The notes below the pieces were generated by a model that was given only the letters and a program-made list of their open reading frames with translations, ran no database searches and was not told the DNA's origin. From Salipiger mucosus DSM 16094 (GTDB taxonomy: Bacteria; Pseudomonadota; Alphaproteobacteria; Rhodobacterales; Rhodobacteraceae), in the NCBI RefSeq assembly GCF_000442255.1, contig NZ_KE557281.1, positions 1 through 64,000 on the forward strand: 64,000 bases of DNA, in the 5' to 3' direction. Position 1 is the first letter of the stretch. Each line of letters opens with the position of its first letter. The translations under genes and the position numbers were made by a program. Below are positions 1 to 64,000 of the stretch, piece by piece.

Positions 1-223
1 CCGCGCGCCGCTCTTCGTAGATCTTCTGGGCGACGAGGGCATGATAGCCATTCAGCTCCGGCATCTCCTCGTCTTCAAAGACATTCCTGCGCAGTTCGCG
101 ATAGATCGTGGAGGGCGCACGACCCAGCCGATCCGCGATTTCCGGAACCGGCATCTTTGCTTCGCGCCACTTCGCGAGCTTCCGGCGTTCCTCGAAAGTC
201 AGGTGGGGGTAGCAGCGGCCCAT
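1..223 (-). CDS. IS30-family transposase, N-terminal part cut by window edge
   Basis: Reading the minus strand from an ATG at 223 gives an open frame that runs off the left edge of the window. Its first 40 residues carry the IS30-type N-terminal helix-turn-helix: HLTFEERRKLAKW, then PEIADRLGRAPSTIYREL and RN. In IS30 transposases this domain precedes a DDE catalytic domain, which would lie outside the window. The start is supported by GGAGGATG just upstream of the ATG. The sequence beyond 223 (to about 330) is relatively AT-rich and probably contains the element's terminal repeat, but I cannot place its end with only one end visible. Confidence 0.8.
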   Translation of the reverse strand, partial: MGRCYPHLTFEERRKLAKWREAKMPVPEIADRLGRAPSTIYRELRRNVFEDEEMPELNGYHALVAQKIYEERRA

Positions 224-474
224 TCACATCCTCCATGCATGCTTCTAATTTCATACAGACTTTGCACTTCGTTTGTGAATCCACCCGGCTACATCCGCGA
301 ATCGTGTAATGCGAGTTATGTTAAGTAAAATCCGTCTGGGAAAATGCTTTCTGAGAGTGCCTTGAAAGCACGCCCTCGAACCGCTCCGCGGCACTCCAAA
401 GACCTGTCGTTCTGGGAAGTCGGACAGCTTCGATGTCCCTGCCGGGTCCTGTGTCGCGTGCCTCCGGTGGCACG

Positions 475-823
475 CTACTCCCATCCCATCTGCTGAAAAG
501 CGGTCTGCGCGTTGCGGCCGGCCAAGGCCTCGAATTGCTCAAGGTAGGCGAACGCCGACTGATCCCTCAAGTAGTCGTAGGTATCGGCGCGCGCCCGTGT
601 CATCGTCGTCACATGACCGTGGCCCGACACGATATGCGCGGCGCCTGTCGCCTCCACCGCCTCGAAGGCTGCAGGGCAATGTGTAATCGAACTCTGGTCG
701 CCCAGACCGACGATCCGCTCAACGTAGACGATGTCGCCGGTGAAGACGGTATCGCGGTCCGGTACCCAGACGAACCTGTCGCCGGGTGTGTGTGCTGGAG
801 CCGGGCTGCCACCAGATTTCTCA
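475..823 (-). pseudogene. metallo-beta-lactamase-fold hydrolase, C-terminal remnant
   Basis: An open frame without a proper start reads, in order, PAHTPGDRFVWVPDRD, TGDIVYVER, then about 50 residues later HIVSGHGHV, ending with a TAG at 475-477. These are the second half of an MBL-fold hydrolase: the HTPGD loop, the metal-binding TGD aspartate and the GHGH motif near the C-terminus. The N-terminal half, including the HxHxDH metal site, is missing. Upstream the frame runs straight into the stop codon of the PRC-barrel gene (821-823), so the 5' part was lost by a deletion or join near 820. It cannot be a functional hydrolase as it stands. Confidence 0.65.
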
Positions 824-1567
824 CGCCGGCCAGGTTCCCAACGCGCCGTAGCGCTCGAACGGGCTGATCAGGAGATCGTCGACGGTATCCAGCGTCGGCG
901 CCTCCTCGATCTCTTGTCGCGATACCTCGACGTGGATCCGTTGTTCGTGCCAATCGGCAGCTTCAATCCACCGGGTCGTGATTGCGACGCGGCGACCGGG
1001 GAGCCAGTGGCCGGTCTCCACGACAACATGCTGCAATGTCCAGTCTTCGGGATCGATGAGGAAACCGCAGACTGAGCCGACATCACCATCCTTTTCGGCG
1101 ATCTTGTAACCTATAACCTCGACCATGCTGCGAAGCTTCATATCTTGGTAATCTTCTGCTTCAGTGGTATCGTTTTCATCGCGCGTCTCGGCCATTAGCT
1201 CCTGTGCACGACTTGGCGTGTAGAACAGCTCGGTCGCGACCAGGTACGGCGCCCAGAATCCGGTGTCCGGCAACATGTGGGTGGCATGTCGTTGTGCGTT
1301 GGCCGGCTGATGTGCTTCGCCTGGTTCCGCCGTTCTCAACTCCTGGGCACTTAGATTGATGGGAAGCTCCATACGCTCAGTGTCAGGTGTGCCGAGTCGT
1401 GCGGCGCCAACGAGCGTCTCGCGCCCGGTGAGAAAGAAGCCGGTGTGCGCGACAAGATAACGAAGGCGCCATTCGTGATCGTCGAAGTAGAAATCGTTGA
1501 TGCTGCCGGTTTGCTTGTCGGTGGCGTGGATTCCGTAGGATCTCAGATCATGGAATGACATCAGCAT
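821..1567 (-). CDS. PRC-barrel domain protein (tandem domains)
   Basis: The 248-residue protein holds two PRC-barrel-like repeats. The first (about residues 4-75) has SYGIHATDKQTGSINDFYFDD and RYLVAHTG; the second (about 145-215) has VIGYKIAEKDGDVGSVCGFLID and LQHVVVETGHWLPG. Such proteins are soluble, act as small adaptor or stress-related proteins, and have no known catalysis. The start ATG at 1567 is preceded at about 7 bases by AGGAGGTT. The gene stands alone between a regulator that starts an unrelated operon and a broken hydrolase whose remnant touches its stop codon. The C-terminus (ERYGALGTWPA) looks native in length, but the join right after it means a small alteration there cannot be excluded. 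Confidence 0.75.
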   Translation of the reverse strand: MLMSFHDLRSYGIHATDKQTGSINDFYFDDHEWRLRYLVAHTGFFLTGRETLVGAARLGTPDTERMELPINLSAQELRTAEPGEAHQPANAQRHATHMLPDTGFWAPYLVATELFYTPSRAQELMAETRDENDTTEAEDYQDMKLRSMVEVIGYKIAEKDGDVGSVCGFLIDPEDWTLQHVVVETGHWLPGRRVAITTRWIEAADWHEQRIHVEVSRQEIEEAPTLDTVDDLLISPFERYGALGTWPA

Positions 1568-1935
1568 GACGAACCTCCTTTTGCGGTCCTACCCCATAGT
1601 ACCAGACGAGTGAGGTCTTTGCTTGAATGGAATGTCCGCTGAGGAAGAAGCCCCGCTCTGTTTCCGATGCGCTTCGTTTGCGACGTCTAGCTGAACGGCG
1701 TCGGATCTCTCGAAACCAGTCGACACGGCGACGAGTTCAGGCGTTGCGGCATCAGTTGTTCAGCGACACTGCTCTTGGGGTTGCGCCGCATCGCAGGTGG
1801 TTGATGGTGACGATTGGAATGGGGCCGCTCGAAGGCGGCGTGATCAAGTTTCGATGTCGCTGTTCGGTGTCGCTGTCTTCTCTTTGTCGGGCATTGCGGT
1901 GTCGCGCAGGGGGCACCATCGATGTCGCGCTGCAA
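1568..1935. other. intergenic stretch, no gene seen
   Basis: This 368-base stretch lies between the PRC-barrel gene (transcribed away) and the end of the NanR-type regulator gene. Open frames exist on both strands but their translations are arginine/serine-rich and resemble nothing I recognise. I see no clear terminator hairpin with a T tract and no repeat. Confidence 0.5.
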
Positions 1936-2658
1936 TCATTCGCGCTTCTCGAAGGCGATACGCGAACGCTGAAGGTGTCGGCGCATCTCTTCGACCGCGC
2001 CCTCGACATCGTTATCTTCGATGTGATCGACGATCTTGGCGTGTTCTGCCAGCGTCACGTCCTCGCTGCCCGACCGATGCAGGAGGCTTACGTGGTACTC
2101 AAAGAGCCAGCCCAGCATCGCATCGGAGACCGACAGGATGATCGGGTTGTTCGCGAGAGATGCGAGCTTGCGGTGATAAGCCATGTCAGTCGCGATGAAC
2201 GCCGGGGCATTCCCCAACTGACCGCGCTGAGTCCTGATCAGCCGACGCAACTCGGCAATGTCTTCGGGCGTCGCGTTCTCGGCGGCGACGCGGACCATGC
2301 CCAGTTCGAACATCTGTCGCGCGTGTTTCAGATGGTCGAGGTTGGCGGGAGCGGAGTCCAAGACCAGCCTCGCCAGCTCGTCGGATTTCGACAGCACGCT
2401 CGCGGCGTTCAGTTCGTTCACCTTGGCCCTTTCACCATGGCTGATGGTGATAAGTCCGCTGTTGTGCAGAGATTGCAGCGCCTCGCGCACGGCAGGCCGC
2501 CCTACCCCGAAGCGTTCCATCAGCGCACGCTCCGAGGGCATGAATTCGCCGGGTGTGAGTTCATGTTTTCGGATCATATCATGCAAGCGTTCGAGCACCT
2601 GCTCGGAGAGCTTACGGCGGACGATCTTGCTGTCCTTGGCGTGCGTTTCACTTTCCAT
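1936..2658 (-). CDS. GntR-family (FCD, NanR-type) transcriptional regulator
   Basis: The protein has an N-terminal winged helix-turn-helix (about residues 15-80: PSERALMERFGVGRPAVREALQSLHNSGLI) and an all-helical FCD ligand-binding domain with the metal-binding pattern D..YHR and, near the end, H..IVDHI and MRRHLQ. This is the FadR/NanR branch, usually repressors responding to sugar acids. I chose the ATG at 2658 because GAAGG precedes it; an in-frame TTG 15 bases upstream is also open. It is the last gene of a seven-gene minus-strand operon for a sugar or sugar acid, so it most likely controls that operon. The palindrome at 9866-9886 before the first gene is a candidate operator. Confidence 0.85.
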   Translation of the reverse strand: MESETHAKDSKIVRRKLSEQVLERLHDMIRKHELTPGEFMPSERALMERFGVGRPAVREALQSLHNSGLITISHGERAKVNELNAASVLSKSDELARLVLDSAPANLDHLKHARQMFELGMVRVAAENATPEDIAELRRLIRTQRGQLGNAPAFIATDMAYHRKLASLANNPIILSVSDAMLGWLFEYHVSLLHRSGSEDVTLAEHAKIVDHIEDNDVEGAVEEMRRHLQRSRIAFEKRE

Positions 2659-2694
2659 GACGTGGGCCTTCAAGCGAGTCTGTCAACGTGGTAA

Positions 2695-4467
2695 TTAATC
2701 CTTTCCGTCCGGGCGCTCAATTTCTACGCCGTCTGAAAACTGCCAGCCGTAGGGCGGCAGACCGCCGTTGGGGGATGGCGTGAGGTTGGCAGCAAGGCGG
2801 CCCTTGTCGGTCGTCAGCGACGCCATGCCCTCGGCGACAGCGGCGTCGCGTACAGTTTCGCCTGCAAGATCTGAGAGCGCGCGCAGCACCCCGGCAATGG
2901 GCAACGGGCCGTCGTCTCCAAAGAGTCCGCGTGGACCGTACAGTGCGGCAGGCGTCCAGACGGCGATGTCGAAGGGGACGAGCGCCGTCGCGAGCCCAAG
3001 AGCAAAGGCGGCACCAAATGCCCCTCGATGACGCGGGTCGTCGTCGGTCATGCAGACCCGGCCGCAATCTGGGTTGGGAATGGTGCGGGAGCCGTAGGGG
3101 TTTTGCCGCATTGCGATGGTGGCGGGCCCGATGCGGTAGTCGCACCCGCCGATGATTGCGCGCGCCGAGCGGGCAATATGCGGGATGGTTTCGAGGGTTT
3201 CCATGACGTGGCCGTCGTCGGCGGCATGGACGATCGGGCACAGCGCATGGCTCACGAAATCGAGCTGCCGGACCGGCGGACGCTTGCGGTTGAGCTCGGT
3301 GAAGAGGCTCGCCATCCCGCCGCCTCTCGGCAGGTCGGGAAAGGCGCGGGCCGCCGCGGCGTGGATCTCTTCGAGCGGCGGGCAGTCCGGCCACGCGGAG
3401 CCCGGCGGCGTCGACTGGCGGTCGACCGAGGGGCAGACGAAGACCGACGCGGGCACGAACCCGCTGTCGCGGACGGCAGCAGCGTGCGCGTCGAGTTCCT
3501 CTCCGGGGGGCTGACAGCCATCGAAGCGGCAGATGAGTTCGAGGTCGAAGAGGATGCCGGGCAACACTGCCTGCGCTTCGGTGAAAGCGGCGATCTGCGG
3601 TTCCACCGGCCCTTCCGCCGCATCGACATGACACAGGAGCCGGTGCGGGCGCACGACATCGAGATCTGCGGGGCGCTGCGCCAACCGCTGCGCATCGTCG
3701 GCCGTCAGCACCAGCGCGGTCTCCGGAATGCGAGCGGATTGCCTCTCGCTGGCGGGGGGCGCCGTGGGGGTCGCCGGCGCGGGCTGCCAGGTGACGTCAC
3801 AGGATTGCGCCAGCGCAGCACCGTCGGCGATGACGTATGGCCAGGGGAGTGCGAGGGGGCGGTTGTAGATTTTGTAGGACGCATCCCCCCATTGGCGCTG
3901 GTCTTCCATTTCAAAGGTGTCGCCGGTGAAGGCGCAGCGCACTCGCATCCCGCTTGCCTCGTGTTCGAGCGCAGAGATATCCATGAAGGGCTGCCAGGGC
4001 TCGATGAGATCTGGGAAACGGCTGTAGTCAGTGCGTCCGTCGGAATGGATGACCCGGGCGGGGCAGCCGGCCACGCCCTTGATCGGGTGCAGCACGGTAA
4101 AGCCCGTTCGGTTGGTCTCGAAATCACCGTACGCCCTGCCCTCGGCCTCGACCGACAGTCGACCGTCGGCGATACGGATCTGCAGCATGACATCGAGCTG
4201 AGCAGTTCCGGTGTCGAAGCGCATCGGTAGCCCCAGTCGCAGTGCGCCGTCGTCCTCGTGTTGCTCGAGCGCTCCGAGTTCGGGCGCGATGGTACCCCAG
4301 TCGCGGTCACGCGCGAGAAAGGCGACCGACCGTATGATTTCGGTGCTGCCCACGCAGACGTGGCGCAGCGCACCTTCCTGCAGGGTCATCGTCACCTCGC
4401 CGTAGCGCAGCTCGGTGGAGGGGGCCGGCGGTACCGCGGTGCCGTAGAGTGCGACGGGATCGGTCAT
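2695..4467 (-). CDS. apnL: D-apionate lactonase-like protein (ApnL family)
   Basis: The 590-residue protein has an N-terminal beta-rich domain (about 1-230), a TIM-barrel-like middle and a short C-terminal beta domain. Recognisable stretches are HALCPIVHAADDGHVMETL, GCDYRIGPATIAMRQNPYG, and a C-terminal end typical of glycosidase-like folds. From memory these match the D-apionate lactonase family, which hydrolyses D-apionolactone to D-apionate. Its start overlaps the stop of the upstream dehydrogenase (ATGA), so the two are translationally coupled. A dehydrogenase producing the lactone and a lactonase opening it is the first part of the D-apiose oxidation pathway. No later pathway enzyme is in the window, so the substrate assignment is inferred from family and pairing. 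Confidence 0.7.
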   Translation of the reverse strand: MTDPVALYGTAVPPAPSTELRYGEVTMTLQEGALRHVCVGSTEIIRSVAFLARDRDWGTIAPELGALEQHEDDGALRLGLPMRFDTGTAQLDVMLQIRIADGRLSVEAEGRAYGDFETNRTGFTVLHPIKGVAGCPARVIHSDGRTDYSRFPDLIEPWQPFMDISALEHEASGMRVRCAFTGDTFEMEDQRQWGDASYKIYNRPLALPWPYVIADGAALAQSCDVTWQPAPATPTAPPASERQSARIPETALVLTADDAQRLAQRPADLDVVRPHRLLCHVDAAEGPVEPQIAAFTEAQAVLPGILFDLELICRFDGCQPPGEELDAHAAAVRDSGFVPASVFVCPSVDRQSTPPGSAWPDCPPLEEIHAAAARAFPDLPRGGGMASLFTELNRKRPPVRQLDFVSHALCPIVHAADDGHVMETLETIPHIARSARAIIGGCDYRIGPATIAMRQNPYGSRTIPNPDCGRVCMTDDDPRHRGAFGAAFALGLATALVPFDIAVWTPAALYGPRGLFGDDGPLPIAGVLRALSDLAGETVRDAAVAEGMASLTTDKGRLAANLTPSPNGGLPPYGWQFSDGVEIERPDGKD

Positions 4468-5504
4468 AGCTCGGCCAGTGCCACGGTGCGACCCTCGGCG
4501 GCCGAAAGATAGGCCGCCTCGACCAGAGCGAAGGTTTTGAGGTTGTCGTCGCCCGAGGTTTCGGGCGCACGTCCCTCACTCAGGCTATCGACGAAATGCT
4601 GCTGGATAAGCGCCACGCTCTCCTGGATGTTATGCCAGGGCGGCTCGGCCCAAGGAAGAACCGGCGGCGCCACGTCGCGGATATCTTCCCCGCCGCCTGA
4701 TTGGATCGTAAGCCGGTAACCCGCGTCGAGCCGCAGTGTGCCATCGGTGCCGTCGATCTCGAGAAGCGTTTCGGGGAAGGTCTCGGGGCTGCGCCGCGTT
4801 GCGTAAGAACAGTCTACTACGCTGGTGACGCCGTTCTCGTGGGCCAGCAGTATGGTGGCGACATCCTCCCCCCGGATTTCGGGGTTGATCCGCTTGGTGG
4901 TGGCGCTGATGCGCGCCACGTCCCCAATTAGCGCGCGCGAGATGTCGAGGATGTGGATGCCCAGGTCCTCGATGATGAAGCGTTTGCCTTCGGCAAGGTA
5001 TGGCTGACCCGCGAACACATCGTAGCCCGAGCGGAAACTCACCCGACCAAAAAACGGCGTGCCGATGGCATTGTTTCGCAACTCCTCGATGGCGGCGCGC
5101 ACTGCTGACTGCCAGCGGAAGTTCTCGTGCACCATGAAGGTTTTGCCGGTGGCCTCGACCGCAGCGATCATCTCCCGCGCGTCATCCATGTTCTCGGCAA
5201 AGGGCTTTTGGCAGATGACGTGCAAGCCGTCGCCGCCCCCTGCCCGCGCGGCCATCTCTACCAGCGGCCGGTGCGAAGGCACGGTCGTGGCAATGTCAAC
5301 GAAATCGAAACCGCCCTCGTCGAACATTCGGCCCGCATCCGTGTAGCGGCGGGATATGCCGAAGGCGTCACCCGCCTCGGCCAGGCGGGTCTCGTCGCGG
5401 TCGCAGATAGCTACGATCTCGACCCCCTCGATGCCCTTCCAAGCGTGAAGCTGGTTGCGGGCGAAGAAACCGCAGCCGATAAGTGCGCCCTTGATGCGGC
5501 TCAT
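4464..5504 (-). CDS. apsD: Gfo/Idh/MocA oxidoreductase, probable D-apiose dehydrogenase
   Basis: The 346-residue protein has an N-terminal Rossmann fold (GALIGCGFFARNQLHAW, IVAICDRD) and the family's catalytic lysine in VICQKPFA, followed by MVHENFRWQ and the C-terminal alpha/beta dimerisation domain (IIEDLGIHILDISRALIGD). The family oxidises or reduces pyranoses and furanoses with NAD(P). The adjacent ApnL-like lactonase, to which it is coupled by a 4-base overlap, and the sugar ABC transporter upstream suggest D-apiose to D-apionolactone. A good Shine-Dalgarno, AGGAGGCAGC, precedes the ATG, and the gene begins 10 bases after the permease stop. Substrate is inferred from context; the fold is certain. 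Confidence 0.72.
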   Translation of the reverse strand: MSRIKGALIGCGFFARNQLHAWKGIEGVEIVAICDRDETRLAEAGDAFGISRRYTDAGRMFDEGGFDFVDIATTVPSHRPLVEMAARAGGGDGLHVICQKPFAENMDDAREMIAAVEATGKTFMVHENFRWQSAVRAAIEELRNNAIGTPFFGRVSFRSGYDVFAGQPYLAEGKRFIIEDLGIHILDISRALIGDVARISATTKRINPEIRGEDVATILLAHENGVTSVVDCSYATRRSPETFPETLLEIDGTDGTLRLDAGYRLTIQSGGGEDIRDVAPPVLPWAEPPWHNIQESVALIQQHFVDSLSEGRAPETSGDDNLKTFALVEAAYLSAAEGRTVALAEL

Positions 5505-5514
5505 GCTGCCTCCT

Positions 5515-6582
5515 TCATTTTCCGACCGCGGCCTGCGCCTGTAGAGCGACCTTGGCCTGGACCTTCTGTTGCGCTTGGTCGATGACCACGGCGGCGATGA
5601 TGACCATCCCCTTGATGACGGTCTGCCAGAAAGCCGAGACCCCCATCATCACCAGACCGTCCGACAGCACGCCGATCACGAAGGCGCCGACGATTGTGCC
5701 GCCGATCTTTCCGCGTCCGCCCGACATCGAGGTGCCGCCGAGGACCGCCGCGGCGATGGCGTTGAGTTCGAAGGTGTCGCCCGTTGCCGGGTGCGCGGCC
5801 ACCAGCTGCGATGAAATGATGATACCGACGAGAGCCGCGCAGAAGCCCGAGAACATGTAGACGAAATACTTGACCCGGGTCACTTTCACACCCGACAGGC
5901 CTGCAGCGCGCTCGTTGCCGCCGACGGCGTAGATGAAGCGGCCCAGAGGCGTGCGCTTGGCGATATACGCGGCCAGGAGGCCCACGGCGATCAGCATCCA
6001 GATCGAGATGGGGATACCTAGAAAATCGCCTGAACCGATCAGCCGGTAGCTCTGCGAGCCGTATTCGGCGTTGCCTGTGAGGTTCGGGAAGGTTTCGCCC
6101 TCGCTCGACAGCATCGCGGCGCCTCGAGCGATGTAGAGTGTGCCGAGGGTCGCGATGAATGGCGCCACGTTGAGCTTCGTTATCAGGAAGCCGTTGAGCG
6201 CGCCGATAGATATGCCAACAAGGCTGACGATCAGGCAGATCTCCAAGGTGTTGAACTGGACCGACCAGCCGAGCCCGATGTCGATACCGTTGAGCAGCAG
6301 GTAGCCTGCGACCATCCCGCAGAGCCCGACGATGGAACCCACGGAAAGGTCGATGCCCCCAGAGACGATGACGAAGGTCATGCCGATGGCAAGAAAGGCG
6401 TTCAGCGCGACGTGCTTCGACATGATCACCATATTCGCCGTCGACAGGAAGTTCGGCGCAAAGATCGAGAAGAAGACGAAGACGAGGATCAGAGCGATGA
6501 ACGTCCGGGCTTTGAGTAGAAGCAGAAGCGTGTGGTTGGACCCTGCCTGCGTCGCGGCGGGGGATACGGTGCTGTCGGTCAT
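5515..6582 (-). CDS. sugar ABC transporter permease (RbsC-type)
   Basis: The 355-residue protein is strongly hydrophobic with about ten membrane helices. It carries the BPD_transp_2 signatures: GGIDLSVGSIVGL after the second helix, LGTLYIARGAA, the EAA-like loop YAVGGNERAAGLSGV and LGGTSMSGGRGKIGGTIVGA. It forms the inner-membrane channel of a ribose/xylose-type importer. Its ATG overlaps the stop of the ATPase gene (TAATG), showing tight coupling. Neighbouring catabolic genes point to apiose or a related pentose or sugar acid as the cargo. Confidence 0.92.
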   Translation of the reverse strand: MTDSTVSPAATQAGSNHTLLLLLKARTFIALILVFVFFSIFAPNFLSTANMVIMSKHVALNAFLAIGMTFVIVSGGIDLSVGSIVGLCGMVAGYLLLNGIDIGLGWSVQFNTLEICLIVSLVGISIGALNGFLITKLNVAPFIATLGTLYIARGAAMLSSEGETFPNLTGNAEYGSQSYRLIGSGDFLGIPISIWMLIAVGLLAAYIAKRTPLGRFIYAVGGNERAAGLSGVKVTRVKYFVYMFSGFCAALVGIIISSQLVAAHPATGDTFELNAIAAAVLGGTSMSGGRGKIGGTIVGAFVIGVLSDGLVMMGVSAFWQTVIKGMVIIAAVVIDQAQQKVQAKVALQAQAAVGK

Positions 6583-8129
6583 TATGCGGTCTCCCTTTCC
6601 GCGCGGTCGGGCGCATGGCCCACGGCGGACGCGGTCACGAGCTTGGTCTCGGTGACCTCCTCCTTGCTGAATTCTCCGGTGATCCGACCGTTCGACATGA
6701 CGATGATGCGGTCTGAGAGGCTCAACACCTCCTCGAGATCCGAGGTCACGAAGACGATGCCCAGGCCCTCGGCGGCGAGCTGTCGCATGACCCGGAAGAC
6801 CTCAGCCTTGGCGCCGATGTCGATTCCTCGCGAGGGCTCATCCATGAGCAACACCCGCGGACCGGTCATTAGTGCCTTCGAGATAACGACCTTTTGCTGG
6901 TTGCCCCCCGACAAGGCCGAGACCGGGTTCTCGGGCGAGGCGATCTTGATCACCATGCGTTTGACGAAGTCGGCCACGCGCGAGCGCTCGCCCTCAAGGT
7001 CCATGTGGATGCCATGGGTGAAGGCTCCGACCGACGACAGGGTCATGTTCTCGCGGATCGACAGGATCTGCACGAGCCCGTCGTGCTTGCGGTCCTCTGG
7101 AATGAGCGCGAGACCCTTCGCGATGCGGTCAGCGACGCGAGGCTTCCCCATCTTTTCCCCATGCACCCAGACATCTCCGGTGACGTGGTGGTGGCGGCCG
7201 ATGATCGCCTCGAGAAGCTCTGTGCGGCCAGCCCCCATCAGGCCGTAGATCCCGAGGATCTCGCCCTGACGCAGCGACAGAGAGACGCCGTCGACCGCGA
7301 AGCCGCCGCTACTATCGGCCAATCGCATGTCCTCGATCCGAAGAGCTTCCTCGCCGAAGGGGTGATCGATCTCCTTGGCGAAATCCTTGGAGCTCTCGCC
7401 GATCATATTGCGGACGATCCATGGGATGTCGACGCCCTCCATCGACTGTGCCCCGGTGATAACGCCGTCGCGGAGGACAGTGATGTGATCGCCGACACGG
7501 ATCAGTTCCTCGAGCCGGTGCGAGATGTAAACGATGCCCACGCCCTCGGCCTTCAGTTCTTCGATCACGCGGAACAGGATCTCGACCTCGGCATTCGACA
7601 GCGCTGAGGTCGGTTCGTCGAGGATCAGAATGCGGGCGTCGCGCGACAGACTCTTGGCGATCTCGACGATCTGTTGTTGCCCGACCTTGAGGTCACCCAC
7701 GAGCGTATCAGGGTCGATGTCGTGCTCGAGCCGCCGCATCAGCGCCCTTGTTTCAGCGCGCTGCGCCTCGGCGTCTATGTCAATGCCAAGGCGGGTCTTC
7801 TCGTGAGCCATAAATATGTTTTCGGAGACTGTGAGATTGGGAAAAAGGTTCAGCTCCTGGAAGACGATACCGATGCCGTGGTGCTCTGCGTCGTCAGTCG
7901 AGTGGAAGTTCACCTCGTGGCCGTCCATCTCGACACGGCCTGAGGTGAGCTGCTCTACCCCGGCGATGACCTTCATCATGGTCGACTTGCCGGCGCCATT
8001 CTCACCCACCAGCACGTTGACCGCGCCCATGCGCAGGTCGAAATCGACCTCCTTGAGCGCCACGGTGCCGGGATAGACCTTGGTGCCCTCACGAATGCTG
8101 AGGCCGACAGGATGCGCGGAACCGCTCAT
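6582..8129 (-). CDS. sugar ABC transporter ATP-binding protein (RbsA/MglA-type, two NBDs)
   Basis: The 515-residue protein contains two nucleotide-binding domains. The first has Walker A GENGAGKST, a signature region KVGQQQIVEIAKSL and Walker B ILILDEPTSAL. The second has a degenerate Walker A (GLMGAGRTEL), signature LSGGNQQKVVISKAL and Walker B LLMDEPSRGID, as is normal for the ribose/galactose class. The start at 8129 is set by the ATGA overlap with the upstream DUF2291 gene. A longer frame extends upstream through that gene, but it has no ribosome site and lies out of frame over real coding sequence. The protein powers uptake together with the adjacent permease and binding protein. Confidence 0.92.
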   Translation of the reverse strand: MSGSAHPVGLSIREGTKVYPGTVALKEVDFDLRMGAVNVLVGENGAGKSTMMKVIAGVEQLTSGRVEMDGHEVNFHSTDDAEHHGIGIVFQELNLFPNLTVSENIFMAHEKTRLGIDIDAEAQRAETRALMRRLEHDIDPDTLVGDLKVGQQQIVEIAKSLSRDARILILDEPTSALSNAEVEILFRVIEELKAEGVGIVYISHRLEELIRVGDHITVLRDGVITGAQSMEGVDIPWIVRNMIGESSKDFAKEIDHPFGEEALRIEDMRLADSSGGFAVDGVSLSLRQGEILGIYGLMGAGRTELLEAIIGRHHHVTGDVWVHGEKMGKPRVADRIAKGLALIPEDRKHDGLVQILSIRENMTLSSVGAFTHGIHMDLEGERSRVADFVKRMVIKIASPENPVSALSGGNQQKVVISKALMTGPRVLLMDEPSRGIDIGAKAEVFRVMRQLAAEGLGIVFVTSDLEEVLSLSDRIIVMSNGRITGEFSKEEVTETKLVTASAVGHAPDRAERETA

Positions 8130-8776
8130 GGCGCACCGCCCATCGACAACTCGGTCGGTACGATCTCGGGGGTGTCTCCCGCTGCGCGCAGGGTGAAGAC
8201 GCCGGTGAAACTCACCTCTTCGCCCACCACCTCGCCTTCGGGCTTTTCGAGCCCGGCGCTGGCGCGTTCGTTCATCGCGCGGGCGAGCTTCGCAAACTCG
8301 ATCTGGTCGCGGAAATCGGTGAAGACGATGAACGGCATAGCATCGCGCAGTGCCGTGCCGCGGATCACGGGGCCGAGCTGCAGCGTCACGTCGGCACTGC
8401 CGTCGCCGTCCATGTCGACCTGCATCTTGGCTGCGCGGCTGTCGAGCTTCGCCTCGGTCACGATGCCGCTGCCGGTCATGACGAAATTCCATGGGTTGGC
8501 CTCGCCCTCCGGCCGAAGGCCGTAGGCCGCCCCGGCTGCGTCGAGCCCGTCGCCGAGCCGTGCCTGGAAGTCGTCATAGGCGACCGTGTTCTCCGAGATG
8601 ACGGGTAGAACCTCGCTTTGCCAACGGTCCTCGACGTAGGCCGCCATGCGGGCTTCATCGGTCTGTGCCGCCGAGGTTTCGGACTGGGATTCGGGATCGG
8701 GGTTCGGCACGATCTTGCAGGCCGCGACGGGCAGCATGAGACAGGCGAGCGCCCCCGAGAGTATCGCTTGGCGCAT
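8126..8776 (-). CDS. DUF2291 lipoprotein of a sugar ABC operon
   Basis: The 216-residue protein begins with a lipoprotein signal peptide (cleavage before Cys20 in LMLPVAAC), so it should be anchored in the membrane facing the periplasm. The rest matches the DUF2291 pattern as I know it: a soluble alpha/beta domain with DDFQARLGDGLDAAG, PWNFVMTGSG and FIVFTDFRDQIEFAKLARAMNERA. DUF2291 proteins are repeatedly encoded between the binding protein and ATPase genes of sugar importers, but their function is not established. Here the gene lies 66 bases after the binding-protein gene and is coupled to the ATPase by a 4-base overlap. A role in assembly or substrate handling of the importer is only a guess. 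Confidence 0.8.
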   Translation of the reverse strand: MRQAILSGALACLMLPVAACKIVPNPDPESQSETSAAQTDEARMAAYVEDRWQSEVLPVISENTVAYDDFQARLGDGLDAAGAAYGLRPEGEANPWNFVMTGSGIVTEAKLDSRAAKMQVDMDGDGSADVTLQLGPVIRGTALRDAMPFIVFTDFRDQIEFAKLARAMNERASAGLEKPEGEVVGEEVSFTGVFTLRAAGDTPEIVPTELSMGGAP

Positions 8777-8842
8777 GGTATATCCGGCGTTTTTGGGGGG
8801 AATGGAGCGGCCCGGCGCGGCGCCGGGCCGTTGCGTCGGCCG

Positions 8843-9808
<966 letters not shown>

Positions 9809-9865
9809 TCAGACCGACCCCGACCGGAGCCTGTTCCTCCCTGATCAACGTCAGCGTGTGGTACG

Positions 9866-9886
9866 ACCTGATGATTGTCAACAGGT
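9866..9886 (-). promoter_or_regulatory. 21-bp palindrome overlapping a -35-like box (candidate NanR-type operator)
   Basis: On the minus strand the arms ACCTGTTGA and TCATCAGGT are separated by CAA; eight of nine positions pair. The left arm and spacer contain TTGACA (9876-9881), a consensus -35 box, about 90 bases upstream of the binding-protein start. The matching -10 (around CACGCT) is poor. FCD-type GntR proteins bind short palindromes like this and repress by covering the promoter, so this is a plausible target of the regulator at 1936-2658. Confidence 0.5.
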
Positions 9887-10308
9887 ATGATGAGTATCAC
9901 TGTTTGGGCTGACTTAGGCGAGCCCATGTCCGACGACATGATCGGTGTCACCGGCGCCGTCAGCGCAGAGGTGCTGGCTGGAAAGACTGCCTCCAACCAG
10001 TCGACCGTGATAGTCACCGTCATTTCTGGTGTGACCGACTCGATATGCAGGCACAGCGCGCGGCAGGTCCGGCTTTCCCACAAACATCCCCGGCCTCCAC
10101 GGATGCGCCGCCGCTGTCCGGTTCCTCAGGCATCGTTTTGCTGAACTCGAGCACACTTCTTCCCTCCGCGTCCTTCACGATTATGATCGCCCTCGAGATC
10201 GGCTTGTTGCGATCTCACTTTGGCACATCGCTGCCGTCGGCTGGCGATCACATCATCACAGCTACGGGTCGGGCCGACCAACCTTTTCACCGCACGGTTG
10301 GGCGCCCG
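9887..10308. other. intergenic stretch, no supported gene
   Basis: Between the sugar operon promoter region and the end of nnrS lies a stretch with open frames on both strands, none with a convincing start, ribosome site or recognisable fold. The minus-strand frame with TVTITVDWLEAVFPAS is the most protein-like but has no start beyond a doubtful GTG. I see no repeat of note. Confidence 0.4.
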
Positions 10309-11508
10309 CTACTTTCGAGGGGCCGCCGAAGGTGCCTTGGCTGCCATCCTGGGCCGCGCCAGCCAGGGGCCGATCCGCACCGCAAGAAGCGCGAAGCCGA
10401 CTGTCCACAGACCGGCGGAGAGGTCTATCCCGTCGAACCGCCCCAAGACCATCCCGGAACCGGCCACGCGCGCCGCAGTTGCGGCGACGACAAGCACGAA
10501 AGCCGCGGTCAGCGTGGGGCCGGCCACCAGTGGGCGACCGGTATGCCCCATGGTCGCGCGCATCATGACTGCCACGGTCATGCCGCCGACAGCGCCGATA
10601 CCCAGCACGTGCGCGCCACTCGCAGGCGCTACGAGGCCAAGCGCCGCAAGGGCAATGGCGGCGAATCCGAGCGGCGCCATCAGATAGGCAAGATGCAGCA
10701 TCAGCAGAAGCGGCGAGCGCCATGTCGCCAAACCGCGCCAGCGGGCGAGACGAACGAGGTGCGCCAGGGCCGCCACCGCACCGAATGCCGCGCAGACCGT
10801 GCCGTATGGGGTTACGACCCAGGCGACCAGGGCTGCCGCACCTGCAACCAGGCACAATTCATCGAAGCGGTTGAATGCCGCAGGCAGCCGGTCTGCGCCC
10901 CTCTGCACCAGCCAGTTGCGCGTGAAGCTGGGCACGATCCGCCCACCGATCAGGAGGATCAGGAAGATCAACAATGCGATCCCCAGCCGGCGGCCGAGAT
11001 CGGCGCTGCCCTGCACCATCGCCTCGACATGGAACAGCACGTTGCCAAGCCAGAGCAGCGTCACCGGCGCCAGCACCTTGAGATTGCGCCAGTTCCGGCC
11101 GGCCACGATCTCGCGCGCGATCATCGCGGCGACAGCCAGCAGGAACAGTTGATCGACGAATGCCACCGCGACCGGGCCCAGCCCGGTACCTCCCGATACA
11201 GCCAGTCGGCCCGCCAACCACACCGCCAGCAGCAGCACCAGCGGCCAGCCGCGTGTCGGCAGCCGTCCGGTCCAGTTCGGCACGGCGGTGAACAGGAACC
11301 CGGCAACCACTGCGGCACCAAAGCCGTACACCATCTCGTGAATGTGCCAGTCGACGGGAAGGAAGTGGCTGGCGAGCCCGATCTTTCCGCGCCAAACCAG
11401 CCACCACGCGGCGATCGCAACAAGCGCGAACAGGCCCGCCGAGAGGAAGAATGGTCGGAACCCGTAGGAGAACAGTGCCGGGCCTTGGTAACTATTTCGC
11501 GTGGGCAT
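10309..11508 (-). CDS. nnrS: NnrS family haem-copper membrane protein
   Basis: The 399-residue protein has about twelve hydrophobic helices and NnrS signatures: YGFRPFFLSAGLFA at the N-terminus, DWHIHEMVYGFGAAVVAGFLFTAVPNWTGR, and near the C-terminus GAVGGMTVAVMMRATMGHTGRPL. NnrS proteins accompany denitrification genes and are linked to protection from nitric oxide; the conserved histidines probably bind metal or haem. The ATG at 11508 follows GGAGG closely. A 23-codon upstream extension crosses a terminator hairpin and is rejected. The gene lies downstream of pseudoazurin and belongs to the nos/nap island. Confidence 0.9.
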   Translation of the reverse strand: MPTRNSYQGPALFSYGFRPFFLSAGLFALVAIAAWWLVWRGKIGLASHFLPVDWHIHEMVYGFGAAVVAGFLFTAVPNWTGRLPTRGWPLVLLLAVWLAGRLAVSGGTGLGPVAVAFVDQLFLLAVAAMIAREIVAGRNWRNLKVLAPVTLLWLGNVLFHVEAMVQGSADLGRRLGIALLIFLILLIGGRIVPSFTRNWLVQRGADRLPAAFNRFDELCLVAGAAALVAWVVTPYGTVCAAFGAVAALAHLVRLARWRGLATWRSPLLLMLHLAYLMAPLGFAAIALAALGLVAPASGAHVLGIGAVGGMTVAVMMRATMGHTGRPLVAGPTLTAAFVLVVAATAARVAGSGMVLGRFDGIDLSAGLWTVGFALLAVRIGPWLARPRMAAKAPSAAPRK

Positions 11509-11535
11509 TGGGATGCCTCCTGTCCGGAAGACAAT

Positions 11536-11560
11536 CGGGCGGTGCCCATGGCACCGCCCG
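11536..11560 (-). terminator. hairpin between pseudoazurin and nnrS
   Basis: CGGGCGGTGCC and GGCACCGCCCG form a perfect 11-bp stem with a 3-base loop, 30 bases after the pseudoazurin stop. On the minus strand it is followed by ATTGTCTT, only a weak T tract, so it may be an attenuating terminator letting some transcription reach nnrS. Confidence 0.65.
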
Positions 11561-11589
11561 CATCGGTCGAATGTCATAGGGACGGGCGA

Positions 11590-12027
11590 TCACTCGACCT
11601 GTGCGATCAGGTCCGCCATGCGGCCCCTTGCCTTCCCTCTCTGTTTCACATCGGCCGCGGCATCGAGGTTCGCCGCGTCGCCCACCTGAATCAGAGCCAC
11701 CATGCCCATGGCGTAGTGAGGCGTGCACTTCACGCCATAGACACCCTCCTCGTCGACGGTCAGTTCGAACGGCTCGTTGAAGGCTGTCTTGAAGGCTTCC
11801 ACGCCCTCGGGCAGCATTCCGTCTATGCTTTCGACATTGTGGCCCTTGTCGGTCGGCACGAACTGGATCACGTCGCCGGGTTCGGCCTTCACGTAGGCGG
11901 GTTCGAACACCATCACGCCCGCCTCGCCCTTGTTGAGCATCTTGACCTCATGCACCGCTCCGTCTGTGGCAAACGCGGCACCGGCGGCAAGGGTGATAGC
12001 GGCAGACATCATCATCGTCTTGAACAT
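11590..12027 (-). CDS. pseudoazurin (type-1 blue copper protein)
   Basis: The 145-residue precursor has a signal peptide (about 20 residues, cleavage after AFA) and a cupredoxin fold. Copper ligands are visible: His in DKGHNVES, and Cys, His and Met in [10 protein letters not shown], with the pseudoazurin-specific C-terminal helices. It carries electrons in the periplasm to nitrite or nitrous-oxide reductase. The start at 12027 follows AAAGGAAG. It is divergent from the Crp/Fnr regulator gene with only about 70 bases between, so the regulator may control it. Confidence 0.93.
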
Positions 12028-12097
12028 CGGAACTTCCTTTCTCCGTTTCCGGTTGTTTCGCTTGCTCCCGGTTTGCAGTAATCCGTCGATCGGAACG

Positions 12098-12823
12098 TTG
12101 CTCTTGCTCAAACTCGCGGACCGAAACTTGCCGAAGCTCGACGAAAGCCTTCTGACCGGCCTGCCGCCATTCTCGCGCCTTGAGAGGCCTCAGATCCGCG
12201 AAATTCTCGACCAGGCCAGTTCGCGCCGCTACGATGAGGGCACGGCCGTCTTTCGGGAGGGCCACGATGCCGACCGTTTCTTCCTGCTGCTCGACGGCTA
12301 CCTGCGCGTGATCCGTACCACGCCGGACGGCGATCAGATTATCGTCCTCCACATCTCGCCCGGCCAGCTCTTCGGCATCGCTCCGGCCCTTCAGCGCGAC
12401 ACCTACCCGGCCACGGCGATGACCGCCGCGGAATCCATCGCCCTGTCATGGCCGGCGCGCCTGTGGTCCGATTTCACAGCGAGCTACGACGGCTTCGCAA
12501 CCGAGAGCTACAAGACCCTTGGTCAGCGACTGGGTCAGATCCAGCAGACACTGACCGAGATGGCGACCCAGGCGGTGGAAAAGCGTGTCGCCGCCGCCTT
12601 GCTGCGCATGGTGAACCAAAGCGGGCGGAAAACGGACACCGGGATCGAGATCGCGTTTCCGGTGACGCGCCAGAATATCTCGGACATGACCGGCACGACC
12701 CTGCACACCGTCAGCCGGCTGCTTTCATCGTGGGAAAAGCAGGGCATCGTGGAATCCACGCGCAAGCGCATCGCGGTCACCGATCCGCACCAGTTGGTGC
12801 TCATCAGCAACGGCAACGGCTGA
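12098..12823 (+). CDS. Crp/Fnr-family regulator (Dnr/Nnr-like)
   Basis: A cyclic-nucleotide-binding-like beta-barrel domain (about residues 20-130, [24 protein letters not shown]) is followed by a dimerisation helix and a Crp-type winged helix ([31 protein letters not shown]). There is no cysteine in the protein, so it cannot hold the FNR iron-sulfur cluster; this fits the Dnr/Nnr group that senses nitric oxide. No ATG is available at a sensible place; a TTG at 12098 is the likeliest start (241 residues), with a second TTG at 12128. Longer frames upstream overlap the pseudoazurin gene. Confidence 0.82.
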
Positions 12824-12840
12824 CAGCTGCCTGCCTGCGC

Positions 12841-13080
12841 CTACGCGCGCTTCTGCCGTTCGGAACGCAGTCCGCCGGCGATCTCGCTGCGGAAGCTGTC
12901 TTCGTCCAGGTCGTACTCGCGACAGGAATCGACGACCGTGTGAAACGGCGCAATCGGACATCCGGGGCAGAGCATTCGACGATCCAGGAAGGGCAGCGCC
13001 GCCTCGGGCCACGCGGCGAAGAGATCTGCCAGCGGCAGGTCGGGATCGTTGGGGTCGGGGCGGCGACGGCGCATGGGCAT
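12841..13080 (-). CDS. small DUF1858-type cysteine protein
   Basis: The 79-residue protein has DLPLADLFAAWPEAALPFLDRRM followed by LCPGCPIAPFHTVVDSCREYDLD. This matches the DUF1858 pattern, a small helical domain with a CxxC pair seen with redox and hybrid-cluster proteins. GGAAAGGAC precedes the ATG at 13080. It lies 110 bases after nosX on the same strand and faces the Crp/Fnr gene tail to tail. Nitrogen-oxide or electron-transfer involvement is suggested only by the neighbours. Confidence 0.7.
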   Translation of the reverse strand: MPMRRRRPDPNDPDLPLADLFAAWPEAALPFLDRRMLCPGCPIAPFHTVVDSCREYDLDEDSFRSEIAGGLRSERQKRA

Positions 13081-13191
13081 GTCCTTTCCCCGATATCTTG
13101 CGGCCGCCTTTCGTCCGCTTCTTTGCGCTTCCACAACAAGCGGCCATGACAGGCCCAGCAGACGTATCGCATCCGCAATAAATCGCAGGCT

Positions 13192-14106
13192 TCAAGCCTG
13201 CTTCAGGGGGGTGGCCACGATTCCCACGCCGATCTTCCGGAGCAAGGGAAGCTGCCGGTCCGACAGGACGACCGCCGCAGTCGAGGCCGCATCAGCCATC
13301 GCGGCGCTTTCGTGCAAGGCCGTCACCGGCTTGGCCCGCAAGGTCCCTCGCCTTCCGGCGGGGTCGAAGATATGTCCGACGCCCGCGTCGGGATCGATCA
13401 TTGTGGCGCCGAGTTCCGAGGTCGCCACGGCCCTGTCCGTCAGCCGCAGCATCCGACCACCGGGCAGCCTTACGGGCCAGCCGCTGCCGGCACCTTGGCC
13501 GACTACGCGAACCTCTCCGGCATTCACCGCGACGTTCCGCAGCCCCGCGCGGGTCAGCAGCTCTGCCAGACGGTCGGTTGCAAAGCCCTGCGCGATCCCG
13601 TTGAGCGTCATGGCGATGCCGTCGCGCCGGAACCGCACCGCGTCGGACGCGACCGACACCTTGTCGAAGCCGATCCGGCGCCGCACCTCCTTCACACGGT
13701 CAGGGTCGGAGCGCCCCCCGTTCGCAGCCTCCGCGTACAAGGTAAACAGCGGTTGCACCGTCGGGTCGAATGCACCTTCGGACACTGAATAGACTGTTCG
13801 TGCAACCGAGAGCAGGTGCAGGAAATCCGGCGCGGGATCGGGCAGGACACCGTCCCGGTTCAGCCGTGTCAGCGCGCTGTCGGGACGGTAAAGTGAAAAC
13901 AAGCGTTCGATCCGCTCGAGCTCTGCTGCGACGGAGGAAAAAACGGGCGCTGCGTCTTCTTGCGAGACACCGGCAAGCGCCAGTTCGGCATGGGCCCCCA
14001 GCGCGTGTCCCCGCCATCTAGCAACGGGCGCAGCAGCCGACAGCCGCGATGCGGCACAGGCGGCCGCCGTGATCGTGAGAAAACGCCGCCGCGTGATCCT
14101 GCTCAA
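13192..14106 (-). CDS. nosX: NosX, FAD:protein FMN transferase (ApbE-type)
   Basis: The 304-residue protein has a twin-arginine signal (ITRRRFLTITAAACAA) and ApbE features: YRPDSALTRLNRDG, SEGAFDPTVQPLF, TLNGIAQGFATDRL and the NAGEVRVVG segment where most ApbE proteins have NxGG. It acts in the periplasm and should attach FMN covalently to NosR. The start codon is TTG, overlapping the nosL stop as TTGA; no other start is as well placed. It is the last gene of the nos operon. Confidence 0.88.
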   Translation of the reverse strand: MSRITRRRFLTITAAACAASRLSAAAPVARWRGHALGAHAELALAGVSQEDAAPVFSSVAAELERIERLFSLYRPDSALTRLNRDGVLPDPAPDFLHLLSVARTVYSVSEGAFDPTVQPLFTLYAEAANGGRSDPDRVKEVRRRIGFDKVSVASDAVRFRRDGIAMTLNGIAQGFATDRLAELLTRAGLRNVAVNAGEVRVVGQGAGSGWPVRLPGGRMLRLTDRAVATSELGATMIDPDAGVGHIFDPAGRRGTLRAKPVTALHESAAMADAASTAAVVLSDRQLPLLRKIGVGIVATPLKQA

Positions 14107-14633
14107 TTTGAAGCCTCCTCGTTCATGGCGTGTCCGAGCATTTCGGACATGTCCGGACGAACATAAGTCTCGGGCACCTCGCCCCAGCCAACGACCCTCC
14201 CGCCGTGCTGCGCTACGAAGGCCAGCGCGGCCGCGCGGTCGCCGAAGGGTATGGCCTCGGGCACGCCCATACCACCCGGCCGGGCGCTTTCAATCACAAG
14301 GCTTGCCGCCTCCGCCGCCAGCCAGTTCGTGGTGCCCGGAAGCGCCCAGGTTTCGGCGCGTGCCATGTCCGAGACGAAGATGCCCATGATTTCGGCATCT
14401 CGCTCGGGATCGTGCAGGTAAGCGACCGCGTCGGAGACCTGGCTGAACCAGAGCGGCGTTGCCTGTCCCTTGAGATGGACCTGTGCCTTTGGACCAGGGT
14501 GATCGGCCACGAACATCTGGCAGTAATGGCCAAGTGCCTCGTCGGTCATGGCGACGGGCAGGATGGCGGCGGTTTCTTCCTTGCAGCCAGCGAGGGCGAC
14601 AGAGGCGAGGAGGACGAAGACAAGCGGTTTCAT
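14103..14633 (-). CDS. nosL: NosL, copper-binding lipoprotein
   Basis: The 176-residue protein has a lipoprotein signal (LASVALAGC) and the NosL copper site GHYCQMFVADHPGPKAQVHLKG. Later segments WFSQVSDAVAYL, MARAETWALPGTTNWL and FVAQHGGRVVGW are typical of the family. NosL delivers Cu(I) for assembly of the CuZ cluster of NosZ. The ATG at 14633 overlaps the end of nosY; the long in-frame extension upstream runs over nosY and is not real. Confidence 0.92.
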   Translation of the reverse strand: MKPLVFVLLASVALAGCKEETAAILPVAMTDEALGHYCQMFVADHPGPKAQVHLKGQATPLWFSQVSDAVAYLHDPERDAEIMGIFVSDMARAETWALPGTTNWLAAEAASLVIESARPGGMGVPEAIPFGDRAAALAFVAQHGGRVVGWGEVPETYVRPDMSEMLGHAMNEEASN

Positions 14634-15457
14634 GGAACGATCCTTCTCGTGCGGATGACGCCAAGCGTTAGGCAGGTGGCCAGCCACAGGCCGTGGCCGG
14701 CCAGCGCGGCAACGGGCGGGAACGGTAACGTCCGCGCCAGCCCGTCGATGCCCGCGATGGGAGCGGTCTCGATCAGGGTGAGGTTGTAGAGACGGAAGGC
14801 GTCGGCGGGGTTGGCGATCACGAGCCACGGAAAGACATGCGTGGCGAAGGTGCTTTCGCCGGATGCCATCAGCGCTCCCAGCAGTGCCACATCGTAGAGT
14901 ACGACCAGCAGCAGCCAGGTCCCCACGGTTGCGGCTGCCGCCCGAGCCGTCCGCCCGGTGAGCGCGGACAACATCAACCCGACGCCGACAAAAACCGCCC
15001 CCAGCGCCGCGGCCGTGGCCATGAGGCGGAGCCATGCCGCGATGCCCTCGACCCCGGTGCCCAGTGACAGACCCGCCGTCAGCCCCGCCACGCCAAAGGC
15101 CAGCACGATCGCCAGCCCGACGGCCGTGGCTTGTGCCAGGAACTTGCCGAGGAACACTTCCCAGCGGCGGGCGGGCGTGGCGAACGTCAGCGCAAGAGTG
15201 CCGCGTTCGATCTCGCCTGCGAGCGAGTCGTAGGACATCAGGAGCGCGATCAATGGGATCAGGTAAACGGAAAGCGTCGCCAGGCTGGCGGAGGTGATCG
15301 TCAGCACGTCGGCTTTCAACGCTGCTCCCTGCCCCGCGCCGAATAGCGCCAATGCGAGCGCGAAGAGCCCGAGGATGCCGGTCGCCAGGACGACCCAGAG
15401 ATTTCGCCGGACTTGCCGGAATTCCTGGCCGAAAATGGTGCCGATCCGGGTGGTCAT
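14630..15457 (-). CDS. nosY: NosY, ABC permease for CuZ assembly
   Basis: The 275-residue membrane protein has six predicted helices, beginning with a cytoplasmic N-terminus (IFGQEFRQVRRNLWVVLATGI). Characteristic stretches are LIALLMSYDSLAGEIERGTLALTFATPARRWEVFLGKF and the C-terminal PADAFRLYNL. With NosF it forms an ABC transporter which, with NosD, helps build the NosZ copper centre. It overlaps nosF by ATGA. Confidence 0.92.
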   Translation of the reverse strand: MTTRIGTIFGQEFRQVRRNLWVVLATGILGLFALALALFGAGQGAALKADVLTITSASLATLSVYLIPLIALLMSYDSLAGEIERGTLALTFATPARRWEVFLGKFLAQATAVGLAIVLAFGVAGLTAGLSLGTGVEGIAAWLRLMATAAALGAVFVGVGLMLSALTGRTARAAAATVGTWLLLVVLYDVALLGALMASGESTFATHVFPWLVIANPADAFRLYNLTLIETAPIAGIDGLARTLPFPPVAALAGHGLWLATCLTLGVIRTRRIVP

Positions 15458-16365
15458 GTCCGGTCCTCCGTCTCGTCGTGGCGTGAAAAGTGGCGATAGA
15501 TGTCGTTCAGTCCCGGTGCCGCGACATCGATGTCGCTAAGCGCCTGATGGTGTTCGCCCAGCCGGGCCAGTACCGACAGCTTGGCATCTGGCGCGCAGTC
15601 GATCTCAAGCCGGCAGCCGTTAGCGCGACGTCCCCCGAGTGCCGCTTGCAGATCGTCCGCCGCGCCGGGTTTTGTGGTGACGTAGATGCGCGTCGGCAGT
15701 GCCGCGCCTGCCGCAAGCTGGGTCAGGGTGCCTTCGGCCCGCAGCCGTCCTTGCGACAGGATCGCGACGCGGTCGGTCCGGTCTTGCACCTCATCGAGAC
15801 TGTGTGAGGACAGGAACACCGCCGAGCCCCGCGCGGCGGCTTCAGCGATAATCGCATAGAATTCCTGCCGCGAGACGGGATCGAGCCCGCTTGTCGGCTC
15901 GTCCAGAAGCAACAGACGCGGCGCGCCTATCAGCGCCTGCGCGAGGCCCAGCCGCTGCCGCATCCCCTTGGACCAGGTGCCCACGGAACGTTCCGCCGCG
16001 TCCGCAAGACCGACACGAGTCAGCAGATCGGACACCGCCGCGCGCGGTGCACCGCGCAGGCCGGAGAAGTAGTCCAGCACCTCGCGTCCAGTGAGGTTGC
16101 GCGGGAACGAGACGACCTCGGGCAGGTAGTTGAGGGCGATGCGGGCCGCGTCGGTTCCCGGCGCATGGCTGGTCACGGCGATCCGCCCCGCTTCGGGCCG
16201 CAGAAAGCCCAGAACCGCTTTGAACAGCGTCGACTTGCCCGCGCCGTTATGGCCCAGCAAGGCCAGCCGCTCTCCGGGTTGGACGGAAAGAGACACGTTG
16301 TCCAGCGCCCTGAGCCGCCCGAATGACAGGCAGAGGTTGCGGATGTCGAGAATAGGATCGGTCAT
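15454..16365 (-). CDS. nosF: NosF, ABC ATPase for CuZ assembly
   Basis: The 303-residue protein is an ABC ATPase with Walker A GHNGAGKST, Q-loop region LNYLPEVVSFPRNLTG, signature WSKGMRQRLGLAQAL and Walker B LLLLDEPTSGLD, then the H-loop SSHSLDEV. It powers NosY. The ATG at 16365 overlaps the nosD stop; a long extension upstream lies antisense to no gene but inside nosD and is rejected. Confidence 0.93.
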   Translation of the reverse strand: MTDPILDIRNLCLSFGRLRALDNVSLSVQPGERLALLGHNGAGKSTLFKAVLGFLRPEAGRIAVTSHAPGTDAARIALNYLPEVVSFPRNLTGREVLDYFSGLRGAPRAAVSDLLTRVGLADAAERSVGTWSKGMRQRLGLAQALIGAPRLLLLDEPTSGLDPVSRQEFYAIIAEAAARGSAVFLSSHSLDEVQDRTDRVAILSQGRLRAEGTLTQLAAGAALPTRIYVTTKPGAADDLQAALGGRRANGCRLEIDCAPDAKLSVLARLGEHHQALSDIDVAAPGLNDIYRHFSRHDETEDRT

Positions 16366-17615
16366 GAGGGATCTCCCTGTGGCAGGCCCGCGTCCCCGGG
16401 AGAGGCCAGCGGATGGCTGTCGATGACGCCGCCGGGCAGCAGCCCCGGAAAGCGCGACTGCGACCAGCGGATCAGTTGCATCGCGGGCGCCCCCATCAGC
16501 AGACGCGCCGCGGGCTGCGACCAGACAAGCCGGTCGATGCTGTCGTTGGGCCGGTAGGGGCTGTCGGCGATTCCGTCGACGTTCACGTCGAAGGCGGCAT
16601 GATCGGACCAGTAGTTGCCCCGCCCGACATCGGACCATTCCAGCCAGCGAGTGCCGACGTATTTCACTTGGGTCCGGTTGCCGACGAAGGCGTTGCCCGC
16701 GAGGACGTTGCTCTCGCTGCCGGCAGTGAAATGCACGCCGATGCCGCAGCCTTCGAAGCGGTTCGCCTCGAGCCGGTTATGGTTGGAATTGTAGACGAAG
16801 AGGCATTTCTCTCCTCCGTCGCGCACCTCGTTGTGGCGCAGTTCCGCCTTGTTGGCGAAGTTCATGAAGAACCCGTGATTGGCGTCGCCCTGCGACAGGT
16901 TCCTCTCGACCATCAGCCGGGTGGAATACATGAAGGCAAATCCCATGTGGTTGCCGCGGCTGACATTGCCCGTGACCTCGATGCGGTTGGCATACATGGA
17001 ATGGAAGGCGAAGCGCAGCTCGCTGAAGCGGTTGCGCCGGTAGACCGCGTCGTTCGAGGTGGTGATGAACACACCGTCGCGGCCCTTGACGATAGTATTG
17101 TCCTCGACCTTCAGGCCGGGGGCATTCCAGACATAGATGCCGGGTCCGCGCTCGGCAACGCGCAGGTCGTTGCGGCCTTCGATCCGGTTGCCTCGGATTG
17201 TGACGTCCTTGGCACCGTGTACGTCGATGCCGATTAGATTGCCGTCCAGCGTGACGCTCTCGACCACCGCCCGGTCGGCGCCCTTCAGCAAGCGAATACC
17301 GCTATCGAGATCGCTCAGCCGCGCGCCGGCGCCCGAAATGGTGATACCCGAGATCGTCACGTCCGACGCGGTGACAGTAATCACGGTTCCCTTGCCCGGG
17401 CCTTCGATCCGGGCGTGAGGCCCCGTGAGTAACAGTGGCTTCTCGATCAGAACCGGCCCGGCATAGGTGCCTTCCCCGAGCACCAGATCGTCGCCGGGCC
17501 GGGCGGTCGCGATGGCCTGCGCCAGCGCCCCCTGCCCAGGCTGCACCTCGATACGCTCCGCCAGCGATGCGAGCGGAAAAATCGTTAACAGAAACAACCA
17601 GAAAAGGAAGCGCAT
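16362..17615 (-). CDS. nosD: NosD, periplasmic beta-helix copper chaperone-like protein
   Basis: The 417-residue protein has a signal peptide ([16 protein letters not shown]) and a right-handed parallel beta-helix built of NosD/PbH1 repeats: [70 protein letters not shown]. NosD works with NosFY and NosL in maturing the copper cluster of NosZ. It starts 14 bases after the restored nosZ stop. Confidence 0.94.
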
Positions 17616-17628
17616 GGACAGTCCCCCC

Positions 17629-19528
17629 TTACGCGACCGGCTTGACCAGCATCCGGCCGCGCATCTCCATGTGGAGCGCGTGGCAGAACCATTGGCAGTA
17701 GTACCAGTGCCACCCCCGGACGGTCGGCGGTGAAGGTAACGGAGGCGGTGGCTTGTGGGCCGACCTCGAAGGCGACGCCGTGGTTGCCCAGCGTGAACCC
17801 GTGGGTCAGGTCGTCGACTTCATCCATGTTGGTGACATAGATCGTCACCTCGTCACCCTGTGTGACTTCGAACTGGTCGAGGCTGAAGGCCGGCGCGACC
17901 GAGTGCATGTAGACCCGCACCTTGTTGCCGTCGCGGATCACGTCCGCACCCCAGTCGAGATCCACTCCATCCTTCTCGGCCTGGGCCCGGGCATCTTGCC
18001 AGAGCGGATCGTTCCGATCGTAGATTGAGGCCGGGTTCACCTTGTCGGCGCGCACGAGGATACAGTCGTGTGGCTCGGCAAAGGTGGGTCCGTCATGCAC
18101 CAGCGCCATCTGGTCGCCGGAGATGTCGATCACCTGGTCGTTCTCAGGCTTCAGCGGCCCGACATTCAAGAAGCGGTCCTTCGAGAACTTGTTGAGCGAG
18201 ATCAGGAACTGCCCATCCGCTTCCAGCGTCTCGCCCATCGTGGTGTGGTTGTGGCCAGGCTGGTAGTGCACGTCGATCTTCTCAATGATCGGGTCCACGT
18301 CCTCGCCGTTGAACGCCCGGATGGCATCCTCGATGTTCCATTTCACCATCTGGCTATCGAGGAATAGCGTGGTGAACGCGTTGCCATTTCCGTCATACGC
18401 GGTGTGAAGAGGGCCAAGCCCCAGCTGCGGCTCCGCCACCACGGCAGACCGCGGTTCTTCCCCGCCGAACACCTCCGGTAGTTTCGTCACGTCAATCACC
18501 GTGACCGTCGGTGACAGCTTGCCGTTGATGCACAGGTGCCGCTTGTCGGGCGCCATGTTGCAACCGTGCGGGCTGTTCGAGACGGGGATGTACTGCGTGT
18601 ATTTCCCGGAGTTGCGCCCGTCGAAGACCTTCACTCCGTTGTACTCGGCGTAGTCGCCGGCCTCGATCCCCGCCTCGATCGCCTTGATGTCAAAGACGAC
18701 GACCCAGTCCTGCTCGTTCGCGGTCATGTCCGCCAGCGTGACACCGTTCTCCGAGTTGTAGCAGGTCGAGAAGGCGTAAAGCCCGTCGTAGTCGGCGTCA
18801 CAGTTGTCGAGGTTACCGTCCACGATCACCTGCCAGGCGATCTCCATTGTGTCTCCGTCGACGGCAGTGAAAATCGAGACGTACTTGTCCGGTTCGTCGA
18901 GCACGAGGCCGTCGTTCGGCAGCGGGATGCGGTGCTCGCCGTTGGCAAAGACATAGCCGGTTCGCGGATATTTCTGCGGCCGCAGACCGTGGATGTCCGA
19001 CGTGTTCGGGATCTCGATGATCTTGTCCGTCTTCATGATGTCGCAGCGAATGCGCGCGACGCGGGTGTTGGCCTTGTCGTTGGCGAAAATGTAGCGCCCG
19101 TCATAGGTACCCTCAGTGAAGGACATATGAGGGTGGTGCAGGTCGCCGTTGTCATAAGTGACCTTACCGCGCTTCGCGAGGAACTCCGTCGTTTCGGGCA
19201 GCAGCCCTTCAGTCAGGATCTTCAGGCTCTCGTTGGTCTGACCCCAGCCGGTGGCTGAGCAGCGGTTGAACACCGGGATCCGCATCAGCTCGCGCATCGA
19301 GGGCACGCCAATGATACGTACTTCTCCTGACTGCCCGGAGGACCAGAAGCCGTAGTAGCTGTCCAGCTGGCCGGGCGCGACCTCAGTCGCCGCCGTCGCA
19401 GCCGCGGCCTTGCGCGTTCCGGCAAGCAGGCCCAGGCCACTGGCGCCCGCCACGGTCGCCAGTGCAGCAACGCCCGCCGTTCCCTTGAACAGTCCCCGAC
19501 GGGAAACTCCCTTGGTATCGTCGCTCAT
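17629..19528 (-). pseudogene. nosZ: nitrous-oxide reductase, frameshifted just before the CuA site
   Basis: The gene encodes a clade-I NosZ precursor with a Tat signal ([13 protein letters not shown]) and the seven-bladed propeller that holds Cu[32 protein letters not shown] and FAEPHDC carry the cluster histidines. After TFTADRPG the frame is lost at a run of five C (plus strand 17713-17717). Removing one base restores [16 protein letters not shown], the complete CuA site, and a stop at 17629-17631, giving 632 residues. Read as given, the protein lacks all CuA ligands and ends in unrelated sequence at 17585. Either a real inactivating mutation or a homopolymer error in the sequence. The start ATG at 19528 is preceded by GGAGGAAAG. 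Confidence 0.93.
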
Positions 19529-19541
19529 CTTCTTTCCTCCT

Positions 19542-21731
19542 TCATTTCGCATTGGAAAGCTGGTTGGGGTGGCCGAGGTGAGAGCGTGTGCTCCCCTCGC
19601 TATCGGCGGTGTGCGCGGCGAGCGAAGCCGCGGATGCCGCATTCTTGGCACGTCGCCTGTCGGTCTTGATGACGACGGGGCAACGGTCGTGATCTTGGTA
19701 GAGCACCTGGCAGTTCAGGCAGGAGATGCACTCGTTCGGATTGATCTCGCCCGTCGGGTGGATCGCCTTGACCGGACAGTCGGTGGCACAGAGCTGACAG
19801 GGGTTGCCGCATTCCTTGTACCGCTTCAGCCAGCGGAACATGTGCAGCCGCGCCGGGATCGCCAGGCCACCGCCCAGTGGACAGACGTAGCGGCAATAGA
19901 ACCGTTCGATGAAGAGCCCCGGCAGCAGGAAGGCGACGGCAATCAGAACGTAGGGTAGCGGCCGCGCGAATTTCAGGATGATCGCGGTCTTGAAGGGCTC
20001 CACCTCGGCGAACCGCTCAGCCAGCTCCAGCGAGTAGAGTGAAAGCCCGAAAAGCCCGAGGAAGATGATGTACTTCACCGCCCAGAGCCTCTCGTGCAAG
20101 CCCCAGGGTAACGTCACCTGCGGCACGCCGAACCGCCGTGCGATCTTGTTCGACAGCTCCTGCAACGCGCCGAAGGGGCAAAGCCAGCCGCAATAGGCCC
20201 CCCGCGCCCAGAACAGCAGCGCCGCGGCCACGGCGAACCAAAGGATGAAGATAAGCGGGTCCATCAGGAACGTGTTCCACTGGAAATCGCTAAACAGGGC
20301 GTTGACGACCGCCAGGATGTTCACGACCGAAAGCTGTGCGTTGGCGATCCAGCCGACGAAGACCAGCGTGAAAGCGAGGTAGGCGTTGCGCAGGATCGCG
20401 AAGAGCTGCGCGTTCTTCGTCGCGAAATTCTGGAAGAAGATCCCCGACAACAACACCAGCGCGGCGGCAAGAACGATCACCTGTATGCGTTTGGTATCCC
20501 AGATCCGCTGCCACAGCGCATCTCGGGCATCCGTTCCGGCGGGTTCGGGCGCGATCTCAGTCACAGGCGCGGGGGCGACGGTGCGGGTATAGGGCCCGGG
20601 CAATTCGTAGCCGAGGTCGTATGTCAGGAAGACCTTGTCGATCGGACCGACCGCCCGGCTGACGAGAAACTGCAGCCGAAACGGCTTTGCCGGATCGAAA
20701 TCGGCCTCCGCCGGGATGATGAACAGGTCCATCTCTGAGAAGTCTGGTGCGTTTTCGGCCGAAACCCGCACGACACGGCTGTGCTCGCGGTCGCGGAAGC
20801 GATAGGCCATCTCGCCCTGGATCAGCTGGAACCGGTCGAAGATTCCGCCGCGAACATAGCCGGACCCCTTGAAAGACCAGCGCCCCGCGCCGAACACGGC
20901 AAGCGCCTCGTCGCCGGGTTCCAGGCGCGCTTGCAGGTTCTCCCAAGCCGCTTCGCCCAACAGCGAACGGCCGATTGCTGGATGGCTGACCAGTGCAGTC
21001 CACACGTCCACATGCGCGTCGGATGCGGGTCCAGGTTCGGCGTTCTTGTCGGTACGCGGGTCTCCCAGCGCGGCGAAATCCGAGTTGATCGTTGCCACGT
21101 CCAGCACCAGGCGGCGCAGCGCCCCGTTCCCGGCCAGCGTTTCCCAGCCCACTACGGCGCCGGCCGCGCGGTCGATCTCGCGCCGGGGGCCCGCCTGTTC
21201 CGGCGCCGCGAAACCCTCCAGACCCAGGGCCCGCGCCGCCTTGACCCCAGCGCGCAGGATCGAGTCGTCGATCACCATGATCGTCACGGTCACACCCGAC
21301 ACGATCTCCAGATCATCGGCGTCGCGGGGTCCCGACACGCCATGTAGGTCGAAGCCGGTGTAATGGTCGATCACCGCCCGGATCTCGGATTCCGGGATGC
21401 CAACCAGCACGATGGGTTCGGAATGCTTCACCAGCTTCGCCCCGGTCAGCATGGCCTCCGGTGAGATCCCGGCGAGGATGTGGATTGGCTTGCCAGAATA
21501 GCCCGTGGTCGGCACGAAATCGGAGGTCAGGAAAACCCAGCCGACAGTTTCGCCGTTACTCTGAGCGGGCACGAGCCCATCATCCCGCGGAGGCCCGAAG
21601 GCGGTGGCACCGGGAACCAGCTCGGCGGGATTCACGTCGCCGAGATACTCGACGACCAGCGGCTCGGCCCGGGCCGGATCGACTAGGGCCAACATTGCCA
21701 AAAAGACCAGAGTTTTTAGAAATATCCGCAT
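19542..21731 (-). CDS. nosR: NosR, membrane flavo-iron-sulfur protein
   Basis: The 729-residue protein has a signal peptide, a periplasmic FMN-binding domain (threonine attachment motif in SGVTVTI near residue 160), about six membrane helices, two cysteine motifs of the CxxxCP type ([23 protein letters not shown]) and a C-terminal ferredoxin domain ([31 protein letters not shown]). NosR feeds electrons to NosZ and is needed for nos expression. I chose the ATG at 21731 so that the signal peptide is at the N-terminus; its ribosome site is weak. It heads the nosRZDFYLX operon. Confidence 0.93.
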
Positions 21732-21810
21732 CGTCTGGCCCGTCGCTTTCGTCCGAATGGCGTGTTCGGATCCTGCGTAGCCGGAAGCCGGGAAAGGAAG
21801 TTTGTGCTTG

Positions 21811-21825
21811 CGCAACCTGGTTGCG
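21811..21825. repeat. 15-bp perfect inverted repeat upstream of nosR
   Basis: CGCAACC and GGTTGCG face each other around a single T, about 80 bases upstream of the nosR start. The position suits an operator, though it does not match the FNR/NNR consensus (TTGAT or TTGTC half-sites). Confidence 0.4.
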
Positions 21826-21863
21826 GATTCAGGGAGTCCGTGAACGCGGTTGCCCGTCGGGAT

Positions 21864-22095
21864 GGTAGTGTCCCACCGCTTGGTGTAAGAGGCCTCGCGC
21901 GGACCCCCCGGCGTAGCGCAGCGCGCGGCCGGGTGTGACGCTGGCGGCCAGCGTCAATCTTCGGGCAGGTTCGGGTTGCAAGACCTTGAACCAAGAACGG
22001 AGACGACGATGACCGACGACAGAATGACGCTGATCGAGCTGGTTGAGAAGCAGGCTGACGGCGACCTCGTCCGCGAGATGCTGGCCTTCGCGGCC
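21864..22095 (+). mobile_element. IS256-family element remnant (left end and transposase start)
   Basis: From about 21864 a sequence beginning GGTAGTGTCCCACCG looks like an IS256-type terminal repeat. It is followed by a stem-loop (21937-21955, arms GACGCTGG and CCAGCGTC) and an ATG at 22009. The frame gives MTDDRMTLIELVEKQADGD and LVREMLAFAA, the usual N-terminus of alphaproteobacterial IS256 transposases, then switches at 22096 to unrelated sequence. Only 29 of about 400 transposase codons remain, so this is a scar. Placement of the left end is by resemblance only. Confidence 0.6.
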
Positions 22096-22455
22096 AACGC
22101 GCGAACCGGCTTCTTCACCGCAGCGGCTCAGCAATTGGAGTCTTGTACGGGCTGACGTCGAAATACGTGCCCGAACTGGAAGCGGTCGCCCACTCGGCAC
22201 ACGGTCGCATTGTCGCTCGAGTGGGCGACCGCTTCCACGTCAACTCGGCTCGGGTAGCGGTCGAGCTGGCGGCCGCGGGCATGGGGATAGCCTATGCGCC
22301 CAGGTTCGCGATCGCGGATATGTAGGATTTCGAAATAGACAGGGGACCGGGCAGGGCCATCTATCTCAAAGTTGGTGCTCTGCCTCGAAAAACACGGGCA
22401 TTTCTCGACGTCGCGGCCAGAGATATGCTGGCCGCTCGGCCCCTCGAACGCGTGC
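22096..22455 (+). pseudogene. LysR-type regulator, internally deleted remnant
   Basis: Directly after the IS256 scar the same frame reads ARTGFFTAAAQQLE, a LysR helix-turn-helix fragment, and stops at 22153. A second frame carries the substrate-binding end: RFHVNSARVAVELAAAGMGIAYAPRFAIADM, a TAG at 22323-22325, then GPGRAIYLK and LPRKTRAFLDVAARDML to about 22455. So the middle of the gene is gone, the parts are out of frame and a nonsense codon is present. The deletion is presumably linked to the IS256 insertion. Confidence 0.6.
22178..22236. repeat. 19-bp perfect inverted repeat in the LysR remnant
   Basis: Bases 22178-22196 are the exact reverse complement of 22218-22236, with a 21-base loop. 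It lies inside the broken LysR frame, where the right arm reads as normal LysR coding sequence (RVGDRFHV). The left arm therefore looks like an inverted copy of coding sequence rather than a regulatory site. Confidence 0.8.
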
Positions 22456-22472
22456 GTGTCTGTCTTTGCCGG

Positions 22473-22643
22473 TCAGGCGGGAGAGCTGTCATCCTCGTCC
22501 TGTCCGGACTTTATTCCGCGTCGGAAGGCCGTTAACCCCTGCCCGACCTCACCCATGAGGGAGGAGATCTTGCCGCGGCCGAACAGGACGACAACGACGA
22601 CGAGGATCAGGGCCAGTCCGGTCAGACCGATGTTGTTGAGCAT
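22473..22643 (-). CDS. tatA: TatA/E-type twin-arginine translocase subunit, small
   Basis: A 56-residue frame starts at 22643 and reads MLNNIGLTGLALIL, five valines, LFGRGKISSLMGEVGQGLTAF and a charged tail ending DEDDSSPA. One N-terminal membrane helix, the FGxGKI hinge and the amphipathic GxxxxxFRxGI helix are the TatA hallmark. It is shorter than housekeeping TatA (about 70-90 residues). It lies between nosR and napC; NosZ, NosX and NapA in this window all carry Tat signals, so a dedicated or auxiliary pore component is reasonable. There is no clear ribosome site. Confidence 0.8.
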   Translation of the reverse strand: MLNNIGLTGLALILVVVVVLFGRGKISSLMGEVGQGLTAFRRGIKSGQDEDDSSPA

Positions 22644-22768
22644 TGGGTGTTTCCATTTTCTGCCGGCGCGGACTGCGGGGGGGGGGTGTCAGGATGCCGC
22701 CAGGGCATGCGCCCGTTCTTACAGATTATCGCGACACCGACATTGCGATCTCGCAAACTCGCGCCCGA

Positions 22769-23467
22769 TCAGCCCTTGGTCGGGAGACCCAGAAGGAAAC
22801 TCTGCACCTCCTCCTCTTCCGCCTCGGTCAGTCCGGGCTGGGTCCTTCCCTGCAGGTCGTCGGGGACGGTCCACCCAGGTTCTATCCCGGTCATGTCCGG
22901 GAGCTCATGTGCAATGCCCTTGTGGCAATCGATGCAAGTGCGCTCCCCGGTCAGCAGATACTCTGTATGAATTTCCGCCGCGCGGGGCGACTGCCTCGAC
23001 AGGTCCATGGCCACTTCGGAATGGCAGTTCCGACATTCCAGGCTGTCATTGGCCTTGAGCCGCCGCCATTCACGCTTCGCCATCACTAGGCGATGCTCGA
23101 GGAACTTCTGCCGTGTGTCGATCGTACCGAAGATTTTCCCCCATACTTCCTTGGAAGCCTGCATCTTCCGGGCGATCTTGTCGGTCCATTCGTGCGGAAC
23201 GTGGCAATCCGGACATCCTGCTCGCACGCCGGACCGGTTCGAAAAATGCACGGTATGGGACAGTTCTTCGTAAACGTTGTTCTCCATTTCATGGCAAGAA
23301 ATGCAGAACTCCTCGGTGTTCGTATATTCCAACGCGGTATTGAAAGCGCCCCAGAAAGCGACACCGCCGACGAAGCCGCCCAGTGTAAGGAATCCGAGGC
23401 CAAGGGTTCCGGCAGGCGTCCAGAGGACACGCCAGAACCAGCGAAAAGGTTGAACAAGCCAGCGCAT
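22769..23467 (-). CDS. napC: NapC, membrane-anchored tetrahaem cytochrome c
   Basis: The 232-residue protein has one N-terminal membrane helix ([20 protein letters not shown]) and four CxxCH haem sites: CISCH, CPDCH, CRNCH and CIDCH, in the NapC/NirT arrangement. It passes electrons from ubiquinol to NapAB. The start at 23467 lies one base after the napB stop; an upstream extension overlapping napB is not used. Confidence 0.95.
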
Positions 23468-23468
23468 G

Positions 23469-23927
23469 TCATTCGCCCCCCGCGCCGGCGGCGCCAAGTT
23501 CTGACATGTCGGTGAACGTGTTGCCGATCAACGCTTGGGTGTCGGCCTGCGGCACGTGGCACTGCGTGCAGAAATACCGGCGCGGCGAGACGTCGGCCAG
23601 CATCTGTCCCTCGCGCGTCATGTAATGCGTGATCGATATCATCGGCGCGCCGGAACCCTCGACATGCTCACGCCGGTGACATGTCATGCAGCGGTTGGCG
23701 TTGACCGACAACTGATATCCTTGGATCGAGTGCGGGATGATCGGCGGCTGTTCGGGATAGGCACGCATCTGGCGGACATCGTCCGTGACGTAGTCCTCTA
23801 GCGGTTCCGCCGGAACCGGCTTCATGGGATCGGGCGAGGGCCCCGTCAGTTCCGGGACGCTCTGGGCGAAGACAAACGTTGCGGTAAAGCAGGCGGCGGT
23901 GATTGCTGTAAGACGGACCTGACGCAT
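23469..23927 (-). CDS. napB: NapB, dihaem cytochrome c subunit of nitrate reductase
   Basis: The 152-residue precursor has a signal peptide ([14 protein letters not shown]) and two haem sites, CMTCH and CTQCH, within NapB-typical sequence ([32 protein letters not shown]). It is the electron-accepting partner of NapA in the periplasm. The ATG at 23927 shares a base with the napA stop (TGATG). Confidence 0.95.
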
Positions 23928-26434
23928 CACACGGCCTCCACGCGAACCGCACATTTCTTGAAATCCGTCTGCTTCGAGATCGGATCCGTCGCGTCCAGCG
24001 TGACCTTGTTGATGAGCTGACTCGCGTCGAACCATGGAACGAAGATAACACCTGGGGGCATGCGGTTGCGCCCGCGGGTCTCGATACGGCTAAGGATTTC
24101 GCCCCGACGAGAGATCACGCGCACCTCCATGCCCTGGTTCAGCCCGCGTTCGCGTGCGTCGATGGCATTCATGAAGACCTTCGCGCCCGGGAAGGCCTTA
24201 TAGAGTTCCGGCACCCGCATGGTCATTGATCCGGAATGCCAGTGCTCCAGAACACGGCCCGTCACCAGCCACATGTCGAATTCGTTGTCGGGACTTTCGG
24301 CCGGTGGCTCGTATGGAACCGAGATGATTACCGCGCGCCCGTCCGGTTTGCCGTAGAACTCGACGCCACTGCCGGCGGTCACGTAGGGATCGTGCCCTTC
24401 TCGGAAGCGCCAGCGGGTCTCCTGACCATCGACGACAGGCCAGCGTAGTCCGCGTACCTCGTCGCTCTGGTATGTGTCGTAGGAGGCAAGATCGTGGCCA
24501 TGCCCGCGCCCGAAGGCGGCGTATTCCTCGAATAGCCCCTTTTGCAGGTAGAATCCGAAGTGATTTGCTTCCTGGTTCTCATAGTCCTCGCGGACATCTT
24601 CCAACGGATACGCATCGACCTGTCCGTTGGCGTAGCAGACATCGAAGAGCGTCTTCCCGCGATATTCGGGATGGGCATCGAGAATTTCGACCGGCCAGAT
24701 CTCGTCTGTGGTGAAGCGTTTTGAGAACTCGGCCATTTGCCACAGGTCCGACCGGGCCTCGCCCGGCGCGTCAACCAGCTGGTGCCAGGCGTGGGTGCGG
24801 CGCTCGGCATTGCCATAGACGCCCTCCTTCTCGACCCACATGGCGGCGGGCAGGATAATGTCGGCTGCCATGGCCGTGACTGTCGGATAGGCGTCCGACA
24901 CCACGATCATGTTGTCCGGGTTGCGGTAGCCTTGGTAGGTCTCATTCTGGCTGTTGGGCGCCGCCTGCAGGTTATTGTTCACTTGTACCCAGTAAAAATT
25001 CAGTACCCCGTCCTTGAGCATTCGGTCCTGCAGTACCGCATGAAAGCCCGGCTTGGTGTTCAGCAGGCCGTGTGGCAGCTTCCAAAGCTCTTCGGCGTGA
25101 TGAACGTGCTCGGGGTTGGTTACCACCATATCGGCGGGCAGCCGGTGCGCGAAGGTGCCGACCTCGCGTGCCGTGCCGCAGGCCGACGGTTGACCGGTGA
25201 GCGAAAACGGCGAGTTGCCCGGCTCGCTGATCTTCCCGGTCAGAAGGTGGATGTTGTAGACCATCTGGTTCGCCCAGACGCCGCGGACGTGCTGGTTGAA
25301 GCCCATCGTCCAGAGCGACATGACCTTGGTGTCGGGGTCGGCGTAGAGCTCCGCGAGTTCCTCAAGGAAACCTGGCTCGACGCCCGATAGTTCGCTTACG
25401 TAGTCCAGCGTGTAGGTCGACACGTGCTCCTTGAACGCCTCGAAATTGCTGTCCTCCATCAACCCCGGGTTTCCCGCGCCGGTTGCGGCCTGCTCCAGTT
25501 CGTGCTCCGGGCGAAGGCCATAGCCGATGTCGGTGGCCCCCTTCTTGAAGGTCGTGTGCTTGCCGACGAACTCCTCATTCACCCTGCCCGTCTGGATGAT
25601 GTGGTTGGCGATGTAATTCAGGATCGCGAGGTCAGTGCCCGGCTTGAACACCATAGGGATGTCGGCCAGGTCCATCGAGCGATGGCTGAAGGTCGACAGC
25701 ACAGCGCATTTCACACCGGGCGTGCCCAGCCGACGATCTGCCAGCCGGGTCCATAGGATCGGGTGCATCTCGGCCATGTTCGAGCCCCAGAGCACGAAGG
25801 CATCGGCGTGCTCGAAATCGTCGTAGCAGCCCATTGGTTCGTCGATGCCGAATGTTCGCATGAAAGCGACGGCTGCCGAGGCCATGCAATGGCGCGCGTT
25901 GGGGTCGAGGTTGTTCGACCGGAAACCGGCGCGCATCAGCTTCGTCGCGGCGTAGCCCTCGAGCACAGTCCACTGGCCGGACCCGAACATGCCGATGCCC
26001 TCAGGCCCCTTCTCGGCCAACACCTTCTTGACGCGTTCGGCCATGACGTCGAAGGCTTCGTCCCAGCTGACCGGCTCGAATTCGCCGTTCTTGTCGAATT
26101 CGCCATTGGTCTTGCGCATCAGCGGCGTGGTCAGACGGTCCTCGCCATACATGATCTTGGACAGGAAATAGCCCTTCACGCAGTTGAGGCCTCGATTGAC
26201 CTCATGCTGCATGTCCCCATGGGTGGCGACCACCTTGCCTTTCTTTACGCCGACCATGACCCCGCAGCCGGTTCCGCAGAATCGGCAGGGCGCCTTGGAC
26301 CACTTGATTTTCAGTGCATCTACACCGCCGGGAACAGGTTGCGCGAGCGCGTCCTGCGGGATGCCTGCGGCGGAGGCGGCCAGAGCGGCGGCCTGCGCTT
26401 TCAGAAGCTGGCGTCGGGTCACGTCGAGTGGCAT
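23927..26434 (-). CDS. napA: NapA, periplasmic nitrate reductase catalytic subunit
   Basis: The 835-residue precursor has a Tat signal ([15 protein letters not shown]), an N-terminal 4Fe-4S motif ([13 protein letters not shown] with the fourth Cys in LNCVKGYF) and bis-MGD molybdenum domains. The molybdenum-ligand cysteine is in [18 protein letters not shown]. Length and motifs are those of full NapA. It reduces nitrate to nitrite in the periplasm. It overlaps napD by 16 bases in the nap operon. Confidence 0.97.
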
Positions 26435-26697
26435 TGGGGCTCCTCCGTATCATCGGCTTCTTCGGCATGTTCGAAGACCATGTTGGCTACAAGAACGCCG
26501 GGCATCAGGTTGATCTCGGTCAGCCGGTCGCCCAGCTGGCCGGTACTTGTTCCCTCGATGGTCACGATCAGGCGCGTGGCATCGCCGCCGTGCACTTCGA
26601 CACCGTCAAGCGCCTCGACATTGGCGCGGACAGCGTCGCGTTCTCCCTGCGTGACGCTCACCACGGCGGATGACACATGCCAACGTTCATCAGGCAT
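26419..26697 (-). CDS. napD: NapD, Tat-signal-binding chaperone
   Basis: The 92-residue cytoplasmic protein has the NapD pattern [31 protein letters not shown] and LIVTIEG, ending with [16 protein letters not shown]. NapD binds the NapA signal peptide and holds back export until cofactor loading. It overlaps napF at its start and napA at its end. Confidence 0.92.
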
Positions 26698-27181
26698 CTT
26701 CCTTCTCCCTCTCGACCGCGCGGATCGCCCCGGCTGGGCAAGCCGAGGAACAGGCCGCGCAGCCAGTACAGGATGCTGTGTCCAACTGCGGCTGAAACGG
26801 CGCTCCGATCCGCGGTTTCATCGTGATCGCTTCCTCGGGGCAGGCATCGCGGCACGTCATGCAGGCGATCCCTGCCTGCACGAAGCAATCCCCGTTGATT
26901 TCCATCACGTGGGCCATGCTGGCTTCGTCCGCGAAGACGTTTTCCGGACAGGCATTCTCGCAGTCGAAGCAAAAGGTACACTCGCCGGCGTCGGGCAGCA
27001 TGGCCACACCCTCCGGCACGATCTGCAGGATGTTCTCCGGGCAGGCGTCGACACAGGCACCACATCGCGTGCAGGCTTGGAGCGAGGTTAAGTCCACGCC
27101 CGGCGGACGCGCGCGAAATGGTGGCGGACTCGCCTTGCCGCGCAATAGGTCGCGGCGGGATATGGAATCATGGGCAGGCAT
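26690..27181 (-). CDS. napF: NapF, ferredoxin-type protein
   Basis: The 163-residue protein has four-cysteine clusters arranged as bacterial ferredoxin repeats: CTRCGACVDACP, CTFCFDCENACP, CMTCRDACP and CTGCAACSSACP. An N-terminal RRDLLRG stretch resembles a Tat motif but NapF is cytoplasmic in known cases. It supports iron-sulfur loading of NapA. The gene follows napE by 4 bases. Confidence 0.92.
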   Translation of the reverse strand: MPAHDSISRRDLLRGKASPPPFRARPPGVDLTSLQACTRCGACVDACPENILQIVPEGVAMLPDAGECTFCFDCENACPENVFADEASMAHVMEINGDCFVQAGIACMTCRDACPEEAITMKPRIGAPFQPQLDTASCTGCAACSSACPAGAIRAVEREKEDA

Positions 27182-27185
27182 CGAT

Positions 27186-27386
27186 TCAATGGCCCGGGGG
27201 TCCTGGCGGCCCGGCGATTAATTGGAACATCCAGACGAGAAATCCGTAGCCGCCCACGACGCCAACGGCGACAACGGGCCAGACTCCGAACGCCAAGAAC
27301 AAGAAATGGATCAGTTCTCTGCGTCCCGATCCGGACCCTGTCGGGTGATTTTCGGTTGCTTGTCCCTCAGGCAAGGCGGCCTCCAT
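27186..27386 (-). CDS. napE: NapE, small membrane protein
   Basis: The 66-residue protein has one central membrane helix with the NapE stretch ELIHFLFLAFGVWPVVAVGVVGGYGFLVWM. Its function is unknown, but it is a standard first gene of napEFDABC operons. The ribosome site before the ATG at 27386 is weak. Confidence 0.9.
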   Translation of the reverse strand: MEAALPEGQATENHPTGSGSGRRELIHFLFLAFGVWPVVAVGVVGGYGFLVWMFQLIAGPPGPPGH

Positions 27387-27473
27387 GAATTCAGCAGCAT
27401 TCTGTTGAAGAACCTTGAAATGATCACGGAAAAGTTAGCAGTGCCGCTGCCATGTTTTCAACCTTTGCGTGCA

Positions 27474-27782
27474 TCATGGCGAGTCCCCGCCTTTTTTAGG
27501 CTGCGGGCCCAGTCGCACTGCAGGTGAGCGAGGCGTCACCGGAAAGCTACCCCGCGTTAGCACCTGGCCTTCGGCGTCGACGACAAGTCGGAATGCGCGC
27601 TCGCCGCGATAGAAGGTCATGCGCCAACGGCCCTCGTCCTTGTCCACTCCAATCTCAGTGCGGCTGCTGATGCGCCCACTGTGCATGTCGTCCCGGACTT
27701 GCTCCGCCGTGATTCGGAAGGCCCGCGCGATGACGGAAGCGTCGACAACAAAGCCGTTCCCTGTCTTGGAAATCTCGTCCAT
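27474..27782 (-). CDS. DUF6522 family protein
   Basis: The 102-residue soluble protein reads GNGFVVDASVIARAF, MHSGRISSRTEIGVDKDEGRWRMTFYRGERAFRLVVD and GQVLTRGSFP. This matches, from memory, the DUF6522 family, which often lies beside denitrification and nitric-oxide genes in Rhodobacterales. Function is unknown. It sits upstream of nap on the same strand and is divergent from the truncated haemoglobin gene, sharing a 153-base control region with it. Confidence 0.65.
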   Translation of the reverse strand: MDEISKTGNGFVVDASVIARAFRITAEQVRDDMHSGRISSRTEIGVDKDEGRWRMTFYRGERAFRLVVDAEGQVLTRGSFPVTPRSPAVRLGPQPKKGGDSP

Positions 27783-27852
27783 CTCCTCACCTCAGCTTCT
27801 CGTCCGGCCTATCCCCGTGGGCGCCTGCGACAGTCTGCGCACTCCCATGCGC

Positions 27853-27881
27853 TTGCCACCCAACAAATCGGTATCTATAAT
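27853..27881 (+). promoter_or_regulatory. sigma-70-type promoter for the truncated haemoglobin gene
   Basis: TTGCCA (27853-27858), a 17-base spacer and TATAAT (27876-27881) form a near-consensus promoter with transcription expected to begin near 27888. The spacer and -10 region are AT-rich and could host a repressor such as the NsrR encoded downstream, though no clear NsrR palindrome is visible. Confidence 0.7.
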
Positions 27882-27935
27882 ACTTATTAACGAACGTCCC
27901 CGCCAAATGCAATCGTCACGAAAGCGCTGCATCCG

Positions 27936-28388
27936 TTGATTGAGATCCAGACACCCCCCTCACGTAGCCCCTCCCTGCGGCCGAAGATCACCGCCGAGCT
28001 CGAGGCGCGAACAGGGTTGGACGACAGCGTTTTGCGTCAGCTGGTTCACACATTTTATGGAAAGATCCGAAATGATCCCGTCCTCGGCCCGATCTTCGCG
28101 GAGCGCATTACCGATTGGCCGCCGCATCTTGAACGGATGACGACCTTCTGGTCGTCCGTCGCCCTGATGACAGGGCGTTACCACGGCGCGCCGGTACCGA
28201 AACACGTGAGCCTGGCCGTCGATAGGTCTCACTTCGACCGCTGGCTTGTCCTTTTCAGCGAAACCGCCCGCGAAGTGTGCAGCCCAGCGGGCGCCGACCA
28301 CGTGATCGAACGGGCCGAGCGCATCGCCCGGTCGCTGAGCGTCGCAGTCGAAGACGCCCGCAGCACCGGCATTCCGAAGCTCGCCTGA
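27936..28388 (+). CDS. group-III truncated haemoglobin
   Basis: The 150-residue protein has the globin features FYGKIRNDPVLGPIF, WPPHLERMTTFWSSVALMTGRYHG (with proximal histidine region HVSLAVDRSHFDRWLVLF) typical of group-III truncated haemoglobins. These handle nitric oxide or oxygen in the cytoplasm. The only available start is TTG at 27936; no ATG precedes the conserved region in frame. It is followed by nsrR, consistent with a nitric-oxide response role. Confidence 0.88.
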   Translation: MIEIQTPPSRSPSLRPKITAELEARTGLDDSVLRQLVHTFYGKIRNDPVLGPIFAERITDWPPHLERMTTFWSSVALMTGRYHGAPVPKHVSLAVDRSHFDRWLVLFSETAREVCSPAGADHVIERAERIARSLSVAVEDARSTGIPKLA

Positions 28389-28514
28389 TATCGCCTGAAA
28401 CCGGATCCGGTCGATTCACAACTAGATACGGTGAGCACGCTCTGCCGTGGCGAAGCTGGTCACGCCCCCAGATTCGCGCGATAATCGATATCAACACCAC
28501 ATTATGGATGGCAG

Positions 28515-28931
28515 ATGCGCCTAACCTCTTTCACCGACTATGGGCTTCGCATGCTGATGCGCCTTGCCAGCGCGCCAGATCGGGCCTTCTCCACGGCCGA
28601 ACTGGCGCAGGAGTTCCAACTCTCCCGCAACCACCTTACCAAGATCATGCAAAAACTTGGAAAGGCCGGTCTGGTTCAGACCCGGCGCGGCGGTGGTGGC
28701 GGCGCCACGCTGGCCTGCGCACCCGAGGAGATACGGCTAGGCGACGTGGTAAGTCTGTTGGAAGAGGGACAGGCGCTTGTCGAGTGCTTCCAGCCCGGCG
28801 GCGGCGATTGCACGATTGAAGGATGCTGCCGTCTGAAGGGACGTCTTCGCGTCGCCAAGATGGCCTTTGTCGAGAACCTCAATCGCTCGACCCTTGCAGA
28901 TGTCGCGCTCTCGGCACCCGAGCCGGCCTGA
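28515..28931 (+). CDS. nsrR: NsrR, Rrf2-family nitric-oxide-sensing repressor
   Basis: The 138-residue protein starts with the Rrf2 winged helix (MRLTSFTDYGLRMLMRLA, LAQEFQLSRNHLTKIMQKL) and has the cluster cysteines in ECFQPGGGDC and EGCC, close to the NsrR spacing. NsrR carries an iron-sulfur cluster that nitric oxide destroys, lifting repression of detoxification genes. It lies 126 bases after the truncated haemoglobin gene, a probable target. Confidence 0.88.
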   Translation: MRLTSFTDYGLRMLMRLASAPDRAFSTAELAQEFQLSRNHLTKIMQKLGKAGLVQTRRGGGGGATLACAPEEIRLGDVVSLLEEGQALVECFQPGGGDCTIEGCCRLKGRLRVAKMAFVENLNRSTLADVALSAPEPA

Positions 28932-29087
28932 CAGGTCCCTCTGCGCGCACTGCGTACGTTGACCCCAAGCGGGATATCACTTAACCCGGCGACAACGAGG
29001 CGATGGCGTCGCCACGTTCTTCCCCGCATTTGTCCTGGACGCCCGGACCTGTTCGCGCACCCAATCCGGTGCCAGAGGAGGTTTCAA

Positions 29088-30035
29088 ATGGCACAGCTGG
29101 TTGCCGTTCCGTTTCAAGCTGCCCTCGTTGAGAAGCGACTGGGCATGGTCGCGATGTGCGTTGCAATGGCGTTGCTGCCGATAGGCGATGCCATTTCCAA
29201 GTCGTTGACCGCCTACGCGACAGCCTTCGAAGTGACCGTCTGGCGGACCCTGGCGCAGGCGATGTTTTTCGTGCCCGTGGCGCTTAGTTTACATCGCAGG
29301 CTCTCGGGCAGCATCTTTTCGCTGCCCGCGCTGATTTCTGCTGGGCTGATCCTAACCGTGACTCTGTCGCTGGTTAGCGCCTTTGCCGCCATGCCCATCG
29401 CCACGGCCATAGCGATCTTCTTCGTCGAGCCACTTCTTCTGACCCTCTTGGCGGGCCCCTTCCTGGGAGAGGCGCCAGGCTTGCGCCGCTACACCGCAGT
29501 TGGTGTCGGGCTGGTCGGCGCCCTGATCGTGATCCGGCCGAACTTTACGGAATATGGGCCGGTCGTGCTGCTACCTTTGCTGGGTGCGCTCGCCTACGCG
29601 CTGAACATGATCGTCATGCGTCGCGCCACACGCACCCGATCGCCGCTTAGCTTCCAGTTCGGCGCGTCGCTGATGGGCGCTGGGCTGGTGCTGTTGGCGT
29701 ATTTCGGAGCGGAGCTGGGCGGGGTGCGGCTCACAGACCTCGGTGCGTTGCCGGTCTGGGCGGCCTTGTCGGTGCTCGGGGCCGGTGCGCTCGCGATGGC
29801 GGCGTTTCTGCTAATCACATTCGCTTTCAGCAAGGTAGAGGCAAGTCTTCTGGCCCCCTTCCAATACCTCGAGATCGTTGGCGCGACACTGGTCGGCTAC
29901 CTGATCTTCAGCGAAATCCCTGACAGCATGACCCTCATCGGCACGGCGATCATCCTCGGCTCGGGCGCCTATGTCTTCCACCGCGAGCGCGCTCGCAACG
30001 TCGACGCCGCCGCAACTCAGCGGCTCGAGAGATAG
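29088..30035 (+). CDS. DMT-superfamily transporter (two EamA domains)
   Basis: The 315-residue protein has ten predicted membrane helices in two EamA repeats (about 15-145 and 155-300), with the typical ends FFVEPLLLTLLAGPFLGE and FQYLEIVGATLVGYLIFSE. These are exporters of small metabolites; the substrate cannot be told. The ATG at 29088 follows GAGGAGG. A longer frame from 28959 lacks a ribosome site. It ends one base before the convergent GntR gene. Confidence 0.85.
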   Translation: MAQLVAVPFQAALVEKRLGMVAMCVAMALLPIGDAISKSLTAYATAFEVTVWRTLAQAMFFVPVALSLHRRLSGSIFSLPALISAGLILTVTLSLVSAFAAMPIATAIAIFFVEPLLLTLLAGPFLGEAPGLRRYTAVGVGLVGALIVIRPNFTEYGPVVLLPLLGALAYALNMIVMRRATRTRSPLSFQFGASLMGAGLVLLAYFGAELGGVRLTDLGALPVWAALSVLGAGALAMAAFLLITFAFSKVEASLLAPFQYLEIVGATLVGYLIFSEIPDSMTLIGTAIILGSGAYVFHRERARNVDAAATQRLER

Positions 30036-30036
30036 G

Positions 30037-30732
30037 CTATTTCACTGAGGCCATCCCGCGCATGGCGGCGACAATGGTCTCCAGGTGGCGCCGCATCGCA
30101 GTTTCGGCAGCGGGGGCGTCCCCCCTCGAGATCGCATCGACGATCTTAGCGTGCTGGTCGCCATGCAGCCCGGTGAATTCTCCTACGCCAAGCCGGCGAT
30201 AGGTCCGATCCCATTCGCGCTGCCATGCCGCGCGCCGTCGCGCATCCGCGAGATGGGCCAGCAGCCCCGTCAGGATCGGGTTTGCCGCCACCTCTGCCAC
30301 GCCGCCGTGAAAACTTGCGTCCGCCGCTTCGGCGGCGGCACGCGTCGTGACCTGCAGTCCCTTGTGGACCAGTTCTGAGAGGAAGGCGGTCTTCCGATGA
30401 GTTGACCGCCGGGCCGCTTCGCCCGCGATGGCCGGCTCGATCAGAAGCCGCGCCTCCATGAGCTGCAACGCCGAGACCGCCTGCAACTGCACCGTCTCGC
30501 GCACCGGATGACCAAGCGGGGCAGCGCCGCGGAAGGTACCTTTGCCGACCCTGCGCCATATCTCGCCTTCCGCTTCGAGGCGAGCAAGAGCCGCGCGCAG
30601 CGTCTCGCGGCTGCATCCTACATCGCGGCACAGCTGCCGCTCCGTCGGCAGCCGTTCACCCGGCGTCGGTGCCATCCGGTCCAACATGCCACGCAGTAGC
30701 GCGAGCACGGTATCGGGGGTGAAGCGGGTCAT
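30037..30732 (-). CDS. GntR-family (FCD) transcriptional regulator
   Basis: The 231-residue protein has a winged helix (ERLPTERQLCRDVGCSRETLRAALARLEAEG) and an FCD domain with the metal-site pattern D.SFHGGVAEVA, HGDQHAKIVDAI and MRRHL. I placed the start at the ATG at 30732. It is divergent from the TSUP transporter gene, with three short direct repeats between, so it likely controls that exporter or importer. Confidence 0.85.
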   Translation of the reverse strand: MTRFTPDTVLALLRGMLDRMAPTPGERLPTERQLCRDVGCSRETLRAALARLEAEGEIWRRVGKGTFRGAAPLGHPVRETVQLQAVSALQLMEARLLIEPAIAGEAARRSTHRKTAFLSELVHKGLQVTTRAAAEAADASFHGGVAEVAANPILTGLLAHLADARRRAAWQREWDRTYRRLGVGEFTGLHGDQHAKIVDAISRGDAPAAETAMRRHLETIVAAMRGMASVK

Positions 30733-30747
30733 GCGGTGCAGTCCATT

Positions 30748-30781
30748 CAGACCAATTTGCAGACCAATACTGCAGACGCAA
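30748..30781. promoter_or_regulatory. three direct repeats between gntR and TSUP gene
   Basis: CAGACCAAT occurs at 30748-30756 and again at 30760-30768, and CAGACGCAA at 30773-30781, spaced 12-13 bases, roughly one helical turn apart. The cluster occupies the shared control region and is a candidate operator for the divergent GntR protein. Confidence 0.5.
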
Positions 30782-30815
30782 GAAGGCAAGTCTGATTCCC
30801 GCTCGGAGGCCCATC

Positions 30816-31565
30816 ATGCTGTCCTACGCCGTCCTGATTGTTGCCGGCTTGCTCGCAGGTGCCCTAAACGCCGTCGCAGGCGGCGGCACCTTTCTGTCAT
30901 TCCCCGCGCTGGTCTGGGCAGGCGTACCGCCGGTTGCGGCCAATGCCACGGCGACGCTCGCCGCCCTGCCCGGCTACCTAGGAAGCACATGGGCCTTTCG
31001 CCAAGACATCGCCGCCAGTCACCGCCTGCCGCCTCTGCTGGTTATCGGTACCGCGGCACTCGGCGGGGGCCTGGGCGCGTTCCTTCTGCTCGCTACGCCA
31101 GGCGAGGTGTTTTCGGGCATCGTGCCGTGGCTGCTGGGCTTCGCTACGGTGATCTTCGCGCTTGGCCCGCGCATTACCGCACTGTTGACGCGGCGGGGGC
31201 TGGGCAAGCCTGGCGTAGTCGCCGTCACGCTAACCCTGATGATCGTGACCAGCTATGGCGGGTACTTCAACGGCGGGGTCGGAATCCTCCTGCTGGCCGC
31301 GCTTGGTTTGTTGGGCATGAGCAATCTGAAAGAGATGAACGGTCTGAAAAACCTCATGTCATCGATCCTGTCGCTGATATCGGTCACGATCTACGTCGCC
31401 GCCGGGCTGATCGCGTGGAAACACGCGCTGGTGATGGGCCTTGCCTGCGCCGCGGGTGGCTATTTAGGCGCCGCCCTTTTCCGCCGCGTCTCAAAGCCAG
31501 CGGTCCTGCGGGTCTTCATCACGCTGGTCGGAACAGTTATGACCATCGTTTTTTTAGTGAGATAA
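30816..31565 (+). CDS. TauE/SafE (TSUP) family membrane transporter
   Basis: The 249-residue protein has about eight membrane helices and TSUP signatures: GALNAVAGGGTFLSFPALVWAGVPPVAANATATLA near the N-terminus and SYGGYFNGGVGILLLAALGLLGMSNLKEMNGLKN in the second half. Such proteins move sulfite, sulfoacetate or other organic anions. The ATG at 30816 follows CGGAGG. Substrate unknown; the divergent GntR regulator suggests an organic acid. Confidence 0.88.
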   Translation: MLSYAVLIVAGLLAGALNAVAGGGTFLSFPALVWAGVPPVAANATATLAALPGYLGSTWAFRQDIAASHRLPPLLVIGTAALGGGLGAFLLLATPGEVFSGIVPWLLGFATVIFALGPRITALLTRRGLGKPGVVAVTLTLMIVTSYGGYFNGGVGILLLAALGLLGMSNLKEMNGLKNLMSSILSLISVTIYVAAGLIAWKHALVMGLACAAGGYLGAALFRRVSKPAVLRVFITLVGTVMTIVFLVR

Positions 31566-31745
31566 AGGCACTCTTTCGAACGTTCCACATCGAGCGAGCC
31601 TAACCTTTTCGTCACGACGCAGGAGCCGCTCTCCATCCTGTCTCCGGAGTTGCGGGGCGGTGCGCCAATGTTTGCCAATCCGCATGGGTGCTTGTGGCGA
31701 GGTGCCACAGTTTCCCGTCACACGGGCACAGGAAGGCGTGCCCGA

Positions 31746-32927
31746 TCATTCGAGATCGGGCAAGAATACCGTCAGGAACCCGAGGCAGAGAAGCGTGGAG
31801 AGATATCCGAAGACCTGCTGCATCCCGATCTGGTCCGCCAAAGCCCCGAGGGCAGCAGCGCCCAGCGCGCCGACGCCGAATGCAAATCCGAAAACGAAGC
31901 CTGCGACCATGCCGATCTTCTGTGGCATCAATTCCTGCGCGAAGACCACAATGGCCGAAAAGGCAGATGACAAGATCAGCCCGACAAGGACACTGAGGCC
32001 GACGGCAGTCCACAGTGGCGCGTGAGGCAACACGAGTGCGAACGGGAGAGCCCCGAGGATGGATCCCCAGATCACCTTTTTGCGGCCAAATCGGTCTCCG
32101 ACAGGACCACCGAAAAATGTGCCAAACGCGACCGCAGCGAGGAAGATGAAGAGCAGGCCCTGCGCCTCGGGCACGCTGACGTCGAATTTTTCAATCAGGA
32201 AGAACGTATAGTAGCTCTTGAAGGTCTCGATATAGACGAACTTGCTGAGGAGAAGTGCTCCCAGGACCGAAAAGGCGATGACAAGGCGGCGCCGCGGCAA
32301 GGTTGGCCCGACGGCCTCGTGCTTGCCGGCAGCGTGTGCCGTGCGCTGGTGATGAGAAAACCAGCGTGCGATCCAAAGCAGCACGATGACCCCGCAGACG
32401 GCAAGCAGTCCGAACCAGACAGTGCTGGCCTGTCCCAGCGGAAGTACGATCAGTGCGGCCGCAAGAGGGCCAAGCGCTGTGCCCACGTTCCCTCCGACCT
32501 GGAAGCTGGACTGGGCGAAGCCGAGTTTGCCGCCAGAGGCCATGCGGCAAACACGAGATGCCTCAGGGTGAAACAGCGCAGAGCCGACCCCGAGTACAGC
32601 CGATGCCAGCAGAAGCGCCGGAAACGAGGAGGCCGTCGCGAGTAGCCCTACCCCGATTGCAACAACACCCATGGAAACAGCCAGAGAATATGGTTTCGGT
32701 CGCAGGTCGCCGTACAACCCAAGGACCGGTTGCAGAATGCAGGCCGTGATCTGTTGAGCCAATGTCAGCAGACCGAGCTGAAAATAGCTCAACGCGTACT
32801 GAGACTTCAGGACGGGATAGAGTGCCGGCAGCAGGAACTGGATCAGGTCGTTGATCAGGTGGGTGCCGCTCACGGCAAGAATGACGGAGTAGGAGGTGGG
32901 AAGCACTGCAGCGCGTTGTGTGGTCAT
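31746..32927 (-). CDS. MFS transporter, fosmidomycin-resistance (Fsr) type
   Basis: The 393-residue protein has twelve predicted helices and Fsr-type motifs: SGTHLINDLIQFLLPALYPVLK in helix 1, GLYGDLRPKPYSL in the first cytoplasmic loop, GSALFHPEASR and, in the second half, GGPVGDRFGRKKVIWGSILGA. It exports small toxic compounds. The ATG at 32927 is chosen over an upstream start without a ribosome site. It is divergent from a LysR gene that probably regulates it. Confidence 0.88.
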   Translation of the reverse strand: MTTQRAAVLPTSYSVILAVSGTHLINDLIQFLLPALYPVLKSQYALSYFQLGLLTLAQQITACILQPVLGLYGDLRPKPYSLAVSMGVVAIGVGLLATASSFPALLLASAVLGVGSALFHPEASRVCRMASGGKLGFAQSSFQVGGNVGTALGPLAAALIVLPLGQASTVWFGLLAVCGVIVLLWIARWFSHHQRTAHAAGKHEAVGPTLPRRRLVIAFSVLGALLLSKFVYIETFKSYYTFFLIEKFDVSVPEAQGLLFIFLAAVAFGTFFGGPVGDRFGRKKVIWGSILGALPFALVLPHAPLWTAVGLSVLVGLILSSAFSAIVVFAQELMPQKIGMVAGFVFGFAFGVGALGAAALGALADQIGMQQVFGYLSTLLCLGFLTVFLPDLE

Positions 32928-33033
32928 AGTTGGCCTCGGCGTGAATCGGCACCGCAAGGTGACCGGGCATGGGTTCCAAATACCTGATGACGGATTCTCA
33001 ATTGGGTTTCACGTCAGAACGGAACACCCTATG

Positions 33034-33050
33034 CTGTAGGAAAACTACAG
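33034..33050 (+). promoter_or_regulatory. CTGTAG-N5-CTACAG palindrome before lysR
   Basis: A perfect 6-bp inverted repeat with a 5-base spacer lies 7 bases upstream of the lysR start, in the control region shared with the Fsr-type transporter. It is a likely autoregulatory site for the LysR protein. Confidence 0.5.
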
Positions 33051-33057
33051 GCTCGAC

Positions 33058-33936
33058 ATGCCCAAACAGCGTACAACCCTGCCGCCCATGAACGCCCTTC
33101 GCCACTTTGAGGTCGCCGGGCGACATCAGAATTTTCGTATGGCCTCGGAAGAACTCGGCGTGTCGCAAGGCGCCGTCGCGCAGCAGATCCGGTTGCTTGA
33201 AGACCACCTTGGGCTGCCTCTGTTCGCTCGTCTGCCGAGGGGGGTTGTCCTCACGACCCGCGGCGCGGCGTATCACGCCGAGCTCGCACGCGCTTTCGAC
33301 ATCCTCCGACAGGCGAGAAGCAAAGTGGACGACAGTGATGGTCACTTGACCGTAAGTACCACGCCGACCTTCGCCACAAGGCTCTTGATTCCTAACCTTG
33401 CCTCGCTGAATTCTGTAGCGCCGGGGGTAGAGATCCGCACCGTCGCGACAGTTTCGGTTACTGATTTTGATCGGGATCAGATAGACATAGTGGTGAGGGA
33501 GACGAGGCCGCCATTCCCGGCTGACCATGAGGCAGAACTCCTATTCCGCCAAGATCTGATCATTGTGGGCAGCCCGCATCTGCTCGGAAACACGAGAGAG
33601 CAAATGACACGGGCTCGAGCGCGGCACATGCCCCTGCTCCACGACGGCAGTGGCCACTGGAAGCAGTATTTCGGGACGACGGATCCGTTGCCAGGAGCCA
33701 CGTTCAACCAGATCTCACTTGCATTGGATGCGGCTCTTTCGGGCCAAGGGTTGGCTATCGTCAGTCGCGCCTTTGTCCAGCAGGATCTCAAGGCGGGCCG
33801 ATTGGTCGATGCGGGTCCCATCGGATATGAGCCAGCGGTTGACTACTTCCTGGTCCGAAAGAGATCCGCCCACCCGCGTCCCGTGAGTGACCAGATCTGG
33901 AAGTGGTGTCTCGATACGTTTGCGGAGAAAAAGTGA
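33058..33936 (+). CDS. LysR-type transcriptional regulator (GcvA-like)
   Basis: The 292-residue protein has the LysR winged helix (NALRHFEVAGRHQNFRMASEELGVSQGAVAQQIRLLEDHLGLPLF) and a periplasmic-binding-like effector domain with LTVSTTPTFATRLLIPNLASL and the GcvA-group segment LALDAALSGQGLAIVS. It is divergent from the MFS exporter gene and likely its activator. The effector is unknown. Confidence 0.88.
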   Translation: MPKQRTTLPPMNALRHFEVAGRHQNFRMASEELGVSQGAVAQQIRLLEDHLGLPLFARLPRGVVLTTRGAAYHAELARAFDILRQARSKVDDSDGHLTVSTTPTFATRLLIPNLASLNSVAPGVEIRTVATVSVTDFDRDQIDIVVRETRPPFPADHEAELLFRQDLIIVGSPHLLGNTREQMTRARARHMPLLHDGSGHWKQYFGTTDPLPGATFNQISLALDAALSGQGLAIVSRAFVQQDLKAGRLVDAGPIGYEPAVDYFLVRKRSAHPRPVSDQIWKWCLDTFAEKK

Positions 33937-33962
33937 GCGCAGGCTTTTTTGCCGCCACCACA

Positions 33963-34266
33963 TCATGGCACGCTATCCGCTGAAAATGCGTTCCTCAGAT
34001 GGTCGGATACCCTGTCGACCACGATGATCTCCTGCCGACCTGCGATCTTGACCGCGACCTCGCCATTGGTGGCTTCACGCTGCCCGATGACCGCATGAAC
34101 GGGCACTTCCTGGGCGCGTGCGGATACGATCCGTCTGGACAAGGTCTCGTTCTCGTCGTACATCCGGCAGCGAATATCGGCATTCCTCAGGATGTCGTGC
34201 AGAAGGATGGCATCTGCGTGCTGCGACGACAATGGTCCGAATGCTTGGATTCATTTTTCTTCTCAA
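33963..34266 (-). pseudogene. threonyl-tRNA-synthetase-like anticodon-binding domain, frameshifted fragment
   Basis: The frame from 34232 to 33963 reads QHADAILLHDILRNADIRCRMYDENETLSRRIVSA, then QEVPVHAVIGQREATNGEVAVKI. This resembles the HGTP anticodon-binding domain at the end of threonyl-tRNA synthetase (NETLGKKI, VPY..VVG..E). Upstream, a different frame from the ATG at 34266 gives MNPSIRTIVV, which would supply the missing first beta strand; the two need a one-base shift near 34230. The catalytic synthetase domain is absent. It is either a decayed gene or a stand-alone domain. The fold assignment is from pattern only. Confidence 0.45.
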
Positions 34267-34437
34267 CTAAGATGACGCGGAAGTCGCCACTGCGTCACGT
34301 CGGTCCGGGTCGGCTACGGATGAGTGATTTCGGATAACATCCGGGGTCGTCCCCACAGACCGGAATTGCGGTTCTAAACTGATGACGCGAACCGGCTCGG
34401 CGCTCCTGGTGGCATGGCTCCTCTCAGGGCTGTCCTG

Positions 34438-34959
34438 TCAGGCAATCATCTTGAGAGTCTGCAGGCTTGCGCGCAACAGAACTTGCTGTGCGGCAAGGGC
34501 GGCAAAGTTCTCGATCGCTGCCTTGTCCCGGTCACTCCAGACCCTCGGGTGCGTCTCGGCAGCGCATACGGCTCCGATCGGATCGTTTGCCGGCCCCAGC
34601 AGCGGCGCGCCGAGGTATGCCTTGATGCCGCATTCCCGCTGAGCCGGATGGTCGCGGAATGACCGGTCAAGACTGAGGTCCCTGATGACCACCGTGCCGC
34701 CCCGCAAGCGGACGTGGTTGCAGAGCGAGAACGAAAGCGGGGTGGACAGGTCTTTCAACGGCTGGCCGTCAGGACCGCGACTTGCCTTAAACACCTGGCG
34801 CTCGTTGTCATCGTCGATGACGGTGACGAGCGCGAATGAGGCGTGCAGCATCATTTGCACCAAATCGGCGATGTTCTGAAATACGGGATCGGTCCGAGCC
34901 TCGAGTAACCCAAGGTCACGAATACCATACTGAGACACGGCCAGTTTCCTTTTCGGCAT
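34438..34959 (-). CDS. GAF-domain protein
   Basis: The 173-residue protein is almost entirely one GAF domain: FQNIADLVQMMLHASFALVTVIDDDNERQVFKASRG, then SFSLCNHVRLRGGTVVIRDLSLDRSFRDHP and YLGAPLLGPANDPIGAVCAAE, ending in a helix (IENFAALAAQQVLLR). GAF domains bind small ligands or chromophores; no output domain is attached, so it may act with a separate kinase or cyclase. The start at 34959 is likely; the frame is open further upstream to 35133. No relevant neighbour is seen. Confidence 0.8.
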   Translation of the reverse strand: MPKRKLAVSQYGIRDLGLLEARTDPVFQNIADLVQMMLHASFALVTVIDDDNERQVFKASRGPDGQPLKDLSTPLSFSLCNHVRLRGGTVVIRDLSLDRSFRDHPAQRECGIKAYLGAPLLGPANDPIGAVCAAETHPRVWSDRDKAAIENFAALAAQQVLLRASLQTLKMIA

Positions 34960-35157
34960 AGGGAGGTTGTGCGCATTTCGGACCAAGAACCATCGGCTCG
35001 CGATGAACGGAACCTTCAAATCGGAAGCATACGAAATGCTCAAAAGCGTTCTATAACCGGACCGAAACGAGGGGAAGCTTCTTTTTCTAACACGCGCTTT
35101 ATGTGAGCTCAATCTATGCCTTAGTTTTAACACAATGCGGCCTCCGCCGGGTGGTTA

Positions 35158-35997
35158 GGGTCAGGACTCGTTCTCTCTCAAAGCCAGAAGATTACGGTCG
35201 CAGCGAGTGCGATTGCTGAGAAGAAGGTTTGTGGGCAGCGGTCATAACGGGTCGCAACCCTCCTCCAGTCCTTGAGCCTGCCGAACATGATCTCAATGCG
35301 GTTGCGACGTTTGTATCTGCGCTTGTCGTACCGGACGGGAGTCTTCCGTTTCTTCCGGCCCGGGATGCAAGGACGTATCTTCTTGTCCTGCAAGGCTTCT
35401 CTGAACCAATCGGCATCATAGCCACGATCTCCGAGAAGCCATTTCACGTTGGGCAGCCCGCTGACGAGCGCACGTGCCCCGATGTAGTCGCTGACGGGAC
35501 CGGCGGTCAGGAACAGGTCGATGGGTCGGCCTTGGCTGTCGCAGATGGCGTGCAACTTCGTGTTCATGCCGCCCTTGGTTCTACCGATCAGGCGTCCACG
35601 CCCCCTTTTTGACGCCCAAGCTGGACGCCGTACGATGAGCTTTCAGATGAGTTGCATCGATCATCACGGTCGTCTCCTCGCCGTGCTCTGCGGCCAGCCC
35701 CGCCATGATCCGGGCGAAGACGCCCCGGTCGCTCCACCGCTTCCAACGGTTGTAAAGCGTCTTGTGCGGGCCGTATTCCCTTGGCGCATCTCTCCACCGC
35801 AAGCCATTGCGATTTATGAAGATAATCCCGCTCAGGACACGCCGGTCATCAACCCTAGGCTTGCCGTGCGACTTGGGGAAGTAAGGCTCCAGACGCGCCA
35901 TCTGCGCATCGCTCAACCAGAAAAGATCAGACATGTTCACCGCTCGTTTTCGAACGGTGAATCACGATCGACAAACCAAATCAATGGGTCCTGACCC
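35158..35997 (-). mobile_element. complete IS5-family (IS427-group) insertion sequence, 840 bp
   Basis: The ends are inverted repeats: GGGTCAGGAC at the left and GTCCTGACCC at the right, flanked by a duplicated TA (35156-35157 and 35998-35999). Inside is a transposase in two overlapping frames, the usual layout for the IS427 group. Insertion hit the stop codon of larC: before insertion the gene would have ended GGC TAA, now GGC TAG, so the protein length is unchanged. Confidence 0.85.
35178..35940 (-). CDS. IS5-family transposase, two frames joined by frameshift
   Basis: The first frame (35940-35581, 119 residues) has the N-terminal DUF4096-type domain (FWLSDAQMARLEPYFP, RRVLSGIIFINRNGLRWRDAPREYGPHKTLYNRWKRW) and the first catalytic Asp in TTVMIDATHLKAHRTA. 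The second (from 35567 to 35178) carries GRTKGGMNTKLHA, LLGDRGYDADWFR and the final glutamate region RRNRIEIMFGRLKDWRR. They join at a run of five A and five G (35601-35610) by a shift of +1 (or -2), as in related elements. DDE residues are all present, so it may be active. Confidence 0.85.
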
Positions 35998-37163
35998 TAG
36001 CCTATGATGCGGCGCCGCACTTGCAGGCTCGGGGCGTCAGCGAGGTCATCGCTCTCCAACTTGGACGTATCGCCAGAGGGCCGCTCCGCAACTTTCCGGC
36101 GCAAGCCGGATGGCGTCTCAACCGTGCGCCGTGCCAACGTATGACGGGTCAGCACCAGCCGGCGAAGACCTAGTGTCGTGGTGAGATCGAAGAGCATATC
36201 GGCGATTCGTTCCTCCGCTTCAGGAACAACGAGTACCTCGAGCCGAGTGACCGGACGCCCCTTTTTGCCAAAGGCTTGAGACAGAACGAGATCGCGCAGT
36301 CCATCTGCCACGCGCAGTTTTCCCGCCGCCCAGCCGATCTCCTCGCCGGTCATATCGTCGATGTCACAGGCGAGCTGAATCACGATATCGGTTTGTCGAC
36401 CATGGGTTGTAGCAAAGGCGGTGACGCGGAGGATATTCGGTAGCCCCGGTAAATCCCGCGTCCCTGCACCGCTTCCAATGGCCTGCAATGACCCGGCCGT
36501 CCGATTGCCGTTCCCGTGCCCCCCGGTCACATGCGCAAGTATTGCCGCCCCGGTCGGTGTCACTCGTTCGCCTGGCACTCCGTCATCGATCCAGTCATAG
36601 CCTTGCAGAATCTCGGCCGTTGCCGGGGCTGGCACCGGCAGTAGGCCATGAGCCGTCTTTACGCGCCCAGAACCAAGGGGCAGCGCACCGACGCTCCAGC
36701 TGCACTCCGGCAAGGCCGCACAGATGCTGCCCGCGGCGGTTACATCCATCAGCGCATCCCAATCCGCGATTTCATGGAAATGCACTCGGTCCAGTGGGAT
36801 GCCATGCACCGCCGCTTCGGCTACAGCGATGCGGTGGAGGATCGCCGTGGCCTCCGACGTGGTACCCGGAGCGAGGTCCGCCGCCTCGATCAGAGATCGC
36901 ATCGCCCGGTAGGTGGTCTCTTCGCCGTGACGCGCATTCCCAGCCTCGCCAGGAACCAGCCGCAGGCGCCGGACTGTGATGCCGGCGCACCGCCCGGTAT
37001 TCAGCTCGGGCCGTCCTGCGATGGAGGGCAGTATTGCCTCGATGTCCCTTATGACCCGACTCTCGAGGTCGGGAAAAGCGTCGAGCATCGCAGCCACGAA
37101 CATGTCCCCAGCGGCACCGCCAACCGGATCGAGATGCAAATGCATGCCTCGGCGGTCTGTCAT
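35997..37163 (-). CDS. larC: LarC, nickel-insertion protein for the nickel-pincer cofactor
   Basis: The 388-residue protein begins HLHLDPVGGAAGDMFVAAMLDAFPD and has the LarC-typical HRIAVAEAAVHGIPLDRVHFHEIADWDALMDVTAAG and ERVTPTGAAILAHV. LarC inserts Ni into the dithiocarboxylated pyridinium nucleotide to finish the cofactor of LarA. In some species the gene is split; here it is one frame. It overlaps the LarA-homologue gene by ATGA. Its stop codon was rebuilt by an IS5-family insertion without changing the length. Confidence 0.9.
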   Translation of the reverse strand: MTDRRGMHLHLDPVGGAAGDMFVAAMLDAFPDLESRVIRDIEAILPSIAGRPELNTGRCAGITVRRLRLVPGEAGNARHGEETTYRAMRSLIEAADLAPGTTSEATAILHRIAVAEAAVHGIPLDRVHFHEIADWDALMDVTAAGSICAALPECSWSVGALPLGSGRVKTAHGLLPVPAPATAEILQGYDWIDDGVPGERVTPTGAAILAHVTGGHGNGNRTAGSLQAIGSGAGTRDLPGLPNILRVTAFATTHGRQTDIVIQLACDIDDMTGEEIGWAAGKLRVADGLRDLVLSQAFGKKGRPVTRLEVLVVPEAEERIADMLFDLTTTLGLRRLVLTRHTLARRTVETPSGLRRKVAERPSGDTSKLESDDLADAPSLQVRRRIIG

Positions 37164-38488
37164 GCGCGCGACTCCTCCCAGCGATCGGCAAGAATGCCAT
37201 CCTGGAACCGCATCTCCTGAAGGTTCCCTATTATCTCGACACCGGGACGGTCCCGCAATTCCGGGAGCATCGCCTCGGACGCATAGAAGTACTCCAGTTG
37301 TAGCGTGTTGCGGATCCGCAGCATCCGCGGACGCGTCACATCCTCGGCGCCACAAGTCTTGATCACCGCCTGGATCGCGGAGCGTTCGTCCGGCATGACC
37401 ATAGGTATTTTGGCCTGCGCCAGCACCGTCGATGTCAGTGCATTGGCATACACCGCCTCGCGGTCGAAAGCCTCCTCGAGTGCCTGGGTCACCACGTCAG
37501 CGCGCGCCGCGCCGTTGCCGTTGCCGTTGCTGCGCGGCGAGAGGCGAAGTGCGGCGAGGCGCGAGATATGCAACGTTCCCTTCATCTTGGGCGATGAAAA
37601 GCGGTGCGTAATATTGGGGTCCATACCGGTGCCGGAGAATTCCTTTCCGATCTCGTCGACGACCAGCACGTCGAGCTGGCCCTCCGCAGTCTGTGCATCG
37701 ACTGGTCCAAGCGGTAGCCGCGGCATGTTCGCCATTGCTTCTTCTAGGAAAGGCTGCTCAGCTTCGAGCATGCCGTCGCGGTCGAGAAGGACAACACGCG
37801 CGAGCTGATCGTATGCGTTCTCAATCGTCCCGATCCCGAATAGCACCTTGCAGCGTTCGAGTTTCATCCGGGCCATCGCGTCAATATAGATCGGAACGGC
37901 GTCGATCCCGCGGGAATGGCAGGTCTCGGCGCCTGACTGCTTGCCGAGGCCGATGGCCAGCATCTTGGCCAAGCCGCTCTCGTTCGGTGCGCGGAATGAA
38001 GTGTGCGGCTTGATCCGGTTGAACAACACGATCCCGTCCGCCTCGTGAGCGAGGCAGTCGATCCGAACTGACATACCGTTGTCAAGGCGCCCGACCTCGA
38101 CAGTATCCATTGACGATCGTATCGGACAGCCGATGCTCTCCTCGGTGACGCCGAGCTTGGCGAGAAGTGCACTTTGTCCCTCGGCGGTGGCGCCACCATG
38201 GCTGCCCATCGCCGGTACCACGAACGGATCGGCGCCGCGGGCCCGAATATCTGCAATCAGGGCGGTGAGGAGTTCGGGGAATGCGGCGATACCGCGGCTG
38301 CCGGCGGTAACTGCGACCGACATGCCGGGCTGAAGCCTATCCGCACCGGGCCCGGACATCGCCTCGTGTATCGCGGCGGCCGGATCGTCAATTCGCGCTC
38401 CGTCGAAGCTTTGTCGACAGAGAGCCATACGCGGCAACGGGGTATCTTCGACCATCTTAACGTAATTGGGTCGCTTGGAATCTGGCAT
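37160..38488 (-). CDS. LarA-family nickel-dependent 2-hydroxyacid racemase/epimerase homologue (DUF2088)
   Basis: The 442-residue protein has the LarA N-terminal domain. Conserved parts are GSRGIAAFPELLTALI, MGSHGGATAEGQ (His97, matching the catalytic-histidine loop), IVLFNRIKPHTSFRAPNESGLAKMLAIGLGKQSGAETCH (Lys160, His162 and several lysines that could hold the nickel-pincer nucleotide). LarA itself interconverts D- and L-lactate; homologues act on other 2-hydroxy acids. This sequence differs from classical LarA (GLHR loop), so lactate is unlikely to be its substrate. GGAGAGAG precedes the ATG at 38488. It lies with larC, larB, larE, a TRAP transporter and two oxidising/decarboxylating enzymes. 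Confidence 0.82.
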   Translation of the reverse strand: MPDSKRPNYVKMVEDTPLPRMALCRQSFDGARIDDPAAAIHEAMSGPGADRLQPGMSVAVTAGSRGIAAFPELLTALIADIRARGADPFVVPAMGSHGGATAEGQSALLAKLGVTEESIGCPIRSSMDTVEVGRLDNGMSVRIDCLAHEADGIVLFNRIKPHTSFRAPNESGLAKMLAIGLGKQSGAETCHSRGIDAVPIYIDAMARMKLERCKVLFGIGTIENAYDQLARVVLLDRDGMLEAEQPFLEEAMANMPRLPLGPVDAQTAEGQLDVLVVDEIGKEFSGTGMDPNITHRFSSPKMKGTLHISRLAALRLSPRSNGNGNGAARADVVTQALEEAFDREAVYANALTSTVLAQAKIPMVMPDERSAIQAVIKTCGAEDVTRPRMLRIRNTLQLEYFYASEAMLPELRDRPGVEIIGNLQEMRFQDGILADRWEESRA

Positions 38489-38840
38489 GTCGTCTCTCTC
38501 CTTCCTCAGCCCGTGTCCTCGATTGACCCGCGCCCGAACGCCTTCTCGCCGATCCTGTCGATCTCCAAGGACCGCCTCGCTGAACAAGAGGCGATCAACA
38601 GGGTGAACTGCAAGAGGTCTTAGTCAATTTCGTCAAGCGTCATCTACCCGTCGATTGCCAACCGCAATAGATCCCCTTGCAATCGCACACCGACTCGACT
38701 GCGCGGTGTTCGAGGCCAGCTTGGTCGCCGGCACGGGATACGATCCTCCACTGTCCGTGGTGAAGCAGATCGCCTTCTCTTCGTGCGCGACCTGGCTGGT
38801 GGCGTTCGGACCGTTCCGGCCGCATGCGTGTTTCTCAACG
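38489..38840. other. intergenic stretch, no gene seen
   Basis: This 352-base gap separates the LarA homologue from the FAD dehydrogenase upstream on the same strand. Frames on both strands are arginine-rich and unrecognisable. It probably contains a promoter for larA-larC, but no convincing -35/-10 pair stands out. Confidence 0.4.
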
Positions 38841-40274
38841 TCACAGGACTTTCCCGGGATTCATCAATCCATGTGGGTCTAGCGCGTCCTTGATCTGCTG
38901 CATCAACTGCAGCGCTACCGGATCACGATAGCGGCGCAGCTCGCCACGTTTGGCCAGCCCGACTCCATGCTCCGCAGAGAACGATCCCCCCATCTTCACG
39001 ACGATGTCGTGCACGATCCGGTTCAACGCATCGTATTCCCCTAGAAAATCGGCATCTGACATGTCGACTGGGCGAGTAAGGTTGAAATGGATGTTGCCGT
39101 CGCCAAAATGCCCGAAGGGACACGGTCGCAGGTTAGGGACATGCGCCCGTACCGCCGCGACGGCTTCGGTGAGGAAGTCGGCGACCTGCGCAACCGGCAC
39201 CGCGACGTCGTGTTTTATCGACGCGCCGTAGCTCTTTTGCGCCTCAGACATGTTCTCGCGCATTGCCCAGAGCGCATCCCGTTGCGACTCCGAGGCACCG
39301 ATGACCGCGTCGAGGATCTCCTCCGCTTCCAGCGCATCCGCGAGTACGGCCTCAAGCCGCGGCCCAATATCGGCCTCTGAGTCCGATGTGGCCAGTTCGA
39401 CTAGTGCATAGGCCGGATAGGCCTGAGCCATCGGATCAGACGTCCCGGGACTGTGTGCAAGGCTCATCTCAAGCCCCAGCCTCTCAAGATACTCGAAGGT
39501 GGACAGAATGTCTCCGTGCCGCGTGCGAAGGCGGTCGTAGAGTGCCAGTGCGTGGTGCGGCCCGCCGCAGGCGACAAGCGCGGTGGCCCGGGAGACCGTT
39601 TTGGGGAACAGCTTGATTACTGCCGCGGTGATTACGCCGAGCGTTCCCTCGGCGCCGATAAAAAGGTTCTTTAGATCGTAACCGGTGTTGTTCTTTCGCA
39701 AACCATTGAGGTCGCGAAGGATCTGCCCGTCCGGCAGCGCAACTTCGAGACCGAGAACCAGATCGCGAGTGTTCCCATAGCGCAGCACCGCCGTGCCGCC
39801 GGCATTGGTGGCGAGATTTCCGCCGATCTGGCACGATCCTTCGGAGGCGAGGGATAGCGGGAACAGCTTGCCGATGCGGTCGGCCTCCGCCTGAACCTGG
39901 GCAAGAATGCAGCCCGCCTCGACAGTCATCGTGGCGTTTATCGGGTCGATATCCCGGACTTGATTGAGCCTGCCGGTCGTCAGGATCACCCCGCCGTATG
40001 GCACCCCGCCACCTACGAGCCCAGTATTTCCGCCTTGCGGCACCACAGGCACTCCCGCCGAGGTGCAAATGCGCAGACAAGCGGCCACCTCCTCGGTGGT
40101 GCCGGGGCGGATCTCGGCGCTCGCAGTGCCGCGGAACAAACCGCGATCCTCTACCAGCCTTGGCGCGAGTTCGGATGCACCCGTGACGACGTTGCGCGCG
40201 CCGACTGCTGCCCGCAATTGGTCGAGCACGCTTTCCGGAGCCACGACGGGCGCGTCCTGCAGGGTGAGCGTCAT
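38841..40274 (-). CDS. FAD-linked D-2-hydroxyacid dehydrogenase (GlcD/D2HGDH-type)
   Basis: The 477-residue protein is a VAO/PCMH-type flavoprotein. The FAD-binding loop is PVVPQGGNTGLVGGGVPYGG (about residues 75-95), followed by ATNAGGTAVLRYGNTRDLVLGLEV and FIGAEGTLGVI; the C-terminal FAD-oxidase domain has CPFGHFGDGNIHFNL and SAEHGVGLAKRGEL. Relatives oxidise D-lactate, glycolate or D-2-hydroxyglutarate. It overlaps the ThDP enzyme gene by ATGA, so oxidation of a 2-hydroxy acid followed by decarboxylation of the 2-keto acid is the natural reading. Substrate unknown. Confidence 0.87.
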   Translation of the reverse strand: MTLTLQDAPVVAPESVLDQLRAAVGARNVVTGASELAPRLVEDRGLFRGTASAEIRPGTTEEVAACLRICTSAGVPVVPQGGNTGLVGGGVPYGGVILTTGRLNQVRDIDPINATMTVEAGCILAQVQAEADRIGKLFPLSLASEGSCQIGGNLATNAGGTAVLRYGNTRDLVLGLEVALPDGQILRDLNGLRKNNTGYDLKNLFIGAEGTLGVITAAVIKLFPKTVSRATALVACGGPHHALALYDRLRTRHGDILSTFEYLERLGLEMSLAHSPGTSDPMAQAYPAYALVELATSDSEADIGPRLEAVLADALEAEEILDAVIGASESQRDALWAMRENMSEAQKSYGASIKHDVAVPVAQVADFLTEAVAAVRAHVPNLRPCPFGHFGDGNIHFNLTRPVDMSDADFLGEYDALNRIVHDIVVKMGGSFSAEHGVGLAKRGELRRYRDPVALQLMQQIKDALDPHGLMNPGKVL

Positions 40275-41983
40275 GAACAGCCTCCTTCGACGGATTGACG
40301 AAGCCGCGCGGACTCGCGCAGCTTGGTGATGGTCGTTCGGGTCGAGATCTGCTCGGGCTCAGTGATCAGCTCAATCAACGCGGCCCGGCCGCTAGCGCGC
40401 GCTCGCTCGAAGGCCGGGCCGAAATCTTCTGTGCGCGTTACCTGTTCGGCATGCGCCCCGAGGCCTTCTGCGACGCGGCAGAAATCGGTCGCAGATAGAT
40501 CGGTGCCGCTGACCCGCTCAGGGTGCTCGCGTTCCTGATGCATGCGTATAGTGCCGTAGGTGCCATTGTTGACGAGGATTATGATCGGAGTTGCGCCATA
40601 ATGAGCGGCAGTGGCAAGCTCGGCGCCGCTCATCTGGAAGCCGCCATCGCCGACGAAGGCAACTACGCAGCGACCCGGATGGCCGAGCGATGCGGCGACC
40701 GCGACGGGCACCGAATACCCCATCGCGCCGCAGGTCGAGCCGAGCTCCCGCCCCGGACGACCGAAGCGCAAGTAGCGCTGCGCCCAGCCTGTATGGTTGC
40801 CCGCATCGAGCGTTACGATCGCATCCTCGGGCAGCCGCGTACGCAACTCTCCCACCGCGACATCCATATCTAGCTTCCAGGCCGCAGTCTCCGGTGGGGT
40901 GGTATCCGACAGGTACTCGGCCCGCAGCCCCTCGGTCCAACCCGCCCAGTCATCCGTACGACCGAGATTCAGGTCCGCCAATGCGGCGGCCGCTTCTGCC
41001 GGTGCGCAGGCAAGGCCAATCTCGGGTGAATAGACCCGTCCAATCTCATCCGGGTCGGGGTGTAGATGCACCAACCTGAGACCGGGATCCGGCGGCGTGA
41101 TCGCCTCGTAGGTCTTGGTCGTCATCTCGCCAAGGCGGGCACCAATGACTAGGAGCAGATCCGCCTCCCTGAGGCGCGCAATCAGTGCCGGTCCGGTCGA
41201 GGTCCCGAAATCTCCAGCATAGACCGGAGAGCGATTGGACACGATATCTTGCCGTCGGAACGAGCAGGTCACCGGGATGCCGTTGCGTTCGGCAAAGCGA
41301 GTGATCCCGGCGCAAGCCGCATCGTCCCAGCCCGATCCGCCAACCAAGATCAGCGGCCGCTCAGCCTGTTTCAATGCCTCCCCGATATTTGTCCGCCCCT
41401 GGGGCGACAGCGCGGCGCGCGTCGGGGCGTACGCAGGCGCATCAGCGACGCGCGCCCGCTCGGTAAGCATGTCTTCCGGTAGCGCGATCACCACGGGCCC
41501 AGGGCGACCGGACGTCGCAACGCGGAATGCCCGCGCCATGTATTCGGGAATCCTTGTTGGATCCTCGATCTGCGTCACCCATTTCGCGATGGGGCCGAAC
41601 ATCGCGCGGTAGTCGATCTCCTGGAACGCCTCCCGGTCGGTGGTGCCCCGTGCGATTTGCCCGACCAGAAGGATCATGGGGGTCGAATCCTGCTGGGCAA
41701 TATGCACCCCGATCGCGGCGTGGCAGGCACCCGGTCCGCGCGTGACCATTGCAATACCGGGCCTCCCGGTTAGCTTTCCGTGCGCCTCGGCCATGTTGGC
41801 CGCGCCAGCCTCGTGCCGGGCATTGATTAGGCGGAAACGGTCGCGCACGTCGTAGAGCGCGTCGAGCACCTCGAGGTAGCTTTCGCCTGGCACGCAGAAG
41901 CCGGTATCGGCGCCGTGGTTCAGCAGCTGGTCTACGAGGATCTGCCCGCCGGTACGGATCCGGGTTTCAGATGTCATGAGCAT
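40271..41983 (-). CDS. thiamine-diphosphate-dependent enzyme (acetolactate-synthase-like)
   Basis: The 570-residue protein has the three ThDP-enzyme domains: N-terminal Pyr domain with catalytic Glu58 in NARHEAGAANMAEAHGK, a central domain (LILVGGSGWDDAACAGI) and a C-terminal PP domain with the ThDP motif GDGGFQMSGAELATAAHYG ending NNGTYG. Family members include acetolactate synthase, benzoylformate decarboxylase and sulfopyruvate decarboxylase. Its place between a TRAP transporter and an FAD 2-hydroxyacid dehydrogenase suggests a 2-keto-acid decarboxylase or lyase. Start is the ATG at 41983; another lies at 41977. Confidence 0.85.
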   Translation of the reverse strand: MLMTSETRIRTGGQILVDQLLNHGADTGFCVPGESYLEVLDALYDVRDRFRLINARHEAGAANMAEAHGKLTGRPGIAMVTRGPGACHAAIGVHIAQQDSTPMILLVGQIARGTTDREAFQEIDYRAMFGPIAKWVTQIEDPTRIPEYMARAFRVATSGRPGPVVIALPEDMLTERARVADAPAYAPTRAALSPQGRTNIGEALKQAERPLILVGGSGWDDAACAGITRFAERNGIPVTCSFRRQDIVSNRSPVYAGDFGTSTGPALIARLREADLLLVIGARLGEMTTKTYEAITPPDPGLRLVHLHPDPDEIGRVYSPEIGLACAPAEAAAALADLNLGRTDDWAGWTEGLRAEYLSDTTPPETAAWKLDMDVAVGELRTRLPEDAIVTLDAGNHTGWAQRYLRFGRPGRELGSTCGAMGYSVPVAVAASLGHPGRCVVAFVGDGGFQMSGAELATAAHYGATPIIILVNNGTYGTIRMHQEREHPERVSGTDLSATDFCRVAEGLGAHAEQVTRTEDFGPAFERARASGRAALIELITEPEQISTRTTITKLRESARLRQSVEGGCS

Positions 41984-42008
41984 GGGTACAGGTCCGCTTT
42001 TGGAACAG

Positions 42009-43877
42009 TCATTCGCCGGTTTCAGTCGCCAGCGTTGAGGGCTTGAAGTACTGGCCCGCCAATACCACCGCGGCAATGACGAACCCGGTCAGAGTCATCC
42101 GCCAATCCGGGTAGATGAGAAACAGCGCGGCAGCCAATAGTGCCGGCGCCTGCCAAGCATTGAGGCGGCCGAAGAAGTACCGTTGCAGCGCGGCAGCAAG
42201 GAAGATCACGCCCACGGTCGCTTGCAGGAGCACCAGCACGATGCGATGGGCCTCGCCCTGCATCAGGATGGTCGGTTCGTAGACGAACATGTAGGGAACG
42301 ATGAAACCGGTGGCGCCGAGCTTTACCGCCGCGATGCTGGCTTCGACGATCTTGGCCCGCGAGAGTGTATTCGCGGCGTAGACCGCCATCGCCACTGGTG
42401 GTGTGATCGCCGACAGGATGGCGAAGTAGAACACGAACAGATGGGCCGCCTCTACCTGCACGCCGAGCTTGACCAGAGCCGGCACCAGAAGCGAGACCTG
42501 CACGATGTAGGCCGGGGTGGTGGGCATCCCCATGCCGAGGATGATGCCCGCTACCATCGACAGCAGCAGCGCGAGTAGCAACGTGTCCTGTGCGGCCGAG
42601 ATCACCATGTTCGAGAAGGTCAGGCCCAGACCAGTGATGTCGATGACACCAACCACAATCCCGGCGCAGGCGCAGGCTGCGGCGATCGACAGCACGTTGC
42701 GTGCGCCGTTCTCGAGCGCAATGAGTATGTTGTCTAGGGTGACATAATGCCGGGTGGTTGAGCGCAACAGGGTGCAGGGAATCACAGACATGATGCCGCA
42801 CAGCGCCGAGAATGGCGCCGAATACCCCATCAGCAGTGCGCCGATGATCACTGCCAGGGGCAGGAACAGGTGACCTCGATCACGCAGGACCTTACCAAGT
42901 GGGACCTGGTCCTCGCGCGGGACAGATCCGATGCCGCGGCGCTTGGCCTCGAAATGCACGGCAGCGAAAAGCGCGACGTAGAACAGGACGGCAGGCGCAA
43001 GTGCGTATGCCGCGACGGTTAGATAGCCGACGCCGAGGTACTCCGCCATTACGAATGCCGCTGCGCCCATCACCGGCGGCATGATCTGCCCACCGGTCGA
43101 GGCGACGGCCTCGACAGCGCCAGCGAAGGCAGGCTTGAAGCCCATGCGTTTCATTAGCGGAATCGAGAACGTCCCGGTGGTCATCACATTGGCGACGGCC
43201 GAGCCCGAGACCGACCCAAAAAGTCCGGATGTCACGCATGCAACCTTGGCCGGGCCACCGGCCTGCCGCCCGGTGATAGCTACGGCGAAATCCATGAATA
43301 GTTGACCGACGCCCATGCGCTCCACGAAAGAGCCAAAGATGATGAACAGCACCATGTAGGTCGCCGAGACCGCGATCGGGATGCCGAAGATACCCTCAGT
43401 GGTCATCATCAGTTGCTCCATGATCACGCTCGGAAGGGTTGAGGTGAACAGGAAACCGTAGGCGAGAAAGCACAGGGCAGTAATCGGTAGCACTGGCCCG
43501 AGCACGCGGCGAGTGCCCTCGAGCACCAGAAGCGTCAATACGATCGCCGCAATGAGATCGATCGGGGTCAGGGGGTCGACGTAGATGAACCGGCTGAAGA
43601 TATAGTCGAGGTTGAGTGCCGGATAGAGCGCGGCAAAAAAACCTGCCGCCGCAAGCCCCAGATCGTACCAGGCGGGACGATCGGTCGTGAACCCTCGTGC
43701 TGTGGTCGTAAGGAAGATGAGCAGCAGTGCCAGCGCAACATGCAGCCCGCGCATCACATAAGGACCTGGCGTGCCGGAAAAGGCCACGTAGAGATGCCAA
43801 AGGGCCATTCCGATTAGTGTGATGCGGGCGATGCGCGCGAGAAGCGGCATGCGGTCCGTGAGAATAGATAGGTGCAT
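42009..43877 (-). CDS. TRAP transporter permease, fused DctQ-DctM (TAXI type)
   Basis: The 622-residue protein has about 16-18 membrane helices: a short 4-helix part (about 15-130) fused to a 12-helix DctM part with VPxxxGxxx-type motifs such as GGPAKVACVTSGLFGSVSGSAVANVMTTGTFSIPLMKRMGF and GIILGMGMPTTPAYIVQVSLLVPALV. This 4TM/12TM fusion works with a TAXI-type binding protein, which is encoded just upstream. It imports an organic anion using an ion gradient. Confidence 0.92.
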   Translation of the reverse strand: MHLSILTDRMPLLARIARITLIGMALWHLYVAFSGTPGPYVMRGLHVALALLLIFLTTTARGFTTDRPAWYDLGLAAAGFFAALYPALNLDYIFSRFIYVDPLTPIDLIAAIVLTLLVLEGTRRVLGPVLPITALCFLAYGFLFTSTLPSVIMEQLMMTTEGIFGIPIAVSATYMVLFIIFGSFVERMGVGQLFMDFAVAITGRQAGGPAKVACVTSGLFGSVSGSAVANVMTTGTFSIPLMKRMGFKPAFAGAVEAVASTGGQIMPPVMGAAAFVMAEYLGVGYLTVAAYALAPAVLFYVALFAAVHFEAKRRGIGSVPREDQVPLGKVLRDRGHLFLPLAVIIGALLMGYSAPFSALCGIMSVIPCTLLRSTTRHYVTLDNILIALENGARNVLSIAAACACAGIVVGVIDITGLGLTFSNMVISAAQDTLLLALLLSMVAGIILGMGMPTTPAYIVQVSLLVPALVKLGVQVEAAHLFVFYFAILSAITPPVAMAVYAANTLSRAKIVEASIAAVKLGATGFIVPYMFVYEPTILMQGEAHRIVLVLLQATVGVIFLAAALQRYFFGRLNAWQAPALLAAALFLIYPDWRMTLTGFVIAAVVLAGQYFKPSTLATETGE

Positions 43878-43981
43878 GGCGGATATCCCTCGAAGCCGGC
43901 CTGAACTGCGATCAGTTGCGGGAAAGCCGCCCCGCCTGGCAGCGGGGCGGCGGCCGCAGCGATGCGGCGATCATTGTTGGA

Positions 43982-44944
43982 TCAGCCGCCGAAGCTGACG
44001 CCGCGCTCCTCGTAGAATTCTTTCGCGGCGGGGTGCATTGGCACACCGATGTCGGCGGCCATGTCTTCGGCGGTAAGGTCCGCCATCGCCTTGTTGATCG
44101 AGCCCATCGATTCAAGGTTGTCGAGCACCCCCGACAGCACCGCCTTGACGATCTCGCCATCGAATTCGCAATCAGCGACCATGTGGGTATCGTAGGTGAT
44201 CGCCTGTTTGGGTTCGTCAACGCCAGGATAGGCTCCTGCCGGCACCTCGCGCATCTGAAATGCGGCGTTTTGGGCCTTGAACGTTTCGAACAGTTCCTCG
44301 CTCACGCCGACGACGTCGATGTCACGCGACGAGGCGATGTCCATTACCGCACCCGCCGGCATCGCAGTGCCGAGGGTGAAGACGTCAGCGTGCCCGTCCT
44401 TCATCATCGAGGCGCTGTCGGAATAGGAGACGTGGCTGACATCGTCCAGATCATCGTAGCTGAGCCCCAGTGCCTCCAGCGCCGCCCTGGTCAATAGTTC
44501 ACCGGTATGGCCATTCTGCTGCGTCGTCAGGCGCTTCCCGGCGAAGTCCTCGACCGAGTTGATCTCGGCAGAGTCGAGCGCGATGATCTGGAAGTACTGC
44601 GGATAGAGTACCCCGAGGTTGCAAACCCCCTCTGTCGCCTCACGGAACGGCGCTCGTCCTTTCTGGCCGTCGACAGTGGAGATTGAGTTTGCAAAACCAA
44701 TCGGGAACCGGCCGGTGTCGACGCCGACGACATTGGCAATGCCGGCGCCCGGCGTGACGGTGATGCTGATATCCGGGCGCGCCTTCTCGACCGCCGCCTT
44801 GATCGCCCCGCCAACAGGGAACCACGAGCCTCCTTGAGAGCCGGTCGCCATTACGAAGCTCTCGGCCTGCGCGGACATCGCGCTGGCGCCGACGACAAAG
44901 AATGCGGCCACAGCGCGAGCTGCGACGTTGAAACGATAGGTCAT
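43982..44944 (-). CDS. TAXI-family TRAP transporter substrate-binding protein
   Basis: The 320-residue precursor has a signal peptide (VAAFFVVGASAMSAQA) and TAXI hallmarks: FVMATGSQGGSWFPVGGAIKAAVEK, ITVTPGAGIANVVGV, LYPQYFQIIAL and DVFTLGTAMPAGAVMDIA. It captures the substrate in the periplasm for the permease gene that follows. GGGAGGATCC precedes the ATG at 44944. It is the first gene of the operon that ends with larC and is divergent from a GntR regulator gene. Confidence 0.92.
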   Translation of the reverse strand: MTYRFNVAARAVAAFFVVGASAMSAQAESFVMATGSQGGSWFPVGGAIKAAVEKARPDISITVTPGAGIANVVGVDTGRFPIGFANSISTVDGQKGRAPFREATEGVCNLGVLYPQYFQIIALDSAEINSVEDFAGKRLTTQQNGHTGELLTRAALEALGLSYDDLDDVSHVSYSDSASMMKDGHADVFTLGTAMPAGAVMDIASSRDIDVVGVSEELFETFKAQNAAFQMREVPAGAYPGVDEPKQAITYDTHMVADCEFDGEIVKAVLSGVLDNLESMGSINKAMADLTAEDMAADIGVPMHPAAKEFYEERGVSFGG

Positions 44945-45112
44945 TGGATCCTCCCAATCTACGTATCTTGCTATCTGACCCGACATCCGCCTCCGCGGAT
45001 CCTCCTTGCGCCGGATCGTGCACTGAACGGAAAACCGTTCTTCGGACAGGCTGTCGCAACGCCGGCCAACTTGTCAACTTTTAATACATCGATAGGCTGA
45101 TTTATTCCCGCT

Positions 45113-45124
45113 TGTAATATTGCA
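45113..45124. promoter_or_regulatory. TGTAATATTGCA palindrome in divergent control region
   Basis: This 12-bp sequence pairs with itself except at one symmetric position. It lies in the 222-base region between the TAXI binding-protein gene and the GntR gene and resembles short AT-centred operators of FCD-type GntR proteins. It may be the target of the adjacent regulator. Confidence 0.4.
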
Positions 45125-45166
45125 TGCCGTCTTTATCATTGCTTTCCAAAGATCGAGGCTCTATGA

Positions 45167-45958
45167 ATGCGTAATTCGGAATGTTGTGATACAGGTGTCG
45201 GAGGAGGCAAGCCGCCCGTGAGTGATGCTGCTATACCCGGCTGCGTGCTGTCACGCGGCGAGACTCTTAGCGATCAGGCCACCAAAGCGCTGCGCCTCAG
45301 AATCATGAGTGGCGACTTCAAGGTCGGCGCCAAGCTGCCTTCTGAGAACATACTGGCGCGCGATCTGGACGTCAGCCGAACGGTAATTCGCGAGGCGGTG
45401 TCACGCCTCAAGGCTGAGGGGCTCTTGATTGCGCGGCAGGGCCGCGCCGCCTTCGTGCTTCGCAACCGGCCGCGGCGCGGCTTCGCCATCTCAGAAAGCG
45501 ACGTCGAAGACATTGACTGCCTATCGCAGATACTGGAGCTGCGTCTCGGGATCGAGGTCGCTGCGGCTGCCCTAGCCGCCCAGCGCTGTACGCCTGACGC
45601 CCTTGAAGACTTGTGGGCAGCGATCGCGGAATTCCGGACCTCGCGCGCCGGACAGTCCGTCTGTGCCAACGCCTGCGCCGAAGCGGACCTAAAGTTCCAT
45701 CGCTCGATTATAGATTTGACCGAGAACGATTACTTCATCGACCTCTTCAGTTACCTCTCGGCCTCGCTGCGCCTTGCGATCGAACTCGGGCTGCAGGCGG
45801 CCCCGGCGCGGGAGGATGACCGCCCTGAGGCGCTCGCCGAACACGAAGCCATCGCCGCAGCTATCGAAGCCAATGATTCAGAGGGCGCAGCCGCGCGAAT
45901 GCGCGAGCACTTGCATCGATCCAACCGCCGCCTGATCGAGCAGTTGACCACGGAGTAG
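45167..45958 (+). CDS. GntR-family (FCD) regulator of the Lar-linked operons
   Basis: The 263-residue protein has a winged helix (GAKLPSENILARDLDVSRTVIREAVSRLKAEGLLIARQGRAAFV) and an FCD domain (LELRLGIEVAAAALAA, ADLKFHRSIIDLTEND, HEAIAAAIEANDSEGAAARMREHL). Two starts are possible: ATG at 45167 or GTG at 45218; the GTG has GGAGGAGG about 10 bases upstream and may be the true one. The gene is divergent from the transporter operon and 11 bases ahead of larE, so it likely controls both. Confidence 0.87.
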   Translation: MRNSECCDTGVGGGKPPVSDAAIPGCVLSRGETLSDQATKALRLRIMSGDFKVGAKLPSENILARDLDVSRTVIREAVSRLKAEGLLIARQGRAAFVLRNRPRRGFAISESDVEDIDCLSQILELRLGIEVAAAALAAQRCTPDALEDLWAAIAEFRTSRAGQSVCANACAEADLKFHRSIIDLTENDYFIDLFSYLSASLRLAIELGLQAAPAREDDRPEALAEHEAIAAAIEANDSEGAAARMREHLHRSNRRLIEQLTTE

Positions 45959-45969
45959 GAACGCGCGCC

Positions 45970-46773
45970 ATGACAATCTCGAACACTCTTGTCACCATCC
46001 TCAGCGAGCCGCGTCATCTGGTGATCGCCGTCAGCGGCGGCGTTGACAGCCTGACCTTGTCGGCCGTCGCTGATTTGGCGCGTGGCGGGACCTCTATGAC
46101 GCTGTGTCACGCCGTGTCCCCGGCAGTGCCCGCCCACGCGACGGACCGTGTCAAGCGCTTCGCCGACGAGCGCGATCTGCCGCTCCACCTCATCGATGCC
46201 GAGGAGATGCAGGATCCGGACTACACCGCCAATCCGGTCAACCGCTGCTATTTCTGTAAGTCGAACCTTTACCGCCGCCTCGCTCCGTTGGTGTCCGAAG
46301 GCACGATCTGCGCCGGAACCAACGTTGACGATCTCGGGGACTATCGCCCCGGCCTCACAGCCGCAGACGAACATGACGTTCGCCACCCGTTCGTTGAAGC
46401 CGGCCTCGCAAAGGCCGATATCCGCAATCTGGCTCGGTCTATGGGGCTCGGCGACGTGGCCGAGCTGCCTGCCGCGCCCTGCCTTGCAAGCCGGATCGAG
46501 ACCGGGCTGCGCGTCACGCCCCGCGATCTGAAAATCATCGACCGGGTTGAAGGCGCACTGCGCGACTGCCTCGGCCCGGTGACTCTGCGCTGCCGGCGTC
46601 GGCGGACCGGGCTCGTCATTGAGATCGATCCGGAACTGTTCGCCGCAATCACGAAGAGTGAATTGGCCACGCTGACCAGCCTCGCGCGACACCACGCAGA
46701 CGCGAATGGGGGCTCCGGATTGTCCCTATCCTTCGAGGCCTACAGCCGTGGGAGCGCGTTTCTTCATGCCTGA
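45970..46773 (+). CDS. larE: LarE, sulfur-transfer enzyme for the nickel-pincer cofactor
   Basis: The 267-residue protein has the PP-loop ATPase motif SGGVDS (residues 22-27), NRCYFCKSNLYRRL (91-104) and APCLASR (Cys171). LarE adds sulfur to the carboxylated nucleotide intermediate. Classical LarE sacrifices the cysteine at the position of Cys171. Two further cysteines, Cys200 and Cys208, occur in its C-terminal part, as in the variant LarE proteins that bind an iron-sulfur cluster. It overlaps larB by 8 bases. Confidence 0.9.
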   Translation: MTISNTLVTILSEPRHLVIAVSGGVDSLTLSAVADLARGGTSMTLCHAVSPAVPAHATDRVKRFADERDLPLHLIDAEEMQDPDYTANPVNRCYFCKSNLYRRLAPLVSEGTICAGTNVDDLGDYRPGLTAADEHDVRHPFVEAGLAKADIRNLARSMGLGDVAELPAAPCLASRIETGLRVTPRDLKIIDRVEGALRDCLGPVTLRCRRRRTGLVIEIDPELFAAITKSELATLTSLARHHADANGGSGLSLSFEAYSRGSAFLHA

Positions 46774-47449
46774 TCCGACGAACAGCCGCGCCGACGTTTC
46801 TTTCGACCGCAACCGTGCGAAGAGGATTGGCTTGGAAGAAGCCGTTCTCGCGCAGCACAAGAGCGTCGAGCAGATCGCCGGAATTCTATCCGATGCGATC
46901 GCCGAGGATCGGCGCCTCCTTCTTACTCGGTTAGCCCCCGCACAGGTCGCAGCCCTGCCCGCACACATCAGCGCCCGGCTTGACTATTGTCGTGACTCGT
47001 ACACTGCCATTCTGGGTCCCTGCCCCGTCCAATCTGGGCCGCGCCAAGTCGCGTTGGTCAGCGCCGGAACCTCGGACCACCGGCCGTTATCCGAGACGCG
47101 GCGCGTACTGGCCTATTCCGGCGTCGCCGCCGAGACGATCGCCGATGTCGGGGTCGCCGGGCTCTGGCGCCTGCTGCAGAGGGAAAGCGAACTGCGCGAG
47201 ATGTCGGTCATACTCGTTTTCGCCGGAATGGACGCTGCCTTGCCGAGCGTGGTTGCCGGTTTGGTGCCAAGTCTCGTAATCGCAGTGCCGACCTCCGTCG
47301 GATACGGTGTGGCCGAAGGAGGCCGGGTTGCGCTCGACTCGGCGCTCGCTAGCTGCGCCCCAGGGGTCTTGGTCGTCAACATCGACAACGGGTACGGCGC
47401 GGCTTGCGCTGCGCTGCGGTTCCTCAACGCAGCCACGGCTGCCCGATGA
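46766..47449 (+). CDS. larB: LarB, pyridinium-nucleotide carboxylase/hydrolase
   Basis: The 227-residue protein has an N-terminal helical part (RNRAKRIGLEEAVLAQHKS) and a C-terminal PurE/NCAIR-mutase-like domain (VALVSAGTSDHRPLSETRRVLAYSG, DVGVAGLWRL, FAGMDAALPSVVAGLVPSLVIAVPTSVGYG). LarB carboxylates nicotinic acid adenine dinucleotide and cleaves it, the first step of nickel-pincer cofactor synthesis. The ATG at 46766 lies inside the end of larE. Confidence 0.9.
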   Translation: MPDPTNSRADVSFDRNRAKRIGLEEAVLAQHKSVEQIAGILSDAIAEDRRLLLTRLAPAQVAALPAHISARLDYCRDSYTAILGPCPVQSGPRQVALVSAGTSDHRPLSETRRVLAYSGVAAETIADVGVAGLWRLLQRESELREMSVILVFAGMDAALPSVVAGLVPSLVIAVPTSVGYGVAEGGRVALDSALASCAPGVLVVNIDNGYGAACAALRFLNAATAAR

Positions 47450-47473
47450 TCGCATCGCGGCAGAGGATACACG

Positions 47474-48190
47474 ATGGCTGAAACGAGGGTTAGGATACGC
47501 AAGCGGAAGACGCTGACCGACCAGCTCTACGGTCAGATCCTTGAGCAGATCGTGTCAGGCCAGCTGCAAGAGGGAGATAAGTTGCCCTCGGAGCATCAGA
47601 TATGCGATGCATTCGCGGTCTCGCGCCCGGTGGTCCGCGAGGCACTGCGGAGGCTGCAGGAAGACCACCTGATCGAAAGCCGCCGTGGCGTCGGCTCGTT
47701 CGTCCGCAAGCGTCCGCCGCAGGGGCTCATCGAGTATGCCAGCGCAGACAGCGTGGCCGGTCTGATGCGCGCTATGGAGGCGCGGATGACAGTCGAAAGT
47801 GCGACCGCCCGCATGGCTGCCCAACGCGCCGACTCGGCTGACCTGACCAAGATATCGGACGCGCTCGACGCGTTGGAGCAGTCGATGGCCCTGCGTCAGC
47901 CGTCGCGGGATCCGGATTTCGCGTTCCACCTCGCCGTGGCTGAGGCCAGCCACAACGAGGTCTATGTGGCTATGCTGCAATCCGCGCAGGAGGTCATGCA
48001 ACGCGCGATCGATGTCGCGCAGTCGATCACCCGTGGCGGTAGCCAGGCGCGAGTCGACAGAGTTCTGCTCGAACACCGGCAGATTTACGAAGCGATCCTC
48101 TCTCGCGACGCGGAGGCCGCTGGGCTGAGCATGGCCTACCACTTGTTGCAGGCCCGTCAGAGGATCACCGACCACGCGCGCGAGGAATGA
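47474..48190 (+). CDS. second GntR-family (FCD) regulator
   Basis: The 238-residue protein begins with the winged helix (DKLPSEHQICDAFAVSRPVVREALRRLQEDHLIESRRGVGSFV) and continues with an FCD domain (MEARMTVESATARMAAQ, PDFAFHLAVAEASHN, LLEHRQIYEAI). It follows larB by 24 bases on the same strand and is the last gene of the plus-strand lar operon. Together with the regulator at 45167 it gives two GntR genes flanking larEB. Confidence 0.87.
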   Translation: MAETRVRIRKRKTLTDQLYGQILEQIVSGQLQEGDKLPSEHQICDAFAVSRPVVREALRRLQEDHLIESRRGVGSFVRKRPPQGLIEYASADSVAGLMRAMEARMTVESATARMAAQRADSADLTKISDALDALEQSMALRQPSRDPDFAFHLAVAEASHNEVYVAMLQSAQEVMQRAIDVAQSITRGGSQARVDRVLLEHRQIYEAILSRDAEAAGLSMAYHLLQARQRITDHAREE

Positions 48191-48312
48191 TGGCGCGGGG
48201 GCAAAGCCGTGCTTTGCAGAAACCAAGGACATTCTGACCAACCTAGGTTCAGGACTTCGGTAACGGGTCGTCTCCAATGTCTTATGCGGGGTGTGGCGTC
48301 TGGCCGCGGAGG

Positions 48313-48342
48313 AAGGAACCGGGGGAATGCGGCCGGTTCCTT
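48313..48342. terminator. 10-bp-stem hairpin between converging genes
   Basis: AAGGAACCGG (48313-48322) and CCGGTTCCTT (48333-48342) form a perfect stem with a 10-base loop, between the end of the plus-strand gntR and the end of the minus-strand gene at 48351. The trailing T content is low on both strands, so termination efficiency is uncertain. Confidence 0.5.
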
Positions 48343-48350
48343 GTCTTGGA

Positions 48351-48988
48351 TCAGGTCGCCATTTCGGCCGCCGGGGTTTCGACCGGGACGAGCGTGACCT
48401 TCTGAATGTCATGCATGACAGCCTTGGTGCCGTTTTTGCGCATGACCAGCGGTCCGATCCCGACCCTGCGACCGGCAGCTTTCTCGAGTTTTTCCGTCAC
48501 CTGGTCCTTGAAGCTCTCCAGTGCCGTGAGCCGCTCGACTGCATCATCGCCGATATATCCGAAGTCATTCGGATTCAGGGCCCGCAGGATGGACTCGAGA
48601 AAGTTTTCCGCCTGTGTGATGCCGAACATCGTTTCTTCTTTCGGGAGGTGATCCAGCATCCATTGGACACTCTCATCGCTCGCGTTATCCGGAATATGCC
48701 GGCGGACTTTCCGGTCCATCGAGTTGTCCAGCTGACCAAAGGATGCACACGGGTACTGGTTCTCCCAGACATCTTCCGCCGTGTCCTGGGAAAGGAACCC
48801 ATCGTACTTGAGTTCCTGTTGAGGGTCGTGCTCCCAAGCCACCTTGTGATGCTCGGTGCAGACCATCTCGTGGATGACGATATCCTTCAGGGTGTGTTCC
48901 CAGGGCAGGAAAAACGGGCTGAAGTCACCCTCGGGCTGGTCGAAATCGACCGGATGAAGAAATAGGTCTCGCCGATGATGTAGCGCAT
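48351..48988 (-). pseudogene. hypothetical protein with a one-base frameshift near its start
   Basis: The ATG at 48988 (2 bases after the upstream stop) gives MRYIIGETYFFI; 13 codons in, the frame is lost, and the adjacent frame carries DFDQPEGDFSPFFLPWEHTLKDIVIHEMVCTEHHKVAWEHD and continues to a stop at 48351. Inserting one base at the GG at 48952-48953 rejoins the two as ...FIPVDFD..., giving 212 residues. The second part alone has no good start. I do not recognise the family: it is acidic, soluble and has no signal peptide. It is either a sequencing error or a recent mutation. Confidence 0.6.
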
Positions 48989-48989
48989 G

Positions 48990-49484
48990 TCAGCTCTCCG
49001 TCTTGCGTTCGGGCATGAAGCCCAGCTTGCGCATGAGCGCCCTGCTCTGCCGTTTCGTCATCATCATCGACGAGAAAAGTCCGAATTCAGGAATGTCCTC
49101 GACCGGAAGCAGAGGTGTTTCGCGAAACGGGGCCTCGTCGCCGTCCGAACTCAGGTCGGGCCAGCGGTCGCTCGTGAGCCAGGTGGCGCCCTTGCCGCGC
49201 AGCTCCATCGCCGAGCGAAGGCAGATCTCGTTCCGCCAGAAACTCTCGGCCAGATCGGGCGCCATGAGGACGCCACTGAAGGTGTACGGCTTGTGCCGGG
49301 AGTTCGGGACAAGCATGGCGATGACGTCGTAGGTTTCGGACTCGCTTTTCGCAAGGAAGGCATTGACGGATCCTTCGAAGTCCAGGACGTGGCTGTATCG
49401 AGCGGTGAATTCTTTCATGCCCAAGGCGTGAAGGATAAAGCTGTCTTTGTCAACATCCTGTCTGTTAATTCTTGAATTTCGCAT
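48990..49484 (-). CDS. hypothetical protein
   Basis: The 164-residue protein is soluble and not recognised. It contains a stretch MLVPNSRHKPYTFSGVLMAPDLAESFWRNEICLRSAMELRGKG and ends with QSRALMRKLGFMPERK. It starts at the ATG at 49484 or possibly the ATG at 49418, and is followed by the frameshifted gene at 48988 after one base, so the two probably form an operon. Its promoter region is shared with the divergent NAD-salvage gene. Confidence 0.65.
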   Translation of the reverse strand: MRNSRINRQDVDKDSFILHALGMKEFTARYSHVLDFEGSVNAFLAKSESETYDVIAMLVPNSRHKPYTFSGVLMAPDLAESFWRNEICLRSAMELRGKGATWLTSDRWPDLSSDGDEAPFRETPLLPVEDIPEFGLFSSMMMTKRQSRALMRKLGFMPERKTES

Positions 49485-49513
49485 TTGACAGCTTGCCCTG
49501 TTTTTCCTATGTA
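49485..49513 (+). promoter_or_regulatory. sigma-70-type promoter for the NadM-Nudix gene
   Basis: TTGACA (49485-49490), a 17-base spacer and TATGTA (49508-49513) lie about 50 bases before the start codon at 49564. The -35 box is consensus; the -10 matches at four of six positions. Confidence 0.6.
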
Positions 49514-49563
49514 ACGGGTGTCGCCGGGAGGTCCGGTTGACAAAATACTATGCGGAGGTCGCA

Positions 49564-50685
49564 ATGGGTAAGGAAAACGGCAAGGTTGCCGTCATCATCG
49601 GACGCTTTCAGTCCTTCCACCGTGGACACGGTGAGCTGCTTCGCAAGGCAGCAGAAATCTCCCCGAACATCTTGGTGCTTGTCGGATCCTCGTTCCGTCC
49701 ACGGACGCCGAAGAACTGGTTCACGTTTCGCGAGCGTCGTGGCTTCATCGAGGCCGCTGCCGAGGACATGGGCATCGATGCCGACATCGGGTGCCTCCCG
49801 CTTGTCGATACGCTTTACGACAACGACGCCTGGTGCAACAACGTCCGTACGGCGGTCAATCTTCACAAACAGAACACCGGCCTCGACCGGGACGCGGACG
49901 TCGTGATCGTGGGCTACGAGAAGGATGCGTCGAGTGACTACCTGAACTGGTTCCGTAGTTGGGGATGGCAGGAAGCCTACATCGACGCGATCTGCGACGG
50001 CGGAGACGTGCTGAACGCCACGGATCTGCGCAAGGCCGTCATGTGCAACGGGGCGGCCGGGGCTCGCATGCTGGCGGGGACCCACGGCGAGGCGAACGTC
50101 GAGCGACTTCTGAGCTGGGTCGACGCCAACCCGGAAACGATGGCTTACCTCAAGTCGGAAGCCGACTACGAGGACGCCTACAAGGCGAAGGTGGCCGAAG
50201 CCGAGGAAATCTTCGGGTTCGCGATCCCCGTGAATACCGCCGACAACGTGGTGACGCAGAACGGGAACATCCTGCTGGTAACCCGGAAGAACGCGCCAGG
50301 AAAGGACCTGTACGCCCTCCCCGGCGGGCATATCGAACGCGACGAGACGTCCCTCGAGGCCGCAATCCGCGAACTGCGTCAGGAAACGAAGCTGAATATG
50401 CCGGCCGGGGCGATCAAGGGCCGCCTGAAGGATCGCCGGATCTTCGATCACCCGAAGCGTTCTGCGCGGGCCTGGGTGCGGACCGAGGTCTTTCACTTCG
50501 ATCTCGAGGGCCGGGCAAAGCCCGAGAAGGTCAAGGGTGGCGACGACGCCAAGGAGGCGTTCTGGAAGCCGATCAACGAGCTGACGCCGGACATGTTCTT
50601 CGAGGACCACTTCGACATCATCCAGTCGATGGTTCCGAACGTGCCATTCGCCTACTCGTCGATTCTGATGAGCGCGATCCACTGA
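49564..50685 (+). CDS. bifunctional NMN adenylyltransferase / Nudix hydrolase (NadM-Nudix)
   Basis: The 373-residue protein has an N-terminal nucleotidyltransferase domain (VAVIIGRFQSFHRGHGELLRKA, the GRFxPxHxGH-type site; later YEKDASSDYLNWFRSWGW and NATDLRKAV) and a C-terminal Nudix domain (GGHIERDETSLEAAIRELRQETKLNM, the GX5EX7REUXEEXGU box with a Gln at one position). The first half makes NAD from NMN and ATP; the second hydrolyses ADP-ribose-type substrates. This domain pair occurs in several bacteria and in phages. The ATG at 49564 follows GGAGGTCG. It is followed by a decayed nadV. Confidence 0.9.
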   Translation: MGKENGKVAVIIGRFQSFHRGHGELLRKAAEISPNILVLVGSSFRPRTPKNWFTFRERRGFIEAAAEDMGIDADIGCLPLVDTLYDNDAWCNNVRTAVNLHKQNTGLDRDADVVIVGYEKDASSDYLNWFRSWGWQEAYIDAICDGGDVLNATDLRKAVMCNGAAGARMLAGTHGEANVERLLSWVDANPETMAYLKSEADYEDAYKAKVAEAEEIFGFAIPVNTADNVVTQNGNILLVTRKNAPGKDLYALPGGHIERDETSLEAAIRELRQETKLNMPAGAIKGRLKDRRIFDHPKRSARAWVRTEVFHFDLEGRAKPEKVKGGDDAKEAFWKPINELTPDMFFEDHFDIIQSMVPNVPFAYSSILMSAIH

Positions 50686-50779
50686 ATTCAAGAATTCCGC
50701 GCCGTGGTGGCGCGGATGCCCCGGGTGGGCCTGGAGGTCAGGACACCCCTAAAAATCCAACCGAAGAGGACCTGGAAAA

Positions 50780-51558
50780 ATGGAAATGACCCAACCGCAG
50801 GCGTTGTTCGACAACGCCATACCCGCAGACAATCTTCTGCTCGACACCGACTCCTACAAATAGGCGCACCCGCGCCAATACCCGGCCGGAACCGAGTACT
50901 GCTTCTCCTACATCGAGCCTCGGAAAGCCGATGGCGAGATCGATCACGTGCTGTTCTTCGGCCTGCAGATGGAACTGGCGAAGCTGGCCGGATCGGCGGT
51001 GTCGCGCACCTGGTGAATAGCGTCGGCACCGACAACGTCCCTGCCCTCGTCGCCGCGCGCAACTACTACGGGGCCGACATGGCGGCCTTCTCGATCCCGG
51101 CGAGCGAGCACTCCACGGCAACCGCCGGCGGCCGTGATGGCGAGCTCGAGTTCATGCGCGCCTACCTGGCAGCCTACCCGACCGGCGCGATCTCGGCTGT
51201 GGCGGATTCCTATGACCTCTGGCACTTCCTCAACGTGATCCTGGGCAAGGAGCTGCGGAAGGAGATCCTGGAGCGGGACGGCGTCCTCGTGGTACGGCCC
51301 GACAGCGGCGACCCGGTGGAGATCGTACCGGAGGTCATCGAGGCCCTGATGGTGAAGTTCGGGTTCGATTACACGGAAACCGGCTACAAGATCCTGAATC
51401 CGAAGGTGCGCGTCATCCAGGGTGACGGCGTCGACCAGGCGTCGATCCTGAAAATCATGGACGCCATGATGGATCGTGGGCTGGCCATCGGGAACGTCGT
51501 GTTCGGCATGGGTGGCGGCCTGCATCACTCGTTGCGGCGCAGGACGGACGTCTTGTAA
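50780..51558 (+). pseudogene. nadV: nicotinamide phosphoribosyltransferase (NadV), decayed
   Basis: The frame begins at ATG 50780 and reads NLLLDTDSYK, then TAG (27th codon; CAG to TAG would fit), then AHPRQYPAGTEYCFSYIEPRKADG and VLFFGLQMELAK. A large part is then missing, and a different frame carries VPALVAARNYYGADMAAFSIPASEHSTATAGG, FMRAYLAAYPTGAISAVADSYDLWHFLN, VRPDSGDPVEI and VIQGDGVDQASI, ending at NVVFGMGGGL. The C-terminus is cut by a join near 51540. All parts are NAMPT-like. With NadM it would form the two-step nicotinamide-to-NAD route, but this copy cannot be functional. Confidence 0.85.
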
Positions 51559-52313
51559 ATGCAATCATCTGCTTGATCCACGGTCCGCGTTCGGAGAGTT
51601 CCGGGGAATGCGCCGGATGCCTGGTCGACCGTCCCGATTGTCGAAGATCCCCATGAGTAATCTGTCCGGATAACTGTCCCGGCCAGATTGGTGCCGGAGA
51701 AGACCTTGTAGGTTCCGTCCGGTTGTCGCCACGCCTTTACGACAACGGTGTCAGGGGATCGCGTGCGGACCGTATTCGTCGAAGTCGACTCTGTGGAATC
51801 GACGTACATCGAGGAGCGGGCAACTTCCATCCAGCTGCCACCGACAGAAACATCGATTACGCATTCGCCGGATTTGGTCGTGGGACTCATCGGGTCATCA
51901 ACTCGGGTCGTGGTGACGATGTGGACCTCGTAGTACGATGCTTCGACGTTGGAGACGGCGGCCAGGGTCTGAGTGGAATCCTGCGGAACGTCGAATGGGC
52001 CGAAGATCTCGTCTTTCGCCGGCTTGACGCCTCCGGACGTCCCGGTGCCGTCTTTCCCGTTGACGACATCGACCCACTCGGTGCCGTCACAGAACATGAG
52101 CTGCTGGTCGGTGGAGTTGTAGTAGACCGACCCTTCCCAGGTCCGGCTTTCCGCATCAAGGTTGCCAGCCGGGCCGGCCACGGTGGCCCCGCTGCTGTTC
52201 GGCATGAGGCTCAGAACGGTGTCGTTTGCCGTGAGGGTGGGTTCAGGGCATTGTGCAGCGGCCGCGGCTGGGAAAGCAGCCAGGGCTGCCATAGTCAGAA
52301 GAAAACGTTTCAT
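51525..52313 (-). CDS. secreted protein of unknown function, C-terminus altered by a join
   Basis: The 262-residue protein has a clear signal peptide (KRFLLTMAALAAFPAAAAAQ), then a domain with SRTWEGSVYYNSTDQQLMFCDGTEWVDV, a short sequence pattern common in surface-exposed marine proteins, and a beta-rich second half (GPFDVPQDSTQTLAAVSNVEASYYEVHIVTTTRVDDP). The last 13 codons overlap the decayed nadV on the opposite strand, so the native end was probably lost in the same rearrangement. It should be periplasmic or exported. The start ATG at 52313 is preferred over 52331. Confidence 0.65.
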   Translation of the reverse strand: MKRFLLTMAALAAFPAAAAAQCPEPTLTANDTVLSLMPNSSGATVAGPAGNLDAESRTWEGSVYYNSTDQQLMFCDGTEWVDVVNGKDGTGTSGGVKPAKDEIFGPFDVPQDSTQTLAAVSNVEASYYEVHIVTTTRVDDPMSPTTKSGECVIDVSVGGSWMEVARSSMYVDSTESTSTNTVRTRSPDTVVVKAWRQPDGTYKVFSGTNLAGTVIRTDYSWGSSTIGTVDQASGAFPGTLRTRTVDQADDCIYKTSVLRRNE

Positions 52314-52504
52314 GATTATGCGTCCTCGCAATTTTGTCGCGCAAGAATAGAGCTCTATTCTTAACTATGGATTGAGGGTGCGAAATGCAAACCAGGGCGC
52401 TGTGACCGCCGGAATGACGTCTCGATCTGTGCCATGAGTGTGCTCAACGGATCAGCACCCTGAATTGAAATTTCGATTGGGTGCCCGGTCCTGGGGGCGC
52501 AACA

Positions 52505-52533
52505 TTGCCGTGCGGCGGGTCGCCTGCTACACT
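52505..52533 (+). promoter_or_regulatory. sigma-70-type promoter of a candidate small RNA
   Basis: TTGCCG (52505-52510), a 17-base spacer ending in TGC, and TACACT (52528-52533) make a promoter with an extended -10 (TGc before TACACT). Transcription should begin near 52540, just before two hairpins. Confidence 0.6.
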
Positions 52534-52538
52534 TTATG

Positions 52539-52613
52539 CGTGCAATTCCTCTACTGCTTTGCACGATTTTGCCTCCCCCGGTGTCGCTACATGCGCACCG
52601 GGGTTTTCTTTTT
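52539..52613 (+). ncRNA. candidate small RNA (two hairpins, no coding frame)
   Basis: After the promoter at 52505-52533, CGTGCAA (52539-52545) and TTGCACG (52559-52565) form a 7-bp hairpin with a 13-base loop containing TTCCTC. A linker GATTTTGCCT follows, then the terminator hairpin at 52576-52613. The transcript would be about 75 bases, without a start codon and ribosome site of its own. The loop TTCCTC and linker GCCTCC could pair with Shine-Dalgarno sequences, as in anti-SD small RNAs of alphaproteobacteria. No family known to me was recognised. Confidence 0.5.
52576..52613 (+). terminator. Rho-independent terminator
   Basis: CCCCGGTG (52576-52583) and CACCGGGG (52596-52603) form a perfect 8-bp stem with a 12-base loop, followed by TTTTCTTTTT (52604-52613). 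It is a strong plus-strand terminator, but no plus-strand protein gene lies upstream, which is what suggests a small RNA. Confidence 0.85.
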
Positions 52614-52618
52614 CAGGA

Positions 52619-52954
52619 TCAGGTGGTCACGTACTCGCGTGTCAGTTCGCCGAGATCGTCGAATTCCCGCCGGCGACCGGTCAGAGGATGACGGTGCCAG
52701 CCATCCGGTTCACCGACACCGTCCCATGCCGTGAGAGCATCTTTCGCCATTTCGTAGGTCTTGTAGCACCACCGGTCGTCGTACCCGGACGTGTCGCCGA
52801 TGCGGCCGACGATGATAGCCGTCGTGAACATAAGATCGAGAAGACATGCGAAGCGGCCATCTTCGAGATCGCGGATCTCGGAATATCCTTCCTGGGTGAG
52901 CAGGAATGTGAAGAAGGCAGCGGTCTCGAAATTTCCGGATGTCTCGGTCGTCAT
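52619..52954 (-). CDS. hypothetical protein
   Basis: The 111-residue soluble protein is unrecognised. Features are FFTFLLTQEGYSEIRDLEDGRFACLLDLMFTTAIIVGRI and DDRWCYKTYEMAKDALTAWDG, then HRHPLTGRRREFDDLGE. Its last codon ends just after the small-RNA terminator. It lies 66 bases downstream of the ATP-grasp-like gene on the same strand. Confidence 0.6.
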   Translation of the reverse strand: MTTETSGNFETAAFFTFLLTQEGYSEIRDLEDGRFACLLDLMFTTAIIVGRIGDTSGYDDRWCYKTYEMAKDALTAWDGVGEPDGWHRHPLTGRRREFDDLGELTREYVTT

Positions 52955-53020
52955 CGCTCGTCCAGGATCATGAAAATGTACAGGAACAGTGTCACGTGCC
53001 TGTACGGTTGTGAAGCCCGG

Positions 53021-54376
53021 TCATGGAGCCGGAGTGGCGCTCGGAGTGAAATCGTTCGCCAGATCCCGTGCGTCGTCCCACGTCAGGATGCAGTCGCGAC
53101 GTTTCCCGTCTTTCCAGGTTTTGGGTTCCCCGAGGTTGATGTGCGGCATCGCGCGCAGGGCCACGCCGTGGGTGTCGCACCATCCTTTGTCGATGCCGGC
53201 ACCCATGAAGCCGCACGGGTGCGCGCCGGAGACAGGGTTGTGGCCCGGGCCGCCCTCGAGAAGCATCGGGCCCTCTTCGGTTTCGATGAAATCGAGCGTG
53301 CAGGACAGGTCATCCCTTGCCCACTTACGTGAAATAGTCGGGTGTTTTCCGCCGCGGCGCACGAATTCGAGATCCAGGATCCGGGTTTCGATTTCCAGCT
53401 CCTTCGCCTTGTCGACGATGCGCTGGGCGCTGTCCGCAGCCTCGAGGGCCCTGAATGCATTTTCAGGTTCCGGGTCGCAAATCCACGCGTAGTAGGATGA
53501 CACACCGACCACGGTCCCGTGCTCGACGAAAACCCGCCATTCGCAGGGCCACTGTCCCTTCCCCGCAAAGATGCTTCCATGGCGATGGGGATCCTCGGCT
53601 TCGAGAAACCGGGATGCGGTGATCCAGGGACGGGCCAGGAAATGGATGTCCAGGTCCGGGCTGGAGTGGCCTTTCGCGTAGAGACCGACGGTGCGTTCGT
53701 CGCGGGTGTCGATGCATCGCCTGTTTCCGGCCGTGATGTACCCTGGGCCCAGTTTCATGCCGCCGCCGAGATCCGTGAACTCCGATGCGCCTTCGATCAG
53801 TCCCGTGCCGGCCACGGCCTTGAGGAGGCTGCTCCCGCTGATGTGGGAGCGCACCATGTACCCGGACGGCACGTCGTCCATTGCGTCGTATAGGCTCTGG
53901 TGCAGTTCTTCGGTGCTGCGACCGGCAGGATGCGCATCGGTATCCCGGGCTACGATTTCTGACCTGAAGGCCTTTTCGAAGTGGCGTTTGATCGGCTTCC
54001 GGATGGCCTCCGGAATCTTGACCTCGCCCGCGACCTTCCCGAATTCCTCTTCCGAGAGGCTCAGGATCGTTCTCGCGGGCACGGTTGGCACACCCGCCAT
54101 TTCGGCCATCGCCAGCCAGTGACGGGTGTCGCAGGCATCGATTGGACTCCGGCCCGGAGCGGTGATGTCTTCGGGCTGCTGCCAGGTCGCCTGCTCGGCC
54201 TCGGCAAACTGCTGCGCCTCCGCAACTCCCTGTACGGCGGTCCGGAGGGACTTGGGTCCCTTCATCGCTTCCTTGAGCGTCATGCCGGCGAGGCGACGCG
54301 CTTCGCCGATCCTGGATTGCATGTTGCCGCTCACCGTTGCCCTGGTGACGAAATCGAGGAGTTTCTGCTTGTCCAC
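53021..54376 (-). CDS. ATP-grasp-like protein of unknown substrate
   Basis: The 451-residue cytoplasmic protein shows, in the middle, GSIFAGKGQWPCEWRVFVEHGTVVGVSSYYAW, and later LDFIETEEGPMLLEGGPGHNPVSGAHPCGF. The order of a 'WRVFV..G.VVG.S.Y' strand and 'DF.....G..LLEGG' end resembles ATP-grasp ligases, where the last acidic residues bind Mg-ATP. The N-terminal 100 residues are helical and rich in Gln and Ala (VQGVAEAQQFAEAEQATW). No substrate can be guessed. It is downstream of a small unrecognised gene and upstream of another, all on the minus strand. Confidence 0.5.
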   Translation of the reverse strand: MDKQKLLDFVTRATVSGNMQSRIGEARRLAGMTLKEAMKGPKSLRTAVQGVAEAQQFAEAEQATWQQPEDITAPGRSPIDACDTRHWLAMAEMAGVPTVPARTILSLSEEEFGKVAGEVKIPEAIRKPIKRHFEKAFRSEIVARDTDAHPAGRSTEELHQSLYDAMDDVPSGYMVRSHISGSSLLKAVAGTGLIEGASEFTDLGGGMKLGPGYITAGNRRCIDTRDERTVGLYAKGHSSPDLDIHFLARPWITASRFLEAEDPHRHGSIFAGKGQWPCEWRVFVEHGTVVGVSSYYAWICDPEPENAFRALEAADSAQRIVDKAKELEIETRILDLEFVRRGGKHPTISRKWARDDLSCTLDFIETEEGPMLLEGGPGHNPVSGAHPCGFMGAGIDKGWCDTHGVALRAMPHINLGEPKTWKDGKRRDCILTWDDARDLANDFTPSATPAP

Positions 54377-54409
54377 GGTTGGTGTCCTTCGCCTGAAGTT
54401 CGAAGTGGG

Positions 54410-54757
54410 TTACGGGGTCACCGAGGGAGCGGCCGGCTCATCGTCGACAGTGGCGTCAAGTTCGGGCGCGAGTGGTGTGAAGTTGCCCATCGAAAGACCC
54501 ATGTCCCGCGGGCGGCAGCTTGTCGGCCTGCCCGCCTGGGCCGCAGCAACCTCGTTCAGCGGCCGTTCTCGATCCTGGCCGCGCAGCTGGGACATGTCGT
54601 CGGGCTCCACTCGGAGGAGGATGGGGTTGATGTTGTTTTCGCGTGGCGCGACGATCTCGATGATCTTGCCGGTCCACCCATCGGTGTGCACCACGTCCTG
54701 GCCGAGGTGGTAGATCTCTCCGTCCATATTTTCCACGCGCTCGATTCCGTCAGCCAT
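54410..54757 (-). CDS. hypothetical protein
   Basis: The 115-residue protein begins MADGIERVENMDGEIYHLGQDVVHTDGWTGKIIEIVAPR, a small beta-barrel-like start, and has a disordered Pro/Ala-rich tail. It is not recognised. It sits 33 bases before the ATP-grasp-like gene and may belong to the same transcript. Confidence 0.55.
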   Translation of the reverse strand: MADGIERVENMDGEIYHLGQDVVHTDGWTGKIIEIVAPRENNINPILLRVEPDDMSQLRGQDRERPLNEVAAAQAGRPTSCRPRDMGLSMGNFTPLAPELDATVDDEPAAPSVTP

Positions 54758-54780
54758 GGCTCACCTCTATTCTGTTTGTT

Positions 54781-55479
54781 CTATACGGATATATCGGCTC
54801 CGCGCGCAACAGTGAAGAATAGAATATCGTATTTTTCCTTGGTGAGCGCGAGGTTGAAATAGCAGTTCCCGCTCAGGTTCCAGGATGCCCGCCCCGAGAC
54901 GAGCTGGCTCCCGATACTCTCGTTCGTCTGGATCGCTTCGAGCATCGCGCGTATGGCCTGGTCGATCTGTTCGGCCAGCGAACGGGACACTGGCAGCAGT
55001 TCACCCTCAGCCGACCCGGAGTGATCGCCGAAAACGACCGCTCCATCCTCGATGGCGAAGGACACGTCAACGTGGTCCAGGAGTGTGACTTCCCGTCCTT
55101 CCGGAATATCTCCGGACAGGATCGTTCGTATCTCCTCCCGCGGTAAGGTGATGTCTTTGGCGAAATCGACCTCCCGGCGGTCGTAGTGTCGGATGCGGGC
55201 ATCTCCTCCCGGGATCCATCGGATCTCGCCGCTTCCACCCCAGTCCTGGGCCCAGTCGTTCTTCACGTGGGCCATCAGTTCCAGGCCCAGCCCGTAGATC
55301 TCGTTTTCCGGAAGATGCATCCGTTCGATTTCACGATACGTGAGAAACCGTGCCTGCTTGGTGAGGAAGTTCACCGTCTGGACTTCGGCCGTGCCCTCAC
55401 GTCCGAAGTGGCGCATGATGACCTCCTTCACGCCATGCGCCTGCAGGAGGCGTGCAAGACTTTTAAAGGAGTACTCCAC
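54781..55479 (-). CDS. hypothetical protein
   Basis: The 232-residue protein is soluble and unrecognised. Early it reads SFKSLARLLQAHGVKEVIMRHFGREGTAEVQTVNFLTKQARFLTYREIERMHLP; later segments are HDHVDVSFAIEDGAVVFGDHSGSAEGE-like beta strands and IDQAIRAMLEAIQ. I chose a GTG at 55479 (GAGAGAAGG upstream); an ATG at 55413 with AAGGAGGT before it is the alternative. The frame extends further upstream over the plus-strand YbjN-like gene but that part is not real. Confidence 0.55.
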   Translation of the reverse strand: MEYSFKSLARLLQAHGVKEVIMRHFGREGTAEVQTVNFLTKQARFLTYREIERMHLPENEIYGLGLELMAHVKNDWAQDWGGSGEIRWIPGGDARIRHYDRREVDFAKDITLPREEIRTILSGDIPEGREVTLLDHVDVSFAIEDGAVVFGDHSGSAEGELLPVSRSLAEQIDQAIRAMLEAIQTNESIGSQLVSGRASWNLSGNCYFNLALTKEKYDILFFTVARGADISV

Positions 55480-55599
55480 GCCTTCTCTCCCGGTGCCGTC
55501 CGTCAGGGATCTGCAAGTCGGACTTAAGCCTGCGTAAAGTGACCGCCGAAACCGCGCGTTTAGATTCCCGGGCCCATTTCCGAAGAAAACGGATGGATC

Positions 55600-56127
55600 A
55601 TGATGACCGAGAACGAGGACAAGGCGGCAGTTCAGGACGAGTACGAGATCGGCCGGTATAAATCCGGTCCCAAGATCCTGCAGAGCATCACTCTCCCGGT
55701 CATGGAAAATCTCCTCGTCTCGTTCGATTGTTCGGTGAGCTGGCCTGATGAGCCGGACATTCCGCCATTCATGCGGGTCGAGACGTCCGGAGGCGTGACG
55801 TTCAACGTGAACGTCATCGATGCGGACGACGAATTCGTAGAGAAGATCGATGACCCCGGGCGCCTCGTCACGATGGGCGCCAACTTCGACATCCAGGACG
55901 AAACGCGGCCGTCCATCGATCTTCTGGATCTCGCAAACAAGTGGAATGCGTCGGTCTTCAATTCGACGGCCTGTGTCCAGGAAGGGCGCCTCTGCCTGGA
56001 CTACACCATCCTCGGGCAAGGCATCGTTTCGACCCAGTTCGTGGCCCAGCTGCAGGAATGGTTCGAGATCATCTCTGATTTCATCAGGTTCGTGTTCGAG
56101 GAATGCGGGCTGCCTGATCGATCTTAA
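55600..56127 (+). CDS. YbjN-domain protein
   Basis: The 175-residue protein is cytoplasmic and acidic. Its second half fits the YbjN/type-III-secretion-chaperone-like fold: LLDLANKWNASVFNSTACVQEGRLCLDYTILGQGIVSTQFVAQLQEWFEIISDFIRFVFEEC, where the 'ANxWN' helix and 'F...L..w...' helix are typical. YbjN proteins are small regulators or chaperone-like proteins. It is followed by an anchored periplasmic protein and cheA on the same strand. Confidence 0.5.
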   Translation: MMTENEDKAAVQDEYEIGRYKSGPKILQSITLPVMENLLVSFDCSVSWPDEPDIPPFMRVETSGGVTFNVNVIDADDEFVEKIDDPGRLVTMGANFDIQDETRPSIDLLDLANKWNASVFNSTACVQEGRLCLDYTILGQGIVSTQFVAQLQEWFEIISDFIRFVFEECGLPDRS

Positions 56128-56181
56128 TCCTTGGAAAACCGAGGCCGTGGTAGCTTCGCGCAATCTCAAGGTGGTGAAGAT

Positions 56182-57021
56182 ATGAAACCCGCAAAGGTTC
56201 TATTTCTGACGGTCGGAAATGCTGCTCTTGTCGGCGTGTCTGCAGTCGTGCTGTCCGGTGAGGATCCTGCGTCGGCTCCCGAACTTGGTCCGGTGCCCGT
56301 CCAGGTCACCAGTTTGGCAGATATCGAGGTGGATACCGGGGTCGATGTGCCCCTTTCGTCAAAGTCGCCGCATCCGGATATCCCGCAGGAGACGGCGGCA
56401 GAGATCACGGTATCCCGCAAATCGCCCGAGCTCGTTGTCGCCGAGCCTCGAGACCGGGATGACCTGGTTGCGGTCTCAGGCCTGGTTTCGAAGGTGAACG
56501 CAGTTCCGGACGTTGAGAAGGATTTCCCATCGGACGTCTCCACGCAGGGAGACGTATTCGATCCGGGCCCGCAGCCGACCGAGGTCATCGCGGGTGCTGG
56601 TTATCCGGCGATGATCGACATGGCGTCCGGATTCAGAGTGTCCATGGGGTCCGACGTGGAAACTCCCGATCCCGGCGTTGCGTCCTGGCCGCTTCTCGGA
56701 AACGAGTATCGTGCGAATGATTTCGCCGGTTATTGCCAGGCCGTCGTTTACGCGAACACCCCGGACGGATCCTTCCTGTGGAGCCCCGATCTGAAGCCAG
56801 CGGAACATGATGCCCTGTTGGACATTCAGAAGCGAATGGAAGACCCGACAGTGCAGAATGAGGACGGCGTCGGCAACGGCCCGAGGGCCTGGATGGTGTG
56901 CATGGAGCCCGATGCGGGATCTGGGAAATCGTTCGTCTCCGCGGACGCGCTCGCCCGTCTCGATGGCGTTGCGCTGGGCCCGGCGACGCGTCTGACGCCG
57001 ATGCGAGGAGACGTGAAGTGA
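56182..57021 (+). CDS. membrane-anchored or secreted protein of unknown function, coupled to cheA
   Basis: The 279-residue protein has an N-terminal hydrophobic segment (VLFLTVGNAALVGVSAVVL), a long acidic, Pro/Ser-rich linker (about 30-140) and a C-terminal domain (GNEYRANDFAGYCQAVVYANTPDGSFLWSPDLKPAEHDALLDIQKRMED). It should lie outside the cytoplasm on a stalk. Its stop codon overlaps the GTG of cheA (GTGA), so it is translated with it and could belong to the same sensory system. No known family recognised. Confidence 0.55.
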   Translation: MKPAKVLFLTVGNAALVGVSAVVLSGEDPASAPELGPVPVQVTSLADIEVDTGVDVPLSSKSPHPDIPQETAAEITVSRKSPELVVAEPRDRDDLVAVSGLVSKVNAVPDVEKDFPSDVSTQGDVFDPGPQPTEVIAGAGYPAMIDMASGFRVSMGSDVETPDPGVASWPLLGNEYRANDFAGYCQAVVYANTPDGSFLWSPDLKPAEHDALLDIQKRMEDPTVQNEDGVGNGPRAWMVCMEPDAGSGKSFVSADALARLDGVALGPATRLTPMRGDVK

Positions 57022-59609
57022 GCGACGAGCTGCTCCAGGATTTCATCAACGAGACGCTCGAGAGCCTGTCGGAACTCGACGTGCACCTGATCGACCTGGA
57101 GAGCGATCCGAACAATCCCGATCTGCTCGACAAGATTTTCCGGGTCCTGCACACGATCAAGGGAACCGCGGGATTCCTGAACCTCAAGACGCTTGGCAGG
57201 ATCGCCCACGCGGCCGAAGGTCTGCTCGATTGCTACCGAGACGGTGCTCCCGTGGATGCGGATGGCATCACGGTGATCCTGGCCGCACTCGACGCGATCA
57301 AGGACACGATCAACGAGATCGACCCTGAAACCGGGCGGGAGCCGGACGAGGATCAGAAGATCCTGCTCGATCTTATCCGGGATGTTGCCGAGGCCGCGAA
57401 GGAGGCGCCCCGGGAGGGTGACCAGAGTGCAATCGAACTTCCCTGCGAAGACGATGCGGTCGAAGAGCAATCTTCGGAGACGGCCGAAGAGGAGGATGCG
57501 CCGGCCACCGTTTCCGAGAGTACCCAGGCCGCCTCGCCGGCGGGAGAGGGTGCCAGCCCTGCCCTTGCCCGTGCGCCTGAGCCGCAGGGACCGAAGTCCG
57601 TTCGTATCGGGGTAGAGCGCCTCGATAACCTGATGGATCTCGTCGGAGAACTGGTTCTGGTACGCAACCACATCCAGCAGATTGCCCGCTCCGTGAGTGA
57701 TCGGGCTCTCAACACGCCGGTCCAGAACCTTTCCCAGATCGCCTCCGAGCTCCAGGACAGCGTCATGCAGACGCGGATGCAGCCGGTGGGAAATGCCTTC
57801 AAGGCCTACCATCGGACTGTGCGGGATCTTTCCAAGGAGCTCGACAAGCAGATCAATCTCGAACTGGTCGGCGAGGAAACCGAAATCGACAGGCAGGTGC
57901 TGGAACTGATCCGGGACCCGCTGACGCACATGGTGCGCAACTGCGCTGATCATGCACTCGAAAACACCGAAGAGCGCCTGGAGGCCGGCAAACCGAAGCG
58001 GGGCACCATCCGCCTCGAGGCATGCCACGAGGGAGGTTTCATCATCATCCGGATCGAGGATGACGGTCGCGGCATCAACGTCGATCAGGTCCGCAAGAAG
58101 GCACTCGAACGCGGGATCGTCACGAAAGACCAGATCTCCGCAATGTCGGATAACCGGCTTCGCTCGCTGATTTTCGAGCCTGGGTTTTCGACGTCAGAGG
58201 CCGTATCGGCGGTTTCGGGGCGCGGCGTCGGCATGGACGTGGTGAAGACAAACATCGAGAAACTGGGCGGCACCATCACTGTCGACAGCGAGGAAGGTGT
58301 CGGGACCGTCTTTTCCATCAAGATCCCGCTGACGCTCGCAATCATTTCCGCGTTCTCGGTGTCGGTCGGCGACGAGGTCTTCGCGATCCCGCAGCTCAAC
58401 ATTGTCGAAATCATGGATCACTCGCATGCCAGCCCGAGCTATGCACTGGAGACCATCAACGGGGAGAAGTTCCTGAGATTGCGAGGATCGGTCTATCCGC
58501 TGATCGACATGGCGTCGGCTTTCGGGATCGAAGGGAATGGGGCAACAACCGTGCTCGTCTGCCAGGTCGGGTCCGAGATCTTCGGTATCCTGGTGGACCG
58601 GGTGCTCGACACAGAGGAAATCGTTGTGAAGCCTCTCAGCAAGGCTTTGAAAGACGTGAAGGTCTATTCCGGAAACACGATCCTTGGCGATGGACGTGTG
58701 ATCATGATCATCGATCCCAACGGTTTGTTTTCCACGTTCGACATTCCGGCCAAGGTGTCCGATGAGGAAGGTGACGAGCCGGTCGAGGTCGAGAACGACA
58801 TTCTCCAGGTCGTGCTGTTTCGTGCCGGCGGGCACATGCCCAGGGCCGTTCACCTGTCAGTCGTGGCTCGCATCAGCCAGATCGAGACCGCCAACATCCA
58901 CCGGGTGTCTGATGGCCGTTTGATGGTTCAGAACGGAGACTCCGTCCTGCCCCTGGTGTGCCCTGTAGGCTATTCGCCTGACTGGGAACGGTGCGAGCAG
59001 AAGGTGATCATCTTCGAAGACGAGGATTCCTCCATGGGGATGCTCGTCGACGAGATCCTGGACGTGGTGGAAACAGACGTGGTGATCGACATTTCTTCCG
59101 ATACCAACGGGATCATCGGAACCGCGGTCATCAATTCGACCGCGACCGAGATCGTCGACGTGAGCCACTATCTCGACGAGGCCGTCCACAACTGGTTCAA
59201 TGGGGAGCAGCGGTACCGGGTGCGTGAAGAAGTCCGCGTGCTGATCGTGGACGACAGCCAGTTCTTCCGAAACATCCTGTTCTCGATGCTGGCCTCGAGG
59301 GGATACGAGGTGAAGGTTGCTTGCGGACCGGAAGAAGCGCTCGACATGATGTCGCGCAATGAGTTCGATGTTCTCGTGAGTGACATCGAGATGCCGAGAA
59401 TGACCGGTCTCGACCTTATACGCCGCATTCGCAACGAGGGTCCCCAAAGCAATATCCGGGCGGTTGCGATCTCGTCTCATGGCCTGGACGAAGACCGTGC
59501 CGCCGGTCTCGAGGCGGGGTTCGACGCCTACCTGTCCAAGACGGACAGGGCCAGCATTTTCGAGTTCCTGCTCGGATCGGATGAGAAAAGAATCAGAGAA
59601 GACGCATGA
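57018..59609 (+). CDS. CheA-type hybrid histidine kinase with C-terminal receiver
   Basis: The 863-residue protein has an N-terminal Hpt domain with the phosphorylated histidine in RVLHTIKGTAGFL (His45), an acidic linker, the P3 dimerisation helices (MDLVGELVLVRNHI), the ATPase with N-box HMVRNCADHAL, G1 DDGRGIN and G2 GRGVGMDVV, a P5 CheW-like domain (about 500-600), and a C-terminal receiver domain with Asp pair LIVDDS and phospho-Asp in DVLVSDIEMPRMTG. No CheY, CheB, CheR or receptor gene lies nearby. The start GTG follows GAGGAG. It overlaps cheW by 4 bases. Confidence 0.93.
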   Translation: MSDELLQDFINETLESLSELDVHLIDLESDPNNPDLLDKIFRVLHTIKGTAGFLNLKTLGRIAHAAEGLLDCYRDGAPVDADGITVILAALDAIKDTINEIDPETGREPDEDQKILLDLIRDVAEAAKEAPREGDQSAIELPCEDDAVEEQSSETAEEEDAPATVSESTQAASPAGEGASPALARAPEPQGPKSVRIGVERLDNLMDLVGELVLVRNHIQQIARSVSDRALNTPVQNLSQIASELQDSVMQTRMQPVGNAFKAYHRTVRDLSKELDKQINLELVGEETEIDRQVLELIRDPLTHMVRNCADHALENTEERLEAGKPKRGTIRLEACHEGGFIIIRIEDDGRGINVDQVRKKALERGIVTKDQISAMSDNRLRSLIFEPGFSTSEAVSAVSGRGVGMDVVKTNIEKLGGTITVDSEEGVGTVFSIKIPLTLAIISAFSVSVGDEVFAIPQLNIVEIMDHSHASPSYALETINGEKFLRLRGSVYPLIDMASAFGIEGNGATTVLVCQVGSEIFGILVDRVLDTEEIVVKPLSKALKDVKVYSGNTILGDGRVIMIIDPNGLFSTFDIPAKVSDEEGDEPVEVENDILQVVLFRAGGHMPRAVHLSVVARISQIETANIHRVSDGRLMVQNGDSVLPLVCPVGYSPDWERCEQKVIIFEDEDSSMGMLVDEILDVVETDVVIDISSDTNGIIGTAVINSTATEIVDVSHYLDEAVHNWFNGEQRYRVREEVRVLIVDDSQFFRNILFSMLASRGYEVKVACGPEEALDMMSRNEFDVLVSDIEMPRMTGLDLIRRIRNEGPQSNIRAVAISSHGLDEDRAAGLEAGFDAYLSKTDRASIFEFLLGSDEKRIREDA

Positions 59610-60079
59610 CCACCGACAGCGCCAGAATGCACGACACCCGCCCCCACCTGATGTTCGAGGTTGCCGACAACGTCGTCGCGGTGTCGATCAACCACGTGAA
59701 GGATGTTCTCTTCGAGGCTCGGGTGACGAAGGTTCCGCTGGCCAGCAAGGAGGTCTACGGAGTTCTCAACCTGCGCGGCCGCATCGTCACGGCCATCAGT
59801 AGTCGTGCGATCCTGAAAATGGCCCCTCGGGACCCCGGTGACGATTTCACGGCCATCGTGGTGGAATATCATGGCGAAGACTACGCCGTCATCGTCGACA
59901 AGGTGATCGAAACCGTCGACCTGCCCGATATAGAACGCGAAGAAACGCCGCGGACCATGGACCCACACTGGCGGCGCATGCTGTCGGGTATCTACAAGAT
60001 CGAGGACCGGTTGCTTCCGATCCTCGATCTCGACCAGATGTTCTCGTTCCTGGATGACGGCATCATCCAGGTGAGTTGA
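59606..60079 (+). CDS. CheW-like adaptor protein
   Basis: The 157-residue protein is a single CheW domain: HLMFEVADNVVAVSINHVKDVLFEARVTKVPLASKEVYGVLNLRGRIVTAIS and DYAVIVDKVIETVDLPDIE. CheW couples CheA to receptors. It follows cheA directly (ATGA overlap). The usual receptor partner is not in the window. Confidence 0.9.
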   Translation: MTTDSARMHDTRPHLMFEVADNVVAVSINHVKDVLFEARVTKVPLASKEVYGVLNLRGRIVTAISSRAILKMAPRDPGDDFTAIVVEYHGEDYAVIVDKVIETVDLPDIEREETPRTMDPHWRRMLSGIYKIEDRLLPILDLDQMFSFLDDGIIQVS

Positions 60080-60081
60080 GG

Positions 60082-60615
60082 TCACTGCACGACGTTCGTC
60101 AGCTGCACCTCGACCCGGCGATTGCGCTCGAGGCCATACTCCGTGTCCCCGAACACCGCCGGCTCGCGTTCCGAGTAGGACTCGGACGTGATGCGTGCCG
60201 GTTGGACATGTTGCGAGATCAGGTAGGTCGCGACGGCCTTCGTCCGCTTTTCGGCGAGAGGCGTGTTGTCCTCGATCTTGCCCACCTCGTTGGTGTGGCC
60301 GCGTACCACCACGGCATAGTCGGTGTACTGCTCCGCTTCCGAGAGGAAGGCGTCGAGTTGCTTTCGGTGGTCGTAGCTCAGTTCGTGCACGGCACTCTCG
60401 AATTCGATCACGGTCCGCTCGCCGCGAAGAAGCGGATTGTAGTGCACCAGTGACGTCCCGTCCGCTTCGTCCACATGCATGCTGGCATCCAGGCGGGTGA
60501 TTTCGGCGGCGGAGATGTTGTCGATTTCGGTGGTCTGTTTCGGGTATTCGCGCATGCAGCCGGACATTGCCGTGGCAAGGATGCCGACCACCAGGAGTTT
60601 CTTTGAAAAGGTCAC
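60082..60615 (-). CDS. OmpA-family lipoprotein
   Basis: The 177-residue protein has a lipoprotein signal (LLVVGILATAMSGC), a short linker and an OmpA-C domain (about 85-175: ERTVIEFESAVHELSYDHRKQLDAFL, VVVRGHTNEVGKIEDNTPLAEKRTKAVATYLI, GLERNRRVEVQL) that binds peptidoglycan. The GTG at 60615 is the likely start, with AGAGG as ribosome site inside a hairpin (60622-60646). It converges with cheW. Such proteins often link outer membrane to cell wall, or belong to secretion or motility systems. Confidence 0.85.
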   Translation of the reverse strand: MTFSKKLLVVGILATAMSGCMREYPKQTTEIDNISAAEITRLDASMHVDEADGTSLVHYNPLLRGERTVIEFESAVHELSYDHRKQLDAFLSEAEQYTDYAVVVRGHTNEVGKIEDNTPLAEKRTKAVATYLISQHVQPARITSESYSEREPAVFGDTEYGLERNRRVEVQLTNVVQ

Positions 60616-60621
60616 GATGAG

Positions 60622-60646
60622 GCCTCTGAAGGTTGGGTTCAGAGGC
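60622..60646 (-). promoter_or_regulatory. hairpin covering the ribosome site of the OmpA-type lipoprotein
   Basis: GCCTCTGAA and TTCAGAGGC form a perfect 9-bp stem with a 7-base loop. In the minus-strand mRNA the 3' arm contains AGAGG, the probable Shine-Dalgarno of the GTG at 60615, 6-7 bases downstream. Folding would block translation. Confidence 0.55.
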
Positions 60647-60687
60647 AAGGTGCGGGGTATCCCTTAAGCTTGGGTTTCCCGCACCTT
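60647..60687 (-). repeat. second hairpin, 10-bp perfect stem
   Basis: AAGGTGCGGG (60647-60656) and CCCGCACCTT (60678-60687) pair perfectly around a 21-base loop, immediately beside the hairpin at 60622-60646 and just after the stop of the HTH gene. There is no T tract, so a plain terminator is unlikely. Confidence 0.6.
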
Positions 60688-60693
60688 GGGGTC

Positions 60694-61170
60694 TCACAGG
60701 CCGGTAAAGCTGGGCATCGGCGCCTTGACCTCGCGGAGGTGCTGCAGGGTCGCCAGGAGGGCGACGGCGTACTGAGGCACGTCCAGCTTGCCCTGGGCCC
60801 ACTTGCCGACCGTGGCCTTGTTCGCGCCGATCAGACGGGCGAACTTCGATTGACCGCCATAGCCGTAGAGCTCCTGGAGCGCTTCCGCGAACTCGGAACC
60901 GGTCATGAAGATCGTCTTGTTCTCGTCCTCTTCCGGCTCGACGAAGACTTCGACCAGGGAATAGTTGGCCGGACCATCGCGGCGGATCACGCCTTTGTTC
61001 TCGAGGGCTTTCAGCGTGCGTTGGTCGCCGACCGATTTCCCGTCTTCGCCCTCCAGGGCCCCGCCCGACGTGCGGATGTGATTGACCACCTCCCGCTGGC
61101 GCTGGGAAAGCGCAACGGTCTTGGATGCGTTGCCGGTCGTCTTGGGCTTCTGTGCGATGGTCTTCAGCAT
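60694..61170 (-). CDS. DNA-binding protein (winged-helix plus XRE-type HTH)
   Basis: The 158-residue protein has an N-terminal winged-helix-like part (LSQRQREVVNHIRTSGGALEG, TLKALENKGVIRRDG) and a C-terminal XRE-type helix-turn-helix (GYGGQSKFARLIGANKATVGKWAQGKLDVPQYAVALL). It is probably a transcription regulator. It lies upstream of the OmpA-type lipoprotein gene on the same strand. Confidence 0.75.
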   Translation of the reverse strand: MLKTIAQKPKTTGNASKTVALSQRQREVVNHIRTSGGALEGEDGKSVGDQRTLKALENKGVIRRDGPANYSLVEVFVEPEEDENKTIFMTGSEFAEALQELYGYGGQSKFARLIGANKATVGKWAQGKLDVPQYAVALLATLQHLREVKAPMPSFTGL

Positions 61171-61225
61171 TACTCGATCTCCTTTTATCTACTTTATGCC
61201 TGAGGCGTGAAGTTTTGTCAACAAA

Positions 61226-62557
61226 TTATATGAATAGATCGAGTTTTTTCTTTCTGGCCTGTGTCGAGCCCAATTCATGAACGCGCCTGGCGCGCTTTTC
61301 CTGGAGGCGCATCGTGGGCGCCTCGCTGAGAACAGATGTGGATTGTTCACGACTTGAGAGGGTGTTCGCGACATCCTGAATGCAGAGTGCCCTGCCCTGT
61401 TCCGAATAGAACCCGCCATTGAACTGTGTCCGGCGCATGACGACCTCCTTCATCAGGTTCACGGCCTCCGGGGCGGGCTTTTCGGGAGCGGACCAGAACC
61501 GATCAAGGGTGCCTTCATTGGTTATCGGCGCAAAGTTCCAGAATGCCTGGCCAAGTGCCTTGACTGGAATGCCTCTCGTCAGAGCGTCGAGGCCGAACGA
61601 GCTGTTGATCGTTACGCAGCCGCGGCAGTTCTCGACGATCTCGCTGACAGGGCACTTGTGCACGAAGACGACGCGGTCGGCGACGCCGAACTGCTTCGCG
61701 ATCCGGTAGGTATGGCTGCGCCAGTGAGCCCAGCGGCAATCGTACGGATGACTCTTGATGACCAGGGCCCGGGATCCATCGGCATGCTTGGCGAAGGATG
61801 CGATCAGGAAATTGATGAACTCCGCGTTTCCCTTGAAGGGGCTGTACTTCCGGATCTGGAAATCACCCTCGAGTTGCAGAGGCGCGAGGAAGTGGTCGGT
61901 CGTCTCCAGGGCCCTGAAATCGTCGATGTCGCCTTCCTCGGAGTGTCCGATTGCCCGGCCGGCCAGGGTCTTCATCCATCCCGACAGCTCGGTGAGAGGC
62001 GGTTTCATCCGGTGATACTGGAAGTGCGGGTACTTTCCCGCGAGCGCTTTCGCGACCGCATGGTACTTTCCCAGGCTTGGCAGGAATTCCCGCACCCATG
62101 GGGTCACGGAATGCTGCGACGGGGTCGGAAGGGTCTCGATACCCTCGGCCGCGGCGATCAGCTCTTCCCGGGACGACGGAAGGCTGCTGCGGGCATTGAC
62201 CCCGTAGTGGTCGAGGGTAATCCAGTTCGGCCGGAAATAGCCCTCCTCGAAGACCCAGACGCGCGTGTCAGGGTTCGCCTCGGCGATGCTTTCGATAGCA
62301 TCTTCATGGTAGGATCTGCGGTCTCCGAACAGCACGATATCGGTCACCATGTGTTTTCTGCAAAGGGACAACAGATGCGTTGGCCAATTGGCGGCCGGAT
62401 CCGTGAAGCTCTCGCCGTCCGGGAAGAAGGCTTCGTCGCCACCCCAGAAGTTCACCTTGTGAACGTGATGTCCGCGGGCCTTCAGAGCGTCGGAGAGTTG
62501 CTTGAAGAATGGACCAATCGGCCCCTGGAGGAAAAGGAAGCTGCGCATTGGAGGCAT
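61226..62557 (-). CDS. capsule polysaccharide biosynthesis/export protein (KpsS-like)
   Basis: The 443-residue protein starts with the KpsS-like FLFLQGPIGPFFKQLSDALKARGHHVHKVNFWGGDEAFF and continues with DIVLFGDRRSYHEDAIESI, FEEGYFRPNWITLDHYGVN and the C-terminal IKSHPYDCRWAHW and GCVTINSSFGLDALTRGIPVKALG, all typical of the Kdo-transferase-type family that starts group-2 capsule chains on a lipid. The start codon shares bases with the kpsC-like stop (TGATG). C-terminal 50 residues are basic and may be a tail. Confidence 0.85.
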   Translation of the reverse strand: MPPMRSFLFLQGPIGPFFKQLSDALKARGHHVHKVNFWGGDEAFFPDGESFTDPAANWPTHLLSLCRKHMVTDIVLFGDRRSYHEDAIESIAEANPDTRVWVFEEGYFRPNWITLDHYGVNARSSLPSSREELIAAAEGIETLPTPSQHSVTPWVREFLPSLGKYHAVAKALAGKYPHFQYHRMKPPLTELSGWMKTLAGRAIGHSEEGDIDDFRALETTDHFLAPLQLEGDFQIRKYSPFKGNAEFINFLIASFAKHADGSRALVIKSHPYDCRWAHWRSHTYRIAKQFGVADRVVFVHKCPVSEIVENCRGCVTINSSFGLDALTRGIPVKALGQAFWNFAPITNEGTLDRFWSAPEKPAPEAVNLMKEVVMRRTQFNGGFYSEQGRALCIQDVANTLSSREQSTSVLSEAPTMRLQEKRARRVHELGSTQARKKKLDLFI

Positions 62558-63684
62558 CACGTCACCGCCTTCCTGAATTTGCGGAGACGACGGTTCCACC
62601 AGACCGCGATCATGTAGGAGCGGGGCGCCCGGGGCCATGCCCGGCCGCTGAGGATGAGATTGATTGTTTCCTCGGCCGTGATCTCCTCACCGGTGAAGGG
62701 GTCGACGTAGACCGGGTAGGCGCAGAAGGCCCCGTAGACCAGTTCTTCGAGCGACAGTGCGCGATAACCGCGTGTTTTCGAGGTGTCCGTCGTGAGGCCC
62801 CAGCCGGCGTAGAACGGCAGCCCGTGGCAGACCACGTGGGCGCCGTGAATGAGCGCCTCGAGGCCGGTCTGGGACGATGCGACGTGGACCTCGTCCGCTT
62901 CCTGCATGAGCGCGAAGAGATCTCCCTTGGTAGACTGGGTGATACCGAGTTCGTTCAGGACATCGGTTGGAACCGTGCCCTTCCTGAGGCCGCATGTGAC
63001 GTCGGGATGCGGGCGGTAGATGATTGCACCGTAGGGGTTCAGATCGCGCACCCGGCGCAGGAGATCCTCGTTGCTGTCGATCCCCGGCGCACCGTAGCGC
63101 AGGGAGGCGTCGTCTCCCACCTGGCCAATCACGAGGATCCTTGAACAGGCGAGATCGTCGGTCGGCCACTCGGGCATTTCGGCCTTGGTTGATTTCAGAT
63201 TGTACTTGGTGATCTTGCGTTCACGCATCAGCCGGATAAGCCCGTGCCCCCGTGCGCGCTCGGCATCTGTGAATTCGTGGGTTTCCAGAAAGGCTTCCAG
63301 AGTGGACACGGTCCGCGCGTCGTAATGAATTCCGCGGTCCGAGAAGCACAGGCTCGCCGGCATGTTGAGCTTGATCCCGAGGCCGGAGGATCTGATGAAT
63401 CCGTCTTCCACGCGAATGAGATCGACGTAGAGATGATCCGCTGCCGCCTGAAGGCCTTCCGACACAGAAGAGGCCCAGCATATCACGCGCCCATCCAGGT
63501 CGGCGGCCAGTTGGACAGCCTCGGTGTAGTTCCGCAAGGACATGAATTTCGCGTTCTGCCGGCCTCCCACGAAATTCAGGAAGTTCTCCCGTTTCCAGGG
63601 CGTGATGCCGAGGCAGATGTTGAATTTCGATTTCAGTTCATGGGCGCAAACAAGTGTCATGGATAGGTCAGTCGAGCTCTTCAC
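62557..63684 (-). CDS. capsule polysaccharide protein (KpsC-like, single module)
   Basis: The 375-residue protein carries one KpsC/LipA module: [60 protein letters not shown] and [29 protein letters not shown]. Classical KpsC (about 670 residues) has two such modules that add alternating Kdo residues; only one is present here. The GTG at 63684 is the longest start; the ATG at 63660 is an alternative. It overlaps the end of the acetyltransferase gene. Confidence 0.82.
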
Positions 63685-64000
63685 AGGTGTTGTCCGGAAG
63701 AACCGCGATGACCTTGGGTCGAATTGGCCGAAGACGCTGCTCCCGGATATTTTTGCGAATATCGCGCAGGGCAGTTTCGGCGGAATTTACATCGAGCTTC
63801 GTCAACTGGACGCCGCGCAGCGCAGCGAGGCCGTAGTCCCACCACCGAAGCCTTTCGAGCTCCTGGATGATCTCGGGGGTGAACAGGGGTCTGATCGAGC
63901 GTGCCGGGACACCGCCGACCACGGTGTAGGCGGGGACATCCTTGGTGACGACGGATCCCGCCGCAATGATGGCACCGTTTCCGATGGAGATACCGCGCCG
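63668..64000 (-). CDS. left-handed beta-helix acetyltransferase, C-terminal part
   Basis: The frame enters from the right edge and reads [38 protein letters not shown], the last coil of a hexapeptide-repeat acetyltransferase (CatB/WbbJ-like), then about 80 residues ([18 protein letters not shown], ending EELD). The start lies outside the window. Next to capsule genes, it probably O- or N-acetylates a polysaccharide sugar. Confidence 0.8.

What the first reader, a model, noticed from the sequence alone, without database searches (positions are those of the whole stretch)
35997..48190. Complete nickel-pincer racemase pathway linked to a TRAP transporter, FAD dehydrogenase and ThDP enzyme
Two divergent operons hold everything for uptake and use of a 2-hydroxy acid: TAXI binding protein and fused TRAP permease, a LarA homologue, the cofactor genes larB, larC and larE, a GlcD-type dehydrogenase and a ThDP-dependent enzyme, with two GntR regulators. 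Seen in sequence: all genes, their ATGA couplings and the order. Known: LarA needs LarBCE; GlcD-type enzymes oxidise one enantiomer of 2-hydroxy acids; ThDP enzymes split 2-keto acids. Inference: racemase makes the enantiomer the FAD enzyme needs, the keto acid is then cleaved by the ThDP enzyme. The LarA homologue has GSHGG in place of classical GLHR, so lactate is unlikely to be the substrate. I know of no described pathway with this set.
Basis: partly seen in the sequence, partly recalled or inferred. Interest (0 to 1): 0.8.

Follow-up and report, generated by a model that had tools for sequence, protein, structure and literature searches.

The report
Trimmed nickel-cofactor sugar-acid uptake island
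A bacterium of a mainly marine family carries a gene island that seems to import a hydroxy acid, flip its handedness with a rare nickel enzyme and break it down; relatives carry a longer version that looks built for sugar-derived acids, and this copy has lost one key enzyme.

Summary
The genes are real and mostly as described: LarA homologue, larC, larE, larB, FAD dehydrogenase, ThDP enzyme, TAXI-TRAP transporter, two GntR regulators. LarA scores as NCBIfam "NPN isomerase group 22", for which I found no assigned substrate. All ten genes occur in 5 of 5 genomes compared (LarA about 77% or more), and by matching counts on about 60 Sulfitobacter/Pseudosulfitobacter plasmids. Two corrections. "Complete" is wrong: in most close relatives LarA lies directly behind an altronate/galactarate-type dehydratase (UxaA); here only a frameshifted remnant survives before larA, and an IS5-like element replaces the last codons of larC. 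And LarA's context in relatives is sugar-acid catabolism (UxaA, L-arabinonate dehydratase; in Bacillota mannonate oxidoreductase, gluconokinase), while the FAD enzyme has D-2-hydroxyglutarate-dehydrogenase-type residues, so the substrate is probably a polyhydroxy, perhaps dicarboxylic, acid. What remains here is import, C2 epimerisation, FAD oxidation, ThDP cleavage. TAXI, ThDP and one GntR have unusually long branches in this copy. Substrate and every reaction are inferred.

The parts
35153..36002 (-). IS5-like element whose right inverted repeat supplies the stop codon of larC
   Evidence: 20-nt inverted repeats 35153-35172 / 35983-36002, 85% complementary; transposase-like frames 35178-35567 and 35581-35940 (by eye); IS5 family transposase annotated under matches to the first 100 bp of the query in several plasmid records
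35997..37163 (-). larC (388 aa, last few residues replaced by IS sequence); only LarC match in the genome
   Evidence: TIGR00299 and NF052512; single match in own genome; end sequence
37160..38488 (-). LarA homologue, NPN isomerase group 22 (442 aa); H97, H162, K175 correspond to catalytic/cofactor residues
   Evidence: NF052515 479 bits; AlphaFold model pLDDT 92, the 18 PDB matches with E<=0.001 are all LarA-family; residues
38509..38806 (-). remnant of a UxaA-type (altronate/galactarate) dehydratase, C-terminal ~100 codons in two frames
   Evidence: tblastn with the LarA-linked UxaA of G016; three-frame view
38841..40274 (-). FAD-dependent dehydrogenase with D-2-hydroxyglutarate dehydrogenase-type residues (K354, N398)
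   Evidence: Pfam; PDB 3pm9 465 bits, 6lpn 304 bits; residues
40271..41983 (-). ThDP-dependent enzyme, acetolactate-synthase-like, PRK08199 subfamily; Glu of the HEAGA motif present
   Evidence: NF006052 780 bits; motif
42009..43877 (-). TRAP transporter fused permease
   Evidence: TIGR02123 614 bits
43982..44986 (-). TAXI-family solute-binding protein (start codon not settled)
   Evidence: TIGR02122 207 bits
44987..45166 (.). divergent promoter region with a TGTCAA...AATACA element shared with relatives
   Evidence: read by eye from the eight sequences printed; no statistical test
45167..45958 (+). GntR/FCD regulator 1
   Evidence: Pfam
45970..46773 (+). larE
   Evidence: TIGR00268 241 bits
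46766..47449 (+). larB
   Evidence: NF033503 239 bits; start
47474..48190 (+). GntR/FCD regulator 2
   Evidence: Pfam

Best explanation
A catabolic island, often plasmid-borne in relatives, for a polyhydroxy 2-hydroxy acid (sugar acid, possibly an aldarate-like dicarboxylate). The TAXI-TRAP transporter imports it; the nickel-pincer enzyme LarA, with cofactor made by LarB, LarE and LarC, inverts C2; in the parent system one C2 epimer is dehydrated by UxaA and cleaved by the HpcH/HpaI aldolase, while the D epimer is oxidised at C2 by the FAD enzyme and the 2-keto acid is decarboxylated or ligated by the ThDP enzyme. The window copy is a trimmed and rewired derivative: UxaA is reduced to a remnant, no HpcH copy above 44% identity was found in this genome, and larA-larC now lie behind the TAXI-TRAP-ThDP-FAD genes on the same strand, leaving import, epimerisation, FAD oxidation, ThDP cleavage. 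Shown: genes, conservation, order, remnant, LarA family and predicted fold. Inferred: every reaction, the direction, the substrate class and co-transcription.
For: Ten core genes in 5 of 5 genomes compared; among 293 genomes (own included) the three best hits for LarA (80% or more), ThDP (72% or more) and the FAD enzyme (63% or more) fall in the same three genomes (LarA). Plasmids (72,556 records): LarA at 60% or more in 60, TAXI in 60, UxaA at 80-90% in 60, FAD enzyme in 59, ThDP in 69. UxaA-LarA-LarC order in G016, two Sulfitobacter genomes, MAG G295, L021 (UxaA in two parts) and plasmids W002 and pSMR1-2. L-arabinonate dehydratase (1085 bits, cut-off 882) in the Sulfitobacter island; the same dehydratase stands beside the ThDP homologue in 4 of 30 ThDP loci, all at 63-65% identity, and in Martelella. 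Sugar-acid markers in 57 of the 69 neighbourhoods of 17 kb or more. HpcH best matches HpaI and GarL, the DHDPS-like protein 5-dehydro-4-deoxyglucarate dehydratase, UxaA galactarate dehydratase, all below curated cut-offs. The FAD enzyme keeps the Lys and Asn that bind the distal carboxylate in human D-2-HGDH.
Against: UxaA and HpcH orthologues are absent from G170 as well as from the window genome, so neither is indispensable to LarA. L-arabinonate dehydratase points to a monocarboxylic pentonate, the FAD residues to a dicarboxylate. The K401/N443 equivalents are kept in 29 and 30 of 30 FAD-enzyme homologues, so they mark the subfamily, not this pathway; T390 is Ser (Ala in G016) and Y432 is Phe. 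12 of the 69 long neighbourhoods, G170's among them, show no sugar-acid marker. The 40 plasmid rows shown are ~82-kb plasmids of one species with equal scores, so the 60 are far from independent. Desguin 2020 state that context did not always predict activity.
Confidence: 0.5

Rival explanations
1. One reading: a simple 2-hydroxy acid is taken up, racemised, oxidised to the 2-keto acid and cleaved by the ThDP enzyme, a nickel analogue of the mandelate pathway; UxaA, aldolase and the rest are unrelated neighbours in the plasmid islands.
For: The ten-gene core is kept in G170 and the window although UxaA and HpcH are gone; FAD and ThDP genes are adjacent in the 5 genomes and again, at about 40-50% and 47% identity, in a Xanthobacteraceae MAG that has a 63% LarA on another stretch.
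Against: LarA is directly behind UxaA in G016, two Sulfitobacter genomes, MAG G295, L021, W002 and pSMR1-2; LarA homologues across Bacillota often sit with sugar-acid genes; the ThDP homologue pairs with a sugar-acid dehydratase elsewhere.
Confidence: 0.25
2. The window copy is decaying and no longer works: loss of UxaA, an IS at the end of larC and loss of the GntR3 operator leave an unused relic.
For: Frameshifted UxaA remnant; IS5-like element at larC end; no match to YTRATATATCAG in the window with up to 1 mismatch (0.12 expected by chance); long window branches for TAXI, ThDP and GntR1.
Against: The ten core frames are open and of normal length; LarA motif residues are unchanged; the other seven genes show no excess.
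Confidence: 0.2
3. The substrate is a sulfonate such as 3-sulfolactate: UxaA-family SuyAB is a sulfolactate sulfo-lyase and ThDP enzymes act on sulfopyruvate.
For: The UxaA/GarD superfamily includes SuyAB (PMC6336799); roseobacters use sulfonates, and a ThDP sulfopyruvate decarboxylase is known (both recalled).
Against: The linked UxaA is a single fused 514-aa protein with GarD as its best match among solved structures, whereas SuyAB is heteromeric; the aldolase and L-arabinonate dehydratase of the island have no evident role there.
Confidence: 0.05

Closest known systems
D-gluconate 2-epimerase GntE and other LarA-family racemases (Desguin 2020, PMC7583248; Urdiain-Arraiza 2024, PMC11770544)
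   Same: LarA family, both catalytic His, cofactor genes larB/larC/larE nearby; in part of the Bacillota loci the LarA homologue sits with mannonate-type oxidoreductase, gluconokinase-like kinase and 6-phosphogluconate dehydrogenase, which resembles a mannonate-gluconate route
   Different: Group 22 is not among the groups in Table 1 of the 2020 paper (I take NCBIfam's group number to follow that paper); I did not map the nine enzymes of the 2024 paper onto groups. Coupled here to TAXI-TRAP, FAD and ThDP genes
Mandelate pathway (recalled: mandelate racemase, mandelate dehydrogenase, benzoylformate decarboxylase)
   Same: Same logic of racemase, flavin dehydrogenase, ThDP enzyme
   Different: Racemase here is a nickel LarA, not an enolase-superfamily enzyme; FAD enzyme is D-2-HGDH-type; transport and dehydratase parts differ
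Galactarate pathway (GarD, GarL) and non-phosphorylative pentonate routes (PMC6336799, passages)
   Same: UxaA/GarD dehydratase, HpcH/HpaI aldolase, IlvD/Edd dehydratase, DHDPS-like enzyme and aldehyde dehydrogenase in the relatives' islands
   Different: I recall no LarA, NPN genes, FAD dehydrogenase or ThDP enzyme as part of those routes; in the window the dehydratase is lost

Membership tests
LarA (NPN-dependent isomerase) superfamily | Family profile score | tested here: met
   NF052515 479 bits over cut-off 400; Pfam Lar_N 27.8 over 23.3
LarA (NPN-dependent isomerase) superfamily | LarA fold | tested here: met
   Predicted model, pLDDT 92; the 18 PDB chains with E<=0.001 are all LarA-family, TM 0.44-0.58, rmsd 6.5-10.2
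LarA (NPN-dependent isomerase) superfamily | Two catalytic His (H108, H174 of LarA) | tested here: met
   A weak alignment (E 0.12) of the homologue L035 to 2yjg pairs both His; the same His, H97 and H162 in the window protein, are invariant in 51 sequences
LarA (NPN-dependent isomerase) superfamily | Cofactor residues R75, K184, H200 and catalytic D72, K298 | tested here: inconclusive
   K175 pairs with the Lys; R65, H191, K282 are invariant but lay outside that alignment; no Asp three residues before R65 in the 7 sequences
LarA (NPN-dependent isomerase) superfamily | Binds NPN and inverts C2 | not testable with these tools
   -
D-2-hydroxyglutarate dehydrogenase type of FAD enzymes | R386, H434, H441, E475, H476 and the strictly conserved K401, N443 (human numbering, PMC7801405) | tested here: met
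   Same residues in the window enzyme
D-2-hydroxyglutarate dehydrogenase type of FAD enzymes | T390 and Y432, highly conserved in D-2-HGDH orthologues | tested here: not met
   Ser and Phe in the window enzyme
D-2-hydroxyglutarate dehydrogenase type of FAD enzymes | Activity on D-2-hydroxyglutarate | not testable with these tools
   -
Glycolate oxidase GlcD | TIGR00387 curated cut-off | tested here: not met
   254 bits against 568
Glyoxylate carboligase | Lacks the catalytic Glu of ThDP enzymes (recalled) | tested here: not met
   Glu present in ARHEAGA in all 7 compared
Complete dehydratase-based sugar-acid pathway | Intact UxaA next to LarA | tested here: not met
   Only a remnant in the window; two other UxaA paralogues at 49-50% elsewhere in the genome

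The most novel reading that the evidence does not exclude
A catabolic pathway caught while switching substrate: a nickel-pincer epimerase was freed from its dehydratase and placed behind a FAD dehydrogenase and ThDP enzyme, giving a nickel version of the mandelate-pathway logic, while the parts most likely to see the substrate (binding protein, ThDP enzyme, one regulator) diverged faster than the rest: 42-51% of their tree length lies on the window branch, against 25-31% for the other seven genes.
Probability: 0.2. Interest if true: 0.7.

Novelty: new variant of a known kind. Interest (0 to 1): 0.5.

Why it matters
The island gives a testable substrate class and tractable organisms (all 40 plasmid rows shown name a diatom as source), and would show how nickel-pincer chemistry is wired into marine carbon use.

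Tried and rejected
Glycolate-to-glyoxylate-carboligase reading: dropped, since the ThDP enzyme keeps the Glu and the FAD enzyme is D-2-HGDH-like. Sulfolactate reading: kept only as a minor rival. PDB profile searches with the LarA alignments gave mainly chance repeat-protein hits above 2yjg, which itself reached only E 0.39, so the fold search was used instead. Full-length superposition with LarA structures is poor (rmsd 6.5-10.2), perhaps from domain rotation, so substrate-pocket residues were not assigned. The TAXI/GntR1 promoter element was read by eye and not tested. Supplementary tables of Desguin 2020, which list the gene context of each LarA group, could not be opened (no look-ups allowed), so group 22's context may already be tabulated there. 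Limits: 86 neighbourhoods, with L010 and L015 from the same genome (G170 = G299); the 80 best of 586 relatives plus six others, most of them Bacillota; fixed thresholds; flanks too short to reach the FAD, ThDP and TAXI genes of G170 and the Sulfitobacter genomes, which were fetched later. Limits: in the LarA tree the window branches off first among the five close relatives, so a longer window branch is expected for every gene; only the difference between genes is informative, and faster change, relaxed constraint and replacement by transfer were not separated. Sul2 sequences contain masked or ambiguous letters, so columns with X were dropped there.
Full report
Genes. The window holds larC, larA, a FAD dehydrogenase, a ThDP enzyme, a fused TRAP permease and a TAXI binding protein on the minus strand, and gntR, larE, larB and gntR on the plus strand (families). 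LarA scores 479 bits with the NCBIfam model 'nickel pincer cofactor-dependent isomerase, group 22' (cut-off 400). Its predicted model (pLDDT 92) matches only LarA-family structures at E<=0.001 (18 of 18). In a weak alignment (E 0.12) of the Bacillota homologue L035 to 2yjg, the His of its GSHGG and of its KPH motif pair with the two His of the structure; both are invariant in 51 sequences.

Linkage. Of 293 genomes (own included) 7 have a match to the group-22 model, all over the cut-off. The best hits for LarA (100, 81 and 80% identity; next 43%), ThDP (100, 74, 72%; next 65%) and the FAD enzyme (100, 69, 63%; next 56%) fall in the same three genomes: the window's, G016 and G170. Adding two Sulfitobacter genomes (G293, G294), all ten genes are present in 5 of 5. 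In G170 the LarA-LarC pair lies about 20 kb from the nearest gene of the other block on the same contig. A sixth genome, MAG G295, has UxaA, LarA and LarC on a 6-kb contig but no ThDP match. On plasmids (72,556 records), LarA at 60% or more occurs in 60, TAXI in 60, UxaA at 80-90% in 60, the FAD enzyme in 59 and ThDP in 69. Over all records matched, Pseudosulfitobacter counts 47 (46 for the FAD enzyme) and Sulfitobacter 13 (20 for ThDP). Row listings were cut, so that these are the same records is shown only in part; the 40 rows shown for LarA are ~82-kb plasmids of one species.

What relatives add. In G016, both Sulfitobacter genomes and the annotated plasmids W002 and pSMR1-2, the order is UxaA-type dehydratase, LarA, LarC, with a third GntR and an HpcH/HpaI-type aldolase nearby; pSMR1-2 was read only up to its TRAP gene. 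W002 also has L-arabinonate dehydratase, a DHDPS-family protein, RraA, an NADP aldehyde dehydrogenase, a 2-hydroxyacid dehydrogenase and a NIPSNAP protein between the halves. A second plasmid, P5, shows the FAD-ThDP-TRAP-TAXI and LarE-LarB block, but the stretch read ends before any LarA. UxaA and HpcH orthologues are absent from G170 and from the window genome, which has UxaA paralogues at 49-50% and HpcH paralogues at 44% or less.

The window copy. Between the FAD gene and larA lie 352 nt, about 300 of which match the last hundred residues of the LarA-linked UxaA in two frames. The best piece scores 42.4 bits with the G016 protein, 39.7 with the S. dubius one, 28.1 with the G112 one and 27.3 with the own C17 paralogue; the own C7 paralogue gave no hit. 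Of 1000 Markov shuffles 341 gave any hit, at most 23.5 bits. The palindrome CTGATATATCAG found before UxaA or LarA in G016 and G170, with variants in the Sulfitobacter-type copies, has no match in the window with up to one mismatch. An IS5-like element ends at the stop of larC, the genome's only LarC match. larA-larC therefore probably depend on read-through from the TAXI promoter (inference).

Uneven change. In seven-taxon trees the window branch is 51% of total length for TAXI, 45% for ThDP and 42% for GntR1, against 25-31% for the other seven genes. The window branches first in the LarA tree, so some excess is expected throughout. The contrast between genes fits a change of substrate, relaxed constraint, or replacement by transfer; I did not separate these.

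Substrate class. Of 86 neighbourhoods of LarA homologues (85 distinct, two being the same genome) 61 have a sugar-acid marker, and 57 of the 69 that are 17 kb or longer: SDR of the mannonate type 33, gluconokinase-like 28, IlvD/Edd 24, UxaA 22, 6-phosphogluconate dehydrogenase 20, UxaC 11; FAD 0, ThDP 0, TAXI 1 (fixed thresholds; a 29% ThDP match in L019 was under them; the FAD, ThDP and TAXI genes of the close relatives other than the TAXI gene of G016 lie beyond the flanks held). 12 of 69 show no marker, G170 among them. The ThDP homologue stands beside L-arabinonate dehydratase in 4 of 30 loci, all at 63-65% identity, and beside the FAD gene in 3 of 30, all in LarA genomes; Martelella shows the dehydratase pairing too. 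The FAD enzyme's best matches among solved structures are 3pm9 and human D-2-HGDH; it keeps R386, K401, H434, H441, N443, E475 and H476, while T390 is Ser and Y432 is Phe. The paper on human D-2-HGDH says K401 and N443 bind the distal carboxylate, are strictly conserved in D-2-HGDH orthologues and are replaced in GlcD and most D-LDHs (PMC7801405, passages). In 30 homologues of this enzyme K is kept in 29 and N in 30, so this marks the subfamily. These lines favour a polyhydroxy, perhaps dicarboxylic, acid, without settling it.

Literature. PMC7583248: four sections and passages; group 22 is not in its table of assayed groups. PMC11770544: outline with abstract, two sections and passages; 'group 22' does not occur in its main text, and I did not map its enzymes to groups. 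PMC12611868: first of five parts only. PMC6336799: passages and section 8. PMC7801405: passages. Other titles were seen only in listings with the start of the abstract. No paper with this gene set was found in the searches, which cover one open-licence library.

Verdict. A real, conserved island, plasmid-borne in several relatives, and a new variant of LarA-dependent catabolism; the window copy is trimmed, not complete.

Noticed in passing
window 49537-51558: A NadM/Nudix-like protein followed by nicotinamide phosphoribosyltransferase-like sequence whose frame looks broken (read by eye); NAD-salvage genes next to an NPN-cofactor island, which draws on a NAD precursor.
   Followed up: no
window 56898-59609: Large CheA-like protein apparently fused to CheW/receiver parts (read by eye).
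   Followed up: no
window 61226-63684: Two adjacent minus-strand genes resembling capsule polysaccharide (KpsS/KpsC-like) proteins (read by eye).
   Followed up: no
plasmid records: Many Pseudosulfitobacter pseudonitzschiae strains from diatom cultures (Skeletonema, Thalassiosira, Trieres, Mediolabrus) carry LarA and TAXI genes of the island on an ~82-kb plasmid.
   Followed up: partly
LarA homologues below 60% identity on haloarchaeal plasmids (Haloarcula, Haladaptatus, Halocatena and others); the group-22 model also rings in Haloferax volcanii.
   Followed up: no
L175 6944-9522 and L094 116-2498: LysR and SDR genes shared by G016 and the Sulfitobacter islands flank the cluster, in Sulfitobacter (W002) with a 3-hydroxyacyl-CoA dehydrogenase-like and a 3-keto-5-aminohexanoate cleavage gene.
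   Followed up: no
L202 1584-1754: A short hypothetical protein on pSMR1-2 is tagged as a predicted trimethoprim-resistance gene in the plasmid table; possibly a spurious label.
   Followed up: no
L178 8456-11385: A Xanthobacteraceae MAG with a 63% LarA elsewhere has an FAD gene (matched in three pieces) next to a ThDP gene.
   Followed up: partly
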